A stretch of DNA of 64,000 nucleotides, taken from positions 62,001-126,000 of the forward strand of contig NZ_JAXIVS010000003.1 of assembly GCF_034259325.1 (NCBI RefSeq). Reading direction: 5' to 3'. The notes under the pieces are model-generated. The model ran no database searches, was not told the origin of the DNA, and saw only the letters and a program-made list of their open reading frames with translations. A program made the position numbers and the translations under genes. The DNA comes from Hyalangium ruber. GTDB lineage: Bacteria; Myxococcota; Myxococcia; Myxococcales; Myxococcaceae. Each line of letters starts with the position of its first letter. Position 1 is the stretch's first letter. Shown here in pieces: positions 1 through 64,000 of this stretch.

Positions 1-416
1 CCGAGGCAGGCTCGAGCTGGTTCCTGCCGCGAATCGTCGGGATGGGACGCGCGCTCGACTGGATGGTGAGTGGCCGTCTGATTCAAGCGGAAGAGGCACT
101 CGGCGCGGGCCTGGTCCGGTCCCTCCACGAGCCTGACGCACTGCTCGATGCCGCCTATGCGCTCGCTCGCGAGCTGGTCGAGACCACCGCACCGGTGTCC
201 GTCGCCGTCATCCGGCAGGCGCTCTACCGGATGAGCGCTCTGCCCTCGCCCGAGCCCGCCTTCGCGCTCGACAGCCAGCTCATCGCGAGCTGTGGGCAGA
301 ACACGGACGCCGTGGAGGGAGTGATGTCCTTCCTGCAGAAACGGCCCGCGAGGTTCACCCGAACGGTCCAGCAGGACCTGCCAGCGTTCCTGCCCTGGCG
401 GGAGCAGAAGTCATGA
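1..416 (+). CDS. Enoyl-CoA hydratase/isomerase (crotonase) family, 5'-truncated by window edge
   Basis: Only the C-terminal 137 residues are in the window; the frame is open from base 3 and the true start lies upstream. The visible part has the crotonase pattern G-S-S-W-F-L-P-R-I-V-G followed by 'SGRLIQAEEALGAGLV', the family's signature after the active-site core, and the usual helical C-terminal trimerisation tail. The family hydrates or isomerises enoyl-CoA thioesters. Its stop overlaps the next ATG by 4 nt, so it belongs to the downstream fatty-acid operon. The oxyanion-hole and catalytic residues are outside the window, so the exact reaction cannot be judged. Confidence 0.85.
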   Translation, partial: EAGSSWFLPRIVGMGRALDWMVSGRLIQAEEALGAGLVRSLHEPDALLDAAYALARELVETTAPVSVAVIRQALYRMSALPSPEPAFALDSQLIASCGQNTDAVEGVMSFLQKRPARFTRTVQQDLPAFLPWREQKS

Positions 417-1081
417 GCCCCGCCGCTCGACGCTGGAAGAGGCTCGAACCGGATACGCGCCGGGAGCAGATCCTGGAGTGCGCCGTGCGGCTGTTCGGTG
501 AGCGTCCCTATGCGGAAGTCTCCACCACGGACATCGCCAAGGCAGCGGGCGTTGCCCGGGGGTTGCTCAACCACTACTTCGGGCAGAAGCGGGACCTCTA
601 CCTGAAGGTCGTGAAGCGAATGCTGCTCATGCCCGGCCTGGAAGAGAGCGTGCCGATGACCGGAAACCTGCGAGAGCGCGTAGAGCGCAGCGTCGAGTGG
701 TACCTCGACACGGTGGCGACCCACGGAAAGACCTACGTGGCGGTCACCGGCACGGGAGGCATCGGCTCGGATCCAGAGGTCGAACGCATCATCTTGGAGG
801 CGGACGATGTGGCCGCCGCGAAGACGCTCGCGTTCCTGGGGCTCAAGGTCGAGGTTGGCAGTGACGCGCGACAGCGGGCGATGATCCGCTCCTACGGCGG
901 ACTGGTGAAGGCCACCATTCGCGAGTGGATCCGCGGCGGAACCATCACCCGAGAGGAAGCACACCTGCTCTTGAGCGAGGCGCTGATCACCATCGTGCGT
1001 GACGTGCTCCCCCGACTGCCAGAGCAAGCTCACCCCGAGCAGGGCGATGCCCGGGCACCGAAGACAGGGCCCAAGCGATGA
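413..1081 (+). CDS. TetR/AcrR family transcriptional regulator
   Basis: 222 aa. The N-terminal 60-70 residues have the TetR helix-turn-helix pattern: 'REQILECAVRLFGERPYAEVSTTDIAKAAGVARGLL' is interrupted by family-typical spacing, followed by N-H-Y-F and K-R-D-L-Y. The C-terminal domain is helical and unclassified, as expected for a ligand-binding domain. The start overlaps the preceding crotonase stop (ATGA) and the end overlaps the following SDR start (ATGA), so it is translated with catabolic genes. It probably senses an acyl-CoA or related intermediate of the operon (inference). No operator for it can be recognised because the operon promoter is outside the window. Confidence 0.88.
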   Translation: MSPAARRWKRLEPDTRREQILECAVRLFGERPYAEVSTTDIAKAAGVARGLLNHYFGQKRDLYLKVVKRMLLMPGLEESVPMTGNLRERVERSVEWYLDTVATHGKTYVAVTGTGGIGSDPEVERIILEADDVAAAKTLAFLGLKVEVGSDARQRAMIRSYGGLVKATIREWIRGGTITREEAHLLLSEALITIVRDVLPRLPEQAHPEQGDARAPKTGPKR

Positions 1082-1920
1082 CGGGAAGAGCGGAGGCCTC
1101 GAGGCCACTGGCGGGACGCACACTGTTGATGTCTGGCGGAAGCCGCGGCATCGGGCTGGCGATTGGCGTCGCGGCGGGACGGCTGGGTGCCAACGTCGCG
1201 CTGCTGGCGAAGACCGACACTCCGGATCCCCGGCTGCCCGGGACCGTACATACGGCGGCCGCGGAGATCGAAACAGCGGGCGGTCAGGCGCTCGCGGTGG
1301 TGGGCGACGTCCGCGACGAGGCGGACGTGCAGCGGGCCGTCGACGCGACCGTGGCCCGGTTTGGCGGCATCGACTTCTGTGTCAACAACGCCAGCGCCCT
1401 CGCTCCGCTCAAGACCGAGGAGCTGACCATCAAGCGCTTCGATCTGATGCAGCAGATCCAGCTCCGGGGGACGTTTCTTCTGACGCGCTCGGCGCTTCCG
1501 CACCTGCGGCGCTCCCCCCACCCGCACATCCTCTCGCTCTCTCCGCCAGTCAACCTCGCGCCGCACTGGATGGGCCTGCACCCGGCGTACACGCTCGCCA
1601 AGTACGGGATGACCCTGCTCACGCTCGGCTGGGCCGCGGAGTTCGCCGAGGCCGGCATTGCCGCGAACACGCTCTGGCCCCGGACGCTTATCGCCACCGC
1701 CGCGGTGAAGAATCTGCTCGGCGGCGACACCTCGATGCAGAGAGCCCGCGCGCCGGAGATCATGGCGGACGCCGCCGTGGCCATCCTCCAGCGCTCGCCG
1801 CGCGACTGCACCGGGCAGACCTTCATCGACGAAGACATCCTCCGCGCCGAAGGCGTTACCGACTTCAGCCGCTACGGAGGGGGCTCCGACGTCATGCTCG
1901 ACCTCTACGTCGACCCCTGA
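1078..1920 (+). CDS. Short-chain dehydrogenase/reductase, HSDL2-like
   Basis: 280 aa Rossmann-fold oxidoreductase. The nucleotide-binding turn is G-G-S-R-G-I-G near residue 20. The usual N-N-A-G is N-N-A-S, as in the HSDL2/citronellol-dehydrogenase-like branch. The catalytic Y-x-x-x-K is Y171-K175. It oxidises or reduces a hydroxyl/carbonyl group on an unknown substrate; the operon points to a branched or long-chain lipid intermediate. It overlaps the TetR stop by 4 nt and is followed 47 nt later by the acyl-CoA ligase. The HSDL2-like assignment rests on the NNAS motif and overall pattern, not on a search. Confidence 0.85.
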   Translation: MTGRAEASRPLAGRTLLMSGGSRGIGLAIGVAAGRLGANVALLAKTDTPDPRLPGTVHTAAAEIETAGGQALAVVGDVRDEADVQRAVDATVARFGGIDFCVNNASALAPLKTEELTIKRFDLMQQIQLRGTFLLTRSALPHLRRSPHPHILSLSPPVNLAPHWMGLHPAYTLAKYGMTLLTLGWAAEFAEAGIAANTLWPRTLIATAAVKNLLGGDTSMQRARAPEIMADAAVAILQRSPRDCTGQTFIDEDILRAEGVTDFSRYGGGSDVMLDLYVDP

Positions 1921-1967
1921 AGAGGAACACATCAGCACGTTTGACCACTGAACCGCAGGAGGTGCCC

Positions 1968-3806
1968 ATGGGTGCGTCTATCGCAGACCTGGAAGCGCAG
2001 TGCCAAGCACGGGCGGACAAGCTCACGCTGCCGCTCCTCCTCAAACGCAATGCGGAGGAGTACGCGGGTGCTCCCGCTCTCAGCGCTGGCGACACGACGC
2101 TCACCTGGGCACAGGTACGCGAGCGGACCGCCGCGCTCTCTCGTGGGCTCGGCACCCTCGGGCTGAAGAGAGGCGAGCGGATGCTGATCATGATGTCCAG
2201 TCGGCCCGAGCACTGGATCATCGATTACGCCGCGGTCCATCTCGCCGCCATCCCCTGCACCGCCTACCAGACACTGAGCACCGAGCAGGTGGGCTACGTC
2301 GCGAAGCACAGCGGAGCCACGGTGGTGGTGCTGGAGGGCGCGGACGAGGTCGCACGGTGGCGGCCGGTGCTCGAAACGCTCACGGCCCTCAAGCGGATCA
2401 TCGTCATCAATGGGTCGGCCGTCCCGGCTGGCGATGCGCGCTTCGTCTCCTTCGCGGAGCTCGAGGCCGAGGGGAGCAGGCTTCACCAGGAGGATCCCCG
2501 GGTCTTCGAAGAGAGCTGGAAGAGCATCCGGCCCGAAGACCCGATCGCGATGATGTACACCTCGGGGACCACCGGCGAGCCCAAGGGCGTGGTGCTGAGC
2601 CATCGCAATGCCTTCTACGAGGCGATCTCGGTGGATCTCTGCATCCCCACGCCGATGCAGGCCCCCTCGATTGCCTATCTCCCGCTGGCGCACATCGCCG
2701 AGCGCGAGCTCGGCCTCTACCGCGCGGCCTACAAAGCACTGCATGTGCATATCTGCGCGGATCCGGCGGGCGTAGTGCCGCTGCTGGCCAAGGTGCGGCC
2801 TCCCGCGTTCTTCGGCGTCCCTCGCGTCTGGGAGAAGCTCGCCGGAGGCCTGCGGGCGAAGCTGGGCACGCTCGAGCCTCCCCAGCGCGAGGCCATCATG
2901 GCGGCCCACGCGGTGGCCCTGGAGGCCTTCCGGATCGAAGGCTCTGGAAGAGCGGTACCTCCAGAGCTCGCCCAGAAGGTCAAAGAGGCGGATGCCAAGG
3001 TCCTCCAGCCCCTGCGCCGAACGCTCGGGCTGGACGCGCTCGATTGGGCGAGCAGCGGCGCGGCGCCAATCCCCGTCGAGGTGCTCGAGTACCTCGGTGG
3101 CTTCGGGATCAGGGTGCTGGAGGTCTGGGGAATGAGTGAGACCACGGGGTGCGCCACCCTCAGCACGCCCGGGGACTTTCGCGTCGGCGGCGTAGGCCGG
3201 CCCATCCCGGGGCTGCAGGTCCGGCTGGCCGAGGACGGGGAGATCTTCGTCCGCGGCCCCGTGGTGTTCCTCGGCTACCTCGACGCGAGCGGTGAGATCA
3301 TCCGGGCGACCGACGCGGACGGCTGGCTCGCCACGGGCGACATCGGCACGCTCGACTCCGATGGATTCCTCACCATCACCGATCGCAAGAAGGAGCTCCT
3401 CATCACCTCGAGCGGAAAGAACATCGCTCCTTCCAAGATCGAGAACATGCTGCGCGCGCACCCCCTCATCGGTCAGGCGATCGCGATTGGGGATGGCTGG
3501 CCTTATGTGACGGCACTCATCTGCCTCGACGCGGACGCAGCACCGGTCTGGGCCAAGGCGTTCGGCCTCGCACCGCGGTCGATCAATGAGCTTGCTCGCG
3601 ATCCGGCGATTCAGGCGGAGCTCCTCTCGCTCGTTGCCTCGGTCAACACCCGGCTCTCCCGAGCGGAGCAGATCAAACGCTTCGAAGTGGTCACCGAGAC
3701 CTGGTCTCCCATGACGGGCGAGCTCACCCCCACCCTCAAGCTCAAGCGCCGCGTCCTCCTCAAGCAGTACGCCGAGCGCATCGCCACGCTCTACGTGGAC
3801 GCCTGA
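1968..3806 (+). CDS. Long-chain fatty acid--CoA ligase (AMP-dependent synthetase)
   Basis: 612 aa. I start at ATG 1968 because it has a good Shine-Dalgarno (CAGGAGG) and the ANL-family N terminus begins there; the frame is open further upstream but is non-coding there. The AMP-binding P-loop Y-T-S-G-T-T-G-E-P-K-G lies at about residues 197-207. It is followed by 'LPLAHIAER', typical of long-chain enzymes, 'WGMSETTG', and the hinge region 'TGDIG...TDRKKELLITSSGKNIAP'. It activates a fatty acid to acyl-AMP and then acyl-CoA in the cytoplasm. In this operon it would feed the following dehydrogenases and FadB/FadA-type enzymes. Confidence 0.93.
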   Translation: MGASIADLEAQCQARADKLTLPLLLKRNAEEYAGAPALSAGDTTLTWAQVRERTAALSRGLGTLGLKRGERMLIMMSSRPEHWIIDYAAVHLAAIPCTAYQTLSTEQVGYVAKHSGATVVVLEGADEVARWRPVLETLTALKRIIVINGSAVPAGDARFVSFAELEAEGSRLHQEDPRVFEESWKSIRPEDPIAMMYTSGTTGEPKGVVLSHRNAFYEAISVDLCIPTPMQAPSIAYLPLAHIAERELGLYRAAYKALHVHICADPAGVVPLLAKVRPPAFFGVPRVWEKLAGGLRAKLGTLEPPQREAIMAAHAVALEAFRIEGSGRAVPPELAQKVKEADAKVLQPLRRTLGLDALDWASSGAAPIPVEVLEYLGGFGIRVLEVWGMSETTGCATLSTPGDFRVGGVGRPIPGLQVRLAEDGEIFVRGPVVFLGYLDASGEIIRATDADGWLATGDIGTLDSDGFLTITDRKKELLITSSGKNIAPSKIENMLRAHPLIGQAIAIGDGWPYVTALICLDADAAPVWAKAFGLAPRSINELARDPAIQAELLSLVASVNTRLSRAEQIKRFEVVTETWSPMTGELTPTLKLKRRVLLKQYAERIATLYVDA

Positions 3807-3841
3807 CTCCTCACGCACCGGATCCACACCAAGGCCCCCTC

Positions 3842-4981
3842 ATGTACGCGAGAACACCGGAGCACGCCTCGTTCGCTGACGCCATCGACGCGTTCTGCCG
3901 CGCCAAGACAGGGACGCGAGCACAGCGCGACGCCCTCACCCAGAACGGCACCGAGGCCCACAGCCCCGCGATCTACGCGCAGATGGCGGAGCTGGGTTGG
4001 CTCGGGGCGGGCATCTCGCCAGACCATGGCGGCTCGGGTGGTGGCATGACCGACGTCTGTCTCTTCGCCGAGCGGACCGCGTACGGACTTGCCCCGGTAG
4101 GGGGCTACATCACCACCGCGGTCGCCGCCGGCCCGTATGCGAAGTTCGGGACCGAGGCCCAGAAAGAGAAAATCCTCGGTGGTATCGCCCGTGGCCGCGT
4201 GGAGGCGATCGCGATCTCCGAGCCTGGGGCGGGCTCGGACGTCGCCGCACTCACCTGCCGCGCGGTCCGGGTCTCGGGCGGCTTCATCATCAACGGGCAG
4301 AAGACCTGGTGCTCGAACGCCCACCTCGCGGACCACATCCTGCTCGTGGCAAGAACCGACCCCTCGGGCTCGCGGCACGAGGGCCTCACCATGTTCTGCG
4401 TCCCCACGGGTACACCGGGGATGGAGATTCGCGGCATCCCCACCCTGGGTGGCAAGGAAGTCAACGACGTCTTCTTCACCGACTGCTTCCTGCCCGAGAG
4501 CGCCGTGGTCGGTACCGTGGACCAGGCCTGGAAACAGCTCATGGCGGGGCTCAACAGCGAGCGGCTCATCCTCGCCGCGTCCATGCTCGGTCGCGGCCGG
4601 CGCGCGTTCGATGACGCCGTCGCGTATGTGAAGGAGCGCAAGCAGTTCGGCCGGCCTGTCGGCTCCTTCCAGGCGCTCAAGCACCGGATCGCGGACCTTG
4701 CCACCGAGCTCGATTGCTGTGAGCTGCTCGTCTACCGGGTGGCCGCGATGGCGGATGAAGCCCCTGAGCGGATGCTTCCCCGCGAGGCCTCGATGGCCAA
4801 GCTGAAGACGACCGAGACGGCCAAGCGCGTGGCCATCGAGGGCATGCAGATGATGGGGGGCTACGGTTACGCCACCGAGTACGACATGGAGTCGCATCTG
4901 CGCGCGACGGTGATCTCCACCGTCTTTGGCGGCACGAGCGAGATCCAGCGCGACATCATCGGCAAGACGTTCGGGCTCTAG
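3842..4981 (+). CDS. Acyl-CoA dehydrogenase, IVD/LCAD-type
   Basis: 379 aa FAD enzyme catalysing the first oxidation of beta-oxidation. Middle-domain flavin motifs 'ISEPGAGSDVAAL' and 'GQKTWCSNA' and the C-terminal 'MQMMGGYGY...VFGGTSEIQRD' are visible. The position of the MCAD catalytic Glu (E in YEGT) is a glycine here, but a Glu occurs in 'NSERL' (E240), the site used by isovaleryl- and long-chain acyl-CoA dehydrogenases. That suggests a branched or long substrate (inference). It sits 35 nt after the ligase and 29 nt before a second dehydrogenase in the same operon. Confidence 0.92.
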   Translation: MYARTPEHASFADAIDAFCRAKTGTRAQRDALTQNGTEAHSPAIYAQMAELGWLGAGISPDHGGSGGGMTDVCLFAERTAYGLAPVGGYITTAVAAGPYAKFGTEAQKEKILGGIARGRVEAIAISEPGAGSDVAALTCRAVRVSGGFIINGQKTWCSNAHLADHILLVARTDPSGSRHEGLTMFCVPTGTPGMEIRGIPTLGGKEVNDVFFTDCFLPESAVVGTVDQAWKQLMAGLNSERLILAASMLGRGRRAFDDAVAYVKERKQFGRPVGSFQALKHRIADLATELDCCELLVYRVAAMADEAPERMLPREASMAKLKTTETAKRVAIEGMQMMGGYGYATEYDMESHLRATVISTVFGGTSEIQRDIIGKTFGL

Positions 4982-5010
4982 ACGAAGACCATGAGCGGAG
5001 AGAGACAGAC

Positions 5011-6159
5011 ATGACGGCACGTTCCCGATGGAGCTCGGATGAGCTCGAGCAGGTGCGCGGGCTTGCGGCCACCTACTTCACGAAAGAGGTCCTCCCCAAC
5101 GTGCCCAAGCACGTGGCCCAGGGCTATCCGGACAAGGCGCTCTACCGGCGAGCGGGCGAGCTGGGCCTGCTCTGCATGTCCATTCCGGAGGCCTACGGCG
5201 GCGGCGGCGGCACGTTCGCGCACGAGACGGTCCTGCTCGAGGAGCAGATCCGCGCGGGCGATCCCTCGATGGGTTTCGCGGTGCATTGCACCATCGTCGC
5301 GCACTACCTGCTCGCCTATGCGTCCGAGGCCCAGAAGAAGAAGTGGCTGCCCAAGCTCGCCAGCGGCGAGTGGGTGGGCGCCATTGCCATGACCGAGCCG
5401 GGGACCGGCTCGGATCTCCAGGCCATCTCCACCCGCGCGGTACGCGACGGCGACTTCTATCGGGTGAGCGGCTCGAAGACGTTCATCTCCAACGGCCACG
5501 TCTGCGACTTCCTCATCATCGCCGCGCGAACAGGGGACGCGAAGGGTCACGCCGGGATTTCGCTCCTGTGCGCCGAGGTCTCCGACACGACGCCCGGCTT
5601 CCAGCGGGGCCGGATCCTCGACAAGCTAGGCGGCAAGGGCCAGGACACGACCGAGCTCTTCTTCGATGACCTGAAGATCCCCGCCGTCAACCTGCTCGGA
5701 GGCGAGGAGGGCAACGGGTTCGTGCAGCTGATGCAGCAGCTCCCCCAGGAGCGGCTGAGCACGGCGATCCTCGCCATGGCGAGCCTCGATCGCGCCGTGG
5801 AGGTGACGATCGAGTACACCAAGCAGCGTCACGTCTTCGGCAAGCCGCTCTTCGCCTTGCAGAACACGCGCTTCGAGCTGGCGGAGTGTGCGACCCTGAG
5901 GCGTGTCTGCCGCACCTTCATCGATGACTGCATCGCATCCCACCTCGAGGGCAAGCTCGACGTGACCACGGCGGCCATGGCCAAGTACTGGGTGACGGAC
6001 CAGTCCTGCATCGTCGCCGACCGCTGCCTGCAATTGTTCGGCGGGTACGGGTACATGAAGGAGTATCCCATCGCCCACCTGTTCGCCGATACCCGCGTCT
6101 TGCGGATTCTTGCCGGTGCGAACGAGATCATGAAAGAGCTCGTCGCCCGTTCCCTGTAG
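5011..6159 (+). CDS. Acyl-CoA dehydrogenase, LCAD-like
   Basis: 382 aa second acyl-CoA dehydrogenase, not a near-copy of the preceding one. It shows '[13 protein letters not shown]', 'GSKTFISNG', 'LPQERL', '[11 protein letters not shown]' and an end of '[15 protein letters not shown]', closely matching the long-chain enzyme pattern. E247 in 'LPQERL' is at the LCAD/IVD catalytic base position, while the MCAD-type Glu position is Ala. The start has a purine-rich GGAGAGAG leader. Two dissimilar dehydrogenases in one operon suggest stepwise oxidation of a chain whose shape changes, for example with methyl branches (inference). Confidence 0.92.
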
Positions 6160-6190
6160 CCCCATTCAACCGTTCCCAAGGAGGCTCCCA

Positions 6191-7402
<1,212 letters not shown>

Positions 7403-7442
7403 TCCCCTCCCCTTTCCCTTCCGACAAGATTCGAGCAACCCC

Positions 7443-9620
7443 ATGAGTGAGCAGAACACCATCCGCTGGGAACGAGACGCCGACGGCATCGTGGTCTTGA
7501 CGCTGGATGACCCGAGCCAGTCCGCCAACACCATGAACGCCGCGTACCTGAAGTCCATGCGCGCGACCGTGGACCGCCTCGTCAAGGAGAAGGCCGACAT
7601 CACGGGCGTGATCATCACCTCGGCGAAGAAGACGTTCTTCGCGGGCGGTGACCTGAATGATCTGCGCAACGTGAAGAAGGAAGAGGCCAGGCAGACCTTC
7701 GAGCTTGGGCAGGAGATCAAGGCGCAGCTGCGCGCGCTGGAGACCCTCGGCAAGCCCGTCGTCGCGGCGATCAACGGCGCGGCACTTGGAGGCGGGCTCG
7801 AGATCGCGCTCGCGTGTCACCACCGCATCGTCGCCGACGTCAAGGGCGCGCAGATCGGACTGCCGGAGGTAACGCTCGGGCTGCTGCCCGGCGGCGGCGG
7901 CGTGGTGCGCACGGTGCGCATGCTCGGCATCGTGGATGCGCTGATGAAGGTCCTGCTCCAGGGCCAGCGCTATCGTCCCCAGGAGGCCAAGGAGGTCGGC
8001 CTCGTCCACGAGGTGGTGGGCTCGGTGGATGCGCTCCTGCCCGCCGCCAAGGCCTGGGTGAAGGCGAATCCGGCCGCACAGCAGCCGTGGGATCAGAAGG
8101 GCTACAAGATCCCCGGGGGTACGCCCTCCTCTCCGGCTCTCGCGGCGAACCTGCCCGCCTTCCCCGCCAACCTGCGCAAGCAGCTCAAGGGGGCGAACAT
8201 GCCCGCGCCGCGCGCCATCATGGCCGTGGCCGTCGAGAGCACGCAGGTGGACGTCGAGACCGCGTTCACCATCGAGTCACGCTACTTCACCGAGCTGGCC
8301 ACCGGGCAGGTCGCGAAGAACATGATTCAGGCGTTCTTCTTCGACATGCAGCACATCAACTCGGGCGGCGGCCGTCCCAAGGGCTTCCCGCAGCACACGG
8401 CGAAGAAGGTCGGCATCCTCGGCGCCGGCATGATGGGCGCCGGCATCGCCTATGTGTGCGCCAAGGCCGGCATCGACGTGGTACTCAAGGACGTGAGCCT
8501 CGCCTCCGCCGAGAAGGGCAAGCAGTACTCGGTCAAGCTGGTGGAGAAGGATGTCCAGAGGGGCAAATCCACGAAGGAGAAGGGCGAGGCGCTCCTGGCG
8601 CGCATCCACCCCACCACGGACGCCGCTGCGCTCTCGGGCTGTGATCTGGTCATCGAAGCGGTCTTCGAGGACGTGAAGCTCAAGCACCAGGTCTTCCAGG
8701 AGATTCAAGAGCACGTCGCTCCGGACGCGGTGCTTGCCTCCAACACCTCGACCCTGCCGATCACCCTGCTCGCGGAGGGCGTGAAGCGGCCGGCCGACTT
8801 CGTCGGGATGCACTTCTTCTCCCCCGTGGACAAGATGCCGCTGCTCGAGCTCATCGCGGGCAAGAAGACGAGCGACGCCACGCTCGCGAAGGCGATCGAC
8901 ATCGCCGTCCAGATTGGAAAGACGCCCATCGTCGTCAACGACAGCCGGGGCTTCTTCACCAGCCGGGTGATCGGCACGTTCCTCAATGAGGCCGTTGCCA
9001 TGGTGGGCGAAGGCATCGCCCCCGCGTCGATCGAGCAGGCGGGCCTCCAGGCGGGCTACCCCGCCGCTCCGCTCCAGTTGATGGACGAACTCACGCTGAC
9101 CCTGCCGCGGAAGATCCGGCTCGAGACGAAGGCCGCCGCCGAGGCCGCTGGCCAGCCCTGGATGGACCACGGCAGCTACGGGGTCATGGACGCGATGATC
9201 GACCTGTACCAGCGCAAGGGTCGCTCCACGGGGGGCGGCTTCTATGACTATGCGGATGGCAAGCGCACGAACCTCTGGCCAGGGCTGGCTCAGCACTTCA
9301 CCAAGCCCGGCCACACCATCCCTTTCGAGGACATGAAGGAGCGGATGCTGTTCGCCGAGGCCATCGACACGGTGCGGTGCTTCGATGAAGGCGTCCTCCG
9401 CTCCGCGGCGGATGCGAACGTGGGCTCCATCCTCGGGATTGGCTTCCCGCCGTGGACGGGCGGCGTCGTGCAGTTCATCAACGGCTACGAAGGGCGTACC
9501 GGCACGGGGCCGCGCGGCTTCGTCACCCGCGCGCGCGAGCTCGCCGAGCGCTACGGCAAGCACTTCCTGCCTCCCGCCTCTCTCGTCGCGAAGGCCGAGC
9601 GCGGAGAGCTCCTGAAGTAG
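7443..9620 (+). CDS. Multifunctional enoyl-CoA hydratase / 3-hydroxyacyl-CoA dehydrogenase (FadB/FadJ-like)
   Basis: 725 aa. ATG 7443 is chosen because the crotonase domain begins immediately (IRWERDADGIVVLTLDDP). The N-terminal crotonase domain (about 1-190) has 'NGAALGGGLEIALACH' and 'LPEVTLGLLPGGGG'. The NAD-binding 3-hydroxyacyl-CoA dehydrogenase domain begins near residue 322 with G-A-G-M-M-G-A-G at 327, then 'SNTSTLPI', 'GMHFFSPVDKMPLLE' and the C-terminal dehydrogenase domains. It performs hydration and NAD-dependent oxidation, passing 3-ketoacyl-CoA to the thiolase encoded just upstream. Confidence 0.95.
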   Translation: MSEQNTIRWERDADGIVVLTLDDPSQSANTMNAAYLKSMRATVDRLVKEKADITGVIITSAKKTFFAGGDLNDLRNVKKEEARQTFELGQEIKAQLRALETLGKPVVAAINGAALGGGLEIALACHHRIVADVKGAQIGLPEVTLGLLPGGGGVVRTVRMLGIVDALMKVLLQGQRYRPQEAKEVGLVHEVVGSVDALLPAAKAWVKANPAAQQPWDQKGYKIPGGTPSSPALAANLPAFPANLRKQLKGANMPAPRAIMAVAVESTQVDVETAFTIESRYFTELATGQVAKNMIQAFFFDMQHINSGGGRPKGFPQHTAKKVGILGAGMMGAGIAYVCAKAGIDVVLKDVSLASAEKGKQYSVKLVEKDVQRGKSTKEKGEALLARIHPTTDAAALSGCDLVIEAVFEDVKLKHQVFQEIQEHVAPDAVLASNTSTLPITLLAEGVKRPADFVGMHFFSPVDKMPLLELIAGKKTSDATLAKAIDIAVQIGKTPIVVNDSRGFFTSRVIGTFLNEAVAMVGEGIAPASIEQAGLQAGYPAAPLQLMDELTLTLPRKIRLETKAAAEAAGQPWMDHGSYGVMDAMIDLYQRKGRSTGGGFYDYADGKRTNLWPGLAQHFTKPGHTIPFEDMKERMLFAEAIDTVRCFDEGVLRSAADANVGSILGIGFPPWTGGVVQFINGYEGRTGTGPRGFVTRARELAERYGKHFLPPASLVAKAERGELLK

Positions 9621-9646
9621 CACCCGCCCACGAAAGGGGTCGTTCC

Positions 9647-11053
9647 ATGGCTCTGAACTCCAGCCGACTTGCCGCCGCTGCGCCTTCGCTCGACGCGAGT
9701 ACACTCGTCGAGAGACAGCGTGCCTACTTCGAGACCCGTGCCACGCTCCCACTCGAGTGGCGGCGGGCGCAGCTTCAGGCGCTCGACCGGGCGGCGCGCA
9801 AGTATGAGGCCGAGATCCTCGCCGCCCTCAAGTCGGACCTCTCGAAGAGTCCAGAGGAGGCCTTCTTCACCGAGGTCGGGAGCATCTACGGCGAGATCAA
9901 GAGCGCGCTGAAGAACGTGAAGGCCTGGATGAAGCCACGGCGCGGCTCGGCGCCCCTCGTCATCCAGCCAGCGAGGGCCTATCAATACGCGGATCCCCTG
10001 GGCGTGACGCTCATCATCTCGCCCTGGAACTACCCCTATCAGCTGTCGATCGCGCCGCTCATCGGCGCGCTCGCGGCTGGCTGCACCGCCGTGCTGAAGC
10101 CCAGCGAACTCTCGCCGGCGACCTCGCGAGTGCTCGCGAGGATGCTGAGCGAGGCCTTCCCCCCGGAGATCGTCTCGGTGGCCGAGGGGGGCGTGGAGGT
10201 GAGCCGGGCGCTCCTCGCGGAGCGCTGGGATCTCATCTTCTTCACCGGAGGAACCCAGGTGGGCCGGGTGGTGGCCGAAGCCGCGGCAAAGCACCTCACG
10301 CCCACCATCCTCGAGCTGGGTGGAAAGAGCCCCTGCATCATCGACCGAAGCGCGGACCTCGAAGTCACCGCGCGCCGCATTGCCTGGGGCAAGTACGTCA
10401 ACGCGGGCCAGACCTGCATCGCGCCGGACTACGTGCTCATTCCCCCCGAGCTCAAGGGCCGCTTCATCGAGCTGGTCCAGCGAGCCGTCCAGAGCTTCTA
10501 CGGCGCCACGGCACGCGCGAGCGGCGACTACGGCCGGATCATCAGTGATCGACACTTCGAGCGCATCTCCGCGCTCGCGGCCGACGGCAAGATTGCCTTC
10601 GGAGGCGAGCGCGATGCACCCAGCCGCTACTTCGCCCCCACCGTCATCACGGATGCGCCCGTGTCGAGCCCGCTGATGCAGGAGGAGATCTTCGGTCCCC
10701 TGCTCCCCCTGGTCGACTGTCCGAGCATCGACGACGCCATCCGCTTCGTGCGCTCCCGCCCCAAGCCGCTCGCCCTCTACACCTTCGCGCGAGACTCCGC
10801 GGTGAACGAGCGCGTCCTCACCGAGACTTCGAGCGGCGGAGCGGTCACCAACGACGTGTGCGTCCACTTCGCCGCCGAGGGGCTCCCTTTTGGCGGCGTG
10901 GGGGAGTCGGGGCTCGGCGGCTACCACGGCCAGGCGAGCTTCGATGCCTTCAGCCACAAGAAGAGCGTGGTCAAACGCCCCTTCGCGCTCGACCTGAAGC
11001 TGCGCTACCCCCCTTACGAGGGCAAGCTCGAGTTCCTCAAGCGCTTCATGTGA
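9647..11053 (+). CDS. Aldehyde dehydrogenase, ALDH3 (fatty aldehyde) type
   Basis: 468 aa. ATG 9647 lies 26 nt after the preceding stop; the longer open frame upstream is non-coding. The catalytic Cys257 is in 'NAGQTCIAPDYVL' and Glu223 in 'LELGGKSPCIID'; 'SPWNYPYQL' is the cofactor region. The short length and the C-terminal 'SHKKSVVKRP...YPPYEGK' fit ALDH3/coniferyl-type enzymes that oxidise medium or long aldehydes. A fatty-aldehyde dehydrogenase at the end of a beta-oxidation operon and opposite a RoxA-like gene would suit oxidation of oligo-isoprenoid aldehydes released from rubber (inference). Confidence 0.93.
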   Translation: MALNSSRLAAAAPSLDASTLVERQRAYFETRATLPLEWRRAQLQALDRAARKYEAEILAALKSDLSKSPEEAFFTEVGSIYGEIKSALKNVKAWMKPRRGSAPLVIQPARAYQYADPLGVTLIISPWNYPYQLSIAPLIGALAAGCTAVLKPSELSPATSRVLARMLSEAFPPEIVSVAEGGVEVSRALLAERWDLIFFTGGTQVGRVVAEAAAKHLTPTILELGGKSPCIIDRSADLEVTARRIAWGKYVNAGQTCIAPDYVLIPPELKGRFIELVQRAVQSFYGATARASGDYGRIISDRHFERISALAADGKIAFGGERDAPSRYFAPTVITDAPVSSPLMQEEIFGPLLPLVDCPSIDDAIRFVRSRPKPLALYTFARDSAVNERVLTETSSGGAVTNDVCVHFAAEGLPFGGVGESGLGGYHGQASFDAFSHKKSVVKRPFALDLKLRYPPYEGKLEFLKRFM

Positions 11054-11069
11054 CGGGCCCGAAGGCCCG
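11054..11069. terminator. Possible hairpin between convergent genes
   Basis: CGGGCC and GGCCCG form a perfect 6-bp stem around a CGAA tetraloop, starting directly after the aldehyde dehydrogenase stop. There is no T-run, so it is at best a weak or Rho-assisted terminator. It lies between converging transcription units and could serve both. Confidence 0.4.
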
Positions 11070-11086
11070 CCACATGCGCGTCAGGC

Positions 11087-13108
11087 TCAGAGCGTCTTCA
11101 TATACTCGATGATGGCCCAGCGCTCGGCGTCCGTGAGCGACTGGGTGAAGTCATGCCCCTCGTTGCCCAGGCCATAGAGGTGCGAGTTGAAGATCATGCG
11201 CGAGCGGATCTGCTTCTCGGTGATGGGCGGCGGTGACTGGTAGGCGAGCGAGTTGTGGTTGGCGACGAGGTTGGCGATGTTCGCGAAGAGGACGTCGGGC
11301 GTCGCCATCTCCTGGCTGCAGGGGATGAACGGATCGTTGGCCGGCACATCGCCGCACGCCAGCGGCGTCACCTTCCAGCCGAGCTTGGCCCAGTCATAGG
11401 ACGCATAGCTCGAATCGTAGCCGGCGTTGTTGCCCCGGCTGTTGGCGGAGGTCTGCTGGCGCTTCCACACCGCCCGGCGGTCTGACGGCTTGAGCACCTC
11501 CCAGAGGGAGGGCACGCTGCCGTTGTGGAAGAAGGGCGCGGAGGCCCACGCGCCGTAGAGCGGCGGAGCGATGTAGCCAAACGGCTCGAGCCACGTGTTG
11601 GGCCCCTCGGGCGAGAAGATGGGCCCCGTGCCCCTGTCGTACGCGGCACGCGGCACGCGGCGCAGCGCGCTCATGATCGGGTCATCGTAGAAGGGGCCGT
11701 GGTTGGGGGCCTGGTCGTTGTAGGCGAGGAAGGAAGTGTTCCAGGCTCGGCGCTTGCGCTCGTCGGCCATCAACTGCGCGCGGGCAGGGTCCGTCCGGAT
11801 GGTCTCGATGGGGGTGATGACTCCGGCGATGCCCTTGAGGCGTGGGTCCGGAAGGTAGGCGGGGTTGGCGGCGTAGCGCGGCGAGTAGACACCATGGCAG
11901 CTCGCACAGGAGCCATTGCCCTGCTGCTTCGGGATGTTGGCATTGGCGCCGTTCGCCCAGAGATCTCGCTCGTGGTAGAGCACGGCCCCTTGCTCGGCCA
12001 GCGCGGTGTTGATCGCCTTGGGATAGGGCGGAGGAGAGAGCGAGAGGAAGAAGTTGTCATTGTCTTCGAACTCGACGGTCAGCGCGCGGCGCTGTGGGGG
12101 CGTGCGCGTGAGGTTGGCGACGCCAAAGGCCATCTCCGAGCGGACGTTGTCCGAGGTGAGCGCGCCATCCCAGAACTGGCGCGTCTTGAACGAGCGGTAC
12201 CACCAGTTGGGCGCGCGGGACATGCCGCCCGCGTGGGTTGGGAAGAACTCGAGCAGGCTCGGCACCATGGCCAGCGAGTCCATGTCGAAGAGCGCGGGGA
12301 GCAGATCGACGATGCCGATGGCGTCACTCGAGCCGCGGCCCACGCTCCAGGGCACGGGGGCGAGCAGCAGGGGCGTCTCCCACACCGTGGAGCGGAACAT
12401 GTCGGACTGGATCAGGCCCGCATCGCTCGCGTCGCTCGATCGGCCCCACACGAAGCCTGCTTCCTCTTCAGTCCCGAGCCGTGAGTCGTGACAGCCCGAG
12501 CAGGTCGAGCTGATCTGACCCGTGTAGCGGCCGTTCGCGTCCCGCTCTTGCACGAGCCCCAGCGGGAGCTGGCCGCTGCCTCCGTTGGTGAGGTTGGGGT
12601 TCTCCCAGGGCAGCGGGTAGGGGTTGCGGTATGGCGCCTTCGCAAGCCCATAGCGCTTGATGACCTGCTCGTCGAAGTCAGCAGGCCGTAGGGCGTAGCC
12701 CCAGAGCGTGTAGCTGTAATAGTAGGCGAGCGAGTTGCTGAACGGCTGGAAGTAGGTGCGCGTCTCGATGTTCGAGCGGCCCCGGGAAGCACTCGCGCGG
12801 AACTGGCCGCACGTCTGGGGATTCGGCGGCAGGTTCGAGACGAACGGCGCCGGCGGTGTGTGCAGATCCACCCAGTAGGCGTTGAACTGCAAGGCGGCAC
12901 CGGGAGTGTTGATGCCGGGCACCACCAGGGTGCGCGGATCCACCGGCAACGGCGTGGAGTCCGGCTTCCCATTGCAGGCCGCCGCGAAGGGCGACCGGAT
13001 GGCTGCGATGTCCAACAGCGGAAGGGGATCCGCAGCCGCCTGAGTCCCGCCCATGGCGAGGATCAGGGAACTGGAAGCCGCCCATCGACGAATCCAACTC
13101 AGGCTCAT
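11087..13108 (-). CDS. RoxA/RoxB-like rubber (polyisoprene) oxygenase, secreted di-heme cytochrome c
   Basis: 673 aa from ATG 13108; a GTG at 13114 is also possible, but AAAGGAGG is spaced properly only for the ATG. A signal peptide ends near 'GTQAAA'. Two c-type heme sites are visible, CSGCH (203-207) and CASCH (401-405), 198 residues apart. RoxA of strain 35Y is about the same size, with hemes at 191 and 390 (199 apart) and distal-pocket residues A251, F301, W302 and F317. The corresponding residues here are A263, F312, W313 and F328. RoxA cleaves cis-1,4-polyisoprene to a C15 oxo-aldehyde (ODTD) outside the cell. An ordinary CcpA/MauG peroxidase would be far shorter. Confidence 0.85.
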   Translation of the reverse strand: MSLSWIRRWAASSSLILAMGGTQAAADPLPLLDIAAIRSPFAAACNGKPDSTPLPVDPRTLVVPGINTPGAALQFNAYWVDLHTPPAPFVSNLPPNPQTCGQFRASASRGRSNIETRTYFQPFSNSLAYYYSYTLWGYALRPADFDEQVIKRYGLAKAPYRNPYPLPWENPNLTNGGSGQLPLGLVQERDANGRYTGQISSTCSGCHDSRLGTEEEAGFVWGRSSDASDAGLIQSDMFRSTVWETPLLLAPVPWSVGRGSSDAIGIVDLLPALFDMDSLAMVPSLLEFFPTHAGGMSRAPNWWYRSFKTRQFWDGALTSDNVRSEMAFGVANLTRTPPQRRALTVEFEDNDNFFLSLSPPPYPKAINTALAEQGAVLYHERDLWANGANANIPKQQGNGSCASCHGVYSPRYAANPAYLPDPRLKGIAGVITPIETIRTDPARAQLMADERKRRAWNTSFLAYNDQAPNHGPFYDDPIMSALRRVPRAAYDRGTGPIFSPEGPNTWLEPFGYIAPPLYGAWASAPFFHNGSVPSLWEVLKPSDRRAVWKRQQTSANSRGNNAGYDSSYASYDWAKLGWKVTPLACGDVPANDPFIPCSQEMATPDVLFANIANLVANHNSLAYQSPPPITEKQIRSRMIFNSHLYGLGNEGHDFTQSLTDAERWAIIEYMKTL

Positions 13109-13123
13109 ACGCACAGTCCTCCT

Positions 13124-13144
13124 TTATTGGCAGAATGCCAATAA
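13124..13144. promoter_or_regulatory. Perfect 9-bp inverted repeat overlapping the roxA-like ribosome-binding site
   Basis: Arms TTATTGGCA and TGCCAATAA are separated by GAA. The element ends 16 nt before the ATG and overlaps the first bases of the AAAGGAGG Shine-Dalgarno on the minus strand. It is AT-rich against a very GC-rich background. It could be a repressor operator near the transcript start or an RNA hairpin that hides the ribosome-binding site. No poly-T follows on either strand, so a terminator is less likely. Confidence 0.55.
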
Positions 13145-13240
13145 CCCGCAAATACGCCTCCCCTCAGGCACGCCACAATACGCAGTGCGTCAGTCAGGCT
13201 TTTTGGCTGGGTGGAGGGGCTGACCGGTGGGCCGCGGTGT

Positions 13241-13615
13241 TCACTCCTGGCGGCCCCTCAGTGCCTTGGGGCTGCTCTCCGCTGCCTTGGCGCGGGTGGT
13301 CGCCCACAGGTGGCTGAAGACCGCCGCCCGATCGGCCGCGCCCGGGTCGAAGCGCCCTGCCCGAATATCGGCAGCCAGGCGCCGCTCCAGGACGGGCAGC
13401 GCGCTGGCATCATCGCCATAGAGGGCGGAGAGCCGGCTCCGGGCGGCTTCGAGCGGCGCGTCCCCCGCGGCCGCCTGCCGCGCGGCGATGCCCATGGCAT
13501 TCAGCACCATCAGCGCCGAGTAGGTCAGCTCCTGAGGCAGGGCGGGGAGCAGCTTGTCGCTGAGCACCTCCTGGGCCGCCTCCAGCAGCTCGTGGGCGAT
13601 GGGCCTGTCACGCAT
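13241..13615 (-). CDS. DUF6285-like small protein (LvaB-like)
   Basis: 124 aa, helical, no signal peptide. The pattern 'RPIAHELLEAAQEVL..LLPALPQELTYSALMVLNAMGIAAR' resembles the DUF6285 proteins that accompany APH-like kinases. It overlaps the kinase gene by 8 nt. In Pseudomonas putida the small LvaB protein is needed with LvaA for phosphorylation of 4-hydroxyacyl-CoA; the same gene order and size suggest the same accessory role here (inference). There is no visible catalytic motif. Confidence 0.75.
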   Translation of the reverse strand: MRDRPIAHELLEAAQEVLSDKLLPALPQELTYSALMVLNAMGIAARQAAAGDAPLEAARSRLSALYGDDASALPVLERRLAADIRAGRFDPGAADRAAVFSHLWATTRAKAAESSPKALRGRQE

Positions 13616-14627
13616 GGTCGTGCTCCCGTGTCATCTCCAGGAGGTCCAGCTCCAGCGCCGGCAGGATGTGTGCTGTCAGCGCCAGCTCCAGGTTGCGCTC
13701 TCCGCCCGAGACATGACGCTCGGCCTGTTGCAGGGCGATGATCGCCCAGCGCAGGGTCGCCATGGCCTCCCAGTAAGGGACCCGGGCGCGGTCGATGGGG
13801 GTACCGCTCTGGCTCTCATAGCCCCGGTAGAAATCCTCACGCGCGCCAAGGCCGCCCGCCTCCCGCTCCAGGGCACCGAAGCGCCAGCAGGGCGCGCAGA
13901 ACCACCCGATGTCGGCCAGCGGGTCGCCCCACCCCGCGAACTCCCAGTCGAGGATGCCGCTCACGCCTTGCGCGTCGACCATGATGTTGCCGGTGCGAAA
14001 GTCATTGTGGCAGAGGGTCGGTCGGGGCATGTCCGCCGCGTGACGCTCCAGCCAGCGCAGCCCCCACTCGAGCGCGGGATGCGCCGCCTCATGCCGATCG
14101 AGCCAGCCACGAAACTCGGCGATCCAGCGACGCGCGGTGCTGTCCGGCGGCGAACCCAGGAAGGCCAGCTCCGCGCGCGGAGGACGGATGGAGTGGATGC
14201 GTGCCAGCTCCCGTCCCAGTCGCTCGGCCAGGTTCACCCGCCCTCCTCCGGCCGCCGCGTCCTTCACCAGCCGATGCCCCGCGGCGGTGCCATTCACGCG
14301 ACGCATGACGAAGAACGGCTTGCCGAGCACGACGCCGTCCGCGTCCTGCCACAGCGGCTCAGGCACCGTCACCCCGGCGGAGAAGGCAGCCTGGAACAGG
14401 GCGAACTCCTGGGGCCGCCCCAGGCTCACCGCTACCCCTGAGGGGGCGTCTGTGCGCACGACCAGCGCCTGGCGTCCCCCCCACCGGCCACCGGTAAAGG
14501 CCACCTCCAGGCCCCAGTTCTCCTGAATGGCGCCACCGGACAGCCTGGCGAGGGCGATGATCTCCGCCTCCTTGGCTTCGGCCTGGGCGGCGAGCCAGGC
14601 CGCCAGCGCCCCGCGCTGCGCCTCCAT
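13608..14627 (-). CDS. APH-like phosphotransferase, LvaA / ACAD10-11 kinase type
   Basis: 339 aa from ATG 14627, which overlaps the upstream stop by one base (TGATG). Kinase-fold motifs are H207-N-D-F-R-T-G-N214 (Brenner motif) and D227 of D-W-E. This family sits beside acyl-CoA dehydrogenases in bacteria and is fused to one in ACAD10/ACAD11. Known members phosphorylate the 4-hydroxyl of 4-hydroxyacyl-CoA so that phosphate can be eliminated. It is not expected to be an aminoglycoside resistance gene. It is translationally coupled on both sides, supporting a complex with the small DUF6285-like protein. Confidence 0.85.
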   Translation of the reverse strand: MEAQRGALAAWLAAQAEAKEAEIIALARLSGGAIQENWGLEVAFTGGRWGGRQALVVRTDAPSGVAVSLGRPQEFALFQAAFSAGVTVPEPLWQDADGVVLGKPFFVMRRVNGTAAGHRLVKDAAAGGGRVNLAERLGRELARIHSIRPPRAELAFLGSPPDSTARRWIAEFRGWLDRHEAAHPALEWGLRWLERHAADMPRPTLCHNDFRTGNIMVDAQGVSGILDWEFAGWGDPLADIGWFCAPCWRFGALEREAGGLGAREDFYRGYESQSGTPIDRARVPYWEAMATLRWAIIALQQAERHVSGGERNLELALTAHILPALELDLLEMTREHDHA

Positions 14628-15829
14628 CACACCCCCCAGCTCCAGAAGTCCTTGCCCTCTTTCTGCAGGCTGCGGAACAGGACCATCTTGTGTACCTCCG
14701 AGGCGCCGTCGACCAGCCGGGCCTGGCGGGCATAGCGGTACATCCACTCCAGCGGCGTGTCCTTGGAATAGCCACGGGCGCCGTTGAGCTGGATGGCGGT
14801 ATCGATGGCCTGATGGAGGGCGTCGGCGACGACGATCTTCGCCATGCTGACCTCTTTGCGGGCGAAATCGCCGGCCTCGAGCTTCCAGGCGGCCTTCATC
14901 GTCAGCAGGCGGCCCACCTCGATCTGGAGCGCGGCATCGCCCAATAGGGTCTGCACGCTCTCATGCTCGGACAGCGTATGCCCGAAGGCCTGACGGTCCC
15001 GCACATACTCCGCGCCAATCTCCAGGGCTCGCCGGGCCATGCCCAGCCAGCGCATGCAGTGGGTGAGACGGGCGGTGCCCAAGCGGATCTGGGTCGCCTT
15101 CAAGCCGTCGCCGACATTCATCAGGCGGTTGGCGTCGGGAATCTCGAGGCCTTCGTAGACCAGCTCGCAGTGACCGCCGTGCTCCTCCGGCCCCATGATG
15201 GGAATGCGCCGCTCGATGCGCCAGCCGGGGTCATCTCGGTGGTGGAGGAAGCAGGTCAGCCCCGTTCGCGGATCGTCGGAGGTACGCGCGACCAGGATGA
15301 AGTGGCTGGCCGCCGCCGCCCCCGTGATGAACCACTTGCGGCCGGTAATGACCCAGGTGTCGCCCTTCTTCTCCGCTCGGGTGAGCATCATGCCGGCCGG
15401 ATCGGAGCCAGAGCCGGGACGGGGCTCGGTCATGGCGAAGGAGCTGCGCACCGCGCCGTCGACGATGGGCTGCAGCCAGCGGGCCTTCTGCTCAGGGGTG
15501 CCCACCTTCTCCAGCAGCATCATGTTGCCGTCGTCAGGAGCGGCGGCGTTGAAGCAGACGGGGCCAAAGATGGAGCGGTTCATCTCCTCATAGAGGGCCG
15601 CCATCCCGACGACTCCAAGTCCCAAGCCTCCGCGAGACCTGGGCATCTGCGGCGCCCAGAGTCCCGCCTCCTTGACCCGGGCGCGGACCGCCTCCAGCGC
15701 CGCCTCGCTGATGTTCTCGTGGTCGTCCCGGGCGGTGGGATCGCTCTCCAACGGGAGGATGTGCGTCTCGACGAAGGCGCGCACCCGCGCGCGCAGGGCG
15801 TCGACCTCGGCGGTCAGGGCAAAGTCCAT
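14627..15829 (-). CDS. Acyl-CoA dehydrogenase, LvaC / ACAD10-11 type
   Basis: 400 aa. ATG 15829 is 10 nt after the preceding stop and has an AGGAG leader. Flavin motifs 'FAMTEPRPGSGSDPAGM' and 'GRKWFITGAA' are present. The C-terminal catalytic loop is 'VDGASEVHK', with Asp where MCAD has Glu, as in the ACAD10/ACAD11-like group. In the levulinate pathway LvaC removes phosphate from 4-phosphoacyl-CoA to give an enoyl-CoA. Its position between an SDR and the APH-like kinase matches that role. Confidence 0.9.
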   Translation of the reverse strand: MDFALTAEVDALRARVRAFVETHILPLESDPTARDDHENISEAALEAVRARVKEAGLWAPQMPRSRGGLGLGVVGMAALYEEMNRSIFGPVCFNAAAPDDGNMMLLEKVGTPEQKARWLQPIVDGAVRSSFAMTEPRPGSGSDPAGMMLTRAEKKGDTWVITGRKWFITGAAAASHFILVARTSDDPRTGLTCFLHHRDDPGWRIERRIPIMGPEEHGGHCELVYEGLEIPDANRLMNVGDGLKATQIRLGTARLTHCMRWLGMARRALEIGAEYVRDRQAFGHTLSEHESVQTLLGDAALQIEVGRLLTMKAAWKLEAGDFARKEVSMAKIVVADALHQAIDTAIQLNGARGYSKDTPLEWMYRYARQARLVDGASEVHKMVLFRSLQKEGKDFWSWGV

Positions 15830-15839
15830 ACGGGGCTCC

Positions 15840-16607
15840 TCAGAGGGAACTGCAAAGGTGGCCGCCATCCACCGCCAGGATCGAGCCGGTCATGTAAGCG
15901 GCGGAGTCCGAGCAGAGCAGCAGCAGTGGGCCGTCGAGATCGGCGAGCTGCCCAAGCCTGCGCTGGGGAATTCGCTGGATCAGCGCCTTGCCAGCCTCGG
16001 TCTGGAAGAAGTCGCGGTTGAGGTCGGTCTCGATATAGCCGGGGCACAGCGCGTTGACCCGGATGCGGTAGCGGGCCCACTCCAGGGCCAGCGCCTGGGT
16101 GAGCTGAACGAGGCCCGCCTTGGCCGCCGCATAGTGGGACAGCATTCCTGCGACACGCAGGCCCAGGATGGAGGCGACATTCACGATGGTGCCACCTCGC
16201 CCGGCCTCCTTCAGACGCCGCGCCGCTTGCTGGGCCACGGTGAAGCAGCCGGTCAGGTTGGTATCGAGAACGCGGGTCCACTCGTCGTGCGAGATGTCGA
16301 GCGCGGCGGTGGTGGCGCTAATCCCTGCGTTGTTGATGACCACGTCGAGGACTCCCACCTCGCGTGTCGCGGCATCGAACGCCGCCGTCACCGAGTCAGG
16401 GTCTCGCACGTCCATGGGCACCGAATGAGCACTCACCCCGCGAGCGCGCAGGTCTGCGACCGTCTCCTGCAGCAAGGAGTCGCGCCGGGCGGCCAGAACC
16501 ACGGTTGCGCCCGCGGCTCCCAGGGTCGCGGCGAAGTGCAGTCCCAGGCCGCTGGATGCCCCGGTTACCAGGACGTTCTTGCCGTGCAGCGAGCATGTCA
16601 GCGCCAT
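15840..16607 (-). CDS. Short-chain dehydrogenase/reductase, LvaD-like
   Basis: 255 aa classical SDR. It has T-G-A-S-S-G-L-G near residues 15-22, N-N-A-G at 92-95, and catalytic S146, Y159 and K163; it ends with 'MTGSILAVDGGHLCSSL'. In Pseudomonas LvaD reduces the 4-oxo group of levulinyl-CoA to 4-hydroxyvaleryl-CoA, and the first gene of this four-gene set would supply that step. It is the promoter-proximal gene of the operon, directly behind a palindromic operator and divergent from a TetR gene. Without the neighbours it would be called only a generic SDR. Confidence 0.88.
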   Translation of the reverse strand: MALTCSLHGKNVLVTGASSGLGLHFAATLGAAGATVVLAARRDSLLQETVADLRARGVSAHSVPMDVRDPDSVTAAFDAATREVGVLDVVINNAGISATTAALDISHDEWTRVLDTNLTGCFTVAQQAARRLKEAGRGGTIVNVASILGLRVAGMLSHYAAAKAGLVQLTQALALEWARYRIRVNALCPGYIETDLNRDFFQTEAGKALIQRIPQRRLGQLADLDGPLLLLCSDSAAYMTGSILAVDGGHLCSSL

Positions 16608-16635
16608 GGCACGTGTCCCTCTCCGCTCGGAATTC

Positions 16636-16649
16636 CGAACGATCGTTCG
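16636..16649. promoter_or_regulatory. TetR-type palindromic operator between SDR operon and TetR gene
   Basis: CGAACGATCGTTCG is a perfect 14-bp palindrome of the kind bound by TetR-family repressors. It lies in the 114-bp divergent spacer, just downstream of the likely -10 of the minus-strand operon. The adjacent divergent TetR gene (16,722) is the natural binder, giving control of the lva-like operon and probably itself. Confidence 0.7.
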
Positions 16650-16651
16650 CT

Positions 16652-16681
16652 ATTATTTGGGTTGACGGACCGGGCTGGCAA
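16652..16681 (-). promoter_or_regulatory. Candidate sigma70-type promoter of the lva-like operon
   Basis: On the minus strand a TTGCCA hexamer (16,681-16,676) and AATAAT (16,657-16,652) are separated by 18 bp. This is the only AT-rich stretch of the spacer, and the 14-bp palindrome lies directly downstream of the -10, a position suited to repression. It is a visual match only. Confidence 0.4.
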
Positions 16682-16721
16682 GGATCTTCTGGCTGCGACG
16701 CCCCTTCCCCTCTGAGCCCCG

Positions 16722-17429
16722 ATGCCAGCACGCGCGCCTCCGCTCACTCAGGACGATGCCTTCGCCAGAGAACACGGGCTCACGCTGAAGGAGCTCTGCG
16801 AGCGCCTGTACCACCGGCATCGTGACCGCATGGAAGTGAAGAAGCCGCGCACGGCGGTGGCGAACCTGACCCGAGTGCTGACAGCGACGCTTCGCATGTC
16901 CGAGCGGCACAGCTTCCACGAGATGAGCATGCGCGACCTCAGCCGGGCCTCGGGACTGAGCATCGGCGCGCTCTACAGCTCCATCCGCGACAAGGACACC
17001 CTGCTGGAGATGGTGCTCGACGTGGTCTCCGATGCAGTGGATCGGGTGCTGGTCGCCGTGCCGGAGGCAGTGCGCGCCGACCCGCGCGTCCATCTGCGCT
17101 GGATCGTCAACCGGCACATCCAGCTCACCGAGGCGTTGCCCGCCTGGTTCAAGTTCGCCTACCTGGAGGCCAAGGCGTTCGGGCCCTCGGCGCGAAAGCG
17201 CGCCCGCCAGGAGGAACTGGCCACCGAGCGCCTGATCCGCGAAGCCCTGGATTCGGGTGTGCGCCAGGGCGTGTTCAAGCTCAAGGATCTCGAGATGACA
17301 GCCGCCCTGATCAAACCGCTGCTGCAGGAGTGGTACCTGAAGCGCTGGAAGTACCACCAGCGCGGCATCTCTCCCGAGGCCTATGCGGATGCGGTCATGA
17401 ACCTGCTGGAGGGCAGCGTGCTCGGCTGA
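16722..17429 (+). CDS. TetR family regulator, likely repressor of the divergent lva-like operon
   Basis: 235 aa. A helix-turn-helix is visible in 'MRDLSRASGLSIGALYSSIRDKDTLLEMV' (about residues 68-98), preceded by an unusually long N-terminal extension of about 45 residues that is helical and charged. The C-terminal helical domain is a ligand-binding type. Divergent placement with a perfect palindrome in the spacer argues for autoregulation and control of the SDR/ACAD/APH operon. The inducer is probably an acyl-CoA or keto acid of that pathway (inference). It converges with the DUF4334 gene. Confidence 0.88.
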   Translation: MPARAPPLTQDDAFAREHGLTLKELCERLYHRHRDRMEVKKPRTAVANLTRVLTATLRMSERHSFHEMSMRDLSRASGLSIGALYSSIRDKDTLLEMVLDVVSDAVDRVLVAVPEAVRADPRVHLRWIVNRHIQLTEALPAWFKFAYLEAKAFGPSARKRARQEELATERLIREALDSGVRQGVFKLKDLEMTAALIKPLLQEWYLKRWKYHQRGISPEAYADAVMNLLEGSVLG

Positions 17430-17466
17430 GGGCAGTGCCCGGTGCGGAGGAGGACTGCACAGCCCT

Positions 17467-17970
17467 TCATGGACGCGCGGGCGGCGGGCCCAGCACGAAG
17501 GGGGCACTGGCTCGCTCGAGCACGAAGTAGAAGTGGCGGCCCTCGTGGAGCACGTTCTTGCCGTTCATGATGCCCATCAGCGTGCGGTCATCGATCTTCT
17601 TGAAGTGATCGAAGGTCGCCGTGCCGTCGTAGACCATCGTCGCGGTGGACTCGCCACGGAACGCGACCATCCACGCGCTCGCTTCGCCTTTGCCGAGCTC
17701 GAGGTTGGAGAAGAGCGAGCCGTCGGGCGCGCGACACACGAGCGGCTGCACGTCCAGCGGCCCGCCGAAGCGCTTGCCGACCCAGCGCACCTTCCCGAGC
17801 AGCTTCGACAGCGGATGCCCCGTCGCGAGCTCCGCGCCCTCCCAGCTTCCCCAGAGGTCGTCGAGCGACGCAGGTTCAAGCGCCTCCCAAAGCGCATCGA
17901 GTTCCGCGGGGTCGATGGTGCTGCGGGCGCGGAACTCGGCGAGGCGGTTACGGGCGGAAGCGGCAGTCAT
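17467..17970 (-). CDS. GXWXG/DUF4334 domain protein
   Basis: 167 aa cytoplasmic protein. An N-terminal GXWXG segment ('LWGSWEGAELATGHPL', about 39-54) is followed by the DUF4334-type C-terminal half with 'DHFKKIDDRTLMGIMNGK'. The function of this two-part family is not established; lipocalin-like ligand binding is only a suggestion. Its ATG overlaps the alcohol dehydrogenase stop by 4 nt, so the two are co-translated. Confidence 0.8.
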   Translation of the reverse strand: MTAASARNRLAEFRARSTIDPAELDALWEALEPASLDDLWGSWEGAELATGHPLSKLLGKVRWVGKRFGGPLDVQPLVCRAPDGSLFSNLELGKGEASAWMVAFRGESTATMVYDGTATFDHFKKIDDRTLMGIMNGKNVLHEGRHFYFVLERASAPFVLGPPPARP

Positions 17971-19088
17971 TCGATTCCTCCGAAGGTCAGGACGGGTTTG
18001 ACGACCGACCCGTCGCGCATCTTGGCGAGCGCTTCATCGAGCCGGTCAAAGGGAAAGGTCTGGATCACGCGCTCCAAGGGGAGCTGCCCGGCACGCCACA
18101 TGCGCACGAGCTCGGGGATGAACGTATGCGGATCGGCGTCGCCCTCGATGACGCCGACCAGCGTCCGCCCGTAGAGCAGGTGCGTCTGGCTGATCGACAC
18201 CGGGTTGGCGCCGCCGCGGAGCGCGAGCGTGGCGCACACTCCAGGCGCCCCGAGCGCATTCAGCGCCTGGGTGATCACCGCCTGGGTCCCCACCGTATCG
18301 ACACAGAAGTCGAGCGTACCGCCAAGCACCTTCCGAAGCCCCGAGCTGCGCTCACCGACCTCGTCCGGGGCCAGCGCGTGGGTGGCTCCCAGCTCGAGCG
18401 CGAGTTGGCGCCGCGAGGGCAGCGGGTCGATTACCACGATGGGCGAGCAGCGCGCCGCGACGGCGGCCATGAGCGCACCAGCGCCCACCGCACCCGCACC
18501 GAAGATCGCGATGCCCTGACCGGGCGAGGGCTTCAGCGCTCGCAGCACGGTCCCGGCGCCGGTCTGGATTCCACAGCCCAGCGGTGCGAGCAGCGCGAGC
18601 TCATTCGAGCGAGGCACGCGGACCGCGTTGCGCTCGCTAGCCAGCGCAATCGACGCGAGGGACGACTGCCCGAACCAGCCTCCATGGACCGGCCCGGTGG
18701 CGTCGCGCAGTGTCGTTGTCCCGTCGGAGCGCGCGCAGGCGTAGTTGAGCGCGCGCGCGTGAGTACAGTACCCCGGCAGTCCTCGTTGGCAGGCTCGGCA
18801 GGCCCGGCAGGCATCGAAGCTGAGCACCACGTGATCGCCAACCTCGAGCGAAGTCACCGCGGAGCCGCGTTCGATCACCACCCCCGCGCCCTCGTGCCCG
18901 AGCACCACGGGCAGAGGCACCGGGACGACGCCCTCCATCACCGAGAGGTCTGTATGGCAGATGCCGGCGCCCACCATCCGCACGAGGAGTTCGTCGGGAC
19001 GAAGCTCATTGCAGACGATCTCGGTGCGCTGCAGCGCACCTCCAACCTCACGAAGAACGGCCGCGGTTCCCGTCCGGCTTCGGGTCAC
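17967..19088 (-). CDS. Zinc-dependent alcohol dehydrogenase, XylB/geraniol-dehydrogenase-like
   Basis: 373 aa medium-chain dehydrogenase. Catalytic zinc ligands are C44 and H65-E66. The structural zinc lobe is complete, with C94, C97, C100 and C108. The nucleotide turn is G-A-G-A-V-G-A-G. The spacing and the 'LGCGIQTGAG' segment fit class III/aryl-alcohol-type enzymes that oxidise benzylic or allylic alcohols, including monoterpenols. Because of the neighbouring RoxA-like and lva-like genes, an isoprenoid alcohol substrate is attractive but unproven. It forms a two-gene unit with the DUF4334 gene. Confidence 0.9.
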   Translation of the reverse strand: MTRSRTGTAAVLREVGGALQRTEIVCNELRPDELLVRMVGAGICHTDLSVMEGVVPVPLPVVLGHEGAGVVIERGSAVTSLEVGDHVVLSFDACRACRACQRGLPGYCTHARALNYACARSDGTTTLRDATGPVHGGWFGQSSLASIALASERNAVRVPRSNELALLAPLGCGIQTGAGTVLRALKPSPGQGIAIFGAGAVGAGALMAAVAARCSPIVVIDPLPSRRQLALELGATHALAPDEVGERSSGLRKVLGGTLDFCVDTVGTQAVITQALNALGAPGVCATLALRGGANPVSISQTHLLYGRTLVGVIEGDADPHTFIPELVRMWRAGQLPLERVIQTFPFDRLDEALAKMRDGSVVKPVLTFGGIE

Positions 19089-19231
19089 TTCGATTCTCCG
19101 GTGAAGGGGGAGAAGGCAGTGGTGGGCTCGAGCAATCCCCGAACCATGCAGCCTTATCTACCGACTCGATCCGGGAACCGCAACTCGCTTCCCGCAACTT
19201 CTGCGTGAGCGCCATGCTCAGGGGAAGAGGT

Positions 19232-19771
19232 TCAGTAGAACGGCCCCTCGTCCGCGGAGAGCTGCTGCGCCGCCTTCTGCCAGGACGCTCCCTTCTCGTC
19301 GTCCGCCCAGTGCGTGACGATGCTCCCCCCTCGACTCACCTCGCTGACGGCGCTCATCGCGTCCAGGTGCGCCGGCCCCGAGACGAACTCGTACATGGAC
19401 GCGTCGTCCTTCCACACCGAGAACGTGCGCGCCGTGTTGCAATACACGGAGGAGGCGAACTGGAGGGCCATCAACCCCGGCTGGCTCCGCAGCGCCTGGC
19501 CGACGGGCATGACGAGCTCCTGGAAGCGAGCCTGTCCCTCCGCGTCCGGCTTCAGCCTCAGGTAGGTGCTGCTCACGGTATAGCGGCCGGGCGCCAGGGT
19601 CCCGTCCGCTCGTACCGCAGGCCCGGCCAAGGGCCCGTTGAACGTGAGGTCCGCCTCGAGCTGCCCGCGCGAGCAGTCGGCCTGCTCATCCTTGGGCGGA
19701 TCCTTCGGCTCCTCTGATGAGCAAGCAGTGAGACCGAGTGTCACGAGGCAGGCGATGAAGAGGTGCTTCAT
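19232..19771 (-). CDS. Lipoprotein with monooxygenase-like (ABM/DUF3291-type) fold
   Basis: 179 aa from ATG 19771, which has GAAAGGAG 8 nt upstream; the frame is open further upstream but without coding character. The lipoprotein signal 'MKHLFIACLVTLGLTAC' ends in a lipobox (L-T-A-C). The mature part carries 'SSVYCNTARTFSVWKDDASMYEFVSGPAHLDAM', resembling antibiotic-biosynthesis-monooxygenase-like or DUF3291 domains. Role unknown. It probably forms a pair with the small secreted protein gene just upstream. Confidence 0.75.
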   Translation of the reverse strand: MKHLFIACLVTLGLTACSSEEPKDPPKDEQADCSRGQLEADLTFNGPLAGPAVRADGTLAPGRYTVSSTYLRLKPDAEGQARFQELVMPVGQALRSQPGLMALQFASSVYCNTARTFSVWKDDASMYEFVSGPAHLDAMSAVSEVSRGGSIVTHWADDEKGASWQKAAQQLSADEGPFY

Positions 19772-19790
19772 GGGTACAGCTCCTTTCAGC

Positions 19791-20171
19791 TCAGCGGGAC
19801 TGCTGAGGACGGCAAGGGGATGACTCGGAGACGGCGCCAAAGAGCAGCGGGGCAAAGGAACGGTGGAGCCTCGCCGAGGGGAAATTCTCCGCACGCGCCA
19901 GCACTCGGACCGAGACCTCGGGCGTGCTGGGAGCCGTGGAGCGCAGCGTGGCCACCCAGTGCTGGGCTCCCTCATCGTCCCGGACCCGGAGGTAGAGGTA
20001 GCTGCCCGCTGGCAGGCGCTCCTCGACGTGGCCACACATCGTGTAGCGGGCCGCGGAGGAGAGGGAGTAACGGACCAGCGGATTGCTTCCGGGCGAAGTG
20101 GAGCGAGAGCCTACGGCGATCAACGCCACCAGTCCGCCCAGCACCGTCATCAGCAGCAGCGTGCGTTTCAT
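19791..20171 (-). CDS. Small secreted or membrane-anchored protein of unknown function
   Basis: 126 aa with an N-terminal hydrophobic segment (MKRTLLLMTVLGGLVALIAVG), suggesting export or anchoring. The rest has no motif I recognise; 'RYTMCGHVEERLPAGSYLYLRVRDDEGAQHWVATL' suggests a small beta-rich domain. It lies 19 nt upstream of the lipoprotein gene on the same strand. The Shine-Dalgarno GGAGG is unusually close to the ATG, so the start is uncertain. Confidence 0.55.
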   Translation of the reverse strand: MKRTLLLMTVLGGLVALIAVGSRSTSPGSNPLVRYSLSSAARYTMCGHVEERLPAGSYLYLRVRDDEGAQHWVATLRSTAPSTPEVSVRVLARAENFPSARLHRSFAPLLFGAVSESSPCRPQQSR

Positions 20172-20274
20172 GCCTCCAAGGTAGAGGCGGCAGGCTCACT
20201 GCCGAGCAGCGCCCGACCAGCGGCACTCCAGCGAGGATGAACGGCAGCCCGTGGGCGACGAGCGGCGCGTCTGC

Positions 20275-21018
20275 TCAGTCCGGAGATCCGTCCAGCCCCA
20301 GCTCTCCCTTCACCGCGGCCAGCAGACGGCGGCTCACCCGCGCCACCTGGCCGTCCCGCAACTCCACCGCGAAGGAGCCCTCCACGGTCCGCAGCGCCTT
20401 GATGCTGCCCACATGCACCAGCTCGCCCCGATGCACCCGCAGGAAGCCCACCTGGCGCAGGCGCTCCTCCAGCGAGCCCAGGGTCTCCTCCGTCACCTGC
20501 TCCGCACCCTCCGCCTGGAAGAGCGTGTACTTGTCCGCGGCCCAGAAGCGGGTGATGTCGCGCGCGTCGAAGAGGCGGATGGCCCCGGGCGTGCTGGTGA
20601 CGATGCGCGTCGAGGCCCCCACCGGGCGCACTGCCTCCAGCGCTCGGGAGACCGCCTCACGGGTGGCGAGCTGCCGCTGCCGCGCTCGCTCCATCGCCGC
20701 CGCGAGCCGCTCCGGACGGACCGGCTTGAGCAGGTAGTCCACGGCGTTCACCTCGAAGGCCTGCACCGCGTACTCGTCATAGGCAGTGACGAAGATGACC
20801 GGTGGCAGATCCGTGTAGCGCTGCGCGAGCGTCAGCCCGTCCAACCCTGGCATGCGGATGTCCAGCAGCAGCAGCTCTGGATGGAGCACCTCCACCTGGC
20901 GCAGAGTCTCGTGGCCGTCGCCCGCCTCGCCCACCACCTCCACGCCAGCCACATCCTTCAGCAGACGGCGCAGGCGGCTGCGCGCCGGCTCCTCGTCATC
21001 GACGATGAGCACCCTCAC
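20275..21018 (-). CDS. LytTR-type response regulator
   Basis: 247 aa from GTG 21018, which overlaps the histidine kinase stop by 4 nt (GTGA). The receiver domain has D8-D9 and phosphoacceptor D53 in 'LLLDIRMPG', plus 'LLKPVRP'. The C-terminal half (about 140-245) is a LytTR DNA-binding domain, with 'FLRVHRGELVHVGSIKAL' and 'VARVSRRLLAAVK'. It works with the LytS-like kinase encoded upstream. A repeat pair at 22,152-22,185 upstream of the kinase gene is the likely autoregulatory box. Confidence 0.92.
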   Translation of the reverse strand: MRVLIVDDEEPARSRLRRLLKDVAGVEVVGEAGDGHETLRQVEVLHPELLLLDIRMPGLDGLTLAQRYTDLPPVIFVTAYDEYAVQAFEVNAVDYLLKPVRPERLAAAMERARQRQLATREAVSRALEAVRPVGASTRIVTSTPGAIRLFDARDITRFWAADKYTLFQAEGAEQVTEETLGSLEERLRQVGFLRVHRGELVHVGSIKALRTVEGSFAVELRDGQVARVSRRLLAAVKGELGLDGSPD

Positions 21019-22112
21019 ACCGCACCTCCCACGGGCAGCGCGAGCAAGGCCCTGCACCCGCCCCCGAGCGCCGGCTCCAGCGTGAAGGCCCCCCGCTCGC
21101 CATAGACCAGACGCACCCGCTCGCGCAGGTCCCTCACGCTCGTCTGGGTGCCTCGATGCTCGGAGGCGCCGGGCCCGGGACCGTCGTCCACCACGGCCAG
21201 GGTGATGCGATCCTCCTCACGCCGGATGCGTACCACCACGGAGACCTGCTGCCGGTTGGCCATGCCGTGGAGGATGGCGTTCTCCACCAGTGGCTGCAGC
21301 AAAAGGGGCGGCACCTGCTCGCTGGACGCGCGCTCGTCGAGCTCCACCTCCACCTTCAGTCGGGAGCCATAGCGCGCCTGCTGAATGGCCAGGTAGTCGC
21401 GCACCATGTCCACCTCGCGCGACAGGGGCACCAGACGCGTCTTCGAGCTCTCCAGGGCATAGCGGAACAGGTCCGCCAGCCGCTCCAGGGTGCGCTCCGC
21501 CAGCTCGGGATCCCGAGGGATGAAGCTGGCCACCGCGTTGAGGGTGTTGAAGAAGAAGTGCGGCTGGATGCGCGCCTGCAGCGCCTCGATCTGCGCCTGC
21601 AGCGCGGCCTGACGCTCGGCCTGGGCCATGCGCTCGATGTGTAGCGCCCGGTTGCGCTGCCGCTGGAAGAGGAGGGCCGGGAAGAGGACAGCCCACGAGA
21701 TGATGACGCACGTCACACTGAACTTCAGCGCTTGGAGCGGCTTGCCGAAGCACTGGATCAGGAATGGCCTCATGAGCGAGGCCATCCCAAGGGCCACGGC
21801 GCAGGTGACGACCAGGTGCAGCGCGCCTCTCGCCGCCGGGCGCTGGAGCCGTCGCAGCAGCACCGGCATCACCGTGCGGTAGAGAATGTGAAAGGTGGGC
21901 GACAGCACGGCGAAGGGGAAGCACGCGGCGAGCACCTGCCACAGCGCCACGTCCAGGGGGACGGAGAAGAGGCTCTGGTTGAGCAGCGGTGCGGCGGCGA
22001 GCGCGGCGATGGGGTAGAGCCATACCATCTCCCGAGGCAACAGCTCGGCGTTGCCTGGGAGGGGAATCTCCAGCTGGCGGCTCCCCGGACTCTGGGTGGA
22101 AGGGTCTCCCAT
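21015..22112 (-). CDS. LytS/YehU-like sensor histidine kinase (His_kinase + HATPase)
   Basis: 365 aa. About five transmembrane segments occupy residues 28-155, with no separate extracellular sensor domain. Then comes a coiled helix and the His_kinase motif 'ARIQPHFFFNTLNAVASF', where the His is the phosphorylation site. The ATPase N box is 'PLLLQPLVENAILHG' and the G box 'VVDDGPGPG'. The signal sensed is unknown. It is translationally coupled to the LytTR regulator. Confidence 0.92.
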   Translation of the reverse strand: MGDPSTQSPGSRQLEIPLPGNAELLPREMVWLYPIAALAAAPLLNQSLFSVPLDVALWQVLAACFPFAVLSPTFHILYRTVMPVLLRRLQRPAARGALHLVVTCAVALGMASLMRPFLIQCFGKPLQALKFSVTCVIISWAVLFPALLFQRQRNRALHIERMAQAERQAALQAQIEALQARIQPHFFFNTLNAVASFIPRDPELAERTLERLADLFRYALESSKTRLVPLSREVDMVRDYLAIQQARYGSRLKVEVELDERASSEQVPPLLLQPLVENAILHGMANRQQVSVVVRIRREEDRITLAVVDDGPGPGASEHRGTQTSVRDLRERVRLVYGERGAFTLEPALGGGCRALLALPVGGAV

Positions 22113-22151
22113 GGGTCCACGGTAGCCCTGGTCCGAGGGCCGGAAAACGCC

Positions 22152-22185
22152 TCCGACGAACGGTCACCCCCATCCGACGAGTGGC
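22152..22185 (-). promoter_or_regulatory. LytTR-type direct-repeat box upstream of the LytS/LytTR operon
   Basis: TCCGACGAACGGT (22,152-22,164) and TCCGACGAGTGGC (22,173-22,185) agree at 10 of 13 positions and are exactly 21 bp apart. Read on the minus strand the first unit contains ACCGTTCGTC, identical to the AlgR consensus of the LytTR class. The pair lies about 40 bp upstream of the kinase start and is oriented towards it. Confidence 0.6.
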
Positions 22186-22226
22186 GCCTGACGCTTGCGA
22201 GACACGAGCACGGCCTGCCTGAGCGG

Positions 22227-22874
22227 CTAGAATTCGATCACGAGACTGACACGCTGGGGCAAGGCCTCCCCTTGTGGCGCGGTCAACTTGTACGGAGGGC
22301 TCGAGAGGGCGCGTACGACGCACTCGTGCTGCTCGCGCCGCAGCCCCGCGCCGGCCCCTACAGGCTCCAGCTCATGATCCGAAACCGCACCACTCCGCGG
22401 ATTCACCGAGGCCGTCCAGCGCAAGCTGCCCGGTCTGTCCGAGCCCGCGAAACACTGCGCGAGCCTTGGACTCCGCGCCGCCACCTGAAGGCGAAACTCG
22501 TCAATCCAGTCCGGGGATGCCCGCTCAGGTCCCTGATAGCTGGCGCGATCATGCGGCTCGACCCGCGCAAGAAGCGGCTGCCGCCGGGGCGGCGGCTGGG
22601 CAGGGCGCTCTTCCTTGATCTCCACCTCGCCCTTCGCTTCAACCTTCGGCACCTCTGCTGGAGCCGGCTGCTCACACTCGCAACGCACAAAGGATGCAAG
22701 CAGCACCAGCAGCGCGACGCCCAACGCGCGCCGCAGACGCCGACGGGCTCTCGCGCGGCGAATCTCCGGGAGTTGCTCCATCCGCTCGCGCGCCTGTTTC
22801 CCAGCGAGCCGCAGCGACTTGCGCAGCTCGCTCCGGCGCTGGCGCATCGCCTTGCGCAGCTCACGGGGATTCAT
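22227..22874 (-). CDS. Membrane protein with AgmX/PglI-like C-terminal domain
   Basis: 215 aa from ATG 22874 (ATGA overlap with the upstream gene). The first 47 residues are strongly basic and cytoplasmic, followed by a single transmembrane segment near 48-64, a proline/charge-rich linker and a C-terminal domain of about 90 residues. That domain, 'SPRLAQCFAG....LRWTASVNPRSGAVSDHELEPVG....ECVVRAL', fits the AgmX/PglI pattern found in myxobacterial envelope-spanning proteins such as GltJ/AgmX. It is the last gene of the motor-like operon and could couple the inner membrane to periplasmic partners (inference). Confidence 0.75.
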   Translation of the reverse strand: MNPRELRKAMRQRRSELRKSLRLAGKQARERMEQLPEIRRARARRRLRRALGVALLVLLASFVRCECEQPAPAEVPKVEAKGEVEIKEERPAQPPPRRQPLLARVEPHDRASYQGPERASPDWIDEFRLQVAARSPRLAQCFAGSDRPGSLRWTASVNPRSGAVSDHELEPVGAGAGLRREQHECVVRALSSPPYKLTAPQGEALPQRVSLVIEF

Positions 22875-24778
22875 TCGGTGAGCCTCCATCCCAGGACGAG
22901 CACTCCTTTTGCGTCCCTCCACTCCACTGGCTCGAGCAACAGAGGAGCAAACGCCGACGGGGCCTCGGGCTCCGGGACCCGGAACGGCCAGGGCAACGGA
23001 TCCGCAGGAGCGAGCCGAATGGCTCCCGCGAATGCTTCATGTCGAGGCGAGAGTGCTCGGGCATTGGCGGACACCGACTGTTCCAGCGCCCCCAACCCCT
23101 CGAGGATTGCCTGTGCGCGATGGATGAGCTCTCCCGCAGTACGGGCGTGAGAGCTCTGCTCGCCTTCTCTTGCAGCGAGCGAATCCAGAACACCGATCAT
23201 GAGCTTCAGCGTGGGGATGTGTGCCGTGCGCACATCCGCCTCTTCGGCCTCGAGCTTCTCGAGGAGCTGTCGAACGAAGCGCAACGTCAGGTAGGGCTCC
23301 TCGGAAGCCGCCTCGCGCAGCTCCGTCACCATCTCCCCTGCTCTTCCAGCCGCCAACGACCGGAGCCTCTCCACGCGCGCATCGAGCGCGCTCCCGCGCC
23401 GGAGGCTCGCGACCGCCAGCTCGAACGAGCGCGCATCCGCGCGGAGCGCGGCCTTCCAGATGAGGTCCTCGGCGACCACGTTGTATTCCTGCGGCGGCAC
23501 CAGCGCCCTCAGCATCGCAAGGACGTGCTCATTGGTCCGATAGCTCGACAACACATACGACAGCCATCGCCGAGCGAGCGCCAGCGTCGTGCCTGAGTCG
23601 CGCCCCTCCTCCGCGTGCGCCATCGTGTACGCAAACGAGCGGAGCGCATCTTCGAGCTGCCCTGCCTCGAGGAACGCGACTCCCCGATGCAGGGCGATGG
23701 CCGCGCGCTCCCGGAAGCCGGTACTGGGCTCCAGTTCCAGGAGCCGCTTGCCTCGCTCGCCCGTGACGAGGGCGCCGCGCCGGTCTGGCGCGGCACTCGC
23801 GTCCAAGAAGCCGATCCACGACTCCAGCTCTTCCCCACTCCCCCGCTCGATGAGCCCGTCGATGACGGCCAGCACCAGCCGCTCCAGTGCCGCCGGATCC
23901 TGGGAATAGGGGCGTGCCTGCGCGAACAAGGAGAGGCGCCGAGCTCGACTCAACGTCAGCCACTCGCTCGCCCGCCAGGACAGGGCTCGCCGCAGGAACG
24001 CGGCCTGCTCCGAGTTCGCCGGCCACGCCGCGGCGGCGTCGCGCACCTCCTGGGCTCCCACCTCGGAGACTCCGAGGCTCCTGGCACGCTGCTTCGCCGC
24101 GAAGCCCTCCTGGCGCGCCCGGCGCGCTTGCAACGCCGCCAAGGCGAGATCGAGGTCGAAGATGCGCGCCTCCACCGCGGCGACGTTCTGGACCTTCTCG
24201 CGCACCAACGTGCGGAGTGACTTCTCCAGGAGCCGCCGCATCAAACGCCCAGCAGCGAGGCGATCGCTGAGGTCCACCCAAGGTGACTGCCCCCCGTCCA
24301 GCAGCGTGACGCGTGGAAGGAGGCAGCTGGTTCGAAAGAAGGTCACCGAGCGCAGCTCCGCCGTCGAGAGCACATCGTTCAGTGAGATGAATCGCTGCTG
24401 CCGCCCTACCTCGAAAGCGTCGAACGGTGCCTCCACATCGGGGGGCGGTCCCTTCGTCGCCGCGTGGACGACCCAGTTGTGCAGCGCCAGCGGCCACAGC
24501 CCCGCACCGCGCTCGTCCTTGGGAAAGCCGTCTTGGCACATGCCCAGGTCACCAAGCGCAGCCCAGACGACCGAGCGGAAGTCCTCATCGTCGATACCGC
24601 GCTCACCCTGCTCCACCAGGTTGTTCCGCAGCAACCACAGCTTGAGCGCCTCCGTGGGCTGATCGTCTCGAAGGGCCAGCCGGGCGTTGTAGAAGACGAG
24701 GGTCTGCTTCGGCGGCGCTTCGTCCGCGACGGCGGTCGTCGCCAGGGTGAGGGTGAGGAGGGAGCTCGCCCAGGACAT
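22871..24778 (-). CDS. Large exported helical protein, unknown function
   Basis: 635 aa from ATG 24778, which overlaps the previous stop by one base. A signal peptide (MSWASSLLTLTLATTAVAD) is followed by a long, charged, mostly helical protein rich in Leu, Ala, Glu and Arg with a tetratricopeptide-like feel ('ALHRGVAFLEAGQLEDALRS' is a TPR-like helix pair). There is no transmembrane segment after the signal and no enzyme motif. As part of the twelve-gene operon it is a likely periplasmic scaffold (inference). Confidence 0.75.
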   Translation of the reverse strand: MSWASSLLTLTLATTAVADEAPPKQTLVFYNARLALRDDQPTEALKLWLLRNNLVEQGERGIDDEDFRSVVWAALGDLGMCQDGFPKDERGAGLWPLALHNWVVHAATKGPPPDVEAPFDAFEVGRQQRFISLNDVLSTAELRSVTFFRTSCLLPRVTLLDGGQSPWVDLSDRLAAGRLMRRLLEKSLRTLVREKVQNVAAVEARIFDLDLALAALQARRARQEGFAAKQRARSLGVSEVGAQEVRDAAAAWPANSEQAAFLRRALSWRASEWLTLSRARRLSLFAQARPYSQDPAALERLVLAVIDGLIERGSGEELESWIGFLDASAAPDRRGALVTGERGKRLLELEPSTGFRERAAIALHRGVAFLEAGQLEDALRSFAYTMAHAEEGRDSGTTLALARRWLSYVLSSYRTNEHVLAMLRALVPPQEYNVVAEDLIWKAALRADARSFELAVASLRRGSALDARVERLRSLAAGRAGEMVTELREAASEEPYLTLRFVRQLLEKLEAEEADVRTAHIPTLKLMIGVLDSLAAREGEQSSHARTAGELIHRAQAILEGLGALEQSVSANARALSPRHEAFAGAIRLAPADPLPWPFRVPEPEAPSAFAPLLLEPVEWRDAKGVLVLGWRLTE

Positions 24779-25641
24779 CAGAACATCCACCCGGCACTGA
24801 ACGTCAGCTCCCACCACAGGCCCAGATCCGAGCCCGTGATGGGCAGCGCGACCATGGCGCGCGGCGTAAAGAAGCCCCCGGTCTGGAAGTAGACGTCCAG
24901 GCCAAGGCCCGCGAGCAGGTTGTACCGCCCTCCATCGATCTGCATGCCAGGGGGAAGCTTGCCCTCGAGGTTCTCCCGCTCGTCCTCCGAGAGTCTGGGA
25001 GCGACGAGCGACCTGGCGACTTCGCCGAAGGTCGCGCCAGAGAGCGCCCCCGGGTAGTACGCATATCGAACCCCCGCGTTCGCGGAGAACACGAGCTCGG
25101 TGGCGGGGAAGAATCCGGGCCGCGAGGTCGCCACCCCCTCCGCCAGGGGATAGCCTACGTTGAGGTCCAGCTCGATTCGACTGGGCCGCCCAGTCTGGCG
25201 ATACGGAGTCAGCGCCAGCTTGTCGGTGCTGTCACTCCCCCAGGTCAGCACCCGGGTGATGGCAAGCTCCCCCATGAAGCTTCCCACCGGCTTGCGGACG
25301 AACCCTCCGAATCGCGCGCTGCTGAAGTTGTTGAGTTCGAGGAGCTGGCTGCCTATCAGGCCGAACCCCAGCCGCTTCTTGCGCCAGTCGAAACGCACGG
25401 CACGAGAGGCAACGCCAATCATCCGCTCGCTGAGCACCTCGATTGGCGTCCGATAGCGCTCGAGGGTCTTGTCCTCCTGGGCCTCTTCGGGAGGCGGCGC
25501 TTCCTTCTCTTGCTGCTCAGGCGTGTCCGCTTCTGGCGACGCGGAGGCAGGAGGAGGCTCCTCGCCGGCCCGAGCGACCGACGGCAGTCCGAGAACCGCG
25601 ACGAGCAGGAGCGCGCTACGGATCAAGCGGAAAACCTCCAT
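24778..25641 (-). CDS. Probable outer-membrane beta-barrel protein
   Basis: 287 aa from ATG 25641. A TTG at 25,626 has a better Shine-Dalgarno (GGAGG, 8 nt) and gives an equally good signal peptide (IRSALLLVAVLGLPSVARA). After a Glu/Pro-rich linker the protein alternates polar and hydrophobic residues and ends in aromatic 'WWELTFSAGWMF'; a C-terminal Phe is the classical outer-membrane barrel signature. It overlaps the upstream lipoprotein gene by 26 nt. Family not recognised. Confidence 0.72.
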   Translation of the reverse strand: MEVFRLIRSALLLVAVLGLPSVARAGEEPPPASASPEADTPEQQEKEAPPPEEAQEDKTLERYRTPIEVLSERMIGVASRAVRFDWRKKRLGFGLIGSQLLELNNFSSARFGGFVRKPVGSFMGELAITRVLTWGSDSTDKLALTPYRQTGRPSRIELDLNVGYPLAEGVATSRPGFFPATELVFSANAGVRYAYYPGALSGATFGEVARSLVAPRLSEDERENLEGKLPPGMQIDGGRYNLLAGLGLDVYFQTGGFFTPRAMVALPITGSDLGLWWELTFSAGWMF

Positions 25642-27610
25642 CGCCGAGAGCCGGGTAGCGCGGTCGATAGCACTGCTGGCGGTAGCTATCGCGGAAGCGC
25701 GTGCCGACATTGTAGACCCCTGCTGAATCGAAGGTTGGGTGATCGCAGAAGCGCGTACACATCAAGAGCGTATTGCTGAGAGGGAACTCACCTCCCTGCC
25801 ACAGCTCGGTGCCGTAGTACGCCTGCTCCGATCCGGAGATCCCGAACGGCACCGTGAGCGAGAACGCGCTGGCGGCACCCGCGAGGAAGACCTCGTACTC
25901 GAGGCGCAGGAGGAAGGGGAAATCCCAGAGCAACCCAAGCGCGTAGGATGATTGCGGCAGCTCATGGTGAGCCTCCGGCAAGAGCGCCAGTGGCTGTGGG
26001 GCAGGGCTCAGCGCGGTGCGGAAGACCACCGCGGACACACGCGGATCCTCGGACTGACAATAAGAGAACGCGTCATCCGGAGCAGCCGTCAGCAGCTCAT
26101 TGTTGAAGAAGGTAGCGACCCCAAAATCCCCCACCTGAACGTTCTGCGAGATCGGTGTCCGCTCGGGAGCCAGGAAGCGCAGCTCGCGCATACGGCCCGC
26201 CTGCCCATCGGAGTACTTCCCAACGAAGGTCAAATACTGCGCGCGAGTGGGGAGGATGGGCAGGGTCGAGAAGCGAAAGGGCCCGAGATTCAGGTCGGGA
26301 AGGTCCGGTAACAATGGGCAGGAGCGCTGGGCCGCCGGTGGAAGCGTGTCGAGATCATCCTCCAGCTCCGCGGGGCACCAGAGCACGAGATGCTTGAGCG
26401 ATGCGCGAACGACCGCATGGCCGAGGCTGTCGAAGACGAAGGCACCGCTGACCCGGGGGGTGCTCTTGTCACGCTCGAAGAGGAGGATCTGCTCCAGCGC
26501 CGCCTCGATGCGGCTCGCGAGCTGCCCGCTCGCATCATCATGGTGCAGGGCCAAGGAGAGGACCATGTCCCTTCCCTGGGTACGCGCCTCATCGATCCGC
26601 GAGCGGAAGCGCGCGGCGAGCTGATCCACGAAGCCCGGATCACGCCATTCGTCGATACAGATCTCGGGCGACCCATCGAGCAGGAGCCGCTGGACCTGCA
26701 TCGCCCGATGTGGCTCGGAGATCGTCCGCGTACAAGGCTTCAGCAGGAAACCCAGGATGGTGTTGTTGCGAATGGGGTTGCGCAAGGCTGGGAAGGCAGC
26801 GCGCACCTCCGGGTTCTTTCGTGCCAGCGCGACCGCCTCGAAGGTGCCTCTCGCGTCGGTCACCGTCGATCGGGCGCAGACACGGGACGCCGTCGAAGCC
26901 GCATCCGGCATCGCGTCACCATGGAACACGGCGCGCTCCGACGTCTCGATCGGAGCCCATTCCAGGGGGGAGAATGCCGGAGGACATGCAGGGGTGGACG
27001 CATAGCCGTAGGGATTCACGTCGAACGGCTGCTCGAGTTCACCGTATCTCGGATCGCTGATGCGGAAGGTGCGGCGCAACCCCAGTTCCTGCACCTCTTC
27101 ATTGCGAAGGGTCGGGAACTGGTGGCGGGCGCGCCACTGCACCTGGGTGTTCGCTTCATTGAAGACCCCGTAGACGATCAGGCTGCGGTGGGAATAGGCC
27201 GGCCCTGAGCCAATGAGATTGACGTTCACCGAGGCGGGGAGCATCAACTCCCCCTCGCGGTGGTACCGCAGGCGCACTCCGACCTGTCTGGGTGCGCGCG
27301 CTACCTTGAGGCTGGTGCTGCCACAGCGAGCCTTGCTTCCACAGTCCACGTGTACATGGGTATGCACCGTGGTGAACTCGGAGACAGGCGTCCAGGCAAT
27401 CTCACCATCGTCCGTGCGATAGGAGATCTCGATCTGGCTCTCGGGCCCGAGGCCCTGTTCGGCCTCGACGCGATAGAAGACGAACAGCGTCTCCTCCTGG
27501 GAGAACCAGGCCGCATCGGCGAGCGTGAAGCCGGCGTTGATGTCGACGATCGGCACCTTCTCGCAGGCCGCGCACGCGACGAGCGCGAGCAGCACACCTA
27601 TGCGGGCCAT
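25616..27610 (-). CDS. Large lipoprotein of unknown function
   Basis: 664 aa from ATG 27610; a GTG at 27,619 directly after the preceding stop is possible. The signal 'MARIGVLLALVAC' carries the lipobox L-V-A-C. The mature protein has an early beta-sandwich-like part and many scattered cysteines, and no motif I recognise. It lies between the FliG-like gene and the barrel-like gene in a coupled operon, so it is a likely outer-membrane lipoprotein of the same apparatus (inference). Confidence 0.75.
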   Translation of the reverse strand: MARIGVLLALVACAACEKVPIVDINAGFTLADAAWFSQEETLFVFYRVEAEQGLGPESQIEISYRTDDGEIAWTPVSEFTTVHTHVHVDCGSKARCGSTSLKVARAPRQVGVRLRYHREGELMLPASVNVNLIGSGPAYSHRSLIVYGVFNEANTQVQWRARHQFPTLRNEEVQELGLRRTFRISDPRYGELEQPFDVNPYGYASTPACPPAFSPLEWAPIETSERAVFHGDAMPDAASTASRVCARSTVTDARGTFEAVALARKNPEVRAAFPALRNPIRNNTILGFLLKPCTRTISEPHRAMQVQRLLLDGSPEICIDEWRDPGFVDQLAARFRSRIDEARTQGRDMVLSLALHHDDASGQLASRIEAALEQILLFERDKSTPRVSGAFVFDSLGHAVVRASLKHLVLWCPAELEDDLDTLPPAAQRSCPLLPDLPDLNLGPFRFSTLPILPTRAQYLTFVGKYSDGQAGRMRELRFLAPERTPISQNVQVGDFGVATFFNNELLTAAPDDAFSYCQSEDPRVSAVVFRTALSPAPQPLALLPEAHHELPQSSYALGLLWDFPFLLRLEYEVFLAGAASAFSLTVPFGISGSEQAYYGTELWQGGEFPLSNTLLMCTRFCDHPTFDSAGVYNVGTRFRDSYRQQCYRPRYPALGDGGFPLDP

Positions 27611-27619
27611 GGCATCCAC

Positions 27620-29455
27620 TCAGGCAACGAGCTCCGTGAAAGACACCCTGCCTCCCGCCACCAACCGCTTCACCGCTGACACCAGCTCGTCGTGGCCACG
27701 TCGAGCCATGCGGAACTGATCCGCCGGGGAGCTGAACGCCATGTTGGCGCGCACGGCGTTCTGCATGGACGGGGCGAGCTTGCTGATGAAGCTCTCTCGC
27801 CAGGCCGGGTGCTGCACCGAGTACCAGCCCGCCAGCCCCTGGACATCCACCTCGAGCAGCATGTCCGCCTGGAGGTCCTGGGGCAGCTTCAGGAGCATGT
27901 CCGGGTACAAGATGTCCTGGTACCAAGACGGGAAGGCACCGCTCGAGCGCTTGAGCATGCTCGTCAGGAGCGCCTGGCGATCCTCGGCGCCGACATACGT
28001 CAAGAGAACGGACAGCGCTCCGGCCGCATCGAACGCGTGTCCCCGGTCACGGATGGCGTCCGGCGCTGGCCTCGGAGGCGCCGGCAGTGAGCGGCCGGCC
28101 CGCGCGGCGTCCAACGCCTCGAACAGATAGCCCTGCTCCTCGTTGGACATGCGATTGGACGACAACAACTGGCTCGCCACCTGCACCTGGAGCTCGGGAG
28201 AGAGCGTGCGCGCCACCTCGTGCTGGAAGGCAGGCGGCACCAGGGCAAAGAGAAGCGCCCCGTGGCGCGGCGTCAGGCTCTCGATCAGGTGCGCGATGCC
28301 GCTGCTTCCGAACTCCTCGTGAATGCTCCGATAGCTCTCCGCATCCGACTGGGAGAGCAGTGACGCGGAGATGGCGTGGTGATTGAGCTTGCGAAAGAAC
28401 GCGGCATCAGTGGGGAGCTGCTGCTCGTCCACATGCCGCAAGAACTCCGCGAACCCCACCTTGCGCACCGCGAGCTCACCTTCCGACGAGAAGGCCGAGG
28501 ACAGCTTGTCGCCAAAGAGGAAGATCGCCTTCGCGAGCAGCTCGAACTCTCCTGCCTTCAGCCATTGGCGGAGGAGCTCCACGACGACGCCCTTCTCTTT
28601 CGTCAGCTCGGCCTCTGTCATCCGGCTCGCCCACAGTCGCCGCTGCTCGGCGACAAACGCCGCCTCATCGCGCCCCTCCGCCGACGAGCCATCCGTCGCG
28701 GGGGCGTTCCCCGCGGCAGCGGACTCCTCCGATGCCGCTCGCTTGTCGAAGGTGCCGGCCGTCATCTGCGCCAGCATCGCCTTCTCCTCCAGCGACTCCT
28801 TCCCGAGGCGGCGAAGCGCCCAGATGATGAGCAACGCAGCCAGGGTTCCAAGGACCAGGGCGATCATCCACGAGAAGTGTGGCAGCAAGCTCACCCACAG
28901 CTCGCGCTGTGCGACGGTCGCGTCCCACTGGGCGGGAGGTGGAGAAGGCAGCGGGGGAGTCTCGACACGGGGCGGCTCGGGGACCGGCTCGGGCTTGGGG
29001 GCGGGGGGCTCGCTCAGCGTGGGAGAGATCGGCGCGAGGACCTGATGTCCCACGCTCACCTTGAGCCACCCCTTGGACAGGCGCTGCTCGAGTCGCCGGA
29101 CCAGCGCCTGGACATCCCGAGAGGCGACGGCCTTCTCGTGCGCGAAGTCACAGGACGCCTCGGTCAGGTACTCCTGTGCCGGGACACTTCCGGGGCCTTC
29201 GGATTGGCCGATCCCTGGAAGCGAGGAGGCACGCGGCATGTCCACCACCACATGGTCCCGGTAGACGCAGCCCTTGGAGACGCAGCGCTCGGTCGCACAG
29301 TCTCGCACCAGCGCCAGGTCGAACTGACGCTCGAGGGCGCGCAGCTCCAGGAGCACAGGCGAGGGAATGTGCTTCTGGGGCACCGGGACGGTGCTCTCCT
29401 GGGCCAGGGCACTGGACGACAGCGCGAGGAACAGACAGAGGACGAGGCTTCTCAT
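27620..29455 (-). CDS. Inner-membrane protein with cytoplasmic FliG-like rotor domain
   Basis: 611 aa. Signal peptide 1-18; periplasmic part about 19-194 with four cysteines and a Pro-rich linker (145-177); one transmembrane helix about 195-216; cytoplasmic part 217-611. Residues about 385-450 resemble the FliG middle domain. Residues about 480-607 follow FliG-C closely: 'DILYPDMLLKLPQDLQADM', then 'EVD', then 'WRESFISKLAPSMQNAVR', then 'AVKRLVAGGRVSF', matching E. coli FliG 'LREKFLRNMSQRAADILR' and 'IVRRLAETGEMVI'. In flagella FliG-C takes torque from MotA; here the neighbouring upstream genes encode MotA- and MotB-like stators. Start ATG overlaps the MotB-like stop (TGATG). Confidence 0.8.
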   Translation of the reverse strand: MRSLVLCLFLALSSSALAQESTVPVPQKHIPSPVLLELRALERQFDLALVRDCATERCVSKGCVYRDHVVVDMPRASSLPGIGQSEGPGSVPAQEYLTEASCDFAHEKAVASRDVQALVRRLEQRLSKGWLKVSVGHQVLAPISPTLSEPPAPKPEPVPEPPRVETPPLPSPPPAQWDATVAQRELWVSLLPHFSWMIALVLGTLAALLIIWALRRLGKESLEEKAMLAQMTAGTFDKRAASEESAAAGNAPATDGSSAEGRDEAAFVAEQRRLWASRMTEAELTKEKGVVVELLRQWLKAGEFELLAKAIFLFGDKLSSAFSSEGELAVRKVGFAEFLRHVDEQQLPTDAAFFRKLNHHAISASLLSQSDAESYRSIHEEFGSSGIAHLIESLTPRHGALLFALVPPAFQHEVARTLSPELQVQVASQLLSSNRMSNEEQGYLFEALDAARAGRSLPAPPRPAPDAIRDRGHAFDAAGALSVLLTYVGAEDRQALLTSMLKRSSGAFPSWYQDILYPDMLLKLPQDLQADMLLEVDVQGLAGWYSVQHPAWRESFISKLAPSMQNAVRANMAFSSPADQFRMARRGHDELVSAVKRLVAGGRVSFTELVA

Positions 29456-30081
29456 CAGTAGATCCTCACGACCACACGGCGGTGCCGGGCCAGGCGCTCC
29501 TGGGGGCTCAACCCCGTGAGCTGGTCTTCGGGCAGCGGCTTGGTATCGGCATAGCCTTCGACTCGAATGCGCGAGCGTGAAATCCCGACCTCCTCGAGCC
29601 GCTGCCGCACCACGATGGCGCGTGCGCTGGAGAGCTCCCAGTTCGTGGCGAACAGGCCGCCGCTCACGATGGGGGTCGAGTCCGTGTGCCCCTCGACCGC
29701 GAAGGAGTACTTCGTCGAGTAGGGCGCGAGCACCTGCAGCATCGAGGTGACGGTCTGCTCGAACTGGGAGCGGATCTGGGCCTTGCCCGGGTCGAAGACC
29801 AGCCCCGAGTTGAGCGAGAGTTCGAGCCCCTCGTCGGAGACCGTCGTATGCACCAGATCCTGCATCTGCTTCTGCGCGATCTGCGCGTCGATCTCCCGTC
29901 GAATGGCATCAAGGCTGGCGGGGCTCTCGCTCCCTGACATGCCCTTGACGATCTGCTGCATCCGGCCCTTGCTGAGGTTGGCCGCGGAGAGCAACAGCAC
30001 GAAGAAGAGCAGCAGATTGGTGATCAAGTCCGCGTAGCTGAGGAGCCAGCCCTCCTCATGTTCTTTCCGGCGTCGGAGCAT
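29455..30081 (-). CDS. MotB/PomB-like stator protein with OmpA domain
   Basis: 208 aa. A basic N terminus precedes 'SYADLITNLLLFFVLLLSAANLSK', which carries the ion-binding Asp (D18) at the MotB D32 position; 'FFVLLLS' is typical of PomB. After a linker comes an OmpA-like peptidoglycan-binding domain with 'FAVEGHTDSTPI', 'NWELSSARAIVV', 'RIRVEGYADTKP' and 'RHRRVVVRI'. It would anchor the stator to the cell wall. It starts 3 nt after the MotA-like stop and overlaps the FliG-like start. It is shorter than flagellar MotB, mainly in the linker. Confidence 0.93.
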   Translation of the reverse strand: MLRRRKEHEEGWLLSYADLITNLLLFFVLLLSAANLSKGRMQQIVKGMSGSESPASLDAIRREIDAQIAQKQMQDLVHTTVSDEGLELSLNSGLVFDPGKAQIRSQFEQTVTSMLQVLAPYSTKYSFAVEGHTDSTPIVSGGLFATNWELSSARAIVVRQRLEEVGISRSRIRVEGYADTKPLPEDQLTGLSPQERLARHRRVVVRIY

Positions 30082-30084
30082 GGT

Positions 30085-30822
30085 CTACCCCGCCCTCGAC
30101 TCCGCCCTCGGCGCGCTTGCGCCGCGAGCGATGAGCTCGTTCGCGCTCTTCTCGCAGCGATCGAGGAAGCCCAGCCGCTCATCGAGCAGGCCGTTGAGGA
30201 AGTGGCCGATGGGCCCGGCGACACCCGCGCCGAAGGCGACCCCGTAGAGCGTCGCGAGCAGGGCAAGGGACATCGCGGCGCCGATGTTGAGGTTGTCCGC
30301 GCTCATGTTGCGGAAGAGCTGGATCATGCCCGTGATGGTGCCCACCATCCCAAACGCCGGTCCCAGCTTGGAGAGCATCTCCCAGTTGCTAATCGCCGGC
30401 TGCCAGCGGGTGATCTCCTCGTGCCGGAGCTCCAGGAACTCCTTGGCGCTGGCGGCCTCGGGAGCACGATTCAGGATGAGGTCGACCAGCTGCCGGATCG
30501 CCTCGAAGCGGCTCTTCTCCGCGAGCGCGAGCGCCTGGCCTCGCTTGCCCTCGCGCCACAGCGCACAGAACTGCTCCCGCTCCTTCTCCATCGCCGACGT
30601 CAGCCGCCCGAAGGATTTCAGGCCTGGGATGATCTCTCGCAGGCAGAGGACGGTGCGCAGCGCCGTCGTGCTGCTGGAGCTGACCAGCACCGCCGCGCAT
30701 GAGCCCACCAGCACCATGACCAAGGCATGGGCGTCGAACGCGGAGATGACCTGCGCGTCTGAGCGGTCCTTGAACCCGAACCAGACGATGAACCCCAAGA
30801 GAACAAGGCCAATGATTTGCAC
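30085..30822 (-). CDS. MotA/PomA-like stator channel protein
   Basis: 245 aa, GTG start with AGGAGG 6 nt upstream. Topology is MotA-type: TM1 about 2-17, TM2 31-50, a charged cytoplasmic loop (51-148), TM3 150-170 and TM4 181-204. ExbB/TolQ have only three segments. 'LGPAFGMVGTITGMIQLF' and 'ALLATLYGVAFG' match MotA/PomA/MotP TM3 and TM4; T162 and T191 stand where sodium-type stators carry Thr. With the MotB-like partner it would form a 5:2 ion-driven motor. Sodium specificity is only a suggestion. Confidence 0.92.
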   Translation of the reverse strand: MQIIGLVLLGFIVWFGFKDRSDAQVISAFDAHALVMVLVGSCAAVLVSSSSTTALRTVLCLREIIPGLKSFGRLTSAMEKEREQFCALWREGKRGQALALAEKSRFEAIRQLVDLILNRAPEAASAKEFLELRHEEITRWQPAISNWEMLSKLGPAFGMVGTITGMIQLFRNMSADNLNIGAAMSLALLATLYGVAFGAGVAGPIGHFLNGLLDERLGFLDRCEKSANELIARGASAPRAESRAG

Positions 30823-30832
30823 GCGAAACCTC

Positions 30833-31462
30833 CTACTTCCCTTGGCGCTGGAGCTCTTCCAGCTTCTTGCGAACTTCTGGATCGCTCTCGATCGCCTCGA
30901 CCTGCTCGTAGATTTCGATGGCCTTGTCGCGCTCCCCCATCATCAGCAGCAGCGACGCCTTCGCGCGCAGGAACTCCGGATGAGACTTGTAGCGTTGCAG
31001 CACCACCTCGCACCACTCGAGCGCGAGCTGGTAGTTGCCACCCTTGACCGCCTCCTGCATCAGGGTGCGGGCGCGGGTGATGCTCACCTCCGGCGCGCTT
31101 TCATCGACTCGCAACCCCCTCGCGCGATAGGCCTCGATGAGCGTCGTGTCCGCCTGCGTGGGAGGCGGCGGAACCACCCGCGTCGCCGGGATGGTCTTCA
31201 CATCGGGCCTCCCGGCGCCGTGCTCGATGACGATGCGCTGTCCCGTCGACAGCACCGGCACATCGACCTCGGTGATGATGTTGCCGTCGTTCCACCGGAC
31301 CTTCATCACCGTGGTGGAGCCGAAGCCGAGCGGCCGCGTCAGGTTCCCCTCTTCCTTGAGCGCCGGGTGTTTCTGGGGCTCGGGCTCGATGAGGTAGTAG
31401 GTGTAGTTGCGCGCCGAGCAGGACACGAGCAGCGGCAGGATGAGGACGAAGAGTCGGCTCAT
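30833..31462 (-). CDS. Lipoprotein with C-terminal tetratricopeptide-like repeat
   Basis: 209 aa. The lipoprotein signal 'MSRLFVLILPLLVSC' has lipobox L-V-S-C. A beta-rich middle section (about 45-100) is followed by helical TPR-like units, 'GNYQLALEWCEVVLQRYKSHPEFLRAKASLL' interrupted by standard TPR spacing and 'GERDKAIEIYEQV'. It overlaps the upstream gene by 4 nt and lies 10 nt before the MotA-like gene. It may assemble or brace the stator-associated periplasmic structure (inference). Confidence 0.78.
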   Translation of the reverse strand: MSRLFVLILPLLVSCSARNYTYYLIEPEPQKHPALKEEGNLTRPLGFGSTTVMKVRWNDGNIITEVDVPVLSTGQRIVIEHGAGRPDVKTIPATRVVPPPPTQADTTLIEAYRARGLRVDESAPEVSITRARTLMQEAVKGGNYQLALEWCEVVLQRYKSHPEFLRAKASLLLMMGERDKAIEIYEQVEAIESDPEVRKKLEELQRQGK

Positions 31463-32421
31463 GGCAGAAAGGGCAACAGAGAGACGTTCATGAGGGAGAA
31501 GCCAATCCCCACCTGGCCATTGGTGGACGCGGAGAGGGTGATGCCGTAGTTGGACCTGGCGATGGGCACGCGGACCATGAAGACCGCCGTCAGCAGCGGG
31601 TCGAGGACCTCCACGTCCTCACCGCTGATGCCGCGCACCAGGCCGGTGGGAAGGCTCATCAGGACCTTGGCGCCAACCGAGATGTTGAAGGCGCTGGGGA
31701 TGACTCGGTAGTAGGCCCCTCCCAATCCGAGCACCGGATCGTACAGGGACAGCGAAAACCCGGAGAGGTTGGCGTTGGTCTCTCCCCACTGCTCCATCCA
31801 ATCGAGAGAGACGTGCTGGCCGGGGTAGATCGTCACATCAAAGAAGGCGTGCGTGATGCTGTCGCCCCGAGCCCGGCGGTCGAGCTCCCGGATGAGCGAG
31901 AGGTTGCGTCGCGTCCGCGCCGAGCCGCTCATCGCCGCGTCGAAGTTCTCCGCGAGCAGGATACGGCTGTTGTGAAGATCGATGATCCGCAGCGACACAC
32001 CCTCGGTCGTCTCATCGAGCCAGATGGCGGTGCGAGCGGGCGCTGAGCTGCCTCGGCTCGTTTCGTCCAAGCGGGTGATCTCGGCTGCACCCAGATTCGT
32101 CGTGACCTGCTCGACCAGGCCCTCCTGGACATAGGTGCGAGGCGCCATACAGGCGTCACAGGCGCGAAGCCCCGCGGCGCCGAAGACGCGCACCAACGTG
32201 GACAGTGCCTCGGTCGGATACCAGGTCCTCGTCTCCTCGAACGCGGGGTTGACGCTGACGACGATCGCCGGCAGGAGCTCCTTGACTCCCAAGCCCCCCT
32301 CCTCGAGCCGCAGCGTGAGGGTCTCATCGAGACGTGAGAGCGCCTCGCGGCTCGCCTCGCGCTGGGCGAGGGCCGCCGTGGGGAGCAATGCGCAGAGGAG
32401 CGCGAGCCGAGCTAGAAGCAA
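31459..32421 (-). CDS. Exported protein with CxxC domain and barrel-like C-terminal half (paralogue 1)
   Basis: 320 aa, TTG start at 32,421 with GGAGG 7 nt upstream; no ATG fits. A signal peptide (LLARLALLCALLPTAALAQ) is followed by a domain with C-x-x-C ('CDAC') and 'TAIWLDETTEGVSLRIIDLHNSRILLAE', an arrangement reminiscent of CsgG- or FlgO-like periplasmic domains. The C-terminal half alternates like a beta-barrel. The next gene upstream encodes a protein of the same plan. Function unknown. Confidence 0.75.
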   Translation of the reverse strand: MLLARLALLCALLPTAALAQREASREALSRLDETLTLRLEEGGLGVKELLPAIVVSVNPAFEETRTWYPTEALSTLVRVFGAAGLRACDACMAPRTYVQEGLVEQVTTNLGAAEITRLDETSRGSSAPARTAIWLDETTEGVSLRIIDLHNSRILLAENFDAAMSGSARTRRNLSLIRELDRRARGDSITHAFFDVTIYPGQHVSLDWMEQWGETNANLSGFSLSLYDPVLGLGGAYYRVIPSAFNISVGAKVLMSLPTGLVRGISGEDVEVLDPLLTAVFMVRVPIARSNYGITLSASTNGQVGIGFSLMNVSLLPFLP

Positions 32422-33608
32422 ACCGACACCTCCACGCCCAGGGAGTGGAACTGGATGAGGCCCAGATCCAGGTAGTCGCCAATTGCCGGGGCATTGCCCA
32501 TTGAAGGCAGCGTCTCCAGGAAGATTCCGGCGCCGATCCGGTTCTTGAGGCGAAGCTCGAGCCCCAACTGGAATGCGCCAAACGTCGCATCCGGCTCCAG
32601 GCCCGTGAGCTGCCCCAGGAGATCATTCAGATCCGGAACCTCTTCTTGGAAGACCAGCGCGCTCTGTCCGTGGATGGAGATCACCGAACCGCCGACGAAC
32701 GCATAGAGATCGGGCCCTGTCAGTGAGCTCGTCGAGCCAGAGATGAGCCGAGAGACACGCCCTTGTGCCAGCCAGCCGACATGGAGCTCGGGCGCCCAGC
32801 TGAACCCCACCGAGAAGCTTCCCACCCACGAGCGCGCCTGGGTGAGCGAGCCTTCGACGCCAGCCTGGAGCCAGGGAAATGGCGTGGCCCGCACCGCGGC
32901 GGATCCCGTGGCGTAGGTACGTACACCGATTCGAATGGGCACCAGGTACAGGCCCCGCCCCCGCAGCGCATCGACATACTCCCGATGCGCCTCCGCCGAG
33001 CTCTTCAGGCGGTCTCCGCTGCGCAGCAGAGCCGGCGAGGAGGTCGAGGTGGAGAGCGTCTTCGCATAGATGATGGGCAACGCCGGTTCGAGGCCGGTGA
33101 TGCGCGCGCGCAGCACCAGCGCGGAGCCCTCGATCTCGAAGTCGAGGAAGAGGGCGTGCCGGCTCCCAGAGAGGGTCCCCACCGTGGAGAGGGCCTCCGG
33201 CTCGTCGACCCCGCGCGCCACGATGGTGCCCTTTGCGCCTGAGTGCACCACCACGGAGGTACACTGCGGGCAGTGCGTGAGCGCGACCCGGGTGCGCGGG
33301 TTCTTCACGATGAGGGCCGCGAAGTGGTTCTCGACGAGGGCCTGCATCCCGCTGCCGAAACCGACCGGCACGCTGACGCCGGCGAGCACCACCGGGGTCT
33401 CGAGGGCGAACACGGGTTGCTCGGTCCAACCGAAGACGAGCTCGTCGAGCAGATCGTAGGCCTGGAGCTGGATCTGCGTCGCGATCTCCCCACGCAGGGC
33501 CTCCATCTGGGCTTGCTGAGCGGCTGTGATCGGCGAATCCTCCGCCTCGACGGCGGTCGGCAGCACGACGAGGAGCAAGCTCAGGAAGGCGCGTCTCACT
33601 GGAGCCAT
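32412..33608 (-). CDS. Exported protein with CxxC domain and outer-membrane barrel-like half (paralogue 2)
   Basis: 398 aa from ATG 33608, overlapping the upstream gene by 13 nt. Signal peptide 'MAPVRRAFLSLLLVVLPTAVEA'. The N-terminal domain carries 'CPQC' and a later 'SRHALFLDFEIEGSALVLRARI' segment, matching the plan of the downstream neighbour. The C-terminal half is rich in alternating strands and ends 'LGVEVSVCF', a barrel-type terminal Phe. It is probably a duplicated outer-membrane component of the motor-like operon (inference). Confidence 0.75.
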   Translation of the reverse strand: MAPVRRAFLSLLLVVLPTAVEAEDSPITAAQQAQMEALRGEIATQIQLQAYDLLDELVFGWTEQPVFALETPVVLAGVSVPVGFGSGMQALVENHFAALIVKNPRTRVALTHCPQCTSVVVHSGAKGTIVARGVDEPEALSTVGTLSGSRHALFLDFEIEGSALVLRARITGLEPALPIIYAKTLSTSTSSPALLRSGDRLKSSAEAHREYVDALRGRGLYLVPIRIGVRTYATGSAAVRATPFPWLQAGVEGSLTQARSWVGSFSVGFSWAPELHVGWLAQGRVSRLISGSTSSLTGPDLYAFVGGSVISIHGQSALVFQEEVPDLNDLLGQLTGLEPDATFGAFQLGLELRLKNRIGAGIFLETLPSMGNAPAIGDYLDLGLIQFHSLGVEVSVCF

Positions 33609-34237
33609 TTCCACTTGCCCTGCGCGCACAGCCCGGCATGGAGCTGGGTCTCTCGCTCGTCGACCAGCATCACCCCCAAGAAGACGTCCCGCTCCGTGAG
33701 CACGCCCTCGGCGAAGTAGCGCGCGCAGGCCAGCGGGTAGGCCTGGTTCGGGGGCAGCTTCCACAAGACCGCGATGTCCCCGGCAGCGAGCACGGGCACC
33801 CGGTCCGAGACCTTGCGGCCGCGCTCGACGAGCGCTGTCCTCGCGGCCACGGAGATCTTCGCCGCCACCGCCGGCTGCGGATAGAAGGCATCCACGTGCC
33901 AGGTGAGTTCACCCGCCTCGTGGGCGCTCGCGATCTGGGTGATGTCGCCCACCGACTGGCGGAGTGAAGCGAGGATCACCTCGTCTCGGGCCGGCCGCTC
34001 GCCGATGCGCATGAAGCGCCTGGAACAGGCGAGCGCATCGGTGACCTCCCACGTGCCTCGGGCTGACGGTTCGGGGACCTGCTCCGGAAAGCGCTCGTGA
34101 GCCTCGGCCTGGCTGAGGCGCGTGCATTCGAGGTTCCGGGCTTCTTCCTTGCTCTGGAAGATCCCCGGGGATGGGTCGTAGGCCCGTCCCATGAAGACCG
34201 GCAGAGGCATCAGGAGCATGATCAGAAGGGTCTCCAT
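33596..34237 (-). CDS. Exported protein of unknown function
   Basis: 213 aa from ATG 34237; the frame is open further upstream but overlaps the preceding gene. A hydrophobic N terminus (METLLIMLLMPLPVFMG) suggests export. The mature part has three or four cysteines and a mixed alpha/beta pattern, with no motif I recognise. It lies 8 nt after the lipoprotein gene and overlaps the next by 13 nt, so it is the second gene of the coupled operon. Confidence 0.7.
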   Translation of the reverse strand: METLLIMLLMPLPVFMGRAYDPSPGIFQSKEEARNLECTRLSQAEAHERFPEQVPEPSARGTWEVTDALACSRRFMRIGERPARDEVILASLRQSVGDITQIASAHEAGELTWHVDAFYPQPAVAAKISVAARTALVERGRKVSDRVPVLAAGDIAVLWKLPPNQAYPLACARYFAEGVLTERDVFLGVMLVDERETQLHAGLCAQGKWKWLQ

Positions 34238-34245
34238 CGGTCTCT

Positions 34246-34947
34246 CTACGGGGAGGGCTGAGCCTCTTGAGCTCGGGGCGGCTCCTCGAAGCCGCGCATC
34301 ACCCATGAACGCATGCGTGCATTGAACGCGAGCTGGCTGAGCTGCCCGTGGAAGTCTTTCGAGAAGTCCTTCTTGGGCGCGTCGCCCGTGAGATCCTCCT
34401 CATCGGAGCGAACGAGCAGGTCCAGCGTGCCGTTCACCGCCCAGAGGCCGACACCGCAATAGCGCACGAAGCGCCCTTGCAAGGTGTCCGAGGCGAGCAG
34501 AAAGCCGCTGGAGTCCCGAATCGTGATCTCCTGAGAGAACGTAGACTCGGTGATGGCGGGTACGAGCGTGAGGGTCAGCCCCGACAAGGCCCACAGGAGC
34601 GCGCTGTTCTCCTCGTGTACCAGCCGGGCTTTCAGATCGATGATCAGATCGGGCTTCTTCCCCCCTTGGTCATCCCGGGTGGACCTGCCTGCGCGCGGGA
34701 CCTCGACCTCGACCTCGGCGCCCTGGTTCGCGAAGAGCGAGCGGACGTTGCGGCAGAGCTGCTCGGCATCATCCGGCTGGAGGTAGTCGCCGGGGATGCA
34801 GCGGACCAGCATGCGTTGCCCCTCGAAGTTGGCGACCCGCGGGTCCACCACCACCGGGCGCTGCAGCGAGACGAGGGGTTGGTAGACCGTCACGCAGCCC
34901 GAAGACAGCACGGCCAGGAGCCATGGCACGCAGGCGCGGAACCACAC
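34246..34947 (-). CDS. Lipoprotein, first gene of the motor-like operon
   Basis: 233 aa from GTG 34947, chosen because it gives an 18-residue signal ending in 'VLSSGC'; an ATG at 35,037 would leave an implausibly long leader. The mature part has 'DDAEQLCRNVRSLFANQGAEVEVEV', then 'KPDLIIDLKARLVHEENSALLW' and a hydrophobic stretch 'ALSGLTLTLVPAI'. It resembles outer-membrane assembly lipoproteins in general shape, but I cannot name a family. It begins a run of twelve minus-strand genes with gaps of at most 10 nt. Confidence 0.7.
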   Translation of the reverse strand: MWFRACVPWLLAVLSSGCVTVYQPLVSLQRPVVVDPRVANFEGQRMLVRCIPGDYLQPDDAEQLCRNVRSLFANQGAEVEVEVPRAGRSTRDDQGGKKPDLIIDLKARLVHEENSALLWALSGLTLTLVPAITESTFSQEITIRDSSGFLLASDTLQGRFVRYCGVGLWAVNGTLDLLVRSDEEDLTGDAPKKDFSKDFHGQLSQLAFNARMRSWVMRGFEEPPRAQEAQPSP

Positions 34948-35442
34948 ACGAACGGAGTGCCGGCTTGTGCTGAGAGGGCGGGGGGGCACGTGCCCCCCGC
35001 GAGCAACAATCGCGCCAACTTGCAGTGATAGAGCCATGAATTGCCCTGCGCGCCCCGCAGGCTGGGAGAGAACCGCGACACCCATGTCCTGGTTTCAAGC
35101 CTTCTGGGCCATCTTGGTGGACGAAAGAAGAGACTACCAGACGCTAGGAGCGCTCGCTGCTGCCCACCTGCTGGGGCTCGACCTGGGCGAGGTGCCGCAC
35201 GAGGTGACGCACGCCGTTCCTGGTCAGGCTCGCCAGCCCTCCAGGGCACCGGCCGAGGGGTTTGCGCTCGAAACGCTGCCGGGGCTCGGCCACGATGCCG
35301 CCCAGGAGGAGGCGAACAATGAACGTCTCGAGCACCGCGCGTTCGACAACGGGCTCCTCTTCGTGCGCTACAGGGTCCTCAGCCGAGGCAATGGCCAGCC
35401 GCCTGCGACGTAGCGTCCTCCGACAGCGTGTGAGGAGAACCG
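34948..35442. other. 495-bp spacer between divergent units; no confident gene
   Basis: It must hold the promoters of the motor-like operon (left) and of the signal peptidase gene (right). A plus-strand open frame starting at ATG 35,084 could encode about 109 residues, with codon third positions less GC-biased than neighbouring genes and no recognisable domain. An opposite-strand frame over the same bases is equally open. I see no family match and treat it as non-coding or decayed sequence. Confidence 0.5.
34981..34998. promoter_or_regulatory. Perfect 18-bp palindrome upstream of the motor-like operon
   Basis: GGGGGGCACGTGCCCCCC is self-complementary along all 18 bases and centres on a CACGTG core. 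It lies 33 bp upstream of the first lipoprotein start and has no following T-run. It could be an operator for the twelve-gene operon or a stable hairpin in its leader. Confidence 0.45.
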
Positions 35443-36117
35443 ATGGACCGTGCTCGCTCGAAGCCACCGTCGAAGCGGTGGGTGAAGTACCTGGCCGACC
35501 TGGCCTTCTTCGCCATCCTCTTGGTGGGCCGTGGCAGCTTCGCGGACCACTACCATGTGCCCTCGGGCTCAATGGAACCCACGCTCCAGGTGGGCGATCG
35601 CCTCGCGGTGGACAAGAGCGCCTACGGGCTGCGCATCCCGCTCACTCACGTCTGGCTGACCGAGAAGGCCCCTCAACGAGGGGACGTGGTCGTCTTCGAC
35701 TCTCCGGCGGACGGCAACGTGCTGGTCAAACGCCTGGTGGGGCTTCCGGGCGACCGCATCGCCTTCGATGGTGTGAACCTCATCCTCAACGGCCAACGCG
35801 TGCCTCAGGGCTTCACGCAGGAGGACGCGCGCATCGAATATCTGCCGGGAGCGCCCCACCCGCTCCACCCCGAGCCCGACCAGGGGCCTCCGCTGAGAGT
35901 GGTGGAGGTGCCCCCGCGGCACTACCTGATGCTCGGCGATCACCGGGGCAACTCGGCGGACAGCCGCAGCTTCGGATTCGTTCCCCGGGAGAACCTGCTC
36001 GGCCGCGCGGTGGCCGTTTACTACAGCCCGCGAGAGGGACTCTCTGGCAGCGATCGCTGGTGGATTCCCCTGCGCGCAGTGGATGGCTCGGAGAGCGACC
36101 CTCGCCTCACGCGGTAG
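35443..36117 (+). CDS. lepB: Signal peptidase I
   Basis: 224 aa. One N-terminal transmembrane helix (about 16-28) is followed by the serine-lysine protease fold. The catalytic Ser43 is in 'PSGSMEPTL' and Lys96 in 'VKRLVGLPGD'; box E 'LGDHRGNSADSR' is present. It removes signal peptides in the periplasm. Only one transmembrane segment is present, where E. coli LepB has two. Myxobacteria carry several signal peptidases, so this need not be the essential copy. Confidence 0.93.
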   Translation: MDRARSKPPSKRWVKYLADLAFFAILLVGRGSFADHYHVPSGSMEPTLQVGDRLAVDKSAYGLRIPLTHVWLTEKAPQRGDVVVFDSPADGNVLVKRLVGLPGDRIAFDGVNLILNGQRVPQGFTQEDARIEYLPGAPHPLHPEPDQGPPLRVVEVPPRHYLMLGDHRGNSADSRSFGFVPRENLLGRAVAVYYSPREGLSGSDRWWIPLRAVDGSESDPRLTR

Positions 36118-36281
36118 ACACCGAAGCGCGTTCAGCACTCACCTCATTCCGCAGGCAGGTCTTCGTAACCAGCCTCGCGCAGTAACTGGCGCGTAGCTCC
36201 AGCGTCGCCAGAAACGCGCGCACTGACTGGGTTCCTGGTGGAGGGAGTGGAAGCGCCGCGCAAGCCGCGACGCTTCCCCTT

Positions 36282-38951
36282 TCAGCTCCGCTTCCGACGC
36301 AGCACCAGGAGCAGCCCCAGCCACGCCAGCGCGCCGCCAGGACCCGCCGCTCCGCAGCCACAGCCTTCCGACTCTTCCGCCGGAGACTCCGTCCCAGTGC
36401 CCGCATCCGGTGGCCCGGGGACAACACACGGCGCTTCGCCCACGCACACCCGGACCTCGGCCTCGGCGGTCTTCCCCGCGGTGTCGTAGACGACCAGGCG
36501 GACCTGGTGGAACCCAGGCGTCAGCGATGACGTGTCCCACAAGTTGTGCGCACCGCCATAGTGGTAGTGCCCGGAGTTCTGCGCATCCGTGCTCCCCAAC
36601 ACTCCGTCCACGTAGAACTCCGCCTTCGTGCAGCCCACATCGTCCACGCAGTCCCCGAAGAACTCCGCCATCGCGACCATCACCTGCTCCCCGTCCACGG
36701 GACGCGTGAGCACCGCGCGCGGAGGCTCATCCTCCTTCACGAGGATCTGGAAGGACTGGGTCGCGTCCGGGCGCACCCCGTTGCTCGCGACCACGACCAT
36801 GTCCACCGTGCCCACCGCCGCCGGCGTCCACTCGAGGTCGCCACTGGAGGCGTTCATGATCGGGCCCTGCACGCTGCTCGTCAGCGAGAACGTGGGCGCG
36901 GGGAGTCCCTCAGCAACCACCTTATAGTGATACGGCGCCCCCACCACCGCCGACGTCGCGGGCGTGGATAGGATTGCCGGAGGCAGGAGTTCATTGTCCT
37001 GCACGGTGACGGACACCGCGCGCGCATCCCCTCCCCCCGTAGCCACGGTGAGCGTGGCGGTGTCCACGACGTTGTCATCATCCTCCGCGGCCGCGACAGT
37101 GATGATCTGCGGAGTGCTCCAGTTGGCCGTAGTGAAGGTGAGGGTCGCTCCGCTGGTGACCGTGATGTCCGCATCCCCCTCCGTCCGCACCACCGTGACA
37201 GTGACCGTGCGCTGCGGAGACTTCGAGAGCGCCACCGACAGGGTCGCGCTCTGCCCTTCGATAATCCTCAAGGCCGCGGACTCCAGCACCAGCCGCGCCG
37301 TGTTGTCATCGATGGACACCACCCGGACCGTCTCGGAGCTCAACCCTTGTGCGGACACCGTGAAGGTCGCGTTGTCCGGCGTCGCGTCCGCGTCCTCGAC
37401 CGCGCCCAGGGTGACGAGCTGAAGCTGGTTCCAGTTGTCCGGCGTGAAGGTGAGCTGCGCGCCACTCTCCACCGAGAGATCCTCGTCACCCGAGGCTCGC
37501 GCCACGTTGACGCGGACCTCCGCCGCGGGGGCCTCGGACAGCCGCACCGTGAACACGGACTTGCCGCCTTCGACGATGGCCAGGTTCAGCGCCGAGACGA
37601 TGAGCTTCTGCCCGGAGGCGGGGGGCAGGATCCGCTTGATGTTGCCCGAGGTGACGCCCACGACGTACAGCGCGCCATCCGGCCCCACCTCCATGTCCAC
37701 GGCCTGGTTGAAGCCCGTGCCCCACGAGTCCACGGTGGCCACCGTGCCATCCGCAGCCAACGTCGCGCGCACCAGCCTTCCAGAGTTGTAGTCCCCAAAG
37801 AGGAAGTTTCCCCGGTAGTCGCTCGGAAAGAGCGTGGAGTCATAGAAGGTCCCCCCCGTGATGGAGCCTCCCAGGTTCTGCGTCACCGCCGTGCCTCCCC
37901 CACTCGTCGCATCCGCTCCTGCCTGCGCCGCCGTCCATGTCGTGCCACTCGGGATACTGGCCACATAGAAGTCCCTGTTGAAGCTCGCGTTCCCCACACC
38001 GGCCACCGTGAGCTTCTCGCCCTTGCGAAAGCCGTGAGCCTCCGTGGTGGTGAAGGTGACGATGCCTCCGCTCCGCACGGCGCCCCCCGGGGTGAGGGTG
38101 CGCGTGTCCGTGCCGTTGGTGCGGTACTTGATGACTGGGGTGATGTAGCCCGCGGGCTGGTTGTTCTCGAAGTCGTTGTAGCCGGCGTGATCGCTCCTGC
38201 CAGGAACGAAGATCTGCTCATAGCCCGTGCCCACGGAGTTCACCCACAGCCTCCCGGTGCCAGGCTGGAACGTGAAGGTGAAGGGGTTCCGGAAGCCGCG
38301 CGCCCAGACGTACTCGCTGTTGGGACCCACGCCATCGTAGAAGGGGTTGTCGTTGGCGGGAGTGCCGTCCAGGTTGGCGCGGCTCACCTTGGACGCCATC
38401 GAGGTGAGATCCGTGTCCACCCCCGTGCCGTTGCCCAGATCCCCGATGGCCCAGTACAGCTTTCCATCCAGGCCGACGCCAATCGCTCCACCATCATGGT
38501 TCTGCCCGACAGTCGGCAGATTGTCGACGAGCACCGTACGCGCCGTGCCCACGCCGTTGGCGTCCGTGTAGCGGATGATTTGCTGCTTGGTGTTGGTGGC
38601 CGTGATGAACAGGTAGACGTAGCGGTTGACGGTGTAGTTCGGATCGAACGCAATCCCGATGAGGCCACACTCGCTGCTGGTGTGGACGGTCTCCGAGGCG
38701 AACTGCGCCGTGGACAGCGTCGCGCCCTGCGTGACGAGAGCCCCATCGCGCATCGTCGCGACGAGCACCCTGCCGTTCTTGTTGGTGATGAAGAGCCGCC
38801 CCGAGCCATCAGGTGCCCAGGCCAGTCCCGTGGCGGGAGCCAAAGCGGAGGAGCTGTACACCGTCTCCTGGAAGCCCGTGGGAACCGCTGCAAGCACGGG
38901 AGACGCCAGGAGCCCCAGGAGAAGCAGATAGGCACGAGGAGAAGAGGGCAT
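36282..38951 (-). CDS. Secreted sorbosone/glucose-dehydrogenase-like beta-propeller with Calx-beta/Ig repeats and MYXO-CTERM tail
   Basis: 889 aa from ATG 38951. Signal peptide 'MPSSPRAYLLLLGLLASPVLA'. Residues about 25-450 form a GSDH-like propeller with 'GLIGIAFDPNYTVNRYVYL', 'HDGGAIGVGLDGKLYWAIGD' and 'ARGFRNPFTFTF'. An insert near residues 290-365 carries 'TTTEAHGFRKGEKLTVAGVG', a motif seen in tail-fibre-like proteins. Then come two Calx-beta-like repeats, an Ig-like domain and a bacterial Ig-type domain. The end 'EGCGCGAAG...LAWLGLLLVLRRKRS' is a MYXO-CTERM sorting signal: Cys motif, membrane helix, basic tail. It is probably surface-anchored; its sugar substrate is unknown. Confidence 0.87.
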   Translation of the reverse strand: MPSSPRAYLLLLGLLASPVLAAVPTGFQETVYSSSALAPATGLAWAPDGSGRLFITNKNGRVLVATMRDGALVTQGATLSTAQFASETVHTSSECGLIGIAFDPNYTVNRYVYLFITATNTKQQIIRYTDANGVGTARTVLVDNLPTVGQNHDGGAIGVGLDGKLYWAIGDLGNGTGVDTDLTSMASKVSRANLDGTPANDNPFYDGVGPNSEYVWARGFRNPFTFTFQPGTGRLWVNSVGTGYEQIFVPGRSDHAGYNDFENNQPAGYITPVIKYRTNGTDTRTLTPGGAVRSGGIVTFTTTEAHGFRKGEKLTVAGVGNASFNRDFYVASIPSGTTWTAAQAGADATSGGGTAVTQNLGGSITGGTFYDSTLFPSDYRGNFLFGDYNSGRLVRATLAADGTVATVDSWGTGFNQAVDMEVGPDGALYVVGVTSGNIKRILPPASGQKLIVSALNLAIVEGGKSVFTVRLSEAPAAEVRVNVARASGDEDLSVESGAQLTFTPDNWNQLQLVTLGAVEDADATPDNATFTVSAQGLSSETVRVVSIDDNTARLVLESAALRIIEGQSATLSVALSKSPQRTVTVTVVRTEGDADITVTSGATLTFTTANWSTPQIITVAAAEDDDNVVDTATLTVATGGGDARAVSVTVQDNELLPPAILSTPATSAVVGAPYHYKVVAEGLPAPTFSLTSSVQGPIMNASSGDLEWTPAAVGTVDMVVVASNGVRPDATQSFQILVKEDEPPRAVLTRPVDGEQVMVAMAEFFGDCVDDVGCTKAEFYVDGVLGSTDAQNSGHYHYGGAHNLWDTSSLTPGFHQVRLVVYDTAGKTAEAEVRVCVGEAPCVVPGPPDAGTGTESPAEESEGCGCGAAGPGGALAWLGLLLVLRRKRS

Positions 38952-38970
38952 GCGCCATCCTATCCCTAGC

Positions 38971-40590
38971 CTAACGCTTGCCCTCCGAATTCCTGCCCTC
39001 GAGGTTCTCGGCCTTCGACTCACGCAGGAGCTGCCTCGCCACCGTTTCCGCGGGCTGCTTCTTGCCACAGGCGCCTGGCGTCTGGCTGAAGTCATACACC
39101 CGGGGCTTGGGGATACAGACAGGGTTGCGCCGGGCGGGATCCGCGAGCAGTTCCTGGAGCAGCGCTTCCATCTTCCGCCACTCCCGCGCCTCCTTCAGCA
39201 AGGCGGCGACCCGCAGTGTCGCTTCGAGCCGCGGCCCCTGAGCCGCCTCGAGTCGAGCAGCGGAGGTCTCCGCCGCCAGCGCCTCCAGCCCCGCGGTGTA
39301 CAGCCGCAACGCCTCGGGCGCGTCTCCTGTCTGATCCGCGAGCGCGCCGAGCATCAGCAACACCTCGGAGCAGCCCACCAGCGCGGTGTCCGGGGCGGAG
39401 GAGACAGGGCGCAGCAACTCCTGGACGAACGGGCGCTGCTCCTTGGCGTCGCGCAGAAGCGCTTCGAGGCTTCGGGTGGCTTGGGCGCGAAGCAAGGCTC
39501 GCGACGATCCGCAGAATGGCAGCGCCTGCCAGAGTTCCTGAGCCAACTCGGCCTGCGCGGTGAACCTGGCGAGGGCGCCGTCGGCTCGGAGGCTTGCGTC
39601 GCGCGCGATGAACGTCTTGCCGAACTCGGCCGCCGCGCCTCCGCGACTGAGTAGCTCTCCCGCGGCCAGGGCTCGCACGGGAGCAGCGGGGTGGCCTTCC
39701 TCCAGCACACGCAGGGCGTAGTCCCCGGCCAGGTCCGGCAACCGGCGCTTCAGCACCTGGAGGATCTGGGCATCCCGCTCCGGCGCTCCCCATGGGAGGC
39801 GAATCAGCCCTCGCAGCTCCTCCTGCGAGCCGCTGGCCCCCAGCGCATCCACGGCGATGGGGAGCAGGGCACGAGGGCTCGGTGAGTCCTGGAGCATCAC
39901 CAGCCAGAAGCTGCGTAGCTCCAGGTTGCCCTTGGTGGGACCTCCCGAAGACAGTCCCCACAGCTCATCGGCGATGCGCAGGCGCTCGGCCTCTTCGGTA
40001 TGGGTTCGGAACAGGCGCCGCAGCTCGGCTGACTCCTGGGCGAGCGCGGTGGGCTCTCGCTGGAACAGTCCCACCCACGGCAGCTTCACGACGATATGCC
40101 GCGACTCCCCTCCCCCACCGACCGGAGCACGGACCGGCAGCGTCACGGAGAAGCCGTCCTCCTCGCTCCGCGCCTCGCGTGCCCATCCCTCGCTGTCACA
40201 CCGAGCCAGGGACAGCCGGCGGAGTTCGGACGGAGTCAGCAGCTTGTCGAGAGGCCAGATTCCAAGCTCCCACCCCCGGGCATCCAGCAGGGTGAGCGCC
40301 GCGGGGGTACGCCCGAGCAGGAGGACCTGGGGCCTCCCCGAGGCGAGGACGACATCCTCCGGGCCGTAGGTCCCCTCGAGGTTTCGCGTCCAGAGGAGCC
40401 TGCCCGTGCGCAGGTCCCGCAGCGACATCGTCGCGCCGGGGTTGCGGCTCTGACGGCTCAACACCTGGGCCAGCTCATGGCGCCCATCCGGGGAGCGCTT
40501 CTTCCAGGGCCAGGGCATCCTCGGACTGCACGCCATCGCCACCCCCGGCCCCAGGAGCAGCAGCATCGCAAGCAGCCTGCCCCAGATCAT
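38971..40590 (-). CDS. Secreted HEAT/TPR-like protein, unknown function
   Basis: 539 aa with a signal peptide (MIWGRLLAMLLLLGPGVAMA) and GGAGG 7 nt before the ATG. The N-terminal 150 residues look beta-rich ('TMSLRDLRTGRLLWTRNLEG' is WD/PQQ-like). The rest is helical with repeated Ala/Leu/Glu-rich units. There are several cysteines but no catalytic motif. It lies 19 nt upstream of the beta-propeller gene on the same strand, so the two are probably co-transcribed. Confidence 0.75.
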   Translation of the reverse strand: MIWGRLLAMLLLLGPGVAMACSPRMPWPWKKRSPDGRHELAQVLSRQSRNPGATMSLRDLRTGRLLWTRNLEGTYGPEDVVLASGRPQVLLLGRTPAALTLLDARGWELGIWPLDKLLTPSELRRLSLARCDSEGWAREARSEEDGFSVTLPVRAPVGGGGESRHIVVKLPWVGLFQREPTALAQESAELRRLFRTHTEEAERLRIADELWGLSSGGPTKGNLELRSFWLVMLQDSPSPRALLPIAVDALGASGSQEELRGLIRLPWGAPERDAQILQVLKRRLPDLAGDYALRVLEEGHPAAPVRALAAGELLSRGGAAAEFGKTFIARDASLRADGALARFTAQAELAQELWQALPFCGSSRALLRAQATRSLEALLRDAKEQRPFVQELLRPVSSAPDTALVGCSEVLLMLGALADQTGDAPEALRLYTAGLEALAAETSAARLEAAQGPRLEATLRVAALLKEAREWRKMEALLQELLADPARRNPVCIPKPRVYDFSQTPGACGKKQPAETVARQLLRESKAENLEGRNSEGKR

Positions 40591-40761
40591 GGGAGTACCT
40601 CCTGGGAGAGCCTGGACGAGAAACGTCGGCGCATGAACAGGGACGCTACCCTCCTGGAGCGCGGCATGTCACCGGAGGGAGGGTGGGACAGGGGCCCGTT
40701 CGCCCGACGCCGTGGCATCGGGCAACATGGAGCGTGAAGGACGCCCTGGAGGAGAGCCCGC

Positions 40762-42330
40762 ATGCCGTTCATCCGTTCCCTGTTGCTGCTGCTCGCGCTG
40801 CCGTTGGCCCTGAGCGCCTGCAAGGACGAGTCGCCGCCGCAGGGACAGGAGCCCGAGGTCCCCCTGGGGCCGGTGGAGGCGGGCGACTGGGAGGACACGG
40901 GCCCCTTCGCCGAGTGCCCGATTCGCTCGGGGGAGTGCGGCTCCCTGGAGACCTTCGAGGTGTCCGCGTGCGCCCCGGGCACGCTTTCGGGCTTCACCCC
41001 GGACGGCGTCTACACCGTGCAGATGCGCTACGCGAGCGCCAGCGTTGGAGGCTTCCGGACAACTGCGATGGGGCTCTCCTCCAGCGGAGGCCCGGAGTTT
41101 CTGGGCCCGATGGATGTGGAGGCCCGGGAGGTGGACTCCGACACGGTCTTCTACCGAGGCCGGCGGGAGACGAGCACCGGCCCGAGCACCCGAAGCTTCT
41201 TCGGCTGCCGCATGCCGGGGGCGGACCAGCTGCAGGGCTGCTTCGATGAGTGTCTCAACGGCAAGCGCACCTCGCGCGGCACCTTTCAAGCGCGGCGCGT
41301 CTCTCCCGCGCCCGGCGAGGCGGTGGCCTCCGGGCTCTCGCTCATCTCCGAGACACGGATGAAGAACCCAAACATTCCGCTCGCGGGGCTCGCGGGCATG
41401 CCGGTGGACGTGTACGTGACGAAGAAGCACGCCTACGTTGTGTCCCTGGGGGGGGGGCTGTTCGTCTACGACGTGGAGTTCCCGGAGCGACCCGTGTTCC
41501 AGACGCAGGTCTACAGGAGCCAGGACACCTACTGGAACGGCGTCTGGGCCAAAGGGGATGCGCTCTACGTGGCCAGCGCCAACCGAGGCATCCTGGTCTT
41601 CGACATCCGCGACCCGGGCGCGCCGACGCTGGTGCGCAACGTGCCCGCGGGCGCCACGAACGTGCATACCGTCTTCGTGTCGGGGGACCTGCTCTTCGGC
41701 ACCGCGCAGGAGCCGGACTCGGCGGTGCTGGTGTTCGACGTGAAGGAGCCGCTCCAGCCCGTGCTGATCGCCAAGTTCCAGGCCCAGGGCAGCTCGGATG
41801 TCGGGCCACACGACCTGTTCACCTTCGAGGATCGCCTGTACGTCAACTTCTGGAGCACGGGCTACGTCGTGGCGGGCCTGGAGCGTCCGGACGCGCCGAA
41901 CGAGCTGGGCCGCTACCGCTACGAGTACGCCACCAGCCACGCGAACGCGGTGGGCCGTTTCGGAGACCGGCTCATCGCCTTCGAGGGAGGCGAGGGCTGG
42001 GGCGCGCACCTGCGGGTGCTGGACGTGACGGACCCGGCCCACATCTCACTCATCGGCGAGTGGCGGACGCACGAGCACATCTCCATCCACAACATGGTGT
42101 TGGTGGGGACGAAGCTCTACGTGGCGCACTACCATGACGGGGTGCGCGTGTTGAACGTGTCCGTGCCGGAGACGCCGCGCGAGGTGGCGCACTTCAACAC
42201 CTTCCGGGCGACGGATGAGGGGCGAGGCACCAGCTTCTACGACGGCGCCGTCGGCATCCGCGTACCAGGGGATGGGTACGTGTACACGGTGGACACCTCG
42301 CGCGGGCTGCTCATCCTGCGCGAGGAGTGA
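40762..42330 (+). CDS. LVIVD-repeat lipoprotein
   Basis: 522 aa. The lipoprotein signal 'MPFIRSLLLLLALPLALSAC' has lipobox L-S-A-C, and the start is preceded by GGAGGAGAG. After a Cys-containing N-terminal domain, the second half carries repeated propeller units ('GGLFVYDVEFPERPVF', 'GILVFDIRDPGAPTLV', 'LRVLDVTDPAHISLIG', 'VRVLNVSVPETPREV') typical of LVIVD repeats. It is likely surface-exposed on the outer membrane; its ligand is unknown. Its last 20 nt overlap the convergent methyltransferase gene. Confidence 0.85.
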   Translation: MPFIRSLLLLLALPLALSACKDESPPQGQEPEVPLGPVEAGDWEDTGPFAECPIRSGECGSLETFEVSACAPGTLSGFTPDGVYTVQMRYASASVGGFRTTAMGLSSSGGPEFLGPMDVEAREVDSDTVFYRGRRETSTGPSTRSFFGCRMPGADQLQGCFDECLNGKRTSRGTFQARRVSPAPGEAVASGLSLISETRMKNPNIPLAGLAGMPVDVYVTKKHAYVVSLGGGLFVYDVEFPERPVFQTQVYRSQDTYWNGVWAKGDALYVASANRGILVFDIRDPGAPTLVRNVPAGATNVHTVFVSGDLLFGTAQEPDSAVLVFDVKEPLQPVLIAKFQAQGSSDVGPHDLFTFEDRLYVNFWSTGYVVAGLERPDAPNELGRYRYEYATSHANAVGRFGDRLIAFEGGEGWGAHLRVLDVTDPAHISLIGEWRTHEHISIHNMVLVGTKLYVAHYHDGVRVLNVSVPETPREVAHFNTFRATDEGRGTSFYDGAVGIRVPGDGYVYTVDTSRGLLILREE

Positions 42331-42862
42331 GCGGAGGCTCGACGGCGTAGAGGTAGATGGGGGTGCGGTACAGGTCATCCACCATGAGCGTGCGCAGGGG
42401 CGTCCATCCCCGGAGCGCGAAGGTGTGACTGAGGACGCGCGCGCCCGGAGCCAGCTCCGCGAGCAGCTTGGGCGCCAGGCGCGTCATGGCGCCCGGGAAG
42501 AGGTAGCAGACGACGAGCGAGGCGCCAGTGAAGGAGGCGCGGAAGAAGTCCTGGCGCCGCAGCTCGAGGTTGGGACGCGGGGCGAGGCGCTGACGCAGCC
42601 AGCAGAAGGCGAACGGCAGCGGCGACAGCTCGAAGGCCACCACCCGGGCACGGGGGCAGCGATCCGCCACCGCGAAGGCCAGCGTCCCCCAGCCAGCGCC
42701 CAGCTCGAGCACGGTACCCTCAAGCTCGGAGTCAATCAGGGGCAGCAGCTGGCGGCGCACCTTGCCCAAGGTGGGCATGGGCGAGATGCCCGTGCGCAAC
42801 GAGTAAAAGACGATGGAGAGCATGCCCCCGAGGAGGAGGGCCAGCAGAAGCAGGAAAATCAT
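42311..42862 (-). CDS. Membrane-anchored class I SAM-dependent methyltransferase
   Basis: 183 aa from ATG 42862; ATG 42,910 is possible. One N-terminal transmembrane helix (MIFLLLLALLLGGMLSIVF) is followed by a Rossmann methyltransferase core with motif I 'VLELGAGWGTLAFAVADR' and 'RVVAFELSPLPF'. The short length fits small membrane-associated methyltransferases. The substrate cannot be deduced. Its 3' end overlaps the convergent LVIVD gene. Confidence 0.82.
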   Translation of the reverse strand: MIFLLLLALLLGGMLSIVFYSLRTGISPMPTLGKVRRQLLPLIDSELEGTVLELGAGWGTLAFAVADRCPRARVVAFELSPLPFAFCWLRQRLAPRPNLELRRQDFFRASFTGASLVVCYLFPGAMTRLAPKLLAELAPGARVLSHTFALRGWTPLRTLMVDDLYRTPIYLYAVEPPLTPRAG

Positions 42863-42955
42863 GGGGCCAACACAAGGGCTGGCGGCAGCGTACCCGCCAC
42901 GGAGCCGCATGCTAATGTCTAACGACGACGTGCCCTCTGGAGCGGGAGGCATGCG

Positions 42956-43174
42956 ATGCGCGGACCGCACGTGGCGACCGGGTTGATCCTCCTGGTGAGC
43001 ATGCTGGGTTGCCCCCATACCTTCAAAAAGGGAGGCACCCTCGACCGAGCAGCCCACGAGGATGTGGAGGAGATGCTTGAAGAAGATCCATGTCCTCCCA
43101 AGGACCAGCTCCAGCAGCACTGTGCCGAGCAGCCAGACCCGATGGCCTGCATTGAAAGGTGTCGCGAGCAGTGA
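42956..43174 (+). CDS. Small lipoprotein
   Basis: 72 aa. The N terminus 'GLILLVSMLGC' gives a lipoprotein signal with lipobox M-L-G-C. The mature 53 residues are acidic and contain four further cysteines in 'EEDPCPPKDQLQQHCAEQPDPMACIERCREQ', which suggests two disulfides. The stop overlaps the GTG of the next cysteine-rich gene, so the two are co-translated. No family recognised. Confidence 0.7.
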   Translation: MRGPHVATGLILLVSMLGCPHTFKKGGTLDRAAHEDVEEMLEEDPCPPKDQLQQHCAEQPDPMACIERCREQ

Positions 43175-44052
43175 ACTGGCGCGTCGCGGGTGGTGTCCTG
43201 GCAGGGCTACTCCTCGTGGTGCCCTGGGTGGTGCTCTTCCGCGGACTCATGCCAGGGAAGCAGCACACGCTGTCCGCCTGGGAGAAGAACGTCAGTCCGG
43301 TGCTTTCTCCAGAGGAACGCCTGAGCCGGGCGACGTACTGGCGCGACTGCACCCGAAGCGAGGAGTGTGAGGCGCCTCTGGGCTGCCTGACCTCGCCACG
43401 TCTCAAGAAACATTTCTGCACAGACAGCCGGTGCGAGACGGACGCTCAATGCCAGGAGGGCAGCACCTGCCAGTTGCTTCGCACCGAGGGTGCCGGCCCC
43501 TGGGTACGCCTCTGCCGAACCGTAGGAGTCCGCAAGGAGGGAGAAGGGTGCGACGACCTTCTCGCGCACAACCGAGAGGAAGCGTGTGAACGAGGGCTGG
43601 CATGTGGTCTGGGTTTCTGTGGACGTCCCTGCCAGATGGATGACCCCACGAGCTGCCACGAAGGCTTCTTCTGCGTCCAAGTCCCCGATACGCAGCCTAC
43701 CTGCCTGCCGACATGTGAAGGACGCGGGTGTTCCCCTGGACAGGCTTGCGTCAGGAGATCATCGGGCGCCTCGGAGTGTGCGGTGGTGTCCGGCACCCCG
43801 TGTCAGGAGACACCTTGCCCGACGGGACAGGAGTGCCACGTGCGCAGCAAACCCGCACGCCCTGGAGAAGTACACATGACGTGCGAGCAACGCTGCGGCG
43901 CGGAGTCCCCACCCTGCCCAGAGCGCCACACGTGTTACGGCGGGTATTGCTGGCGGACTTGCGATCCCCACGATGCCAACTCTTGCGGCCCTTCCTCCGA
44001 ATGTCTGCCCGGAGCTCCGGGCCAACCTGGGTTGTGCCTGGTGGAGTGGTAG
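43171..44052 (+). CDS. Membrane-anchored cysteine-rich protein
   Basis: 293 aa from GTG 43171 (GTGA overlap with the preceding stop); a GTG at 43,159 is in frame too. An N-terminal helix (VAGGVLAGLLLVVPWVVLF) anchors an extracytoplasmic part with about thirty cysteines in short C-x(4-8)-C units such as 'CRTVGVRKEGEGCDDLL' and 'CSPGQACVRR'. This resembles the Cys-rich surface proteins common in myxobacteria. No catalytic residues seen; probably structural or adhesive. Confidence 0.75.
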   Translation: MNWRVAGGVLAGLLLVVPWVVLFRGLMPGKQHTLSAWEKNVSPVLSPEERLSRATYWRDCTRSEECEAPLGCLTSPRLKKHFCTDSRCETDAQCQEGSTCQLLRTEGAGPWVRLCRTVGVRKEGEGCDDLLAHNREEACERGLACGLGFCGRPCQMDDPTSCHEGFFCVQVPDTQPTCLPTCEGRGCSPGQACVRRSSGASECAVVSGTPCQETPCPTGQECHVRSKPARPGEVHMTCEQRCGAESPPCPERHTCYGGYCWRTCDPHDANSCGPSSECLPGAPGQPGLCLVEW

Positions 44053-44058
44053 CGCCGC

Positions 44059-44859
44059 CTACCGCGAGGGCGTCCCGCGCTTGCGCTTGCCCGGCTTCTC
44101 CATGATCTCCACGGGGATCACCCCGGCATCCAATGGCTCCGTCCCTGCATCGGGCGCGGCGGGGGCCTCCACCTTCACGCGGTCCTCCAGGGGCACCCGG
44201 CCCACTGATTGGCGGAACAGTTCCCACAGCGCGCGCCGATGGCCCTCGGGCGTCGTCGTCCCCTGGAGGATGATGCCGGCGCCGCTGTAGCGCGCCTCCA
44301 GCCCCAACTCCTTCAGGAAGGGCGTCAGCACCGAGAGCTGCTCCTGGAGGGCCGGCAGCTCGAAGGTCAGCTCCAGCTCCCGTGCCAGCCAGGCGTCCGT
44401 CTGGAAGAGCGCCAGCAACGCCCTGCGACAGGCGGAGTCCTTCACCGTGGCGACCAGCGAGCGCTCGGGAGCCTCTTTCGCCTGCAGCCCAGGGCACGCC
44501 TTGCGCGCGGCCGCGAGCAGCTCCGGCGCCTCTTCGGCCACAGGCCGGCTCCCCGGCCCGGTGACGGTCAGCCGCCAGACGGCGAACTTCCCCTCCGCAT
44601 AGAGGAGCATGAGCGTGCGCCCCGGGCGCTTGCCCGTCATCAGCAGCTCACTGCTCTCCCGCAGCACCTCCACGGTGGCCACGGAGGTGTCCTCCACCTC
44701 CGCCCAGTCCACGGCGGTGAGCTTGTGGAACCGGTCGGCCCCGCTCTCCACGGAAAATGCCTGGTCCACGGGCCAGGCGGGGGCTTGCACGGGCAGCAGC
44801 AGCAGGGCGGCGAGCAGGACGCCCCCCAGCCCCGCCCTGGAGAAGACAGGTGCGGACAT
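44059..44859 (-). CDS. Exported protein with CpaC/RcpA-like N-terminal (pilus formation) domain
   Basis: 266 aa from ATG 44859. The same frame is open for another 1.4 kb upstream, antisense to the CorC gene, but has no coding character there. A signal peptide ends near 'VQAPAWP'. Residues about 45-95, 'HKLTAVDWAEVEDTSVATVEV' then 'LMTGKRPGRTLMLLY', match the pilus-formation N-terminal domain of CpaC-type secretins. No secretin domain follows; the rest is helical, with a Pro/Asp-rich tail. Role unknown. Confidence 0.75.
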   Translation of the reverse strand: MSAPVFSRAGLGGVLLAALLLLPVQAPAWPVDQAFSVESGADRFHKLTAVDWAEVEDTSVATVEVLRESSELLMTGKRPGRTLMLLYAEGKFAVWRLTVTGPGSRPVAEEAPELLAAARKACPGLQAKEAPERSLVATVKDSACRRALLALFQTDAWLARELELTFELPALQEQLSVLTPFLKELGLEARYSGAGIILQGTTTPEGHRRALWELFRQSVGRVPLEDRVKVEAPAAPDAGTEPLDAGVIPVEIMEKPGKRKRGTPSR

Positions 44860-44913
44860 CAGGCCTCCGCCGAAGTGGTGCGACCCCTTAGCACAGGTTA
44901 AGAAGGGGGCTCC

Positions 44914-46266
44914 ATGCCTACCTGGGCTCTCTGGGCCGCCTGCCTGGCCCTCTGCTTCCTCCGCGCCTTCGTGGCTGCCGCTGAGTCCGCGCTCTACGGA
45001 ACCTCCGACCTGCGCGCCCAGGAACTCGCGGAGGAGACTGGCCGCGCCGGCCGCCGGGTGGTGCGCCACAAGACCGAGCGCGAGGCCACCGCCACCGCCC
45101 TGCGTCTGGGCTCGGTGCTCAGCGGCTTCCTGGCCGCCGCCATCGGCGCCCTGGCCCCGCCGCGGATGCTGGACTTCAACCGCCTGGGAGACGACGCCTG
45201 GCTCCCAGTCGCCACGGTGACGGCCGGCGCTCTCTTCGTCGGCGTGCTGGCCAGCCTCATGGAAGTCACCCTGCGCGGCCTGGCCAACGGCAACCCGGAG
45301 CGCTGGGCCCTGCGCCTGTCCGGGCTCGTCTCCGCCCTTGTCTTCCTCTTCTATCCGCCCATGCGCATGCTGCTGGGGGTGCTCAACCTCGTGGCGCGCA
45401 CCTTCGGCCGCACCCTGCGCTTCGAGCCGCCCCCGCCCCCTCTGGAGGAGCTCGAGAAGCTTCTGGCCGCGCAGGCCGCCAATGACGAGGTGGACAAGAG
45501 CGCCCCGCAGCTCATCCGCTCCATCTTCGAGCTGTCCGACAAGCGCTGCCGGGACGTGATGGTGCCGCGCACCGACGTCGTCACGGTGGACATCTCCACC
45601 CCGCCCACCGAGGTGCTGCGCCTGCTGGCCGAGGAGAGCCACTCGCGCATCCCCGTCTACCGCGACGATGTGGACCACATCGTCGGCATCCTCCACGCGC
45701 GCGACCTCATTCCCCTGCTCCAGCACCCGGAGCTCATCGTCCTGCCGGACGTCATCCGTCCCGCCAACTTCGTGCCGTGGATGAAGCCCATTGGCGACCT
45801 GCTGCGCGAGATGCAGAAGAAGCGCATCCACATGGCCATGGTGGTGGACGAGTACGGCGGCTTCATGGGCGTCGTCACCCTGGAGGACATCCTCCGTGAA
45901 ATCGTCGGCGACATCGGCGACGAGTTCGAGGTGGAGGAGAAGCACGTGGAGAAGCAGCCCGACGGCAGCTTCATGGTGGACGCCTCGCTGGAGGTGGAGC
46001 ACTTCACCCAGGCCTTCGGCTTCGCGCTGCCCGAGGGAGACTTCGACACGCTGGGCGGCTTCCTCTCCTCGCTCGCTGGCCACCTGCCAGACGTAGGCGA
46101 GCGCTTCACCTATGGCGGCTGGCAGTTCACCGTCGCCGCGAAGGAAGGCGCCCGCATCGATCGGGTGCGGCTGGCCCGCCTCAAGGGCACCCCTACCGCC
46201 CCCGGCAAGGACAAGGACGGCCGCGGGGACGGGCGCTCCGAGTCCGCGCCTCCCGCCAAGGCCTGA
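44914..46266 (+). CDS. CNNM/CorC family protein (DUF21 + CBS pair + CorC_HlyC)
   Basis: 450 aa. An N-terminal DUF21 region with about four membrane segments (1-150) has '[18 protein letters not shown]'. Two CBS domains follow, with '[25 protein letters not shown]' and '[29 protein letters not shown]', then a CorC_HlyC transporter-associated domain ending '[15 protein letters not shown]'. The family is linked to magnesium or divalent-cation transport; hemolysin is a historical name. It converges with the LEA-type lipoprotein gene. Confidence 0.92.
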
Positions 46267-46274
46267 GCAGGGCC

Positions 46275-46754
46275 CTACTCCAGCACGGCCTCCGGCACCG
46301 GCACCCACTCCAGCCGCAGCGCTCGCTCGGCGTGGAAGGGGGCCCGCCGCTCCGTGCCCTCGCCATAGCGAAAGCGTGCCCCGCCGCGCAGTCCCACCTG
46401 CAGGGGCCGGCTCCCCTCCGTCTTCGTCACCGCCTCGCTGACGAGCGGGAAGGACAGCGCCACCGCGTGCGGCAGCCCGTTCGCGCCCAGCGGCACCTCC
46501 ACCTGCTGCAGCCCCGCGGACAGGCGACGCCCCTCCACCCAGAGCTCGAAGTCCACCCCGGTGAGGGTGGCGAGTTCCGAGGCGGGGTTGCGCACCTCCA
46601 GCTTCAGCGAGAGCAGGCCGGTACCATCCTGCGCGAAGGAGAGTTCCAGCGTCTCCACCCGCACCGCCCGATCAAAGGCCTCCGGCCGCCACGGCACCCC
46701 GTGGCACCCAGCCAGCAGCAGCGCCAGCCCCAGGGCCGAGGCGCGCATCCTCAT
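46275..46754 (-). CDS. LEA/WHy-domain lipoprotein
   Basis: 159 aa from ATG 46754, overlapping the kinase stop by one base. The lipoprotein signal 'ALGLALLLAGC' has lipobox L-A-G-C. The mature domain 'DGTGLLSLKLEVRNPASELATLTGVDFELWVEG' is the LEA-14/WHy fold pattern linked in general to desiccation or stress proteins. It is co-transcribed with the Ser/Thr kinase gene. Confidence 0.82.
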   Translation of the reverse strand: MRMRASALGLALLLAGCHGVPWRPEAFDRAVRVETLELSFAQDGTGLLSLKLEVRNPASELATLTGVDFELWVEGRRLSAGLQQVEVPLGANGLPHAVALSFPLVSEAVTKTEGSRPLQVGLRGGARFRYGEGTERRAPFHAERALRLEWVPVPEAVLE

Positions 46755-47677
46755 CACCCGCCCAAGAGCGGCCGCAGCGCATCCACCGAGAGCGGCCACC
46801 CGGCGCGACCGGCCAGCACCTCGAGCGCCTTGCTGAACTCGGCGGCCGTCTGGAAGCGGCGCTCCTTGTCCGTGAAGAGCGCTTTGCGCACCACCCGCAC
46901 CGCGTAGTCCGGCAGCCCCAGGTCCAGCGAGGACAACAGCGGCGCCCGCGCGTCCCGCACCCGGTGCATCAGCTCCGCCTCGCCTCCTCCTTCCGTGCCG
47001 TACAGGCGCCGGTTGGAGAACAGCTCCCAGAGGATGACGCCCACCGCGTACAAGTCACTGCGCGTGTCCACCGCCAGCCCCAGCACCTGCTCCGGGCTCA
47101 TGTACGCCATGGTGCCGCGCAGCGCGCCGGCCTCGCCCTGCATCAGCCCCTCCACCTCGGCCACGCCGAAGTCGGTGAGCTTCACGTCCCCCGCCACGCT
47201 GAGCAGGACGTTGGCGGGGTTGATGTCGCGGTGGACGATGTTGGCGCCGTTCTCCCCCACCTTGGCGCGGTGCAGGTAGTCCAGCGCCTTGAGCAGGCAC
47301 CAGGCGATGTAGCAGCAGGCCTCGGGCGGCATCGCCGTGCCGACCTTCATCAGCAGCCCCTGCATGAAGCCCAGGGTCCGGCCGCTCACCAGCTCCTGCA
47401 CCATCAGGTAGTCCTGCCCCGCCCGGAAGAGGCGGAAGGTGCGGACGATGTTGGGGTGGCGCAGGCGCACGGTGAGCTTCGCCTCGTCCACGAAGGCCTT
47501 CACGTACGCGGCATCCGCGCGGAACGAAGGGTGGAGCCGCTTGAGCACCACCTCCTCCGGCTCGCCCGGAGAGCGCTGCGTCGTGGGGCGGGCGCGAGCC
47601 TGGTACACCTCCGCCATTCCGCCCACGGCCAGGCGACCGATGACCTCGTAACCTCCCAGCTCCAGCGCGTCCGCCAC
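46754..47677 (-). CDS. Serine/threonine protein kinase (Pkn-type)
   Basis: 307 aa, GTG start. The kinase domain fills the protein: glycine loop 'LAVGGMAEVYQA', ATP-binding Lys in 'VVLKRLHP', catalytic loop 'HRDINPANVLL', 'DFGVAEVEG', and 'GTMAYMSPEQV'. The usual catalytic-loop Lys of HRDxKPxN is Asn, a change seen in other myxobacterial kinases that often have Ser there. There is no transmembrane or sensor domain, so it is a soluble kinase. Substrate unknown. Confidence 0.92.
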   Translation of the reverse strand: MADALELGGYEVIGRLAVGGMAEVYQARARPTTQRSPGEPEEVVLKRLHPSFRADAAYVKAFVDEAKLTVRLRHPNIVRTFRLFRAGQDYLMVQELVSGRTLGFMQGLLMKVGTAMPPEACCYIAWCLLKALDYLHRAKVGENGANIVHRDINPANVLLSVAGDVKLTDFGVAEVEGLMQGEAGALRGTMAYMSPEQVLGLAVDTRSDLYAVGVILWELFSNRRLYGTEGGGEAELMHRVRDARAPLLSSLDLGLPDYAVRVVRKALFTDKERRFQTAAEFSKALEVLAGRAGWPLSVDALRPLLGG

Positions 47678-47720
47678 GCTCGCAGCCTACCGCGCCTGAG
47701 CCCCTCGCCCCACTATTCAG

Positions 47721-49148
47721 TTAGGACTTGAGCAGCGAGTGGAACAGCCCCTCGTACCGGCGCGCCGAGGTGGCCCAGGAGAAGTCCCGCTTCATGCCCC
47801 GGTGCCGGAAGGCTTCCAGCCGGGGCGGATCCGCGTACAGCGCCAGCCCCCGCCGGATGGCCGCCAGCAGGGCCGCCCGGTGGAACGCCTCGAAGAGGAT
47901 GCCGTTGCCGTCCAGCCCGCCCTCCACGGTGTCCACCAGCCCTCCGGTGGCCCGGACAATGGGTACGGTGCCGTAGCGCAGGGAGTACATCTGGTTGAGG
48001 CCACACGGCTCGTAGCGGCTGGGCATCAGGAAGAAGTCCGCCCCGGCCTCCACCAGGTGGGACAGCTCCCGGTCGAAGCCGAGGTAGACGGCCACCTGCT
48101 GGGGAAAGCGCTCCTGGAGCGCCCGCAGCCCCTCCTCATAGTGCCCCTCGCCGCTGCCCACGGCCACGAAGCGGATGTCGGCCTGGAGCGCGGTGGGCAT
48201 CACGTCCAGCAGCAGGTCCACGCCCTTCTGGTACGCCAGCCGGCTGACGATGCCGAACACCGGCGCGTCCCCCGGCGGCAGCCCGGAGCGCTGGAGCAGC
48301 TCGCGCTTGCACACCGCCTTGCCCGCCATGTCGTCCAGGCGGTAGCGCGCCGGCAGCACCGGGTCCTTCTCCGGGTTCCACTCCTCCGCGTCGATGCCAT
48401 TGAGGATGCCGCTGAGCCGCCCCTGGTGCCGGCGCAGGAGCCCATCCAGGTTGCAGCCCAGCTCCGGCGTCTGGATCTCCTTGGCGTAGGTGGGAGAGAC
48501 GGTGGTGATGGCGTCCGAGAAGACCAGGCCCGCCTTGAGGAAGTTCACCGTGTCGTGGAACTCGAGCCCGTCATCCGAGGTGAACAGGTCCCACGGCAGC
48601 CCCAGCTCCCCCATGATGTCCTTACCGAACTGCCCCTGGTAGGCCAGGTTGTGGATGGTGAAGACGGCGCGAGAGCGCTCCAGCGGGGTGCCCTGGAAGC
48701 CGCGCCGCAGCGCCACCGCGGCCAGCCCCGTCTGCCAGTCATTGAGGTGGACGATGTCCGGGATGAAGTGCAGCCGCTGGGCCGCCTGCAGCGCGCCCAT
48801 GCTCAGGTAGGCGAAGCGCCGGTGGTTGTCGCCGAACTCGCCGTGCGCATCACCGTAGATGCCGCCCCGCTCGAAGTAGTGCGCGTTCTCCAGGAAGAGC
48901 ACCTCGTGGCGCTCCGAGAGCCGGACCGACAGCACGGCGCCCCGCTCCTCGCCGAAGGGAAAGCGCAGCACCACCGTGTGGCCCGTGGGCTGGATGCGCG
49001 CGTCCCGGATGCTCGCGTAGCGCGGGGTGACCACCTTCACGTCATGGCCGAGCGCGGCGAGTGCCGCCGGGAGGGCCCCGGCCACGTCCCCGAGGCCGCC
49101 CGTCTTGGAGAACGGGGCCACCTCCGAGGAGATGAACAGAATCTTCAT
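47721..49148 (-). CDS. glgA: Glycogen (starch) synthase
   Basis: 475 aa GT5 glycosyltransferase. It starts '[22 protein letters not shown]', with the ADP-glucose-binding K-T-G-G-L. Further motifs are '[11 protein letters not shown]', 'TIHNLAYQG', '[13 protein letters not shown]' and '[23 protein letters not shown]'. It extends alpha-1,4-glucan from ADP-glucose in the cytoplasm. It stands alone; no other glg gene is adjacent. Confidence 0.95.
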
Positions 49149-49202
49149 TCCCGAAAGATGACGTGTAGGGCCCGTGAGTCAACCTTAAGTAACGTGCGCG
49201 CC

Positions 49203-49787
49203 ATGGAACTGCCCCAGGATCCCATCGAGCGCTTCGCGGCCCTCTACGCGCAGGCGAAGAAGGCCATCCCCGTGGACCCCAACGCCATGATTGTCGCCTC
49301 GGTGGGCGACGACGGCCGGCCCTCGGCGCGCGTGGTGCTGCTCAAGGACTTTGATCAGCGCGGCTTCGTCTTCTTCACCAACCACGAGAGCCGCAAGGGC
49401 CTGGAGCTGCTCAGCCACCCCGTCGCGGCGCTCGTCTTCTACTGGGCCCCGCTGGAGCGCCAGGTACGCGTGGAAGGGCGCGTGGAGCGCGTCTCCGAGG
49501 CGGAGTCGGACGCATACTTCCAGAGCCGGGCTCGGGGCAGCCAGATTGGCGCGTGGGCGAGCCTCCAGAGCCAGCCCCTGCCCTCGCGCGAGCAGCTGGA
49601 GGCCCGGGTGGAGGAGCTCACGCTCCAATACGAGGGGAAGACGATTCCCCGCCCTCCGCACTGGGCGGGCTTCCGGGTGGTGCCCGACCGGATCGAGTTC
49701 TGGCACTCACGCCCCAACCGGCTCCACGAGCGGCGGGTGTACGTGCGCGAGGCAAGCGGCTGGCGGACCGAGTTCCTCTACCCGTGA
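49203..49787 (+). CDS. pdxH: Pyridoxamine 5'-phosphate oxidase (PdxH/FprA type)
   Basis: 194 aa from ATG 49203; the open frame upstream is antisense to glgA. FMN-binding pattern '[29 protein letters not shown]' and '[17 protein letters not shown]'; C-terminal '[27 protein letters not shown]' with the conserved R-x-x-R-L-H-x-R. It oxidises PNP/PMP to PLP. In Myxococcus xanthus a flavoprotein of this family, FprA, is encoded beside csgA; the same neighbour is found here, convergent with csgA. Confidence 0.94.
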
Positions 49788-49819
49788 GGTGGCTCGGTCC
49801 CCGCGCTCGCGCCCGCGTC

Positions 49820-50530
49820 CTACCAGGGCAGCTCTCGGCCCTGGAAGTCCAGGAAGCCGCCGCTGTTGTCCACGGTGAGGCCGTCGATGACGCGCAGCAT
49901 GCCCTGCACGGAGTCCTCGGCGCGCATGGGCGCCGACTTGCCACCCATCTCCGTACACACCCAGCCCGGGTTGAGCACGGCGGTGATGAGGCCCTTGTCC
50001 CGGAAGTCCACGGCCATGGTGCGCATGCCCACGTTCAGCGCGGCCTTGGACATGCGGTAGCCGTAGGCCCCGCCGGTGAAGCCGTAGACGCCCGACTCAT
50101 TGTTCTCGCTGAGCGAGGCCATGCGCGTGGTGAGGTGGAGGATCTTCCGCGTGGAGCCGCGCAGCACCGAGGGCATCAGCGCCGCCGACAGCCGCAGCGG
50201 CCCGAAGGCGTTCGTCTCCATGACGCGCGCCATGTCCTCGTAGTCCAGCTCCATCAGCGAGCCCCACTTGCCGCCGATGCCCGCGTTGTTGATGAGCACA
50301 TCCAACGGCGCTTCATTCACATTGGCCGCGAAGGTCAGGACGCTGGAGGGCTCCGTCACATCGAGGGCGTGGATGCGCAGGCGATTGCCCGCCTCGCGAG
50401 CCAGCGAGGCCAGCAGTCGAGCCTCGGAGGGAACCCGGACCCCGGCTTCGACGGTGTCGCCGCGAGCGAGCAGTTGTCGGACGAATTCGAGACCAATTCC
50501 ACGGCTGGCCCCGGAGATGGCATAGCGCAT
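49820..50530 (-). CDS. csgA: C-signal protein homologue CsgA (short-chain dehydrogenase)
   Basis: 236 aa from ATG 50530. It starts 'MRYAISGASRGIGLEFVRQLL' as CsgA does, continues with 'GDTVEAGVR', 'GNRLRIHALDV' and 'DVLINNAG', has 'AYGYRMSKAALN' (Y-x-x-x-K), 'MLRVIDGL' and ends 'FLDFQGRELPW' like the CsgA end. M. xanthus CsgA (229 aa) is needed for fruiting-body development; full-length CsgA is a dehydrogenase and a proteolytic fragment acts as the C-signal. A segment 'NNESGVYGFTGGAYGYR' is slightly longer than in CsgA. The fprA/pdxH and hemG neighbours match the M. xanthus locus. Confidence 0.88.
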   Translation of the reverse strand: MRYAISGASRGIGLEFVRQLLARGDTVEAGVRVPSEARLLASLAREAGNRLRIHALDVTEPSSVLTFAANVNEAPLDVLINNAGIGGKWGSLMELDYEDMARVMETNAFGPLRLSAALMPSVLRGSTRKILHLTTRMASLSENNESGVYGFTGGAYGYRMSKAALNVGMRTMAVDFRDKGLITAVLNPGWVCTEMGGKSAPMRAEDSVQGMLRVIDGLTVDNSGGFLDFQGRELPW

Positions 50531-50551
50531 GGGTGCATTAAGGCGCTTCAC

Positions 50552-50563
50552 TGCCTGTAGGCA
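50552..50563. promoter_or_regulatory. Short inverted repeat upstream of csgA
   Basis: TGCCT-GT-AGGCA, a 5-bp inverted repeat 22 bp upstream of the csgA start in the 96-bp divergent csgA/hemG spacer. It is small enough to arise by chance and is listed only as a candidate site in a developmentally regulated promoter region. Confidence 0.25.
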
Positions 50564-50593
50564 CAACATAGGTGTCACTTGACCCAGGGATGA

Positions 50594-52003
<1,410 letters not shown>

Positions 52004-52013
52004 GCGCTCCGGC

Positions 52014-52514
52014 TCAGGCCAGCCGGATGGCCATGAAGGTCATCGGCCTGGCCTGGGGGTCCGCGAGCAGCTCGTTCACCCGCTGGAGGAAGGCCTCGAG
52101 CCCCTCGCCCGGCGAGAAGCCCCAGTTGCAGCGGGCATCTCGCCGCCACTCTGCGATGGAGGGCGGAGGCGAGGCATGGCCGGGCAGGGGCGCGGTGACC
52201 TCCAGGCCGAACACCTTCATCGGCGCGTCCGGAGCGCGCGGCGGGTAGAAGGCCTGGTAGAGGCAGTCGTTGCGCTCGCGCGGGGGCGGGAAGGTGACGA
52301 CCAGCGCGGCGCCATGGCGCGTGAGGGAAAGTCCTTCGGCGGGCACCCGCTTCGCGTCGTGCAGTTGCATGCCCAGGCCCATCCAGAGGTCCTTCAGGTA
52401 GGCCGTGTCCTGCGTGAAGGTCCTGACGAAACGCTCCGGGTCGGACAGCGCCATGCGGGCCAGCATGTACTTGACGATGAAGTGATGACTCTGAGCCGAG
52501 GCTTCAGCGGTCAT
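52014..52514 (-). CDS. Protein of unknown function
   Basis: 166 aa from ATG 52514 with GGGGAGG 5 nt upstream. It is cytoplasmic, with no transmembrane segment. Helical start 'FIVKYMLARMALSDPERFVRTFTQDTAYLKDLW' then a beta-rich middle ('LSLTRHGAALVVTFPPPRERNDCLYQAFY'). I recognise no family. It converges with hemG 10 nt away and starts about 50 bp from a LytTR-like repeat pair that faces the opposite direction. Confidence 0.72.
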   Translation of the reverse strand: MTAEASAQSHHFIVKYMLARMALSDPERFVRTFTQDTAYLKDLWMGLGMQLHDAKRVPAEGLSLTRHGAALVVTFPPPRERNDCLYQAFYPPRAPDAPMKVFGLEVTAPLPGHASPPPSIAEWRRDARCNWGFSPGEGLEAFLQRVNELLADPQARPMTFMAIRLA

Positions 52515-52564
52515 GGGTTCCTCCCCCGGGTGCGCGCCGCACTCCACCATAGACGAGACGGCCC

Positions 52565-52601
52565 CGCGACCGCTCACCCGCCGCCCGCGACCGTTCGCCC
52601 G
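52565..52601 (+). promoter_or_regulatory. LytTR-type direct-repeat box upstream of the sugar transferase operon
   Basis: CGCGACCGCTCACCCG (52,565-52,580) and CGCGACCGTTCGCCCG (52,586-52,601) differ at two of 16 positions and are exactly 21 bp apart, two helical turns. The second contains ACCGTTCGCC, one base from the AlgR consensus. The pair points towards the operon starting at 52,671, which ends with a LytTR regulator gene, so autoregulation is likely. Confidence 0.62.
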
Positions 52602-52670
52602 AGTACGCGCCACGGAGGGGGGCCACCGGGGGCATCTTCCTCCGTGTCACGCCGTCCACCGGAGCGCGCC

Positions 52671-52781
52671 ATGACCTCTGTCTCCACGCCCTTGTTGATC
52701 CTCTGTGCCGTCCTCCTCTTCCCGCTGGTGCTCGTGGGCACCCTGGCGCTGGACCTGACCGAGACGGAGGTGGAGTCGTGA
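52671..52781 (+). CDS. 36-residue single-pass membrane peptide
   Basis: A short gene (ATG to TGA) encoding essentially one transmembrane helix, 'LLILCAVLLFPLVLVGTLAL', followed by an acidic tail DLTETEVES. Its stop overlaps the GTG of the sugar transferase (GTGA), a sign that it is truly translated. It may be a small subunit or stabiliser of the transferase, which itself begins with a membrane helix (inference). No close family is known to me. Confidence 0.6.
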   Translation: MTSVSTPLLILCAVLLFPLVLVGTLALDLTETEVES

Positions 52782-53350
52782 AGGGCAAGCGCCTGTTGGA
52801 CCTCGTCCTGCTGCTGCCGCTGGTGCCCTTCTTCGGGCTGGCGGTGGGGCTGCTCGCCCTGATGGTGCTCATCCTGGATGGGCGGCCCGTGTTCTTCACC
52901 CAGCCTCGCTACGGGCAAGGGCGGCGCATCTTCCGCATCCTCAAGCTGCGCACCATGACGTGCGAGCCGGACATGCGCGCGCGGCGGCCTACCCGGTTCG
53001 GAAACCTGCTGCGCCACCATGGCCTGGATGAGCTGCCCCAGCTCTTCAACGTCCTCATCGGGGACATGAGCCTGGTGGGCCCCCGCCCCCTGACGCCCGA
53101 GGACGCCGAGCGCCTCATCGCCGCGCACCCTCCCCTGGCGGCGCGCTTCGAGGTGCCTCCAGGCATCACCGGGCTGGCCCAGGTGTGCCAGGCACGTGGG
53201 GCGGCGCTCACGGCGCAGCTCGATGCCGAGTATGCTCGGAGCCGGAGCGCCTCCGTGGACATCCGCATCCTCTTCCGGACCACCTGGATCAACATCGTCG
53301 GCAAGCGCCGGGGCGCGCGCCCCTTGCCTCCGCACCTCGCGCCACGATGA
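52778..53350 (+). CDS. Undecaprenyl-phosphate sugar phosphotransferase (bacterial sugar transferase)
   Basis: 190 aa, GTG start. One membrane hairpin (about 7-35) precedes the PF02397-type domain: 'VFFTQPRYGQGRRIFRILKLRTM', 'GLDELPQLFNVLIGDMSLVGPRPLT' with the catalytic Asp-Glu, and 'RFEVPPGITGLAQV'. It attaches the first sugar-1-phosphate to undecaprenyl phosphate in polysaccharide synthesis. It is the catalytic half only (monotopic type). The stop overlaps the histidine kinase ATG, tying polysaccharide priming to a two-component system. Confidence 0.92.
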   Translation: MKGKRLLDLVLLLPLVPFFGLAVGLLALMVLILDGRPVFFTQPRYGQGRRIFRILKLRTMTCEPDMRARRPTRFGNLLRHHGLDELPQLFNVLIGDMSLVGPRPLTPEDAERLIAAHPPLAARFEVPPGITGLAQVCQARGAALTAQLDAEYARSRSASVDIRILFRTTWINIVGKRRGARPLPPHLAPR

Positions 53351-54396
53351 CCGCGGAAGGCTCCATCGTCCGCGCCACCCTGCGCGCGCTCACGGCTCCC
53401 AAGCGACTGGCGCCCATCCTGCTGGTGTCCGCCTCGCTCGTCTTCGCGCAGACGGCCTTCAGCCGGGAGCCGCTCGCCCTGCCCCTGGGCGTCATGCTGT
53501 GCCTGCTCTTCGTGGCCGTGGCGCCCGTCTCCTACCGCGTCCTGTTCCCCGAGGGGTTGGACCTGAGTCACGGTGGCGTGCGGCTGGTGCTCTACGTCGC
53601 GGTGGGCCTCGGGGTGGTGATCTCCTCGGGCTACATCCTCCCGAAGTTCCTGCGCATGGGGCCGACCTTCCTCACCCAGCCGGTGAACCTGGCCGTCTGC
53701 TGCGCCCTGTTCCTGGTGGGCGGGTGGGGATTGGGGCGGGATATCGGCTTCGAGGAGTCGCTGGCGCGTGAGCGCGCCCGGGGGGCCCGGCTTGCCCTGG
53801 AGGCCGAGCAGGCCCAGCTGCTGGCCCTGCGCAGCCACCTGGATCCGCACTTCCTCTTCAACACGCTGAACGCGATCGCCGAGTGGTGCCGTACCGACGG
53901 GGCCGTGGCCGAGGCGGCCGTGCTCAAGCTCTCGGCCATGCTGCGCAGCGTGCTGGCGGGAGTACGCAGCGCGACGTGGCCGATGGAGAAGGAGCTGGAG
54001 CTCATCCGCACCCTGTTCGACCTGCACCTGCTGCGGGACCCGGAGCTGTTCCAGCTCTCCATCGAGGTGGAGCCCGGAGCGAGCGAGGTGCATGTGCCTC
54101 CGCTGGTGCTGCTGCCACTGGCGGAGAACGCGGTGAAGCACGGGCCCGCGGCGGGGCACCGGGGGCGCATCAGCCTGCAGGTGGCCTCGCGCGAGGGCGA
54201 GTGGGTGTTCACCCTGGAGAACCCCGGCGCCTCGAAGGGTCCTCGGGATGGCAGTGCCGGACTGCCCACGGTGGAGCGCCGGCTCGCCCTGGCCTACGGT
54301 GGCAAGGCCCGACTCGTCCTGGAGAGCGCCGAGGGCCGCACCCGCCTCACCGTCACCCTGCCCCGCTCGGGCCCCCTGCCTGGAGTCCTCACGTGA
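53347..54396 (+). CDS. LytS/YehU-like sensor histidine kinase
   Basis: 349 aa from ATG 53347 (ATGA overlap). Four membrane segments (about 22-135) precede the His_kinase motif 'LRSHLDPHFLFNTLNAIAEW' and an ATPase domain with N box 'PLVLLPLAENAVKHG'. The G-rich boxes are reduced ('LENPGASKGPRDGSAGLPTVERRL'), as is common in this family. It would phosphorylate the LytTR regulator encoded next. The signal is unknown; coupling to a sugar transferase suggests envelope or polysaccharide status. Confidence 0.9.
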   Translation: MTAEGSIVRATLRALTAPKRLAPILLVSASLVFAQTAFSREPLALPLGVMLCLLFVAVAPVSYRVLFPEGLDLSHGGVRLVLYVAVGLGVVISSGYILPKFLRMGPTFLTQPVNLAVCCALFLVGGWGLGRDIGFEESLARERARGARLALEAEQAQLLALRSHLDPHFLFNTLNAIAEWCRTDGAVAEAAVLKLSAMLRSVLAGVRSATWPMEKELELIRTLFDLHLLRDPELFQLSIEVEPGASEVHVPPLVLLPLAENAVKHGPAAGHRGRISLQVASREGEWVFTLENPGASKGPRDGSAGLPTVERRLALAYGGKARLVLESAEGRTRLTVTLPRSGPLPGVLT

Positions 54397-55163
54397 GCCA
54401 GTCCCTGCGCGTCCTCATCGCCGATGACGAGCTGCTCGCCCGCAAGCGCCTGTCGCGGCTGCTGGGCGCCTTCCCGGATGTGGAGATCTGCGGGGAGGCC
54501 GCGGACGGAGACGCCGTGCTCGCGGCGGCGCGGGCGGGCGGGGTGGACATCATCCTCCTGGACATCCACATGCCGGGGCTGAACGGGCTGGAGGCGCTGT
54601 CGCTGCTGCCCGAGGACGGCCCGCGCGTCATCCTCTGCACGGCGCACGCGGAGCACGCCGTGGATGCCTTCGAGTACGGCGCGGTGGACTACGTGCTCAA
54701 GCCGGTGGAGGCCGCGCGGCTTCAGAAGGCGCTGGAGCGGGCCCGGGCGCGGCTGGGGCCCAAGGAGGCGCAGGAGCCCGCCGCCCGCGCACCGTCAACG
54801 AACGCCAAGGGGCTGGCGAGGCTGCCCATTCCGACGCGGCAGGGCATCGTCCTGGTGGATCCAGAGAGCATCTCCCACGCGACGCTGGAGGGCGAGCTGG
54901 TGACGGTGTTCACCACGCAGGGCGAGTTCCTCACGGACTTCACGCTGAACGAGCTGGCGGACAAGCTGCCAGTGGAGGGCTTCCAGCGGGTACACCGGCG
55001 GGCGCTGCTCAACCTGGCCCACGTCACGCGGCTGGAGCCGCTGGAGACGGGGGGCTACATCGCGCGCACCACGAAAGGGCACTCGGTGGAGATCAGCCGC
55101 CAGTCGGCCCGTGAGTTGCGGCGCATGCTGGGCCTGCGCCGAGGAACCGAGGAGGAGGGCTGA
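54393..55163 (+). CDS. LytTR-type response regulator
   Basis: 256 aa from GTG 54393 (GTGA overlap with the kinase stop). The receiver domain has D11-D12 and phosphoacceptor D57 in 'IILLDIHMPG', then 'YVLKPVE'. An Ala/Pro linker leads to the LytTR domain ('FQRVHRRALLNLAHVTRLEPLETGGYIA', 'HSVEISRQSARELRRMLG'). Likely targets are the 21-bp-period repeat pairs at 52,565 and 60,070, which share the core GCGACCGYTC. Confidence 0.92.
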   Translation: MSQSLRVLIADDELLARKRLSRLLGAFPDVEICGEAADGDAVLAAARAGGVDIILLDIHMPGLNGLEALSLLPEDGPRVILCTAHAEHAVDAFEYGAVDYVLKPVEAARLQKALERARARLGPKEAQEPAARAPSTNAKGLARLPIPTRQGIVLVDPESISHATLEGELVTVFTTQGEFLTDFTLNELADKLPVEGFQRVHRRALLNLAHVTRLEPLETGGYIARTTKGHSVEISRQSARELRRMLGLRRGTEEEG

Positions 55164-55167
55164 TCCA

Positions 55168-56655
55168 TCAATCCAGGGGCCAGGTATGCACGGGCGCGCC
55201 GGACTCGGCGTGCTCGCGGTAGCGCTCCAGCAGCGCGGCCAGTGCGTCCACGCGCGGCATCCGCTCCTCCAGCCGCGCCAGCGTCCGCCGTTGCCAGCGG
55301 GCTCCCGTCTGTCGGGCCGCCACGCGCGCCTCGATGATGCCGAGCATCGCGTCCGCCTCGTCCTCGTTCACTCCCGCCCCCACCAGCCCCCGGCGGGCGA
55401 TGGGCAGCAGCCGGGGCACCAGCTCCGTCACCGGCACTGGCTGGGGCGAGGGCGTCTTGTCCGAAGGCCAGAGCATCACCGCGTCCACGCCCTGTCTCGC
55501 CGCTCGGAGGAAATTGCCCCGCGCGCTGTCGAAGGGAATGCCCGGCAGCAGCGCATCCATCTGGTCGGCCAGCCCCAGCGACAGCCCCAGGAGCAACGCC
55601 CCGTTGGCCACCATGTCCACCACCGTGGGCCCCGCCGGCAGCGCGCGGAACTCGATGCGCAGGTGCCCCTCGTCCTTGGGATCATAGATGGCGCGGTTCC
55701 AGCTCCACACCGTGCTCTGGTGCAACCGCAGCTCGTCCAGCTTCGGCAACTGCCCGCGCGCCACGCACTCCAGCGGAGACTCCGGGCCCACCACCGGCAG
55801 CAGCGGCGCATGCAGCGCCACCGCCTCCGAGAACAGCTCCAGCGCGCTCTCCCGCGCCCAGCCGTGACCGAACGTCACCCGGGCATGCGGCAGGAAGCCT
55901 CCCTCGTGCGGCTCGCCCCGGTCGTCCACCGCCTGGCGGAAGAGCGCCACCCGCGTCTCATCCCACAGCCGCCGCCCCAGGAAGAGCGGTGAGTTGGAGG
56001 ACACCGCCAGCACCGGCCCCGTCACCAGCTGCGCCGCGTTGTACACCCGGGCGAACTCCTCCGGCGCCACCCGCAAGTGGAACTGAAGCGAGGTGTTCGC
56101 CCCCTCCAGCGTCACGTCGTCCCACGTGAGCGTCAGCGTGTCCTCGCCCGCGATGGCCACCTGGAAGGGCGCGTCCCGGCGGCGCCGGATGGCCGCCGAC
56201 AGCGCCCGGTAGCGCGGCATGCCCGTCAGCGCCCCGCTGCCCAGGTCCGCCTCGCGCAACGTGGGCAGGATGCCCGTCACCACCACCTGCGCCCCTTGCG
56301 TGGCTGCCGCGCGGCGCACCTCGCCCAGCGTGTCCTCGAACTCCGCGCGCAGCGCCGTGAAAGGTCTCCCAGCCAACAGAGCGGGACGCAGGTTGCACTC
56401 CAGATTGAAGCGGTCGATTTCCAGCGTCACCCGGGGGTCCACCGTCTGCCCCAGCACCTGCCGGTTCACCGGCAACGGGAAACCCGCCTTGTCCACCAGG
56501 AACAGCTCCAGCTCGGCGCCGATGGTTCGCGGCCCCGCGCCGAAGCCTGGGCGCCCGAGCACCCGACGCAACGCCTCCACATTCTCGGCGAGCCGCTGGG
56601 AGAAGCGCCGGTAGTCCTCGGGACTGAATTCCTCACATTGGATGGCCAAGCCCAT
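55168..56655 (-). CDS. Glutamate-cysteine ligase family protein (GCS2-like)
   Basis: 495 aa. The N-terminal 'TIGAELELFLVDKAGFPLPVN' and 'EIDRFNLECNLRPAL' follow the GCS2/YbdK carboxylate-amine ligase pattern. 'LTWDDVTLEGANTSLQFHLRV' and 'IEFRALPAGPTVVDMVAN' continue the ATP-grasp-like core. It would form a gamma-glutamyl bond, with cysteine or another amine as acceptor. It converges with the LytTR regulator gene 4 nt away. The acceptor amine is not predictable from sequence. Confidence 0.85.
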   Translation of the reverse strand: MGLAIQCEEFSPEDYRRFSQRLAENVEALRRVLGRPGFGAGPRTIGAELELFLVDKAGFPLPVNRQVLGQTVDPRVTLEIDRFNLECNLRPALLAGRPFTALRAEFEDTLGEVRRAAATQGAQVVVTGILPTLREADLGSGALTGMPRYRALSAAIRRRRDAPFQVAIAGEDTLTLTWDDVTLEGANTSLQFHLRVAPEEFARVYNAAQLVTGPVLAVSSNSPLFLGRRLWDETRVALFRQAVDDRGEPHEGGFLPHARVTFGHGWARESALELFSEAVALHAPLLPVVGPESPLECVARGQLPKLDELRLHQSTVWSWNRAIYDPKDEGHLRIEFRALPAGPTVVDMVANGALLLGLSLGLADQMDALLPGIPFDSARGNFLRAARQGVDAVMLWPSDKTPSPQPVPVTELVPRLLPIARRGLVGAGVNEDEADAMLGIIEARVAARQTGARWQRRTLARLEERMPRVDALAALLERYREHAESGAPVHTWPLD

Positions 56656-56765
56656 ACGCCAGACATGGCCATGCCCCTCGTTCCCGGCAGGCTACCTGCC
56701 ACTCGCCTGCCCTCGGCTGCCTGCCCCCCGGAGTGCCAGCCAGTCCTTGACCGGCCGGCGGCCCC

Positions 56766-57164
56766 ATGAGAGGCCGGCGGCCGATGAGCCGCCTGACCTC
56801 CTTGACCCAAAATGTCGCGGAGACTTCTCCCAATGCCGAGGACCCTCGGCTGCGCACCCGCTTCTATGCCCTGTCCCGAGAGACCGTGTGGAACACGGTG
56901 TACGTGCTGGCGGCGGCACAGCCCGGGTGGGACATCCTCGAGGCCGACCAGGCCGAGGGCGTGTTCGAGATCGAATCCCGAACCCGGTTCCTCAATTGCG
57001 TGGACGACGTCACCATCCGCGTGCGCCCGGCCAGCGGACAACGCATCTCCGTGGACCTGCTCTCCCGCTCCCGCGTGGGAAAGGGAGACCTGGGCACCCA
57101 GGCCCGCCGCATCCGTCACTTCCTCGCCGCGCTCGACAACGCCCTGAGCCCCACGCCCCGCTGA
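56766..57164 (+). CDS. DUF1499 family protein
   Basis: 132 aa; an internal ATG at 56,784 is also possible. 'DPRLRTRFYALSRETVWNTVYVLAAAQPGWDILEADQAEGVFEIESRTRFLNCVDDVTIRV' interrupted by usual spacing is the DUF1499 pattern, a small beta-sheet domain of unknown role found in many proteobacteria. No signal peptide or membrane helix. It sits alone between the GCS2-like gene (divergent) and rlmN. Confidence 0.78.
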   Translation: MRGRRPMSRLTSLTQNVAETSPNAEDPRLRTRFYALSRETVWNTVYVLAAAQPGWDILEADQAEGVFEIESRTRFLNCVDDVTIRVRPASGQRISVDLLSRSRVGKGDLGTQARRIRHFLAALDNALSPTPR

Positions 57165-57238
57165 GCCCGTCCCCTCGCGTTCCGGGCGGCCGTCCCTGGT
57201 GAGCCCTCCGCCCAGGTGTGTTATCGCTGGAGCACGCC

Positions 57239-58327
57239 ATGCAGCCCTCCCCTCCCACCCCTCCGGTCAACCTGTACGACCTGCCGCGCGCCGCCCTCGG
57301 CGAGCTGCTCGCGGGCTGGGGCTTCAGTGCCTTCCACCGGGACGCGCTGTGGGAGGCCCTCTACCGCAAGCAGGTGGGGAGCCTCGAGGAGCTGGAAGGC
57401 CTGCTACGGCCCGACCTCGTGAAGCGACTGCGCAAGAGCGCCCTGCTGCGCCGCCCCGCCGTCCACCACGAGAGCTTCAGCAGCGACGGCCTCACCCACA
57501 AGCTGCTCCTGCGCCTGCACGATGGGCAGACCATCGAGACGGTGCTGATGCGCTTCAAGGGCCGCGCCACGGTGTGCATCAGCACGCAGGCCGGGTGCGC
57601 CATGGGCTGCGTCTTCTGCGCCACCGGGCAGATGGGGCTCGTGCGGCACCTGAGCCCGGGGGAGATCGTCGCCCAGGTGCTCCATGTCACCGGCATCCTG
57701 CGCCAGTCCGACGAGACGCTGCGCAACATCGTCCTCATGGGCATGGGCGAGCCCCTGCACAACTATGACGGCACGATGGAGGCGGTGGACATCCTCGTGG
57801 ACCCGCTCGGCCTGGCCATCGGTCCGCGCTTCATCACCCTGAGCACCGTGGGCGTGGTGCCCGGCATCCGCCGGCTCGCGGACGAGGAGCGGCCCGTGCA
57901 GCTCGCCGTCAGCCTCCACGGGGCCACCGACGCGGAGCGCGCCGCGCTCGTCCCCGTGGGCAAGCGCTGGCCGCTCGAGGAGCTGATGGAGGCCTGCCGC
58001 TACTACAGCGAGAAGCGCAAGCGCCGCATCTTCTTCGAGTGGACGCTCATCGCCGGCAAGAACGACACGCCGGAGCAGGCGCACACGCTCGGGCAGCTGC
58101 TGCGGGGCATGGACGCCCACGTCAACGTCATCCCCCTCAACCCCACCGTGGGCTATGGCGGGGTGCCGAGCGCTCCCGAGTCCGTGCGCGCCTTCCAGGA
58201 CGTGCTCGCCAGCTACGAGCTGCCCAGCACCGTGCGTCAGCGCCGAGGCATCGACATCGACGCGGGCTGCGGTCAGCTCAAGGCCGCGGTGGAGCGCCCG
58301 CGACGTCCGCTTCCCACCACACGCTGA
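57239..58327 (+). CDS. rlmN: 23S rRNA (adenine2503-C2)-methyltransferase RlmN
   Basis: 362 aa from ATG 57239; a GTG at 57,218 is in frame. It is a radical SAM enzyme with the cluster motif C-A-M-G-C-V-F-C in 'STQAGCAMGC'. 'NIVLMGMGEPLHNYD', 'ITLSTVGVVPGIRRLA' and 'LAVSLHGATDAERAALVP' are typical. The second methyl-carrying Cys is in 'DIDAGCGQL' near the C terminus. It methylates A2503 of 23S rRNA and some tRNAs. It could alternatively be a Cfr-like relative, but the gene context is ordinary. Confidence 0.93.
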   Translation: MQPSPPTPPVNLYDLPRAALGELLAGWGFSAFHRDALWEALYRKQVGSLEELEGLLRPDLVKRLRKSALLRRPAVHHESFSSDGLTHKLLLRLHDGQTIETVLMRFKGRATVCISTQAGCAMGCVFCATGQMGLVRHLSPGEIVAQVLHVTGILRQSDETLRNIVLMGMGEPLHNYDGTMEAVDILVDPLGLAIGPRFITLSTVGVVPGIRRLADEERPVQLAVSLHGATDAERAALVPVGKRWPLEELMEACRYYSEKRKRRIFFEWTLIAGKNDTPEQAHTLGQLLRGMDAHVNVIPLNPTVGYGGVPSAPESVRAFQDVLASYELPSTVRQRRGIDIDAGCGQLKAAVERPRRPLPTTR

Positions 58328-58393
58328 GCCAGGCCCAGGCACGGGGACAGGGCCCGCGTTAACGTGCGCGACCCCATCCTCGGAGGTCTACGC

Positions 58394-59248
58394 ATGGCCG
58401 CAGCCCCTTCCGCCGCCGCCGCTGGCACGTTCCGCCTCGGTGACATGACCGTCAACCGCATGGGCTACGGCGCCATGCGCATCACCGGCCAGGGCATCTG
58501 GGGCGAGCCCAAGGACCCCGAAGGCGCCAGGCGCGTGCTGCGCCGCGCGGTGGAGCTGGGCGTCAACCTCATCGACACCGCGGACTCCTACGGTCCGGAC
58601 GTGTCCGAGCGCATCATCGGCGAGACGCTCCACCCCTACGCTCAGGGCCTCCTCATCGCCACCAAGGGCGGCCTCACCCGCAGCGGCCCGGGCGGGTGGC
58701 ACTCCAACTGCCACCCCGATCACCTCAAGAAGGCCATCGAGGGCAGCCTGCGCCGGCTGCGCGTCGAGCGCATCGACCTGTACCAGCTCCACACGGTGGA
58801 CCCCAAGGTCCCCATGGAGGACTCGATCGGCGCGCTGGCTCGCCTGCGCGAGCAGGGGAAGATCCGTCACGTGGGCGTGTCCAACTTCAACGTGGAGCAG
58901 CTGCGCGAGGCGCGGAAGATCGTCCCCATCGTCTCGGTGCAGAACCGCTACAACCTCGCGGACCGGGCCAGCGAGGACGTGCTCAACGAGTGCGAGAAGG
59001 AGGGCATCGGCTTCCTGCCGTGGTACCCGCTCGCCGCCAGCTCCCTGGCCTCGGACACCAGCCCGCTCATCCAGGCCGCCAAGCGCCACGGGGTAACCCC
59101 GGGCCAGCTCGCGCTCGCCTGGCTGCTCCACCGCTCTCCAGCGATGTTGCCCATCCCCGGCACCTCCTCCGTGCAGCACCTGGAGGAGAACATCGCCGCT
59201 GCCTCCGTGAAACTGTCCCCCGAGGAGGTCCGCGAGCTGGGACGGTGA
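58394..59248 (+). CDS. Aldo/keto reductase
   Basis: 284 aa from ATG 58394, with CGGAGG upstream. The AKR fold is shown by 'NLIDTADSYGPDVSERIIGE' (catalytic Asp and Tyr), Lys in 'LIATKGGLT', His in 'DLYQLHTVDP' and 'GVSNFNVEQL'. The substrate is a carbonyl compound reduced with NADPH; the sequence does not define it. Its stop and the convergent ferritin-like gene's stop are 1 nt apart. Confidence 0.92.
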   Translation: MAAAPSAAAAGTFRLGDMTVNRMGYGAMRITGQGIWGEPKDPEGARRVLRRAVELGVNLIDTADSYGPDVSERIIGETLHPYAQGLLIATKGGLTRSGPGGWHSNCHPDHLKKAIEGSLRRLRVERIDLYQLHTVDPKVPMEDSIGALARLREQGKIRHVGVSNFNVEQLREARKIVPIVSVQNRYNLADRASEDVLNECEKEGIGFLPWYPLAASSLASDTSPLIQAAKRHGVTPGQLALAWLLHRSPAMLPIPGTSSVQHLEENIAAASVKLSPEEVRELGR

Positions 59249-59249
59249 G

Positions 59250-59993
59250 CTAACCCTGCCCCAGGCGCAGCGGGGACTTCGCTCCCCGCTCGGGCAGGAG
59301 CGGCAGGTGGCTGGCCGCCTCTCGCGTCAGGCCGATGAACGCCCGGGCCGCCTCCGCCAGCGGAATGCCCAGCGTCTTCAGCGTGCGGCGGTGGTCCATC
59401 ATCACCACCGCCATCGCCGCCATGGCCAGGCTCCACCACAGCGCCTGCCACGCCGCTCGCGTGGCCACGCCCCAGCCCTGCCGCGCGAAGAAGTCCCCGT
59501 GGAAGTCCAGGTGGTGCTGCTCGTCCTCGCAGATCTGCTCCAGCCCCCGCCGCATGCCCCCCTGCGGTAGCCGCGAGGCCAAGAGCCCGTAGAAGGCCCC
59601 GCCCACCACCTCCGCCACCAGCAGCACCATCAACTTCAGCCGCAGCCCCAGCAGCCGGCGCCCGAACACGAAGAGGCGCTCGGTCCAGTTGCGCGACAGG
59701 AGCCGCCCTCCCAGCCCACGCACCATGAAGCCGAGGATGCGACCATGTCGGCCCTCCTCCGCCACGAAGAGCTTCAGCGCCGCGCGGTAGTCCGCGTCGA
59801 TGCCCGGAAGCCGCGCCGAGTCGATCTCGTGCGCGATGCGCCCCTCGCCCGCCTCTCCGAGCTGGAAGGTCGCCAGCGAAGCGGCCAGCGCCGGCCGCCA
59901 CGCCTCGGGAATCTCCTCCCCCCGCTCCAGCCCCTCGGGCAGAGGCCGCCGCCTGTTCGCTTCGAAATGTCCCCGCCAGTCGCTCCACTTCAT
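59250..59993 (-). CDS. Ferritin-like domain protein
   Basis: 247 aa. A helical bundle is indicated by two metal-binding motifs, E-E-G-R-H ('FVAEEGRHGRIL') and E-D-E-Q-H-H ('ICEDEQHHLDFH'), spaced as in ferritin-like di-iron proteins. A hydrophobic stretch 'WWSLAMAAMAVVMM' follows. It could be an oxidase or desaturase-like enzyme or an iron-binding protein; the family name is not clear to me. A LytTR-like repeat pair about 76 bp upstream, pointing at it, suggests control by a LytTR regulator. Confidence 0.78.
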   Translation of the reverse strand: MKWSDWRGHFEANRRRPLPEGLERGEEIPEAWRPALAASLATFQLGEAGEGRIAHEIDSARLPGIDADYRAALKLFVAEEGRHGRILGFMVRGLGGRLLSRNWTERLFVFGRRLLGLRLKLMVLLVAEVVGGAFYGLLASRLPQGGMRRGLEQICEDEQHHLDFHGDFFARQGWGVATRAAWQALWWSLAMAAMAVVMMDHRRTLKTLGIPLAEAARAFIGLTREAASHLPLLPERGAKSPLRLGQG

Positions 59994-60260
59994 CGCTCTT
60001 TCCTCCGAGGGGCCGCGCCACCTCCTCGAAGAAATGCCTCATCCCCGCGCGCCCGGAGCGCGCTTGCCGCCGAGCGGTCGCGTCATGCGTCCGAGCGGTC
60101 GCCCCCGCGTGTCCAGTGACAGCGGATGCGGGGACGCACACACGCTGCCACGTGCCACGTTGATGGAGGACACCCACGCGGCAACCTTCACGAGCCCCCT
60201 TGCATGCACTCGGCACGTGGGCACATTCTTCGAGTCAGCAACACCGAGGGAGGTGGAGCG
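59994..60260. other. Divergent spacer without genes
   Basis: 267 bp between the ferritin-like gene (minus) and a small plus-strand gene. Besides the LytTR-like repeat pair listed separately it holds no open frame with coding character and no recognisable RNA. It must contain both divergent promoters. Confidence 0.5.
60070..60103 (-). promoter_or_regulatory. LytTR-type direct-repeat box upstream of the ferritin-like gene
   Basis: CCGAGCGGTCGC occurs at 60,070-60,081 and again, identically, at 60,091-60,102, exactly 21 bp apart. On the minus strand each reads GCGACCGCTCGG, sharing the core GCGACCGCTC with the box before the sugar transferase operon. Orientation and distance (about 76 bp to the start) match that box. 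Confidence 0.6.
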
Positions 60261-60644
60261 ATGCTTGCCATCCATGAGCACGCGACGTTGGAAGCAGCGA
60301 GCAGCGATCTGCTCGACTTCATCCTCTTGCCTGACAACTGGCTCTCCATCGAGCAGCAGGCCGAGGACCCGGCGCTGCGGCCCGCCCAGAACGCGCTCTA
60401 CCAGCGCCGGGTGGGCACGCTGCGCGTCTGCGCCAGCGTCGAGGTATCTCCCACGCTCGAGGTCTTCCTGCGCATCGCCTTCCGCGCGCCCGGGCTCACC
60501 CCGGTGAAGGCCGCCGATCAGCTGGAGACCTTCCTGCGCACCCGTCTGCCCCTCACGCCCAACTCCGAGTGGCAGGTGGAGGTGGACGAGCGCCGGTGGA
60601 TCCACTTCGTGCGGCGCTACGCTGGCGCGCACCTCCGGGCCTGA
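60261..60644 (+). CDS. Small protein of unknown function
   Basis: 127 aa from ATG 60261 with GGAGGTGGAG upstream. It is soluble, with an alpha/beta pattern: 'ASSDLLDFILLPDNWLSIEQQ' then 'RVCASVEVSPTLEVFLRIAFRAPG' and 'EWQVEVDERRWIHFVRRY'. No family recognised. It converges with the cyclase gene 13 nt away. Confidence 0.7.
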   Translation: MLAIHEHATLEAASSDLLDFILLPDNWLSIEQQAEDPALRPAQNALYQRRVGTLRVCASVEVSPTLEVFLRIAFRAPGLTPVKAADQLETFLRTRLPLTPNSEWQVEVDERRWIHFVRRYAGAHLRA

Positions 60645-60657
60645 TCGGCGCCCGCGC

Positions 60658-62271
60658 TCACGCCAGCTTGTAGTAGCGCAGCGGCTGGCCCACGTTCTTC
60701 ACCGCCGTCTCGATGAGCGGACCGAACTTCAAGTCCTGAGTCCAGGGCGCCTGGGACTCGGCGAGCGCCTCGCGCGCGCTGTCCATCAGCAGCATCTCCC
60801 GGAAGCCCCCGAGCGACTGCAGCCGCGCCGTCTGGTTCATTCCCGTGGAGAAGGCCGTGTAGTTGCGGTTGGGCCCGAACAGCCCGCAGTTGACGTGCGC
60901 CAGGTTCACGCCAATGGCCACGCCCAGCCCTGGTAGCTGCACCCGCTTGCACAGCTCCGCCACCTCCTCGCGCGCGCTGAGCGAGGCGGTGTAGTTCTGG
61001 ATGTCCAGCGCCGCGCGCACCACCGCCTCGGCCCGCTGCACGCGGCTCGTCTCGAAGAAGGGCGGGCCGAACAGGCCGATGACGCAGTCGCCCACCATCT
61101 TGTCGAACACCCCGCCGTGCTGCCAGATGAAGTCCACCGCGCGCGCGCTCCACTCGTCCACGAAGCGACCGATGGCCTTGGGGCTGTCGAAGCCCTGCTC
61201 GCAGATCCGGGTGAAGCCGTTGATGTCCGCGAAGAGGATGCCGACTTCCTGATCCTGCGGCCGCAGGTGGTTGCCGTAGGCCGGGTCCCTCAGCAGCTCG
61301 TCGATGGCGCGGCTGGGGAAGAACTGGGACAGGTGGATGCGCTCGCGGTTGTAGTCCAACAGCCGCTGGCTGAGCCCGGAGGCCAGCAGCCGGACGATCT
61401 CCAGCGTGTAGGCGGAGAAGTCCTCGTCGCTCCAGAGGATGATCTTCCCCAGGTGCTCGCCGGAGGAGGTGCCCGAGATGAGCACCACCTCCGTGGTGCG
61501 CCCGCGCGCCTGGCCGAAGAGCTGCCGCAGCGAGCCATCCGAGCGCTTGAGCAGCTCCGGCCCCTGCTTCTGGATGAGGCGCTCCAGGTGCTGCCCGGGA
61601 CGATCGGCGCTCTCGTACTCCAGGTGCCCGTGGCGGTAGGTGCGGTAGTGCAGCACCTGCGGGCGCACCGCGTCCCGGTACAGCAACAGGAAGCCGGGCA
61701 GCCGCACCCGCTGCGCCAGCGCCAGCACCGCCTGATCCATGCCCACCTCGAAGACGGGGTTGGCCAGGTGCCGGTTGCACTGGACGATGAGCTGGTGCTT
61801 CTCCGCGGCGGTGTGGACCAGGCACAGCACCGTGTCGAGCTGCTCGGCCACCGTCTCCAGCAGGCGGGCGAGGCGCGCCGACTCCAGCACGTCGGTGTGG
61901 TCCTCCGGGAAGAGCAGGCCGATGGAGCCCACCCGCGTGCCCCCCACGTCCAGCGCCTGGGTGACGAGCGTGCCGTCCTCCATGCGCCGCACGCCGCTGA
62001 TCTCCTCCAGGAGCGGGCCGGGGTGACGCTCGCCCCAGGCGCCCTCGGTCCAGGTCTGCTCGGCCAGGTCCTCGTTGCGCGTGGTGAGGGCGATGGCGCG
62101 CGCGCCCGTCAGCTCCAACAGCTTCGGGAAGCAGCGATCGAAGGTCTGCGTGAGGCTCTCGCGCTGTTTGAGGCTCTCCTCGAGCAGCTCATCCAGGGCA
62201 CGGTGGAGCTGGCGCAGCGACCGGAGCTCCTCCAGCGAGGGCTCCGCGGGCAGCGGGTACGACGCTTTCAT
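60658..62271 (-). CDS. GAF-domain adenylate/guanylate cyclase (class III)
   Basis: 537 aa from ATG 62271. The N-terminal coiled helix and a GAF-like domain (about 35-190) and a second sensory region (about 190-330) precede a class III cyclase domain. That domain has 'GILFADINGFTRICEQ' (first metal Asp), 'VFDKMVGDCVIGLFG' (second Asp) and 'NYTAFSTGMNQTARLQ' (Asn and Arg of the transition-state site). It would make cAMP or cGMP in the cytoplasm in response to a bound ligand. Specificity for ATP or GTP is not clear. Confidence 0.88.
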   Translation of the reverse strand: MKASYPLPAEPSLEELRSLRQLHRALDELLEESLKQRESLTQTFDRCFPKLLELTGARAIALTTRNEDLAEQTWTEGAWGERHPGPLLEEISGVRRMEDGTLVTQALDVGGTRVGSIGLLFPEDHTDVLESARLARLLETVAEQLDTVLCLVHTAAEKHQLIVQCNRHLANPVFEVGMDQAVLALAQRVRLPGFLLLYRDAVRPQVLHYRTYRHGHLEYESADRPGQHLERLIQKQGPELLKRSDGSLRQLFGQARGRTTEVVLISGTSSGEHLGKIILWSDEDFSAYTLEIVRLLASGLSQRLLDYNRERIHLSQFFPSRAIDELLRDPAYGNHLRPQDQEVGILFADINGFTRICEQGFDSPKAIGRFVDEWSARAVDFIWQHGGVFDKMVGDCVIGLFGPPFFETSRVQRAEAVVRAALDIQNYTASLSAREEVAELCKRVQLPGLGVAIGVNLAHVNCGLFGPNRNYTAFSTGMNQTARLQSLGGFREMLLMDSAREALAESQAPWTQDLKFGPLIETAVKNVGQPLRYYKLA

Positions 62272-62373
62272 GGGTCGAGGATGGCCCCGAACCGCCCGAC
62301 CGGTCCGTCGCCACCCGCCTCCTTGCCCCCATCTTACGGGCAACCGCGCCGGAGGCCACGTCCTGCCCCCCGC

Positions 62374-63783
62374 TCAAGGCCCCCGGGCCAGGGTGGGACG
62401 CAGGCGCACGGGCAGTGAAGCCGGCGCGGGAAGGATCCACGCCTTCGCGGCCAGCCCGTCCCGCTCCCGCGCGAGGTCCACCGAGGGATCGATGAAGACC
62501 TCCGCCGGGCGGCCGTTGAGGGACACGCGCGCGTCGGCGTACACCTCGACGGGGCCCCGGCCCTTCGCCTCGTAGTCACGGGCGATGCGGTGGGCGAGCT
62601 GCAGGATGAGATCGGGCTGTACCGACATCTCCCGCTCCTGCAGCCGGGTGAGGTACTGGTTGGGCGGCACGTGCCACTCCCTGCCCGTGCCCGGCTCCCG
62701 AACCACGAAGGTGACGCTCCCGTTCTTCTCCCGGGCCATCACCCGCCACGAGAAGCGCATGCCCTGCTCGTGCCAGAGGACGTTGCCCTCGTAGAAGTGG
62801 GTCCTCAAGGGGAGCACGAGCTGGACGAGCCCATAGGCCACCGCCACGCCCAGCGCGAGCCGGGCCTTCGGGCCCACGGCCACCACGGCAGGCGCGGGCT
62901 CAGGCGCGCGGGCCCCTCCCGCTGGCAGGAGGCGCAGGCGCTCGCCCAGCCACCGCGGCCAAGCGGGGTCGAAGAAGACCAGCGCCGCGGTGACCATGAT
63001 GACGGGGAACATCCCGATCGGAAACAGCGCCAGGGTGGCCGCGTGGAACCCCACGACCACCACATACGCCAGGGGCCGCAACCTCCGCGTGAGCAGGAAG
63101 GCGACGATCGTCGTGTCGAAGAGGAACCCGCCCCAGGCGGCGGCGAACGCGACCCAGCGCTGCTCCAGCAGTGGCCCCACCAGGGGCAGGCTGGTGCGCG
63201 CCGACAGCCAGATACCCAGGGGCTGAGCGTGGATCAACCAGTCGGTGGTGAGCTTGGCCAGCCCAGCGAACACGTAGACGACGGCGACCTGGAAGCGCAG
63301 CAGGTACGTACACCAGGCCGGCAGCGTGTCGCGGCGCAGCGCCGGCTTTCGCCACGCATCCACCGAGAAGGCCCGGTGCGCCGGCACGAAGCACAGCAGC
63401 CCCGCCAACAGGCTCACCAGATAGTAGTGGTTGAGGTAGTTGGTGACGTCCACCAGCTGGACGTAGCTGAACAGCACGAAGAGCAGCGCGATGGCCACGC
63501 GGTAGTAGAGGCCCACCGCCACGCACAGGCCCAACACCGCCAACGCCGCGAAGACGACGTGGATCCACGGGGCGGGCAGCGCCGGCACCCAGCCGAAGCC
63601 CCAGTAGGTGAAGTGAACCTTCGGTCGCGCGAAGAAGTCGTCGATCCAGCCGTAGGCGAGGAAGCGCACGGCCGATACCGTCACCATCAGCCCGAACGCC
63701 ACCCGGAAGGCCACCAGCGCCGCGATGTCCCGCGGCGCCAGCAGGCGCTCCCAGAGGCCGGCGCGCGCCCGCACCTCAGTCAT
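62374..63783 (-). CDS. HTTM-domain membrane protein (vitamin K-dependent gamma-carboxylase-like)
   Basis: 469 aa. About nine hydrophobic segments lie in residues 20-335, with 'YGWIDDFFARPKVHFTYWGFGWVPALP' and 'LRFQVAVVYVFAGLAKLTTDWL', the HTTM/VKGC-like patterns. The C-terminal part (about 350-469) is extracytoplasmic. Bacterial HTTM proteins are related to vitamin K-dependent carboxylase, but their reaction is mostly unknown. Its start overlaps the upstream imelysin-like gene by 8 nt, a common pairing. Confidence 0.85.
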   Translation of the reverse strand: MTEVRARAGLWERLLAPRDIAALVAFRVAFGLMVTVSAVRFLAYGWIDDFFARPKVHFTYWGFGWVPALPAPWIHVVFAALAVLGLCVAVGLYYRVAIALLFVLFSYVQLVDVTNYLNHYYLVSLLAGLLCFVPAHRAFSVDAWRKPALRRDTLPAWCTYLLRFQVAVVYVFAGLAKLTTDWLIHAQPLGIWLSARTSLPLVGPLLEQRWVAFAAAWGGFLFDTTIVAFLLTRRLRPLAYVVVVGFHAATLALFPIGMFPVIMVTAALVFFDPAWPRWLGERLRLLPAGGARAPEPAPAVVAVGPKARLALGVAVAYGLVQLVLPLRTHFYEGNVLWHEQGMRFSWRVMAREKNGSVTFVVREPGTGREWHVPPNQYLTRLQEREMSVQPDLILQLAHRIARDYEAKGRGPVEVYADARVSLNGRPAEVFIDPSVDLARERDGLAAKAWILPAPASLPVRLRPTLARGP

Positions 63784-64000
63784 TGTCCCCTTCCACCGTC
63801 TGGGGCAGCTCCAGGTCGAGCACGGTGACCAGCTCGGTCTTCAGCACGTCCGTCATGCCCTTGACCCCGTCATAGAGCGCGCGGACCGAGGCCTTGTCCT
63901 GGTCCAGGGCCTGCACGAGATCGGACTCGTTCACGGCCTCCAGCGCGGCCTGGGCCGCCGCCCCTCGCTCATGCAGCTTCGTCGCCAGTGCCTCGGAGCC
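63776..64000 (-). CDS. C-terminal end of an imelysin-like protein, truncated by window edge
   Basis: The last 74 residues plus stop are visible on the minus strand (GSEALATKLHER... ending LELPQTVEGDND); the 5' part lies beyond base 64,000. The helical tail 'LVQALDQDKASVRALYDGVKGMTDVLKTELVTVL' with a terminal D-N-D resembles imelysin (insulin-cleaving metalloprotease-like, iron-regulated) proteins. It overlaps the HTTM gene by 8 nt, and imelysin-HTTM pairs are known. The identification rests on the C-terminus only. Confidence 0.65.
   Translation of the reverse strand, partial: GSEALATKLHERGAAAQAALEAVNESDLVQALDQDKASVRALYDGVKGMTDVLKTELVTVLDLELPQTVEGDND

Follow-up and report, generated by a model that had tools for sequence, protein, structure and literature searches.

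The window, a 64,000-nucleotide stretch of the Hyalangium ruber genome, carries on its minus strand at positions 13241–16607 the genes for a short-chain dehydrogenase (SDR), an acyl-CoA dehydrogenase (ACAD), an APH-type kinase and a DUF6285 protein. All four open reading frames were found, in the order lvaD-lvaC-lvaA-lvaB. The set lies next to a gene for a rubber oxygenase (roxA) and close to a plus-strand β-oxidation operon, and the features considered here are as follows.

1–416, plus: enoyl-CoA hydratase gene, 3' end; the gene begins upstream of the window (L061:17574)
413–1081, plus: TetR1, regulator within the plus-strand operon (PF00440/PF21943; conserved in Myxococcaceae islands)
1078–1920, plus: SDR1 (PF00106; 89–93% orthologues in islands)
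1968–3806, plus: long-chain acyl-CoA ligase, FadD11-like (NF038343, 494.9 bits, below cut-off; 74–85% orthologues in islands)
3842–4981, plus: ACAD1, ordinary acyl-CoA dehydrogenase (acyl-CoA dehydrogenase models)
5011–6159, plus: ACAD2, ordinary acyl-CoA dehydrogenase (acyl-CoA dehydrogenase models; 87–94% orthologues in Myxococcaceae islands)
6191–7402, plus: thiolase (NF006090, 704.9 bits, cut-off 514; 88–93% orthologues beside roxA)
7440–9620, plus: FadB/FadJ-like hydratase/3-hydroxyacyl-CoA dehydrogenase (PF02737, PF00378, PF00725; 88–92% orthologues beside roxA)
9632–11053, plus: aldehyde dehydrogenase that may oxidise the ODTD aldehyde (PF00171, 283 bits; 82–88% orthologues beside roxA)
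11087–13108, minus: roxA, secreted dihaem rubber oxygenase (start ATG 13108 or GTG 13114; NF050033)
13241–13615, minus: lvaB-like DUF6285 protein, proposed kinase subunit (PF19802, 75 bits; 47% to annotated LvaB)
13608–14627, minus: lvaA-like APH-fold kinase, proposed 4-hydroxyvaleryl-CoA kinase (PF01636; HxD, as CHNDFRTGN, and DWE motifs)
14627–15829, minus: lvaC-like acyl-CoA dehydrogenase, proposed 4-phosphovaleryl-CoA phosphate-lyase (marker residues; HMM 780 bits)
15840–16607, minus: lvaD-like short-chain dehydrogenase, proposed levulinyl-CoA 4-ketoreductase (PF13561/PF00106; SDR active-site pattern S...Y-A-A-A-K)
16636–16649, no strand: perfect palindrome CGAACGATCGTTCG, candidate operator between lvaD and tetR2 (only perfect copy in the genome)
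16722–17429, plus: TetR-family regulator (tetR2), divergent from lvaD (PF00440/PF17932)
17467–17970, minus: GXWXG/DUF4334 protein, recurrent RoxA neighbour (PF14231/PF14232)
17967–19088, minus: zinc alcohol dehydrogenase, paired with the GXWXG gene (PF08240/PF00107; nearest NCBIfam model TIGR03989, below cut-off)

The lva-type genes and their neighbours

The lvaD gene lies upstream of lvaC at a spacing of 10 bp, lvaC starts with the ATG at 15829, the ATG of lvaA overlaps the lvaC stop codon as TGATG, and lvaB and lvaA overlap by 8 bp. The gene order put forward in the first-pass annotation (SDR, ACAD, APH-like kinase, small DUF6285-like protein) is confirmed on the minus strand with support from Pfam (kinase, PF01636 APH, 130 bits; DUF6285 protein, PF19802, 75 bits; ACAD, three Acyl-CoA_dh domains). 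The same annotation had noted an Asp in the catalytic loop of the ACAD, as in ACAD10/11; this residue is present (RLVDGASEVH), together with an HCMR motif and an Arg at −8 (marker stretch RLGTARLTHCMR). The Asp, HCMR and upstream Arg are listed as specific to LvaC/ACAD10/11 (PMC12440821), and both ordinary dehydrogenases of the plus-strand operon, ACAD1 and ACAD2, lack all three. The DUF6285 gene is present as a single copy in the 10.8-Mb genome.

The seven-gene lva operon of the Pseudomonas plasmid NZ_MF344569.1 served as the reference, as a proxy for the P. putida KT2440 type; it contains an LvaR-like regulator, lvaA, an lvaB annotated as '4-hydroxypentanoyl-CoA kinase subunit', lvaC, lvaD and lvaE–G. 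The window proteins are 52% (LvaA), 47% (LvaB), 44% (LvaC) and 53% (LvaD) identical to those of the plasmid. In comparison with solved structures, the lvaC-like ACAD finds its best characterised match in ACAD11, and the lvaA-like kinase matches the ACAD11 kinase domain weakly, which places the kinase nearer to LvaA than to ACAD11. NCBIfam holds no model naming LvaA, LvaB or LvaC, and known LvaA and LvaB proteins go unmatched at the limit applied; a missing family name is thus not evidence. A closer kinship to non-Lva enzymes was not borne out; the proposed Lva assignment is upheld, and the case from sequence for the predicted enzyme identities of the four products is strong.

No lvaE, lvaF, lvaG transporter or LvaR gene adjoins lvaDCAB, and the local regulator is of the TetR type. 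Both Hyalangium loci compared have the site CGAACGATCGTTCG ahead of lvaD as well, one of them with one mismatch, and tetR2 accompanies lvaDCAB in the Hyalangium loci L066 and L074. The divergently encoded TetR may control lvaDCAB locally by acting at this site. We propose no wider CGAACGATCGTTCG regulon, as the second genomic copy, with one mismatch, adjoins an unrelated TetR gene and an α/β-hydrolase gene. The GXWXG/DUF4334 and zinc alcohol dehydrogenase genes beyond tetR2 are both also found near roxA in Nannocystis, Minicystis, Microbulbifer and Parahaliea.

Co-oriented with lvaB, the roxA gene follows it at a distance of 126–132 bp. Its product scores 1279.8 bits against NCBIfam NF050033 (cut-off 1000), while the RoxC (610) and RoxB (515) scores are both below their own cut-offs, and it matches PDB entry 4b2n with an E value of 1.1e-296. 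It has a hydrophobic, signal-like N-terminal stretch and two CXXCH haem motifs (CSGCH and CASCH), and at the active-site positions Phe317/Trp302 both the Trp and the Phe are conserved in the alignment to 4b2n. The RoxA enzymes of Corallococcus, Myxococcus and Haliangium that have been tested yield ODTD, a C15 keto-aldehyde, from polyisoprene, although some of them reach about 10% of the 35Y activity (PMC10837239, PMC6311187); the enzyme encoded here is predicted to form the same product.

The plus-strand operon is conserved beside roxA in five Myxococcaceae genera. The ACAD1 orthologue is missing from all 18 RoxA-negative relatives checked (best match 41%), and among the genomes checked only RoxA-positive ones have it; the aldehyde dehydrogenase gene is absent beside roxA in one RoxA-positive Myxococcus (L069). 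The 'acyl-chain degradation operon' of the first-pass annotation is real, but the annotation missed its context: it travels with roxA, and the RoxA gene adjoins lvaB. Since the operon travels with roxA, its ligase is likely to act on the C15 acid from rubber and not on levulinate; the Lva substrate would reach its enzymes as a ready-made CoA ester, consistent with the lack of a ligase or transporter gene next to lvaDCAB.

Linkage of lva-type genes to roxA in other genomes

Of 195 Myxococcota genomes, 33 are RoxA-positive; DUF6285 matches of at least 70 bits occur in 16 genomes, every one of them RoxA-positive (16/16). Matches below 70 bits in other Myxococcota, mostly in RoxA-negative genomes, were set aside as other lineages. 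The pattern holds within a single genus, as the eight RoxA-positive genomes among 16 of Corallococcus are exactly the eight with DUF6285 (within-genus p of about 3e-7). The Corallococcus lvaDCAB set occupies the opposite end of this island, and its D, C and A proteins are only 57–69% identical to those of the window.

In Archangium a histidine phosphatase-ACAD-kinase-SDR set, without LvaB, lies between roxA and the β-oxidation operon. At distances of up to about 13 kb from roxA, the gammaproteobacterium Microbulbifer encodes an ACAD11-type dehydrogenase, a kinase and an SDR, and Nannocystis encodes a dehydrogenase and a kinase; the Nannocystis cluster is without LvaB, and no clear LvaD was found there. 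Overall, an LvaC/ACAD11-type dehydrogenase and a kinase lie about 0.1–13 kb from roxA in five lineages, and the RoxA-linked LvaC-type enzymes take at least five separate placements in the tree. The chance of linkage in five of ten lineages was calculated as about 1e-7, a value that overstates specificity because catabolic genes cluster in general.

Linkage is not universal. The lva genes are away from roxA in other Hyalangium loci, Minicystis, Parahaliea, one gammaproteobacterial MAG and five Myxococcus genomes, and the 12 other RoxA-positive Myxococcus genomes are without dedicated lva genes and have a core ACAD10/11-type copy, which is also present in RoxA-negative relatives. As this core copy might act on 4-hydroxy fatty acids of any kind, a set of lva genes close to roxA may be dispensable.

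A proposed route for the ketone end of rubber fragments

Enzyme families, active-site markers, roxA linkage and co-occurrence together make it most likely that lvaDCAB serves a rubber catabolic island as its module for methyl-ketone end groups, a reading to which we assign a probability of about 0.8. With the RoxA product and the LvaA–D and ACAD10/11 reactions taken from the literature, the route would run as follows. Secreted RoxA would cleave the polymer exo-wise to ODTD, which an aldehyde dehydrogenase and the acyl-CoA ligase would convert via the acid to a C15 keto-acyl-CoA. Four rounds of β-oxidation by the plus-strand operon would then release acetyl-, propionyl-, acetyl- and propionyl-CoA, and the methyl-ketone end would remain as the C5 compound 4-oxopentanoyl-CoA (levulinyl-CoA), which usual β-oxidation could not process; the carbon count would be 15 = 2 + 3 + 2 + 3 + 5. 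LvaD would reduce levulinyl-CoA to 4-hydroxyvaleryl-CoA, LvaA with LvaB would phosphorylate the 4-hydroxyl at the expense of ATP, and LvaC would eliminate phosphate to give pentenoyl-CoA, which would be hydrated to 3-hydroxyvaleryl-CoA and yield propionyl-CoA and acetyl-CoA. ODTD-derived levulinyl-CoA would be the natural substrate of the Lva enzymes.

The adjacency could instead be an accident of gene transfer, with lvaDCAB a free-standing operon for levulinate or for 4-hydroxy/4-oxo acids in general and unrelated to rubber. Very similar lvaDCAB clusters (LvaC 82%, LvaA 65%) on an alphaproteobacterial plasmid with no RoxA match would agree with this, as would the presence of the window's own lvaDCAB type away from roxA in other Hyalangium loci; no match to RoxA was found on plasmids. 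Such an accident is nevertheless unlikely, given that DUF6285 matches of at least 70 bits are confined to RoxA-positive genomes among the Myxococcota searched, that a different lva lineage occupies the island's other end in Corallococcus, that ACAD11-type modules occur at the roxA loci of Archangium, Nannocystis and Microbulbifer, and that the lvaE, lvaF, lvaG and LvaR neighbours of the Pseudomonas operon are missing here.

Even within isoprenoid breakdown the module might act on other 4-hydroxy- or 4-oxoacyl-CoAs, such as longer keto-acids or hydrated 4-methyl-4-enoyl-CoA intermediates, as ACAD10/11-type enzymes take 4-hydroxyacyl-CoAs of several chain lengths (PMC12440821, PMC11342911) and substrate specificity cannot be read from sequence. 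We regard this as improbable: the ketone reaches C4 only once five carbons remain, the window proteins most resemble the short-chain (C5) LvaA–D type, and an SDR, which a 4-ketone would require as partner enzyme, accompanies the set here as well as in Corallococcus, Archangium and Microbulbifer. Least plausible, and very improbable in our judgement, is that RoxA and the operon degrade isoprenoids other than rubber (gutta-percha-like polymers, membrane polyprenols or carotenoids), with the lva genes handling those methyl-ketone ends. Any C(CH3)=CH unit that is cut oxidatively would yield a methyl ketone, and we know of no natural soil substrate of myxobacterial RoxA, which counts in favour of this alternative; against it stands the cleavage of polyisoprene to ODTD by the Corallococcus, Myxococcus and Haliangium enzymes described above, some at about 10% of the 35Y activity (PMC10837239, PMC6311187).

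If the end-group reading of lvaDCAB is extended to the other roxA loci, the 4-hydroxyacyl-CoA kinase/phosphate-lyase route, represented by Lva in bacteria and by ACAD10/11 in animals, appears, with fair likelihood, to be the general solution for the methyl-ketone ends of rubber fragments. It would have entered RoxA loci on at least five occasions and from different lineages of enzymes, with a third of RoxA-cleaved carbon passing through levulinyl-CoA and a phosphorylated intermediate. The literature searched describes post-cleavage rubber catabolism as 'β-oxidation to acetyl-CoA and propionyl-CoA' and leaves the ketone end of every fragment unaccounted for, and a rubber role of lva genes is absent from the open literature searched. 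Were the proposal true, the enzymes missing for that third of the released carbon could be named and tested, levulinyl-CoA, hitherto linked mainly to biomass chemistry, would have a natural source, and complete rubber degraders would have a genomic marker. It also suggests lva-blocked strains as a route from waste rubber to levulinic acid or 4-hydroxyvalerate.

Comparison with known systems

Steroidobacter cummioxidans 35Y has a RoxA orthologue and shares with the window the expected ODTD product and a β-oxidation stage (PMC5979037). Its published pathway is given as generic β-oxidation to acetyl-CoA and propionyl-CoA, and the text searched says neither which enzyme acts on the methyl-ketone end nor what becomes of it.

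The levulinate cluster of P. citronellolis LA18 contains lvaA, a histidine phosphatase gene, lvaC and lvaD, without lvaB (PMC6692424). The reactions proposed for it are the same as for the window set, and its gene content equals that of the Archangium roxA-locus set, whereas the window set includes LvaB (DUF6285) and is not flanked by a histidine phosphatase gene. Mammalian ACAD10/ACAD11 likewise combine an APH-type kinase with a phosphate-eliminating ACAD bearing HCMR, the Arg and the Asp, but do so in a fused polypeptide without LvaB that acts on 4-hydroxy fatty acids of a wider range of chain lengths.

The Pseudomonas lva operon (P. putida KT2440 type; NZ_MF344569.1) resembles the window in having LvaA–D orthologues with the same marker residues in one operon, although its order is A-B-C-D rather than D-C-A-B. 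It further has the lvaE ligase, lvaF, the lvaG transporter and a σ54-type LvaR, where the window has a TetR regulator and a rubber oxygenase. P. putida can do without LvaE (PMC6692424), and lvaE, lvaF/lvaG and LvaR are best seen as features of the Pseudomonas operon and not of the A–D enzyme set.

The lvaDCAB operon and its neighbours

The order SDR, ACAD, APH-like kinase and DUF6285 protein that the first-pass annotation had read at 13241-16607 corresponds to four real open reading frames in a tight minus-strand operon, in which the ACAD stop and the kinase start overlap (TGATG) and the DUF6285 gene starts within the kinase gene. The Pfam matches are all well over cut-off (SDR, three ACAD domains, APH and PF19802, DUF6285), and a search of the whole 10.8-Mb genome found DUF6285 only once. 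The proteins were compared with those of a complete lva operon that is carried by the Pseudomonas plasmid NZ_MF344569.1. Besides LvaA, LvaB, LvaC and LvaD, that operon encodes an LvaR-like regulator, an acyl-CoA synthetase, a DUF485 protein and a symporter; its LvaB bears the annotation '4-hydroxypentanoyl-CoA kinase subunit'. Identity to these proteins, over nearly full length, is 52% for LvaA, 47% for LvaB, 44% for LvaC and 53% for LvaD. Three features are exclusive to LvaC and ACAD10/11 (PMC12440821): the catalytic Asp, the HCMR motif and, eight residues ahead of this motif's His, an Arg that is proposed to hold the phosphate. All three are present in the window ACAD (RLGTARLTHCMR, LVDGASEVH) and none in either ordinary ACAD of the plus-strand operon; among solved structures its closest relatives are 4hr3, which was deposited as a putative acyl-CoA dehydrogenase, and ACAD11. 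The marker residues and the 44-53% identities bear out the lvaDCAB-like assignment, and by sequence the enzymes are of already known kinds.

A candidate regulator gene lies upstream:
16722-17429, divergent from lvaD: TetR gene
Between the two genes, directly after a promoter-like element, is a perfect 14-bp palindrome, CGAACGATCGTTCG, a candidate operator. Both Hyalangium relatives retain this palindrome, one of them with a single change, and no further perfect copy occurs elsewhere in the genome.

On its own strand lvaB is followed, after 126-132 bp, by a gene for the rubber oxygenase RoxA (NF050033, 1279.8 bits, cut-off 1000; PDB 4b2n, E 1e-296), whose product carries both CXXCH haem motifs. 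It is the sole RoxA gene in the genome, and is context beyond the earlier sequence-only view. Beyond it lies a second operon:
1-11053 (+): beta-oxidation operon of hydratase, TetR, SDR, ligase, two ACADs, thiolase, FadB-like protein and aldehyde dehydrogenase
It contains all three genes (ligase, hydratase and thiolase) that had been ascribed to a nearby plus-strand acyl-chain operon. Highly similar versions of the operon adjoin roxA in Corallococcus, Hyalangium, Myxococcus and Archangium, with ligase orthologues at 74-85% identity. Orthologues of ACAD1, one of the two ordinary ACADs, are 88-89% identical in the RoxA+ genomes tested; none was found in 18 RoxA- relatives (best match ≤41%).

A proposed chemical route from rubber to levulinyl-CoA

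The product of RoxA is the C15 keto-aldehyde 12-oxo-4,8-dimethyltrideca-4,8-diene-1-al (ODTD; PMC5979037, PMC6311187). After oxidation of the aldehyde and addition of CoA, beta-oxidation would release C1-C2 as acetyl-CoA, C3-C4 with the methyl group as propionyl-CoA, C5-C6 as acetyl-CoA and C7-C8 with the methyl group as propionyl-CoA. The remainder, C9-C13, would be 4-oxopentanoyl-CoA, or levulinyl-CoA, an end point that we infer from established chemistry. Because of this remnant, five of the 15 ODTD carbons would need a 4-keto-acyl-CoA route. The methyl-branched intermediates would also require alpha-methylacyl-CoA racemase, a family with one gene in the genome, away from this locus. No levulinate ligase or transporter gene lies alongside lvaDCAB in the window, presumably because the substrate is already a CoA ester when it reaches these enzymes.

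The placing of the Lva module in the rubber island would thus have a clear, testable chemical reason. The new point is the location: a putative end-group module within the island that appears to have been recruited repeatedly from different lineages. In the open PMC literature no paper joins either rubber and RoxA or latex clearing protein with levulinate, and the link between rubber and levulinyl-CoA is likely to be new.

Near roxA, the stretch 17467-19088 encodes a zinc alcohol dehydrogenase paired with a GXWXG/DUF4334 protein. The same pair is adjacent or close to the roxA gene of Nannocystis, Minicystis, Microbulbifer and Parahaliea (loci L092, L093, L094, L098, L100, L101, L102 and L103). 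DUF4334/GXWXG is not known to have a function, and a part in processing the ODTD aldehyde is a guess.

Co-occurrence and linkage with roxA

Among 195 Myxococcota genomes, RoxA (over cut-off) was found in 33 and DUF6285 (matching at 70 bits or higher) in 16, all 16 of them RoxA+. The Corallococcus genomes with DUF6285 are exactly the eight with RoxA, and the remaining eight have neither. Stratified by genus, the chance of this co-occurrence is about 3e-7, a value for which related genomes are not independent. The Corallococcus proteins are 57-58% (LvaD), 69% (LvaC), 59-60% (LvaA) and 44-46% (LvaB) identical to those of the window, and their operon is found at the island's other end, where it diverges from the hydratase gene.

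Linkage extends to other lineages. In the gammaproteobacterium Microbulbifer the genes for an ACAD11-type dehydrogenase, a kinase and an SDR are no more than about 13 kb from roxA, and five Nannocystis genomes have dehydrogenase and kinase genes placed between their roxA gene group and thiolase-FadB genes. On a maximum-likelihood tree built from 40 LvaC-type enzymes, well-supported branches split the RoxA-linked members so that no fewer than five separate placements are needed. Assuming about two such ACADs per genome, the chance of linkage in five of ten lineages is about 1e-7, which is optimistic as catabolic genes cluster generally.

Evidence in the other direction comes from RoxA+ Hyalangium, Minicystis, Parahaliea, one gammaproteobacterial MAG and five Myxococcus genomes, where Lva/ACAD11-type genes lie away from roxA, and from 12 RoxA+ Myxococcus genomes, where a dedicated Lva set is absent. 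Every Myxococcaceae genome tested, RoxA- included, has a core copy:
G000:C16:23091-24296 (locus L168; equivalents e.g. L169): second, core ACAD10/11-type ACAD
Kinase and SDR genes adjoin it in both loci examined, as does a histidine phosphatase gene in L169. This core copy may cover the methyl-ketone need, and it indicates that the activity is not rubber-specific.

Several other features of the compared loci were observed. At a distance of a few kb from roxA, Nannocystis encodes another dihaem protein that resembles RoxA remotely (26-27%):
L092 6662-7423; L098 5775-6536; L127 16699-17460: second RoxA-like protein
In Nannocystis pusilla, roxA and a nearby HCMR-type ACAD gene are each in two frames (G199:C2:6926216-6928236; L098, L166), from either sequencing errors or decay. 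BNCN01000005.1 (L091), titled Comamonas sp. KCTC 72670, carries a Myxococcaceae roxA island with coordinates matching the Myxococcus-group genome G125, and looks mislabelled.

Archangium has no DUF6285, and a different set lies between its roxA and the beta-oxidation operon:
L070:5219-8989 (also L077 and L079): histidine phosphatase, HCMR/Asp (ACAD11-type) ACAD, APH kinase and SDR, without LvaB
This set is a natural replacement for lvaDCAB. A histidine phosphatase is likewise present, and lvaB absent, in the levulinate cluster of P. citronellolis (PMC6692424), whose gene content is the same as that of the set at the Archangium roxA loci.
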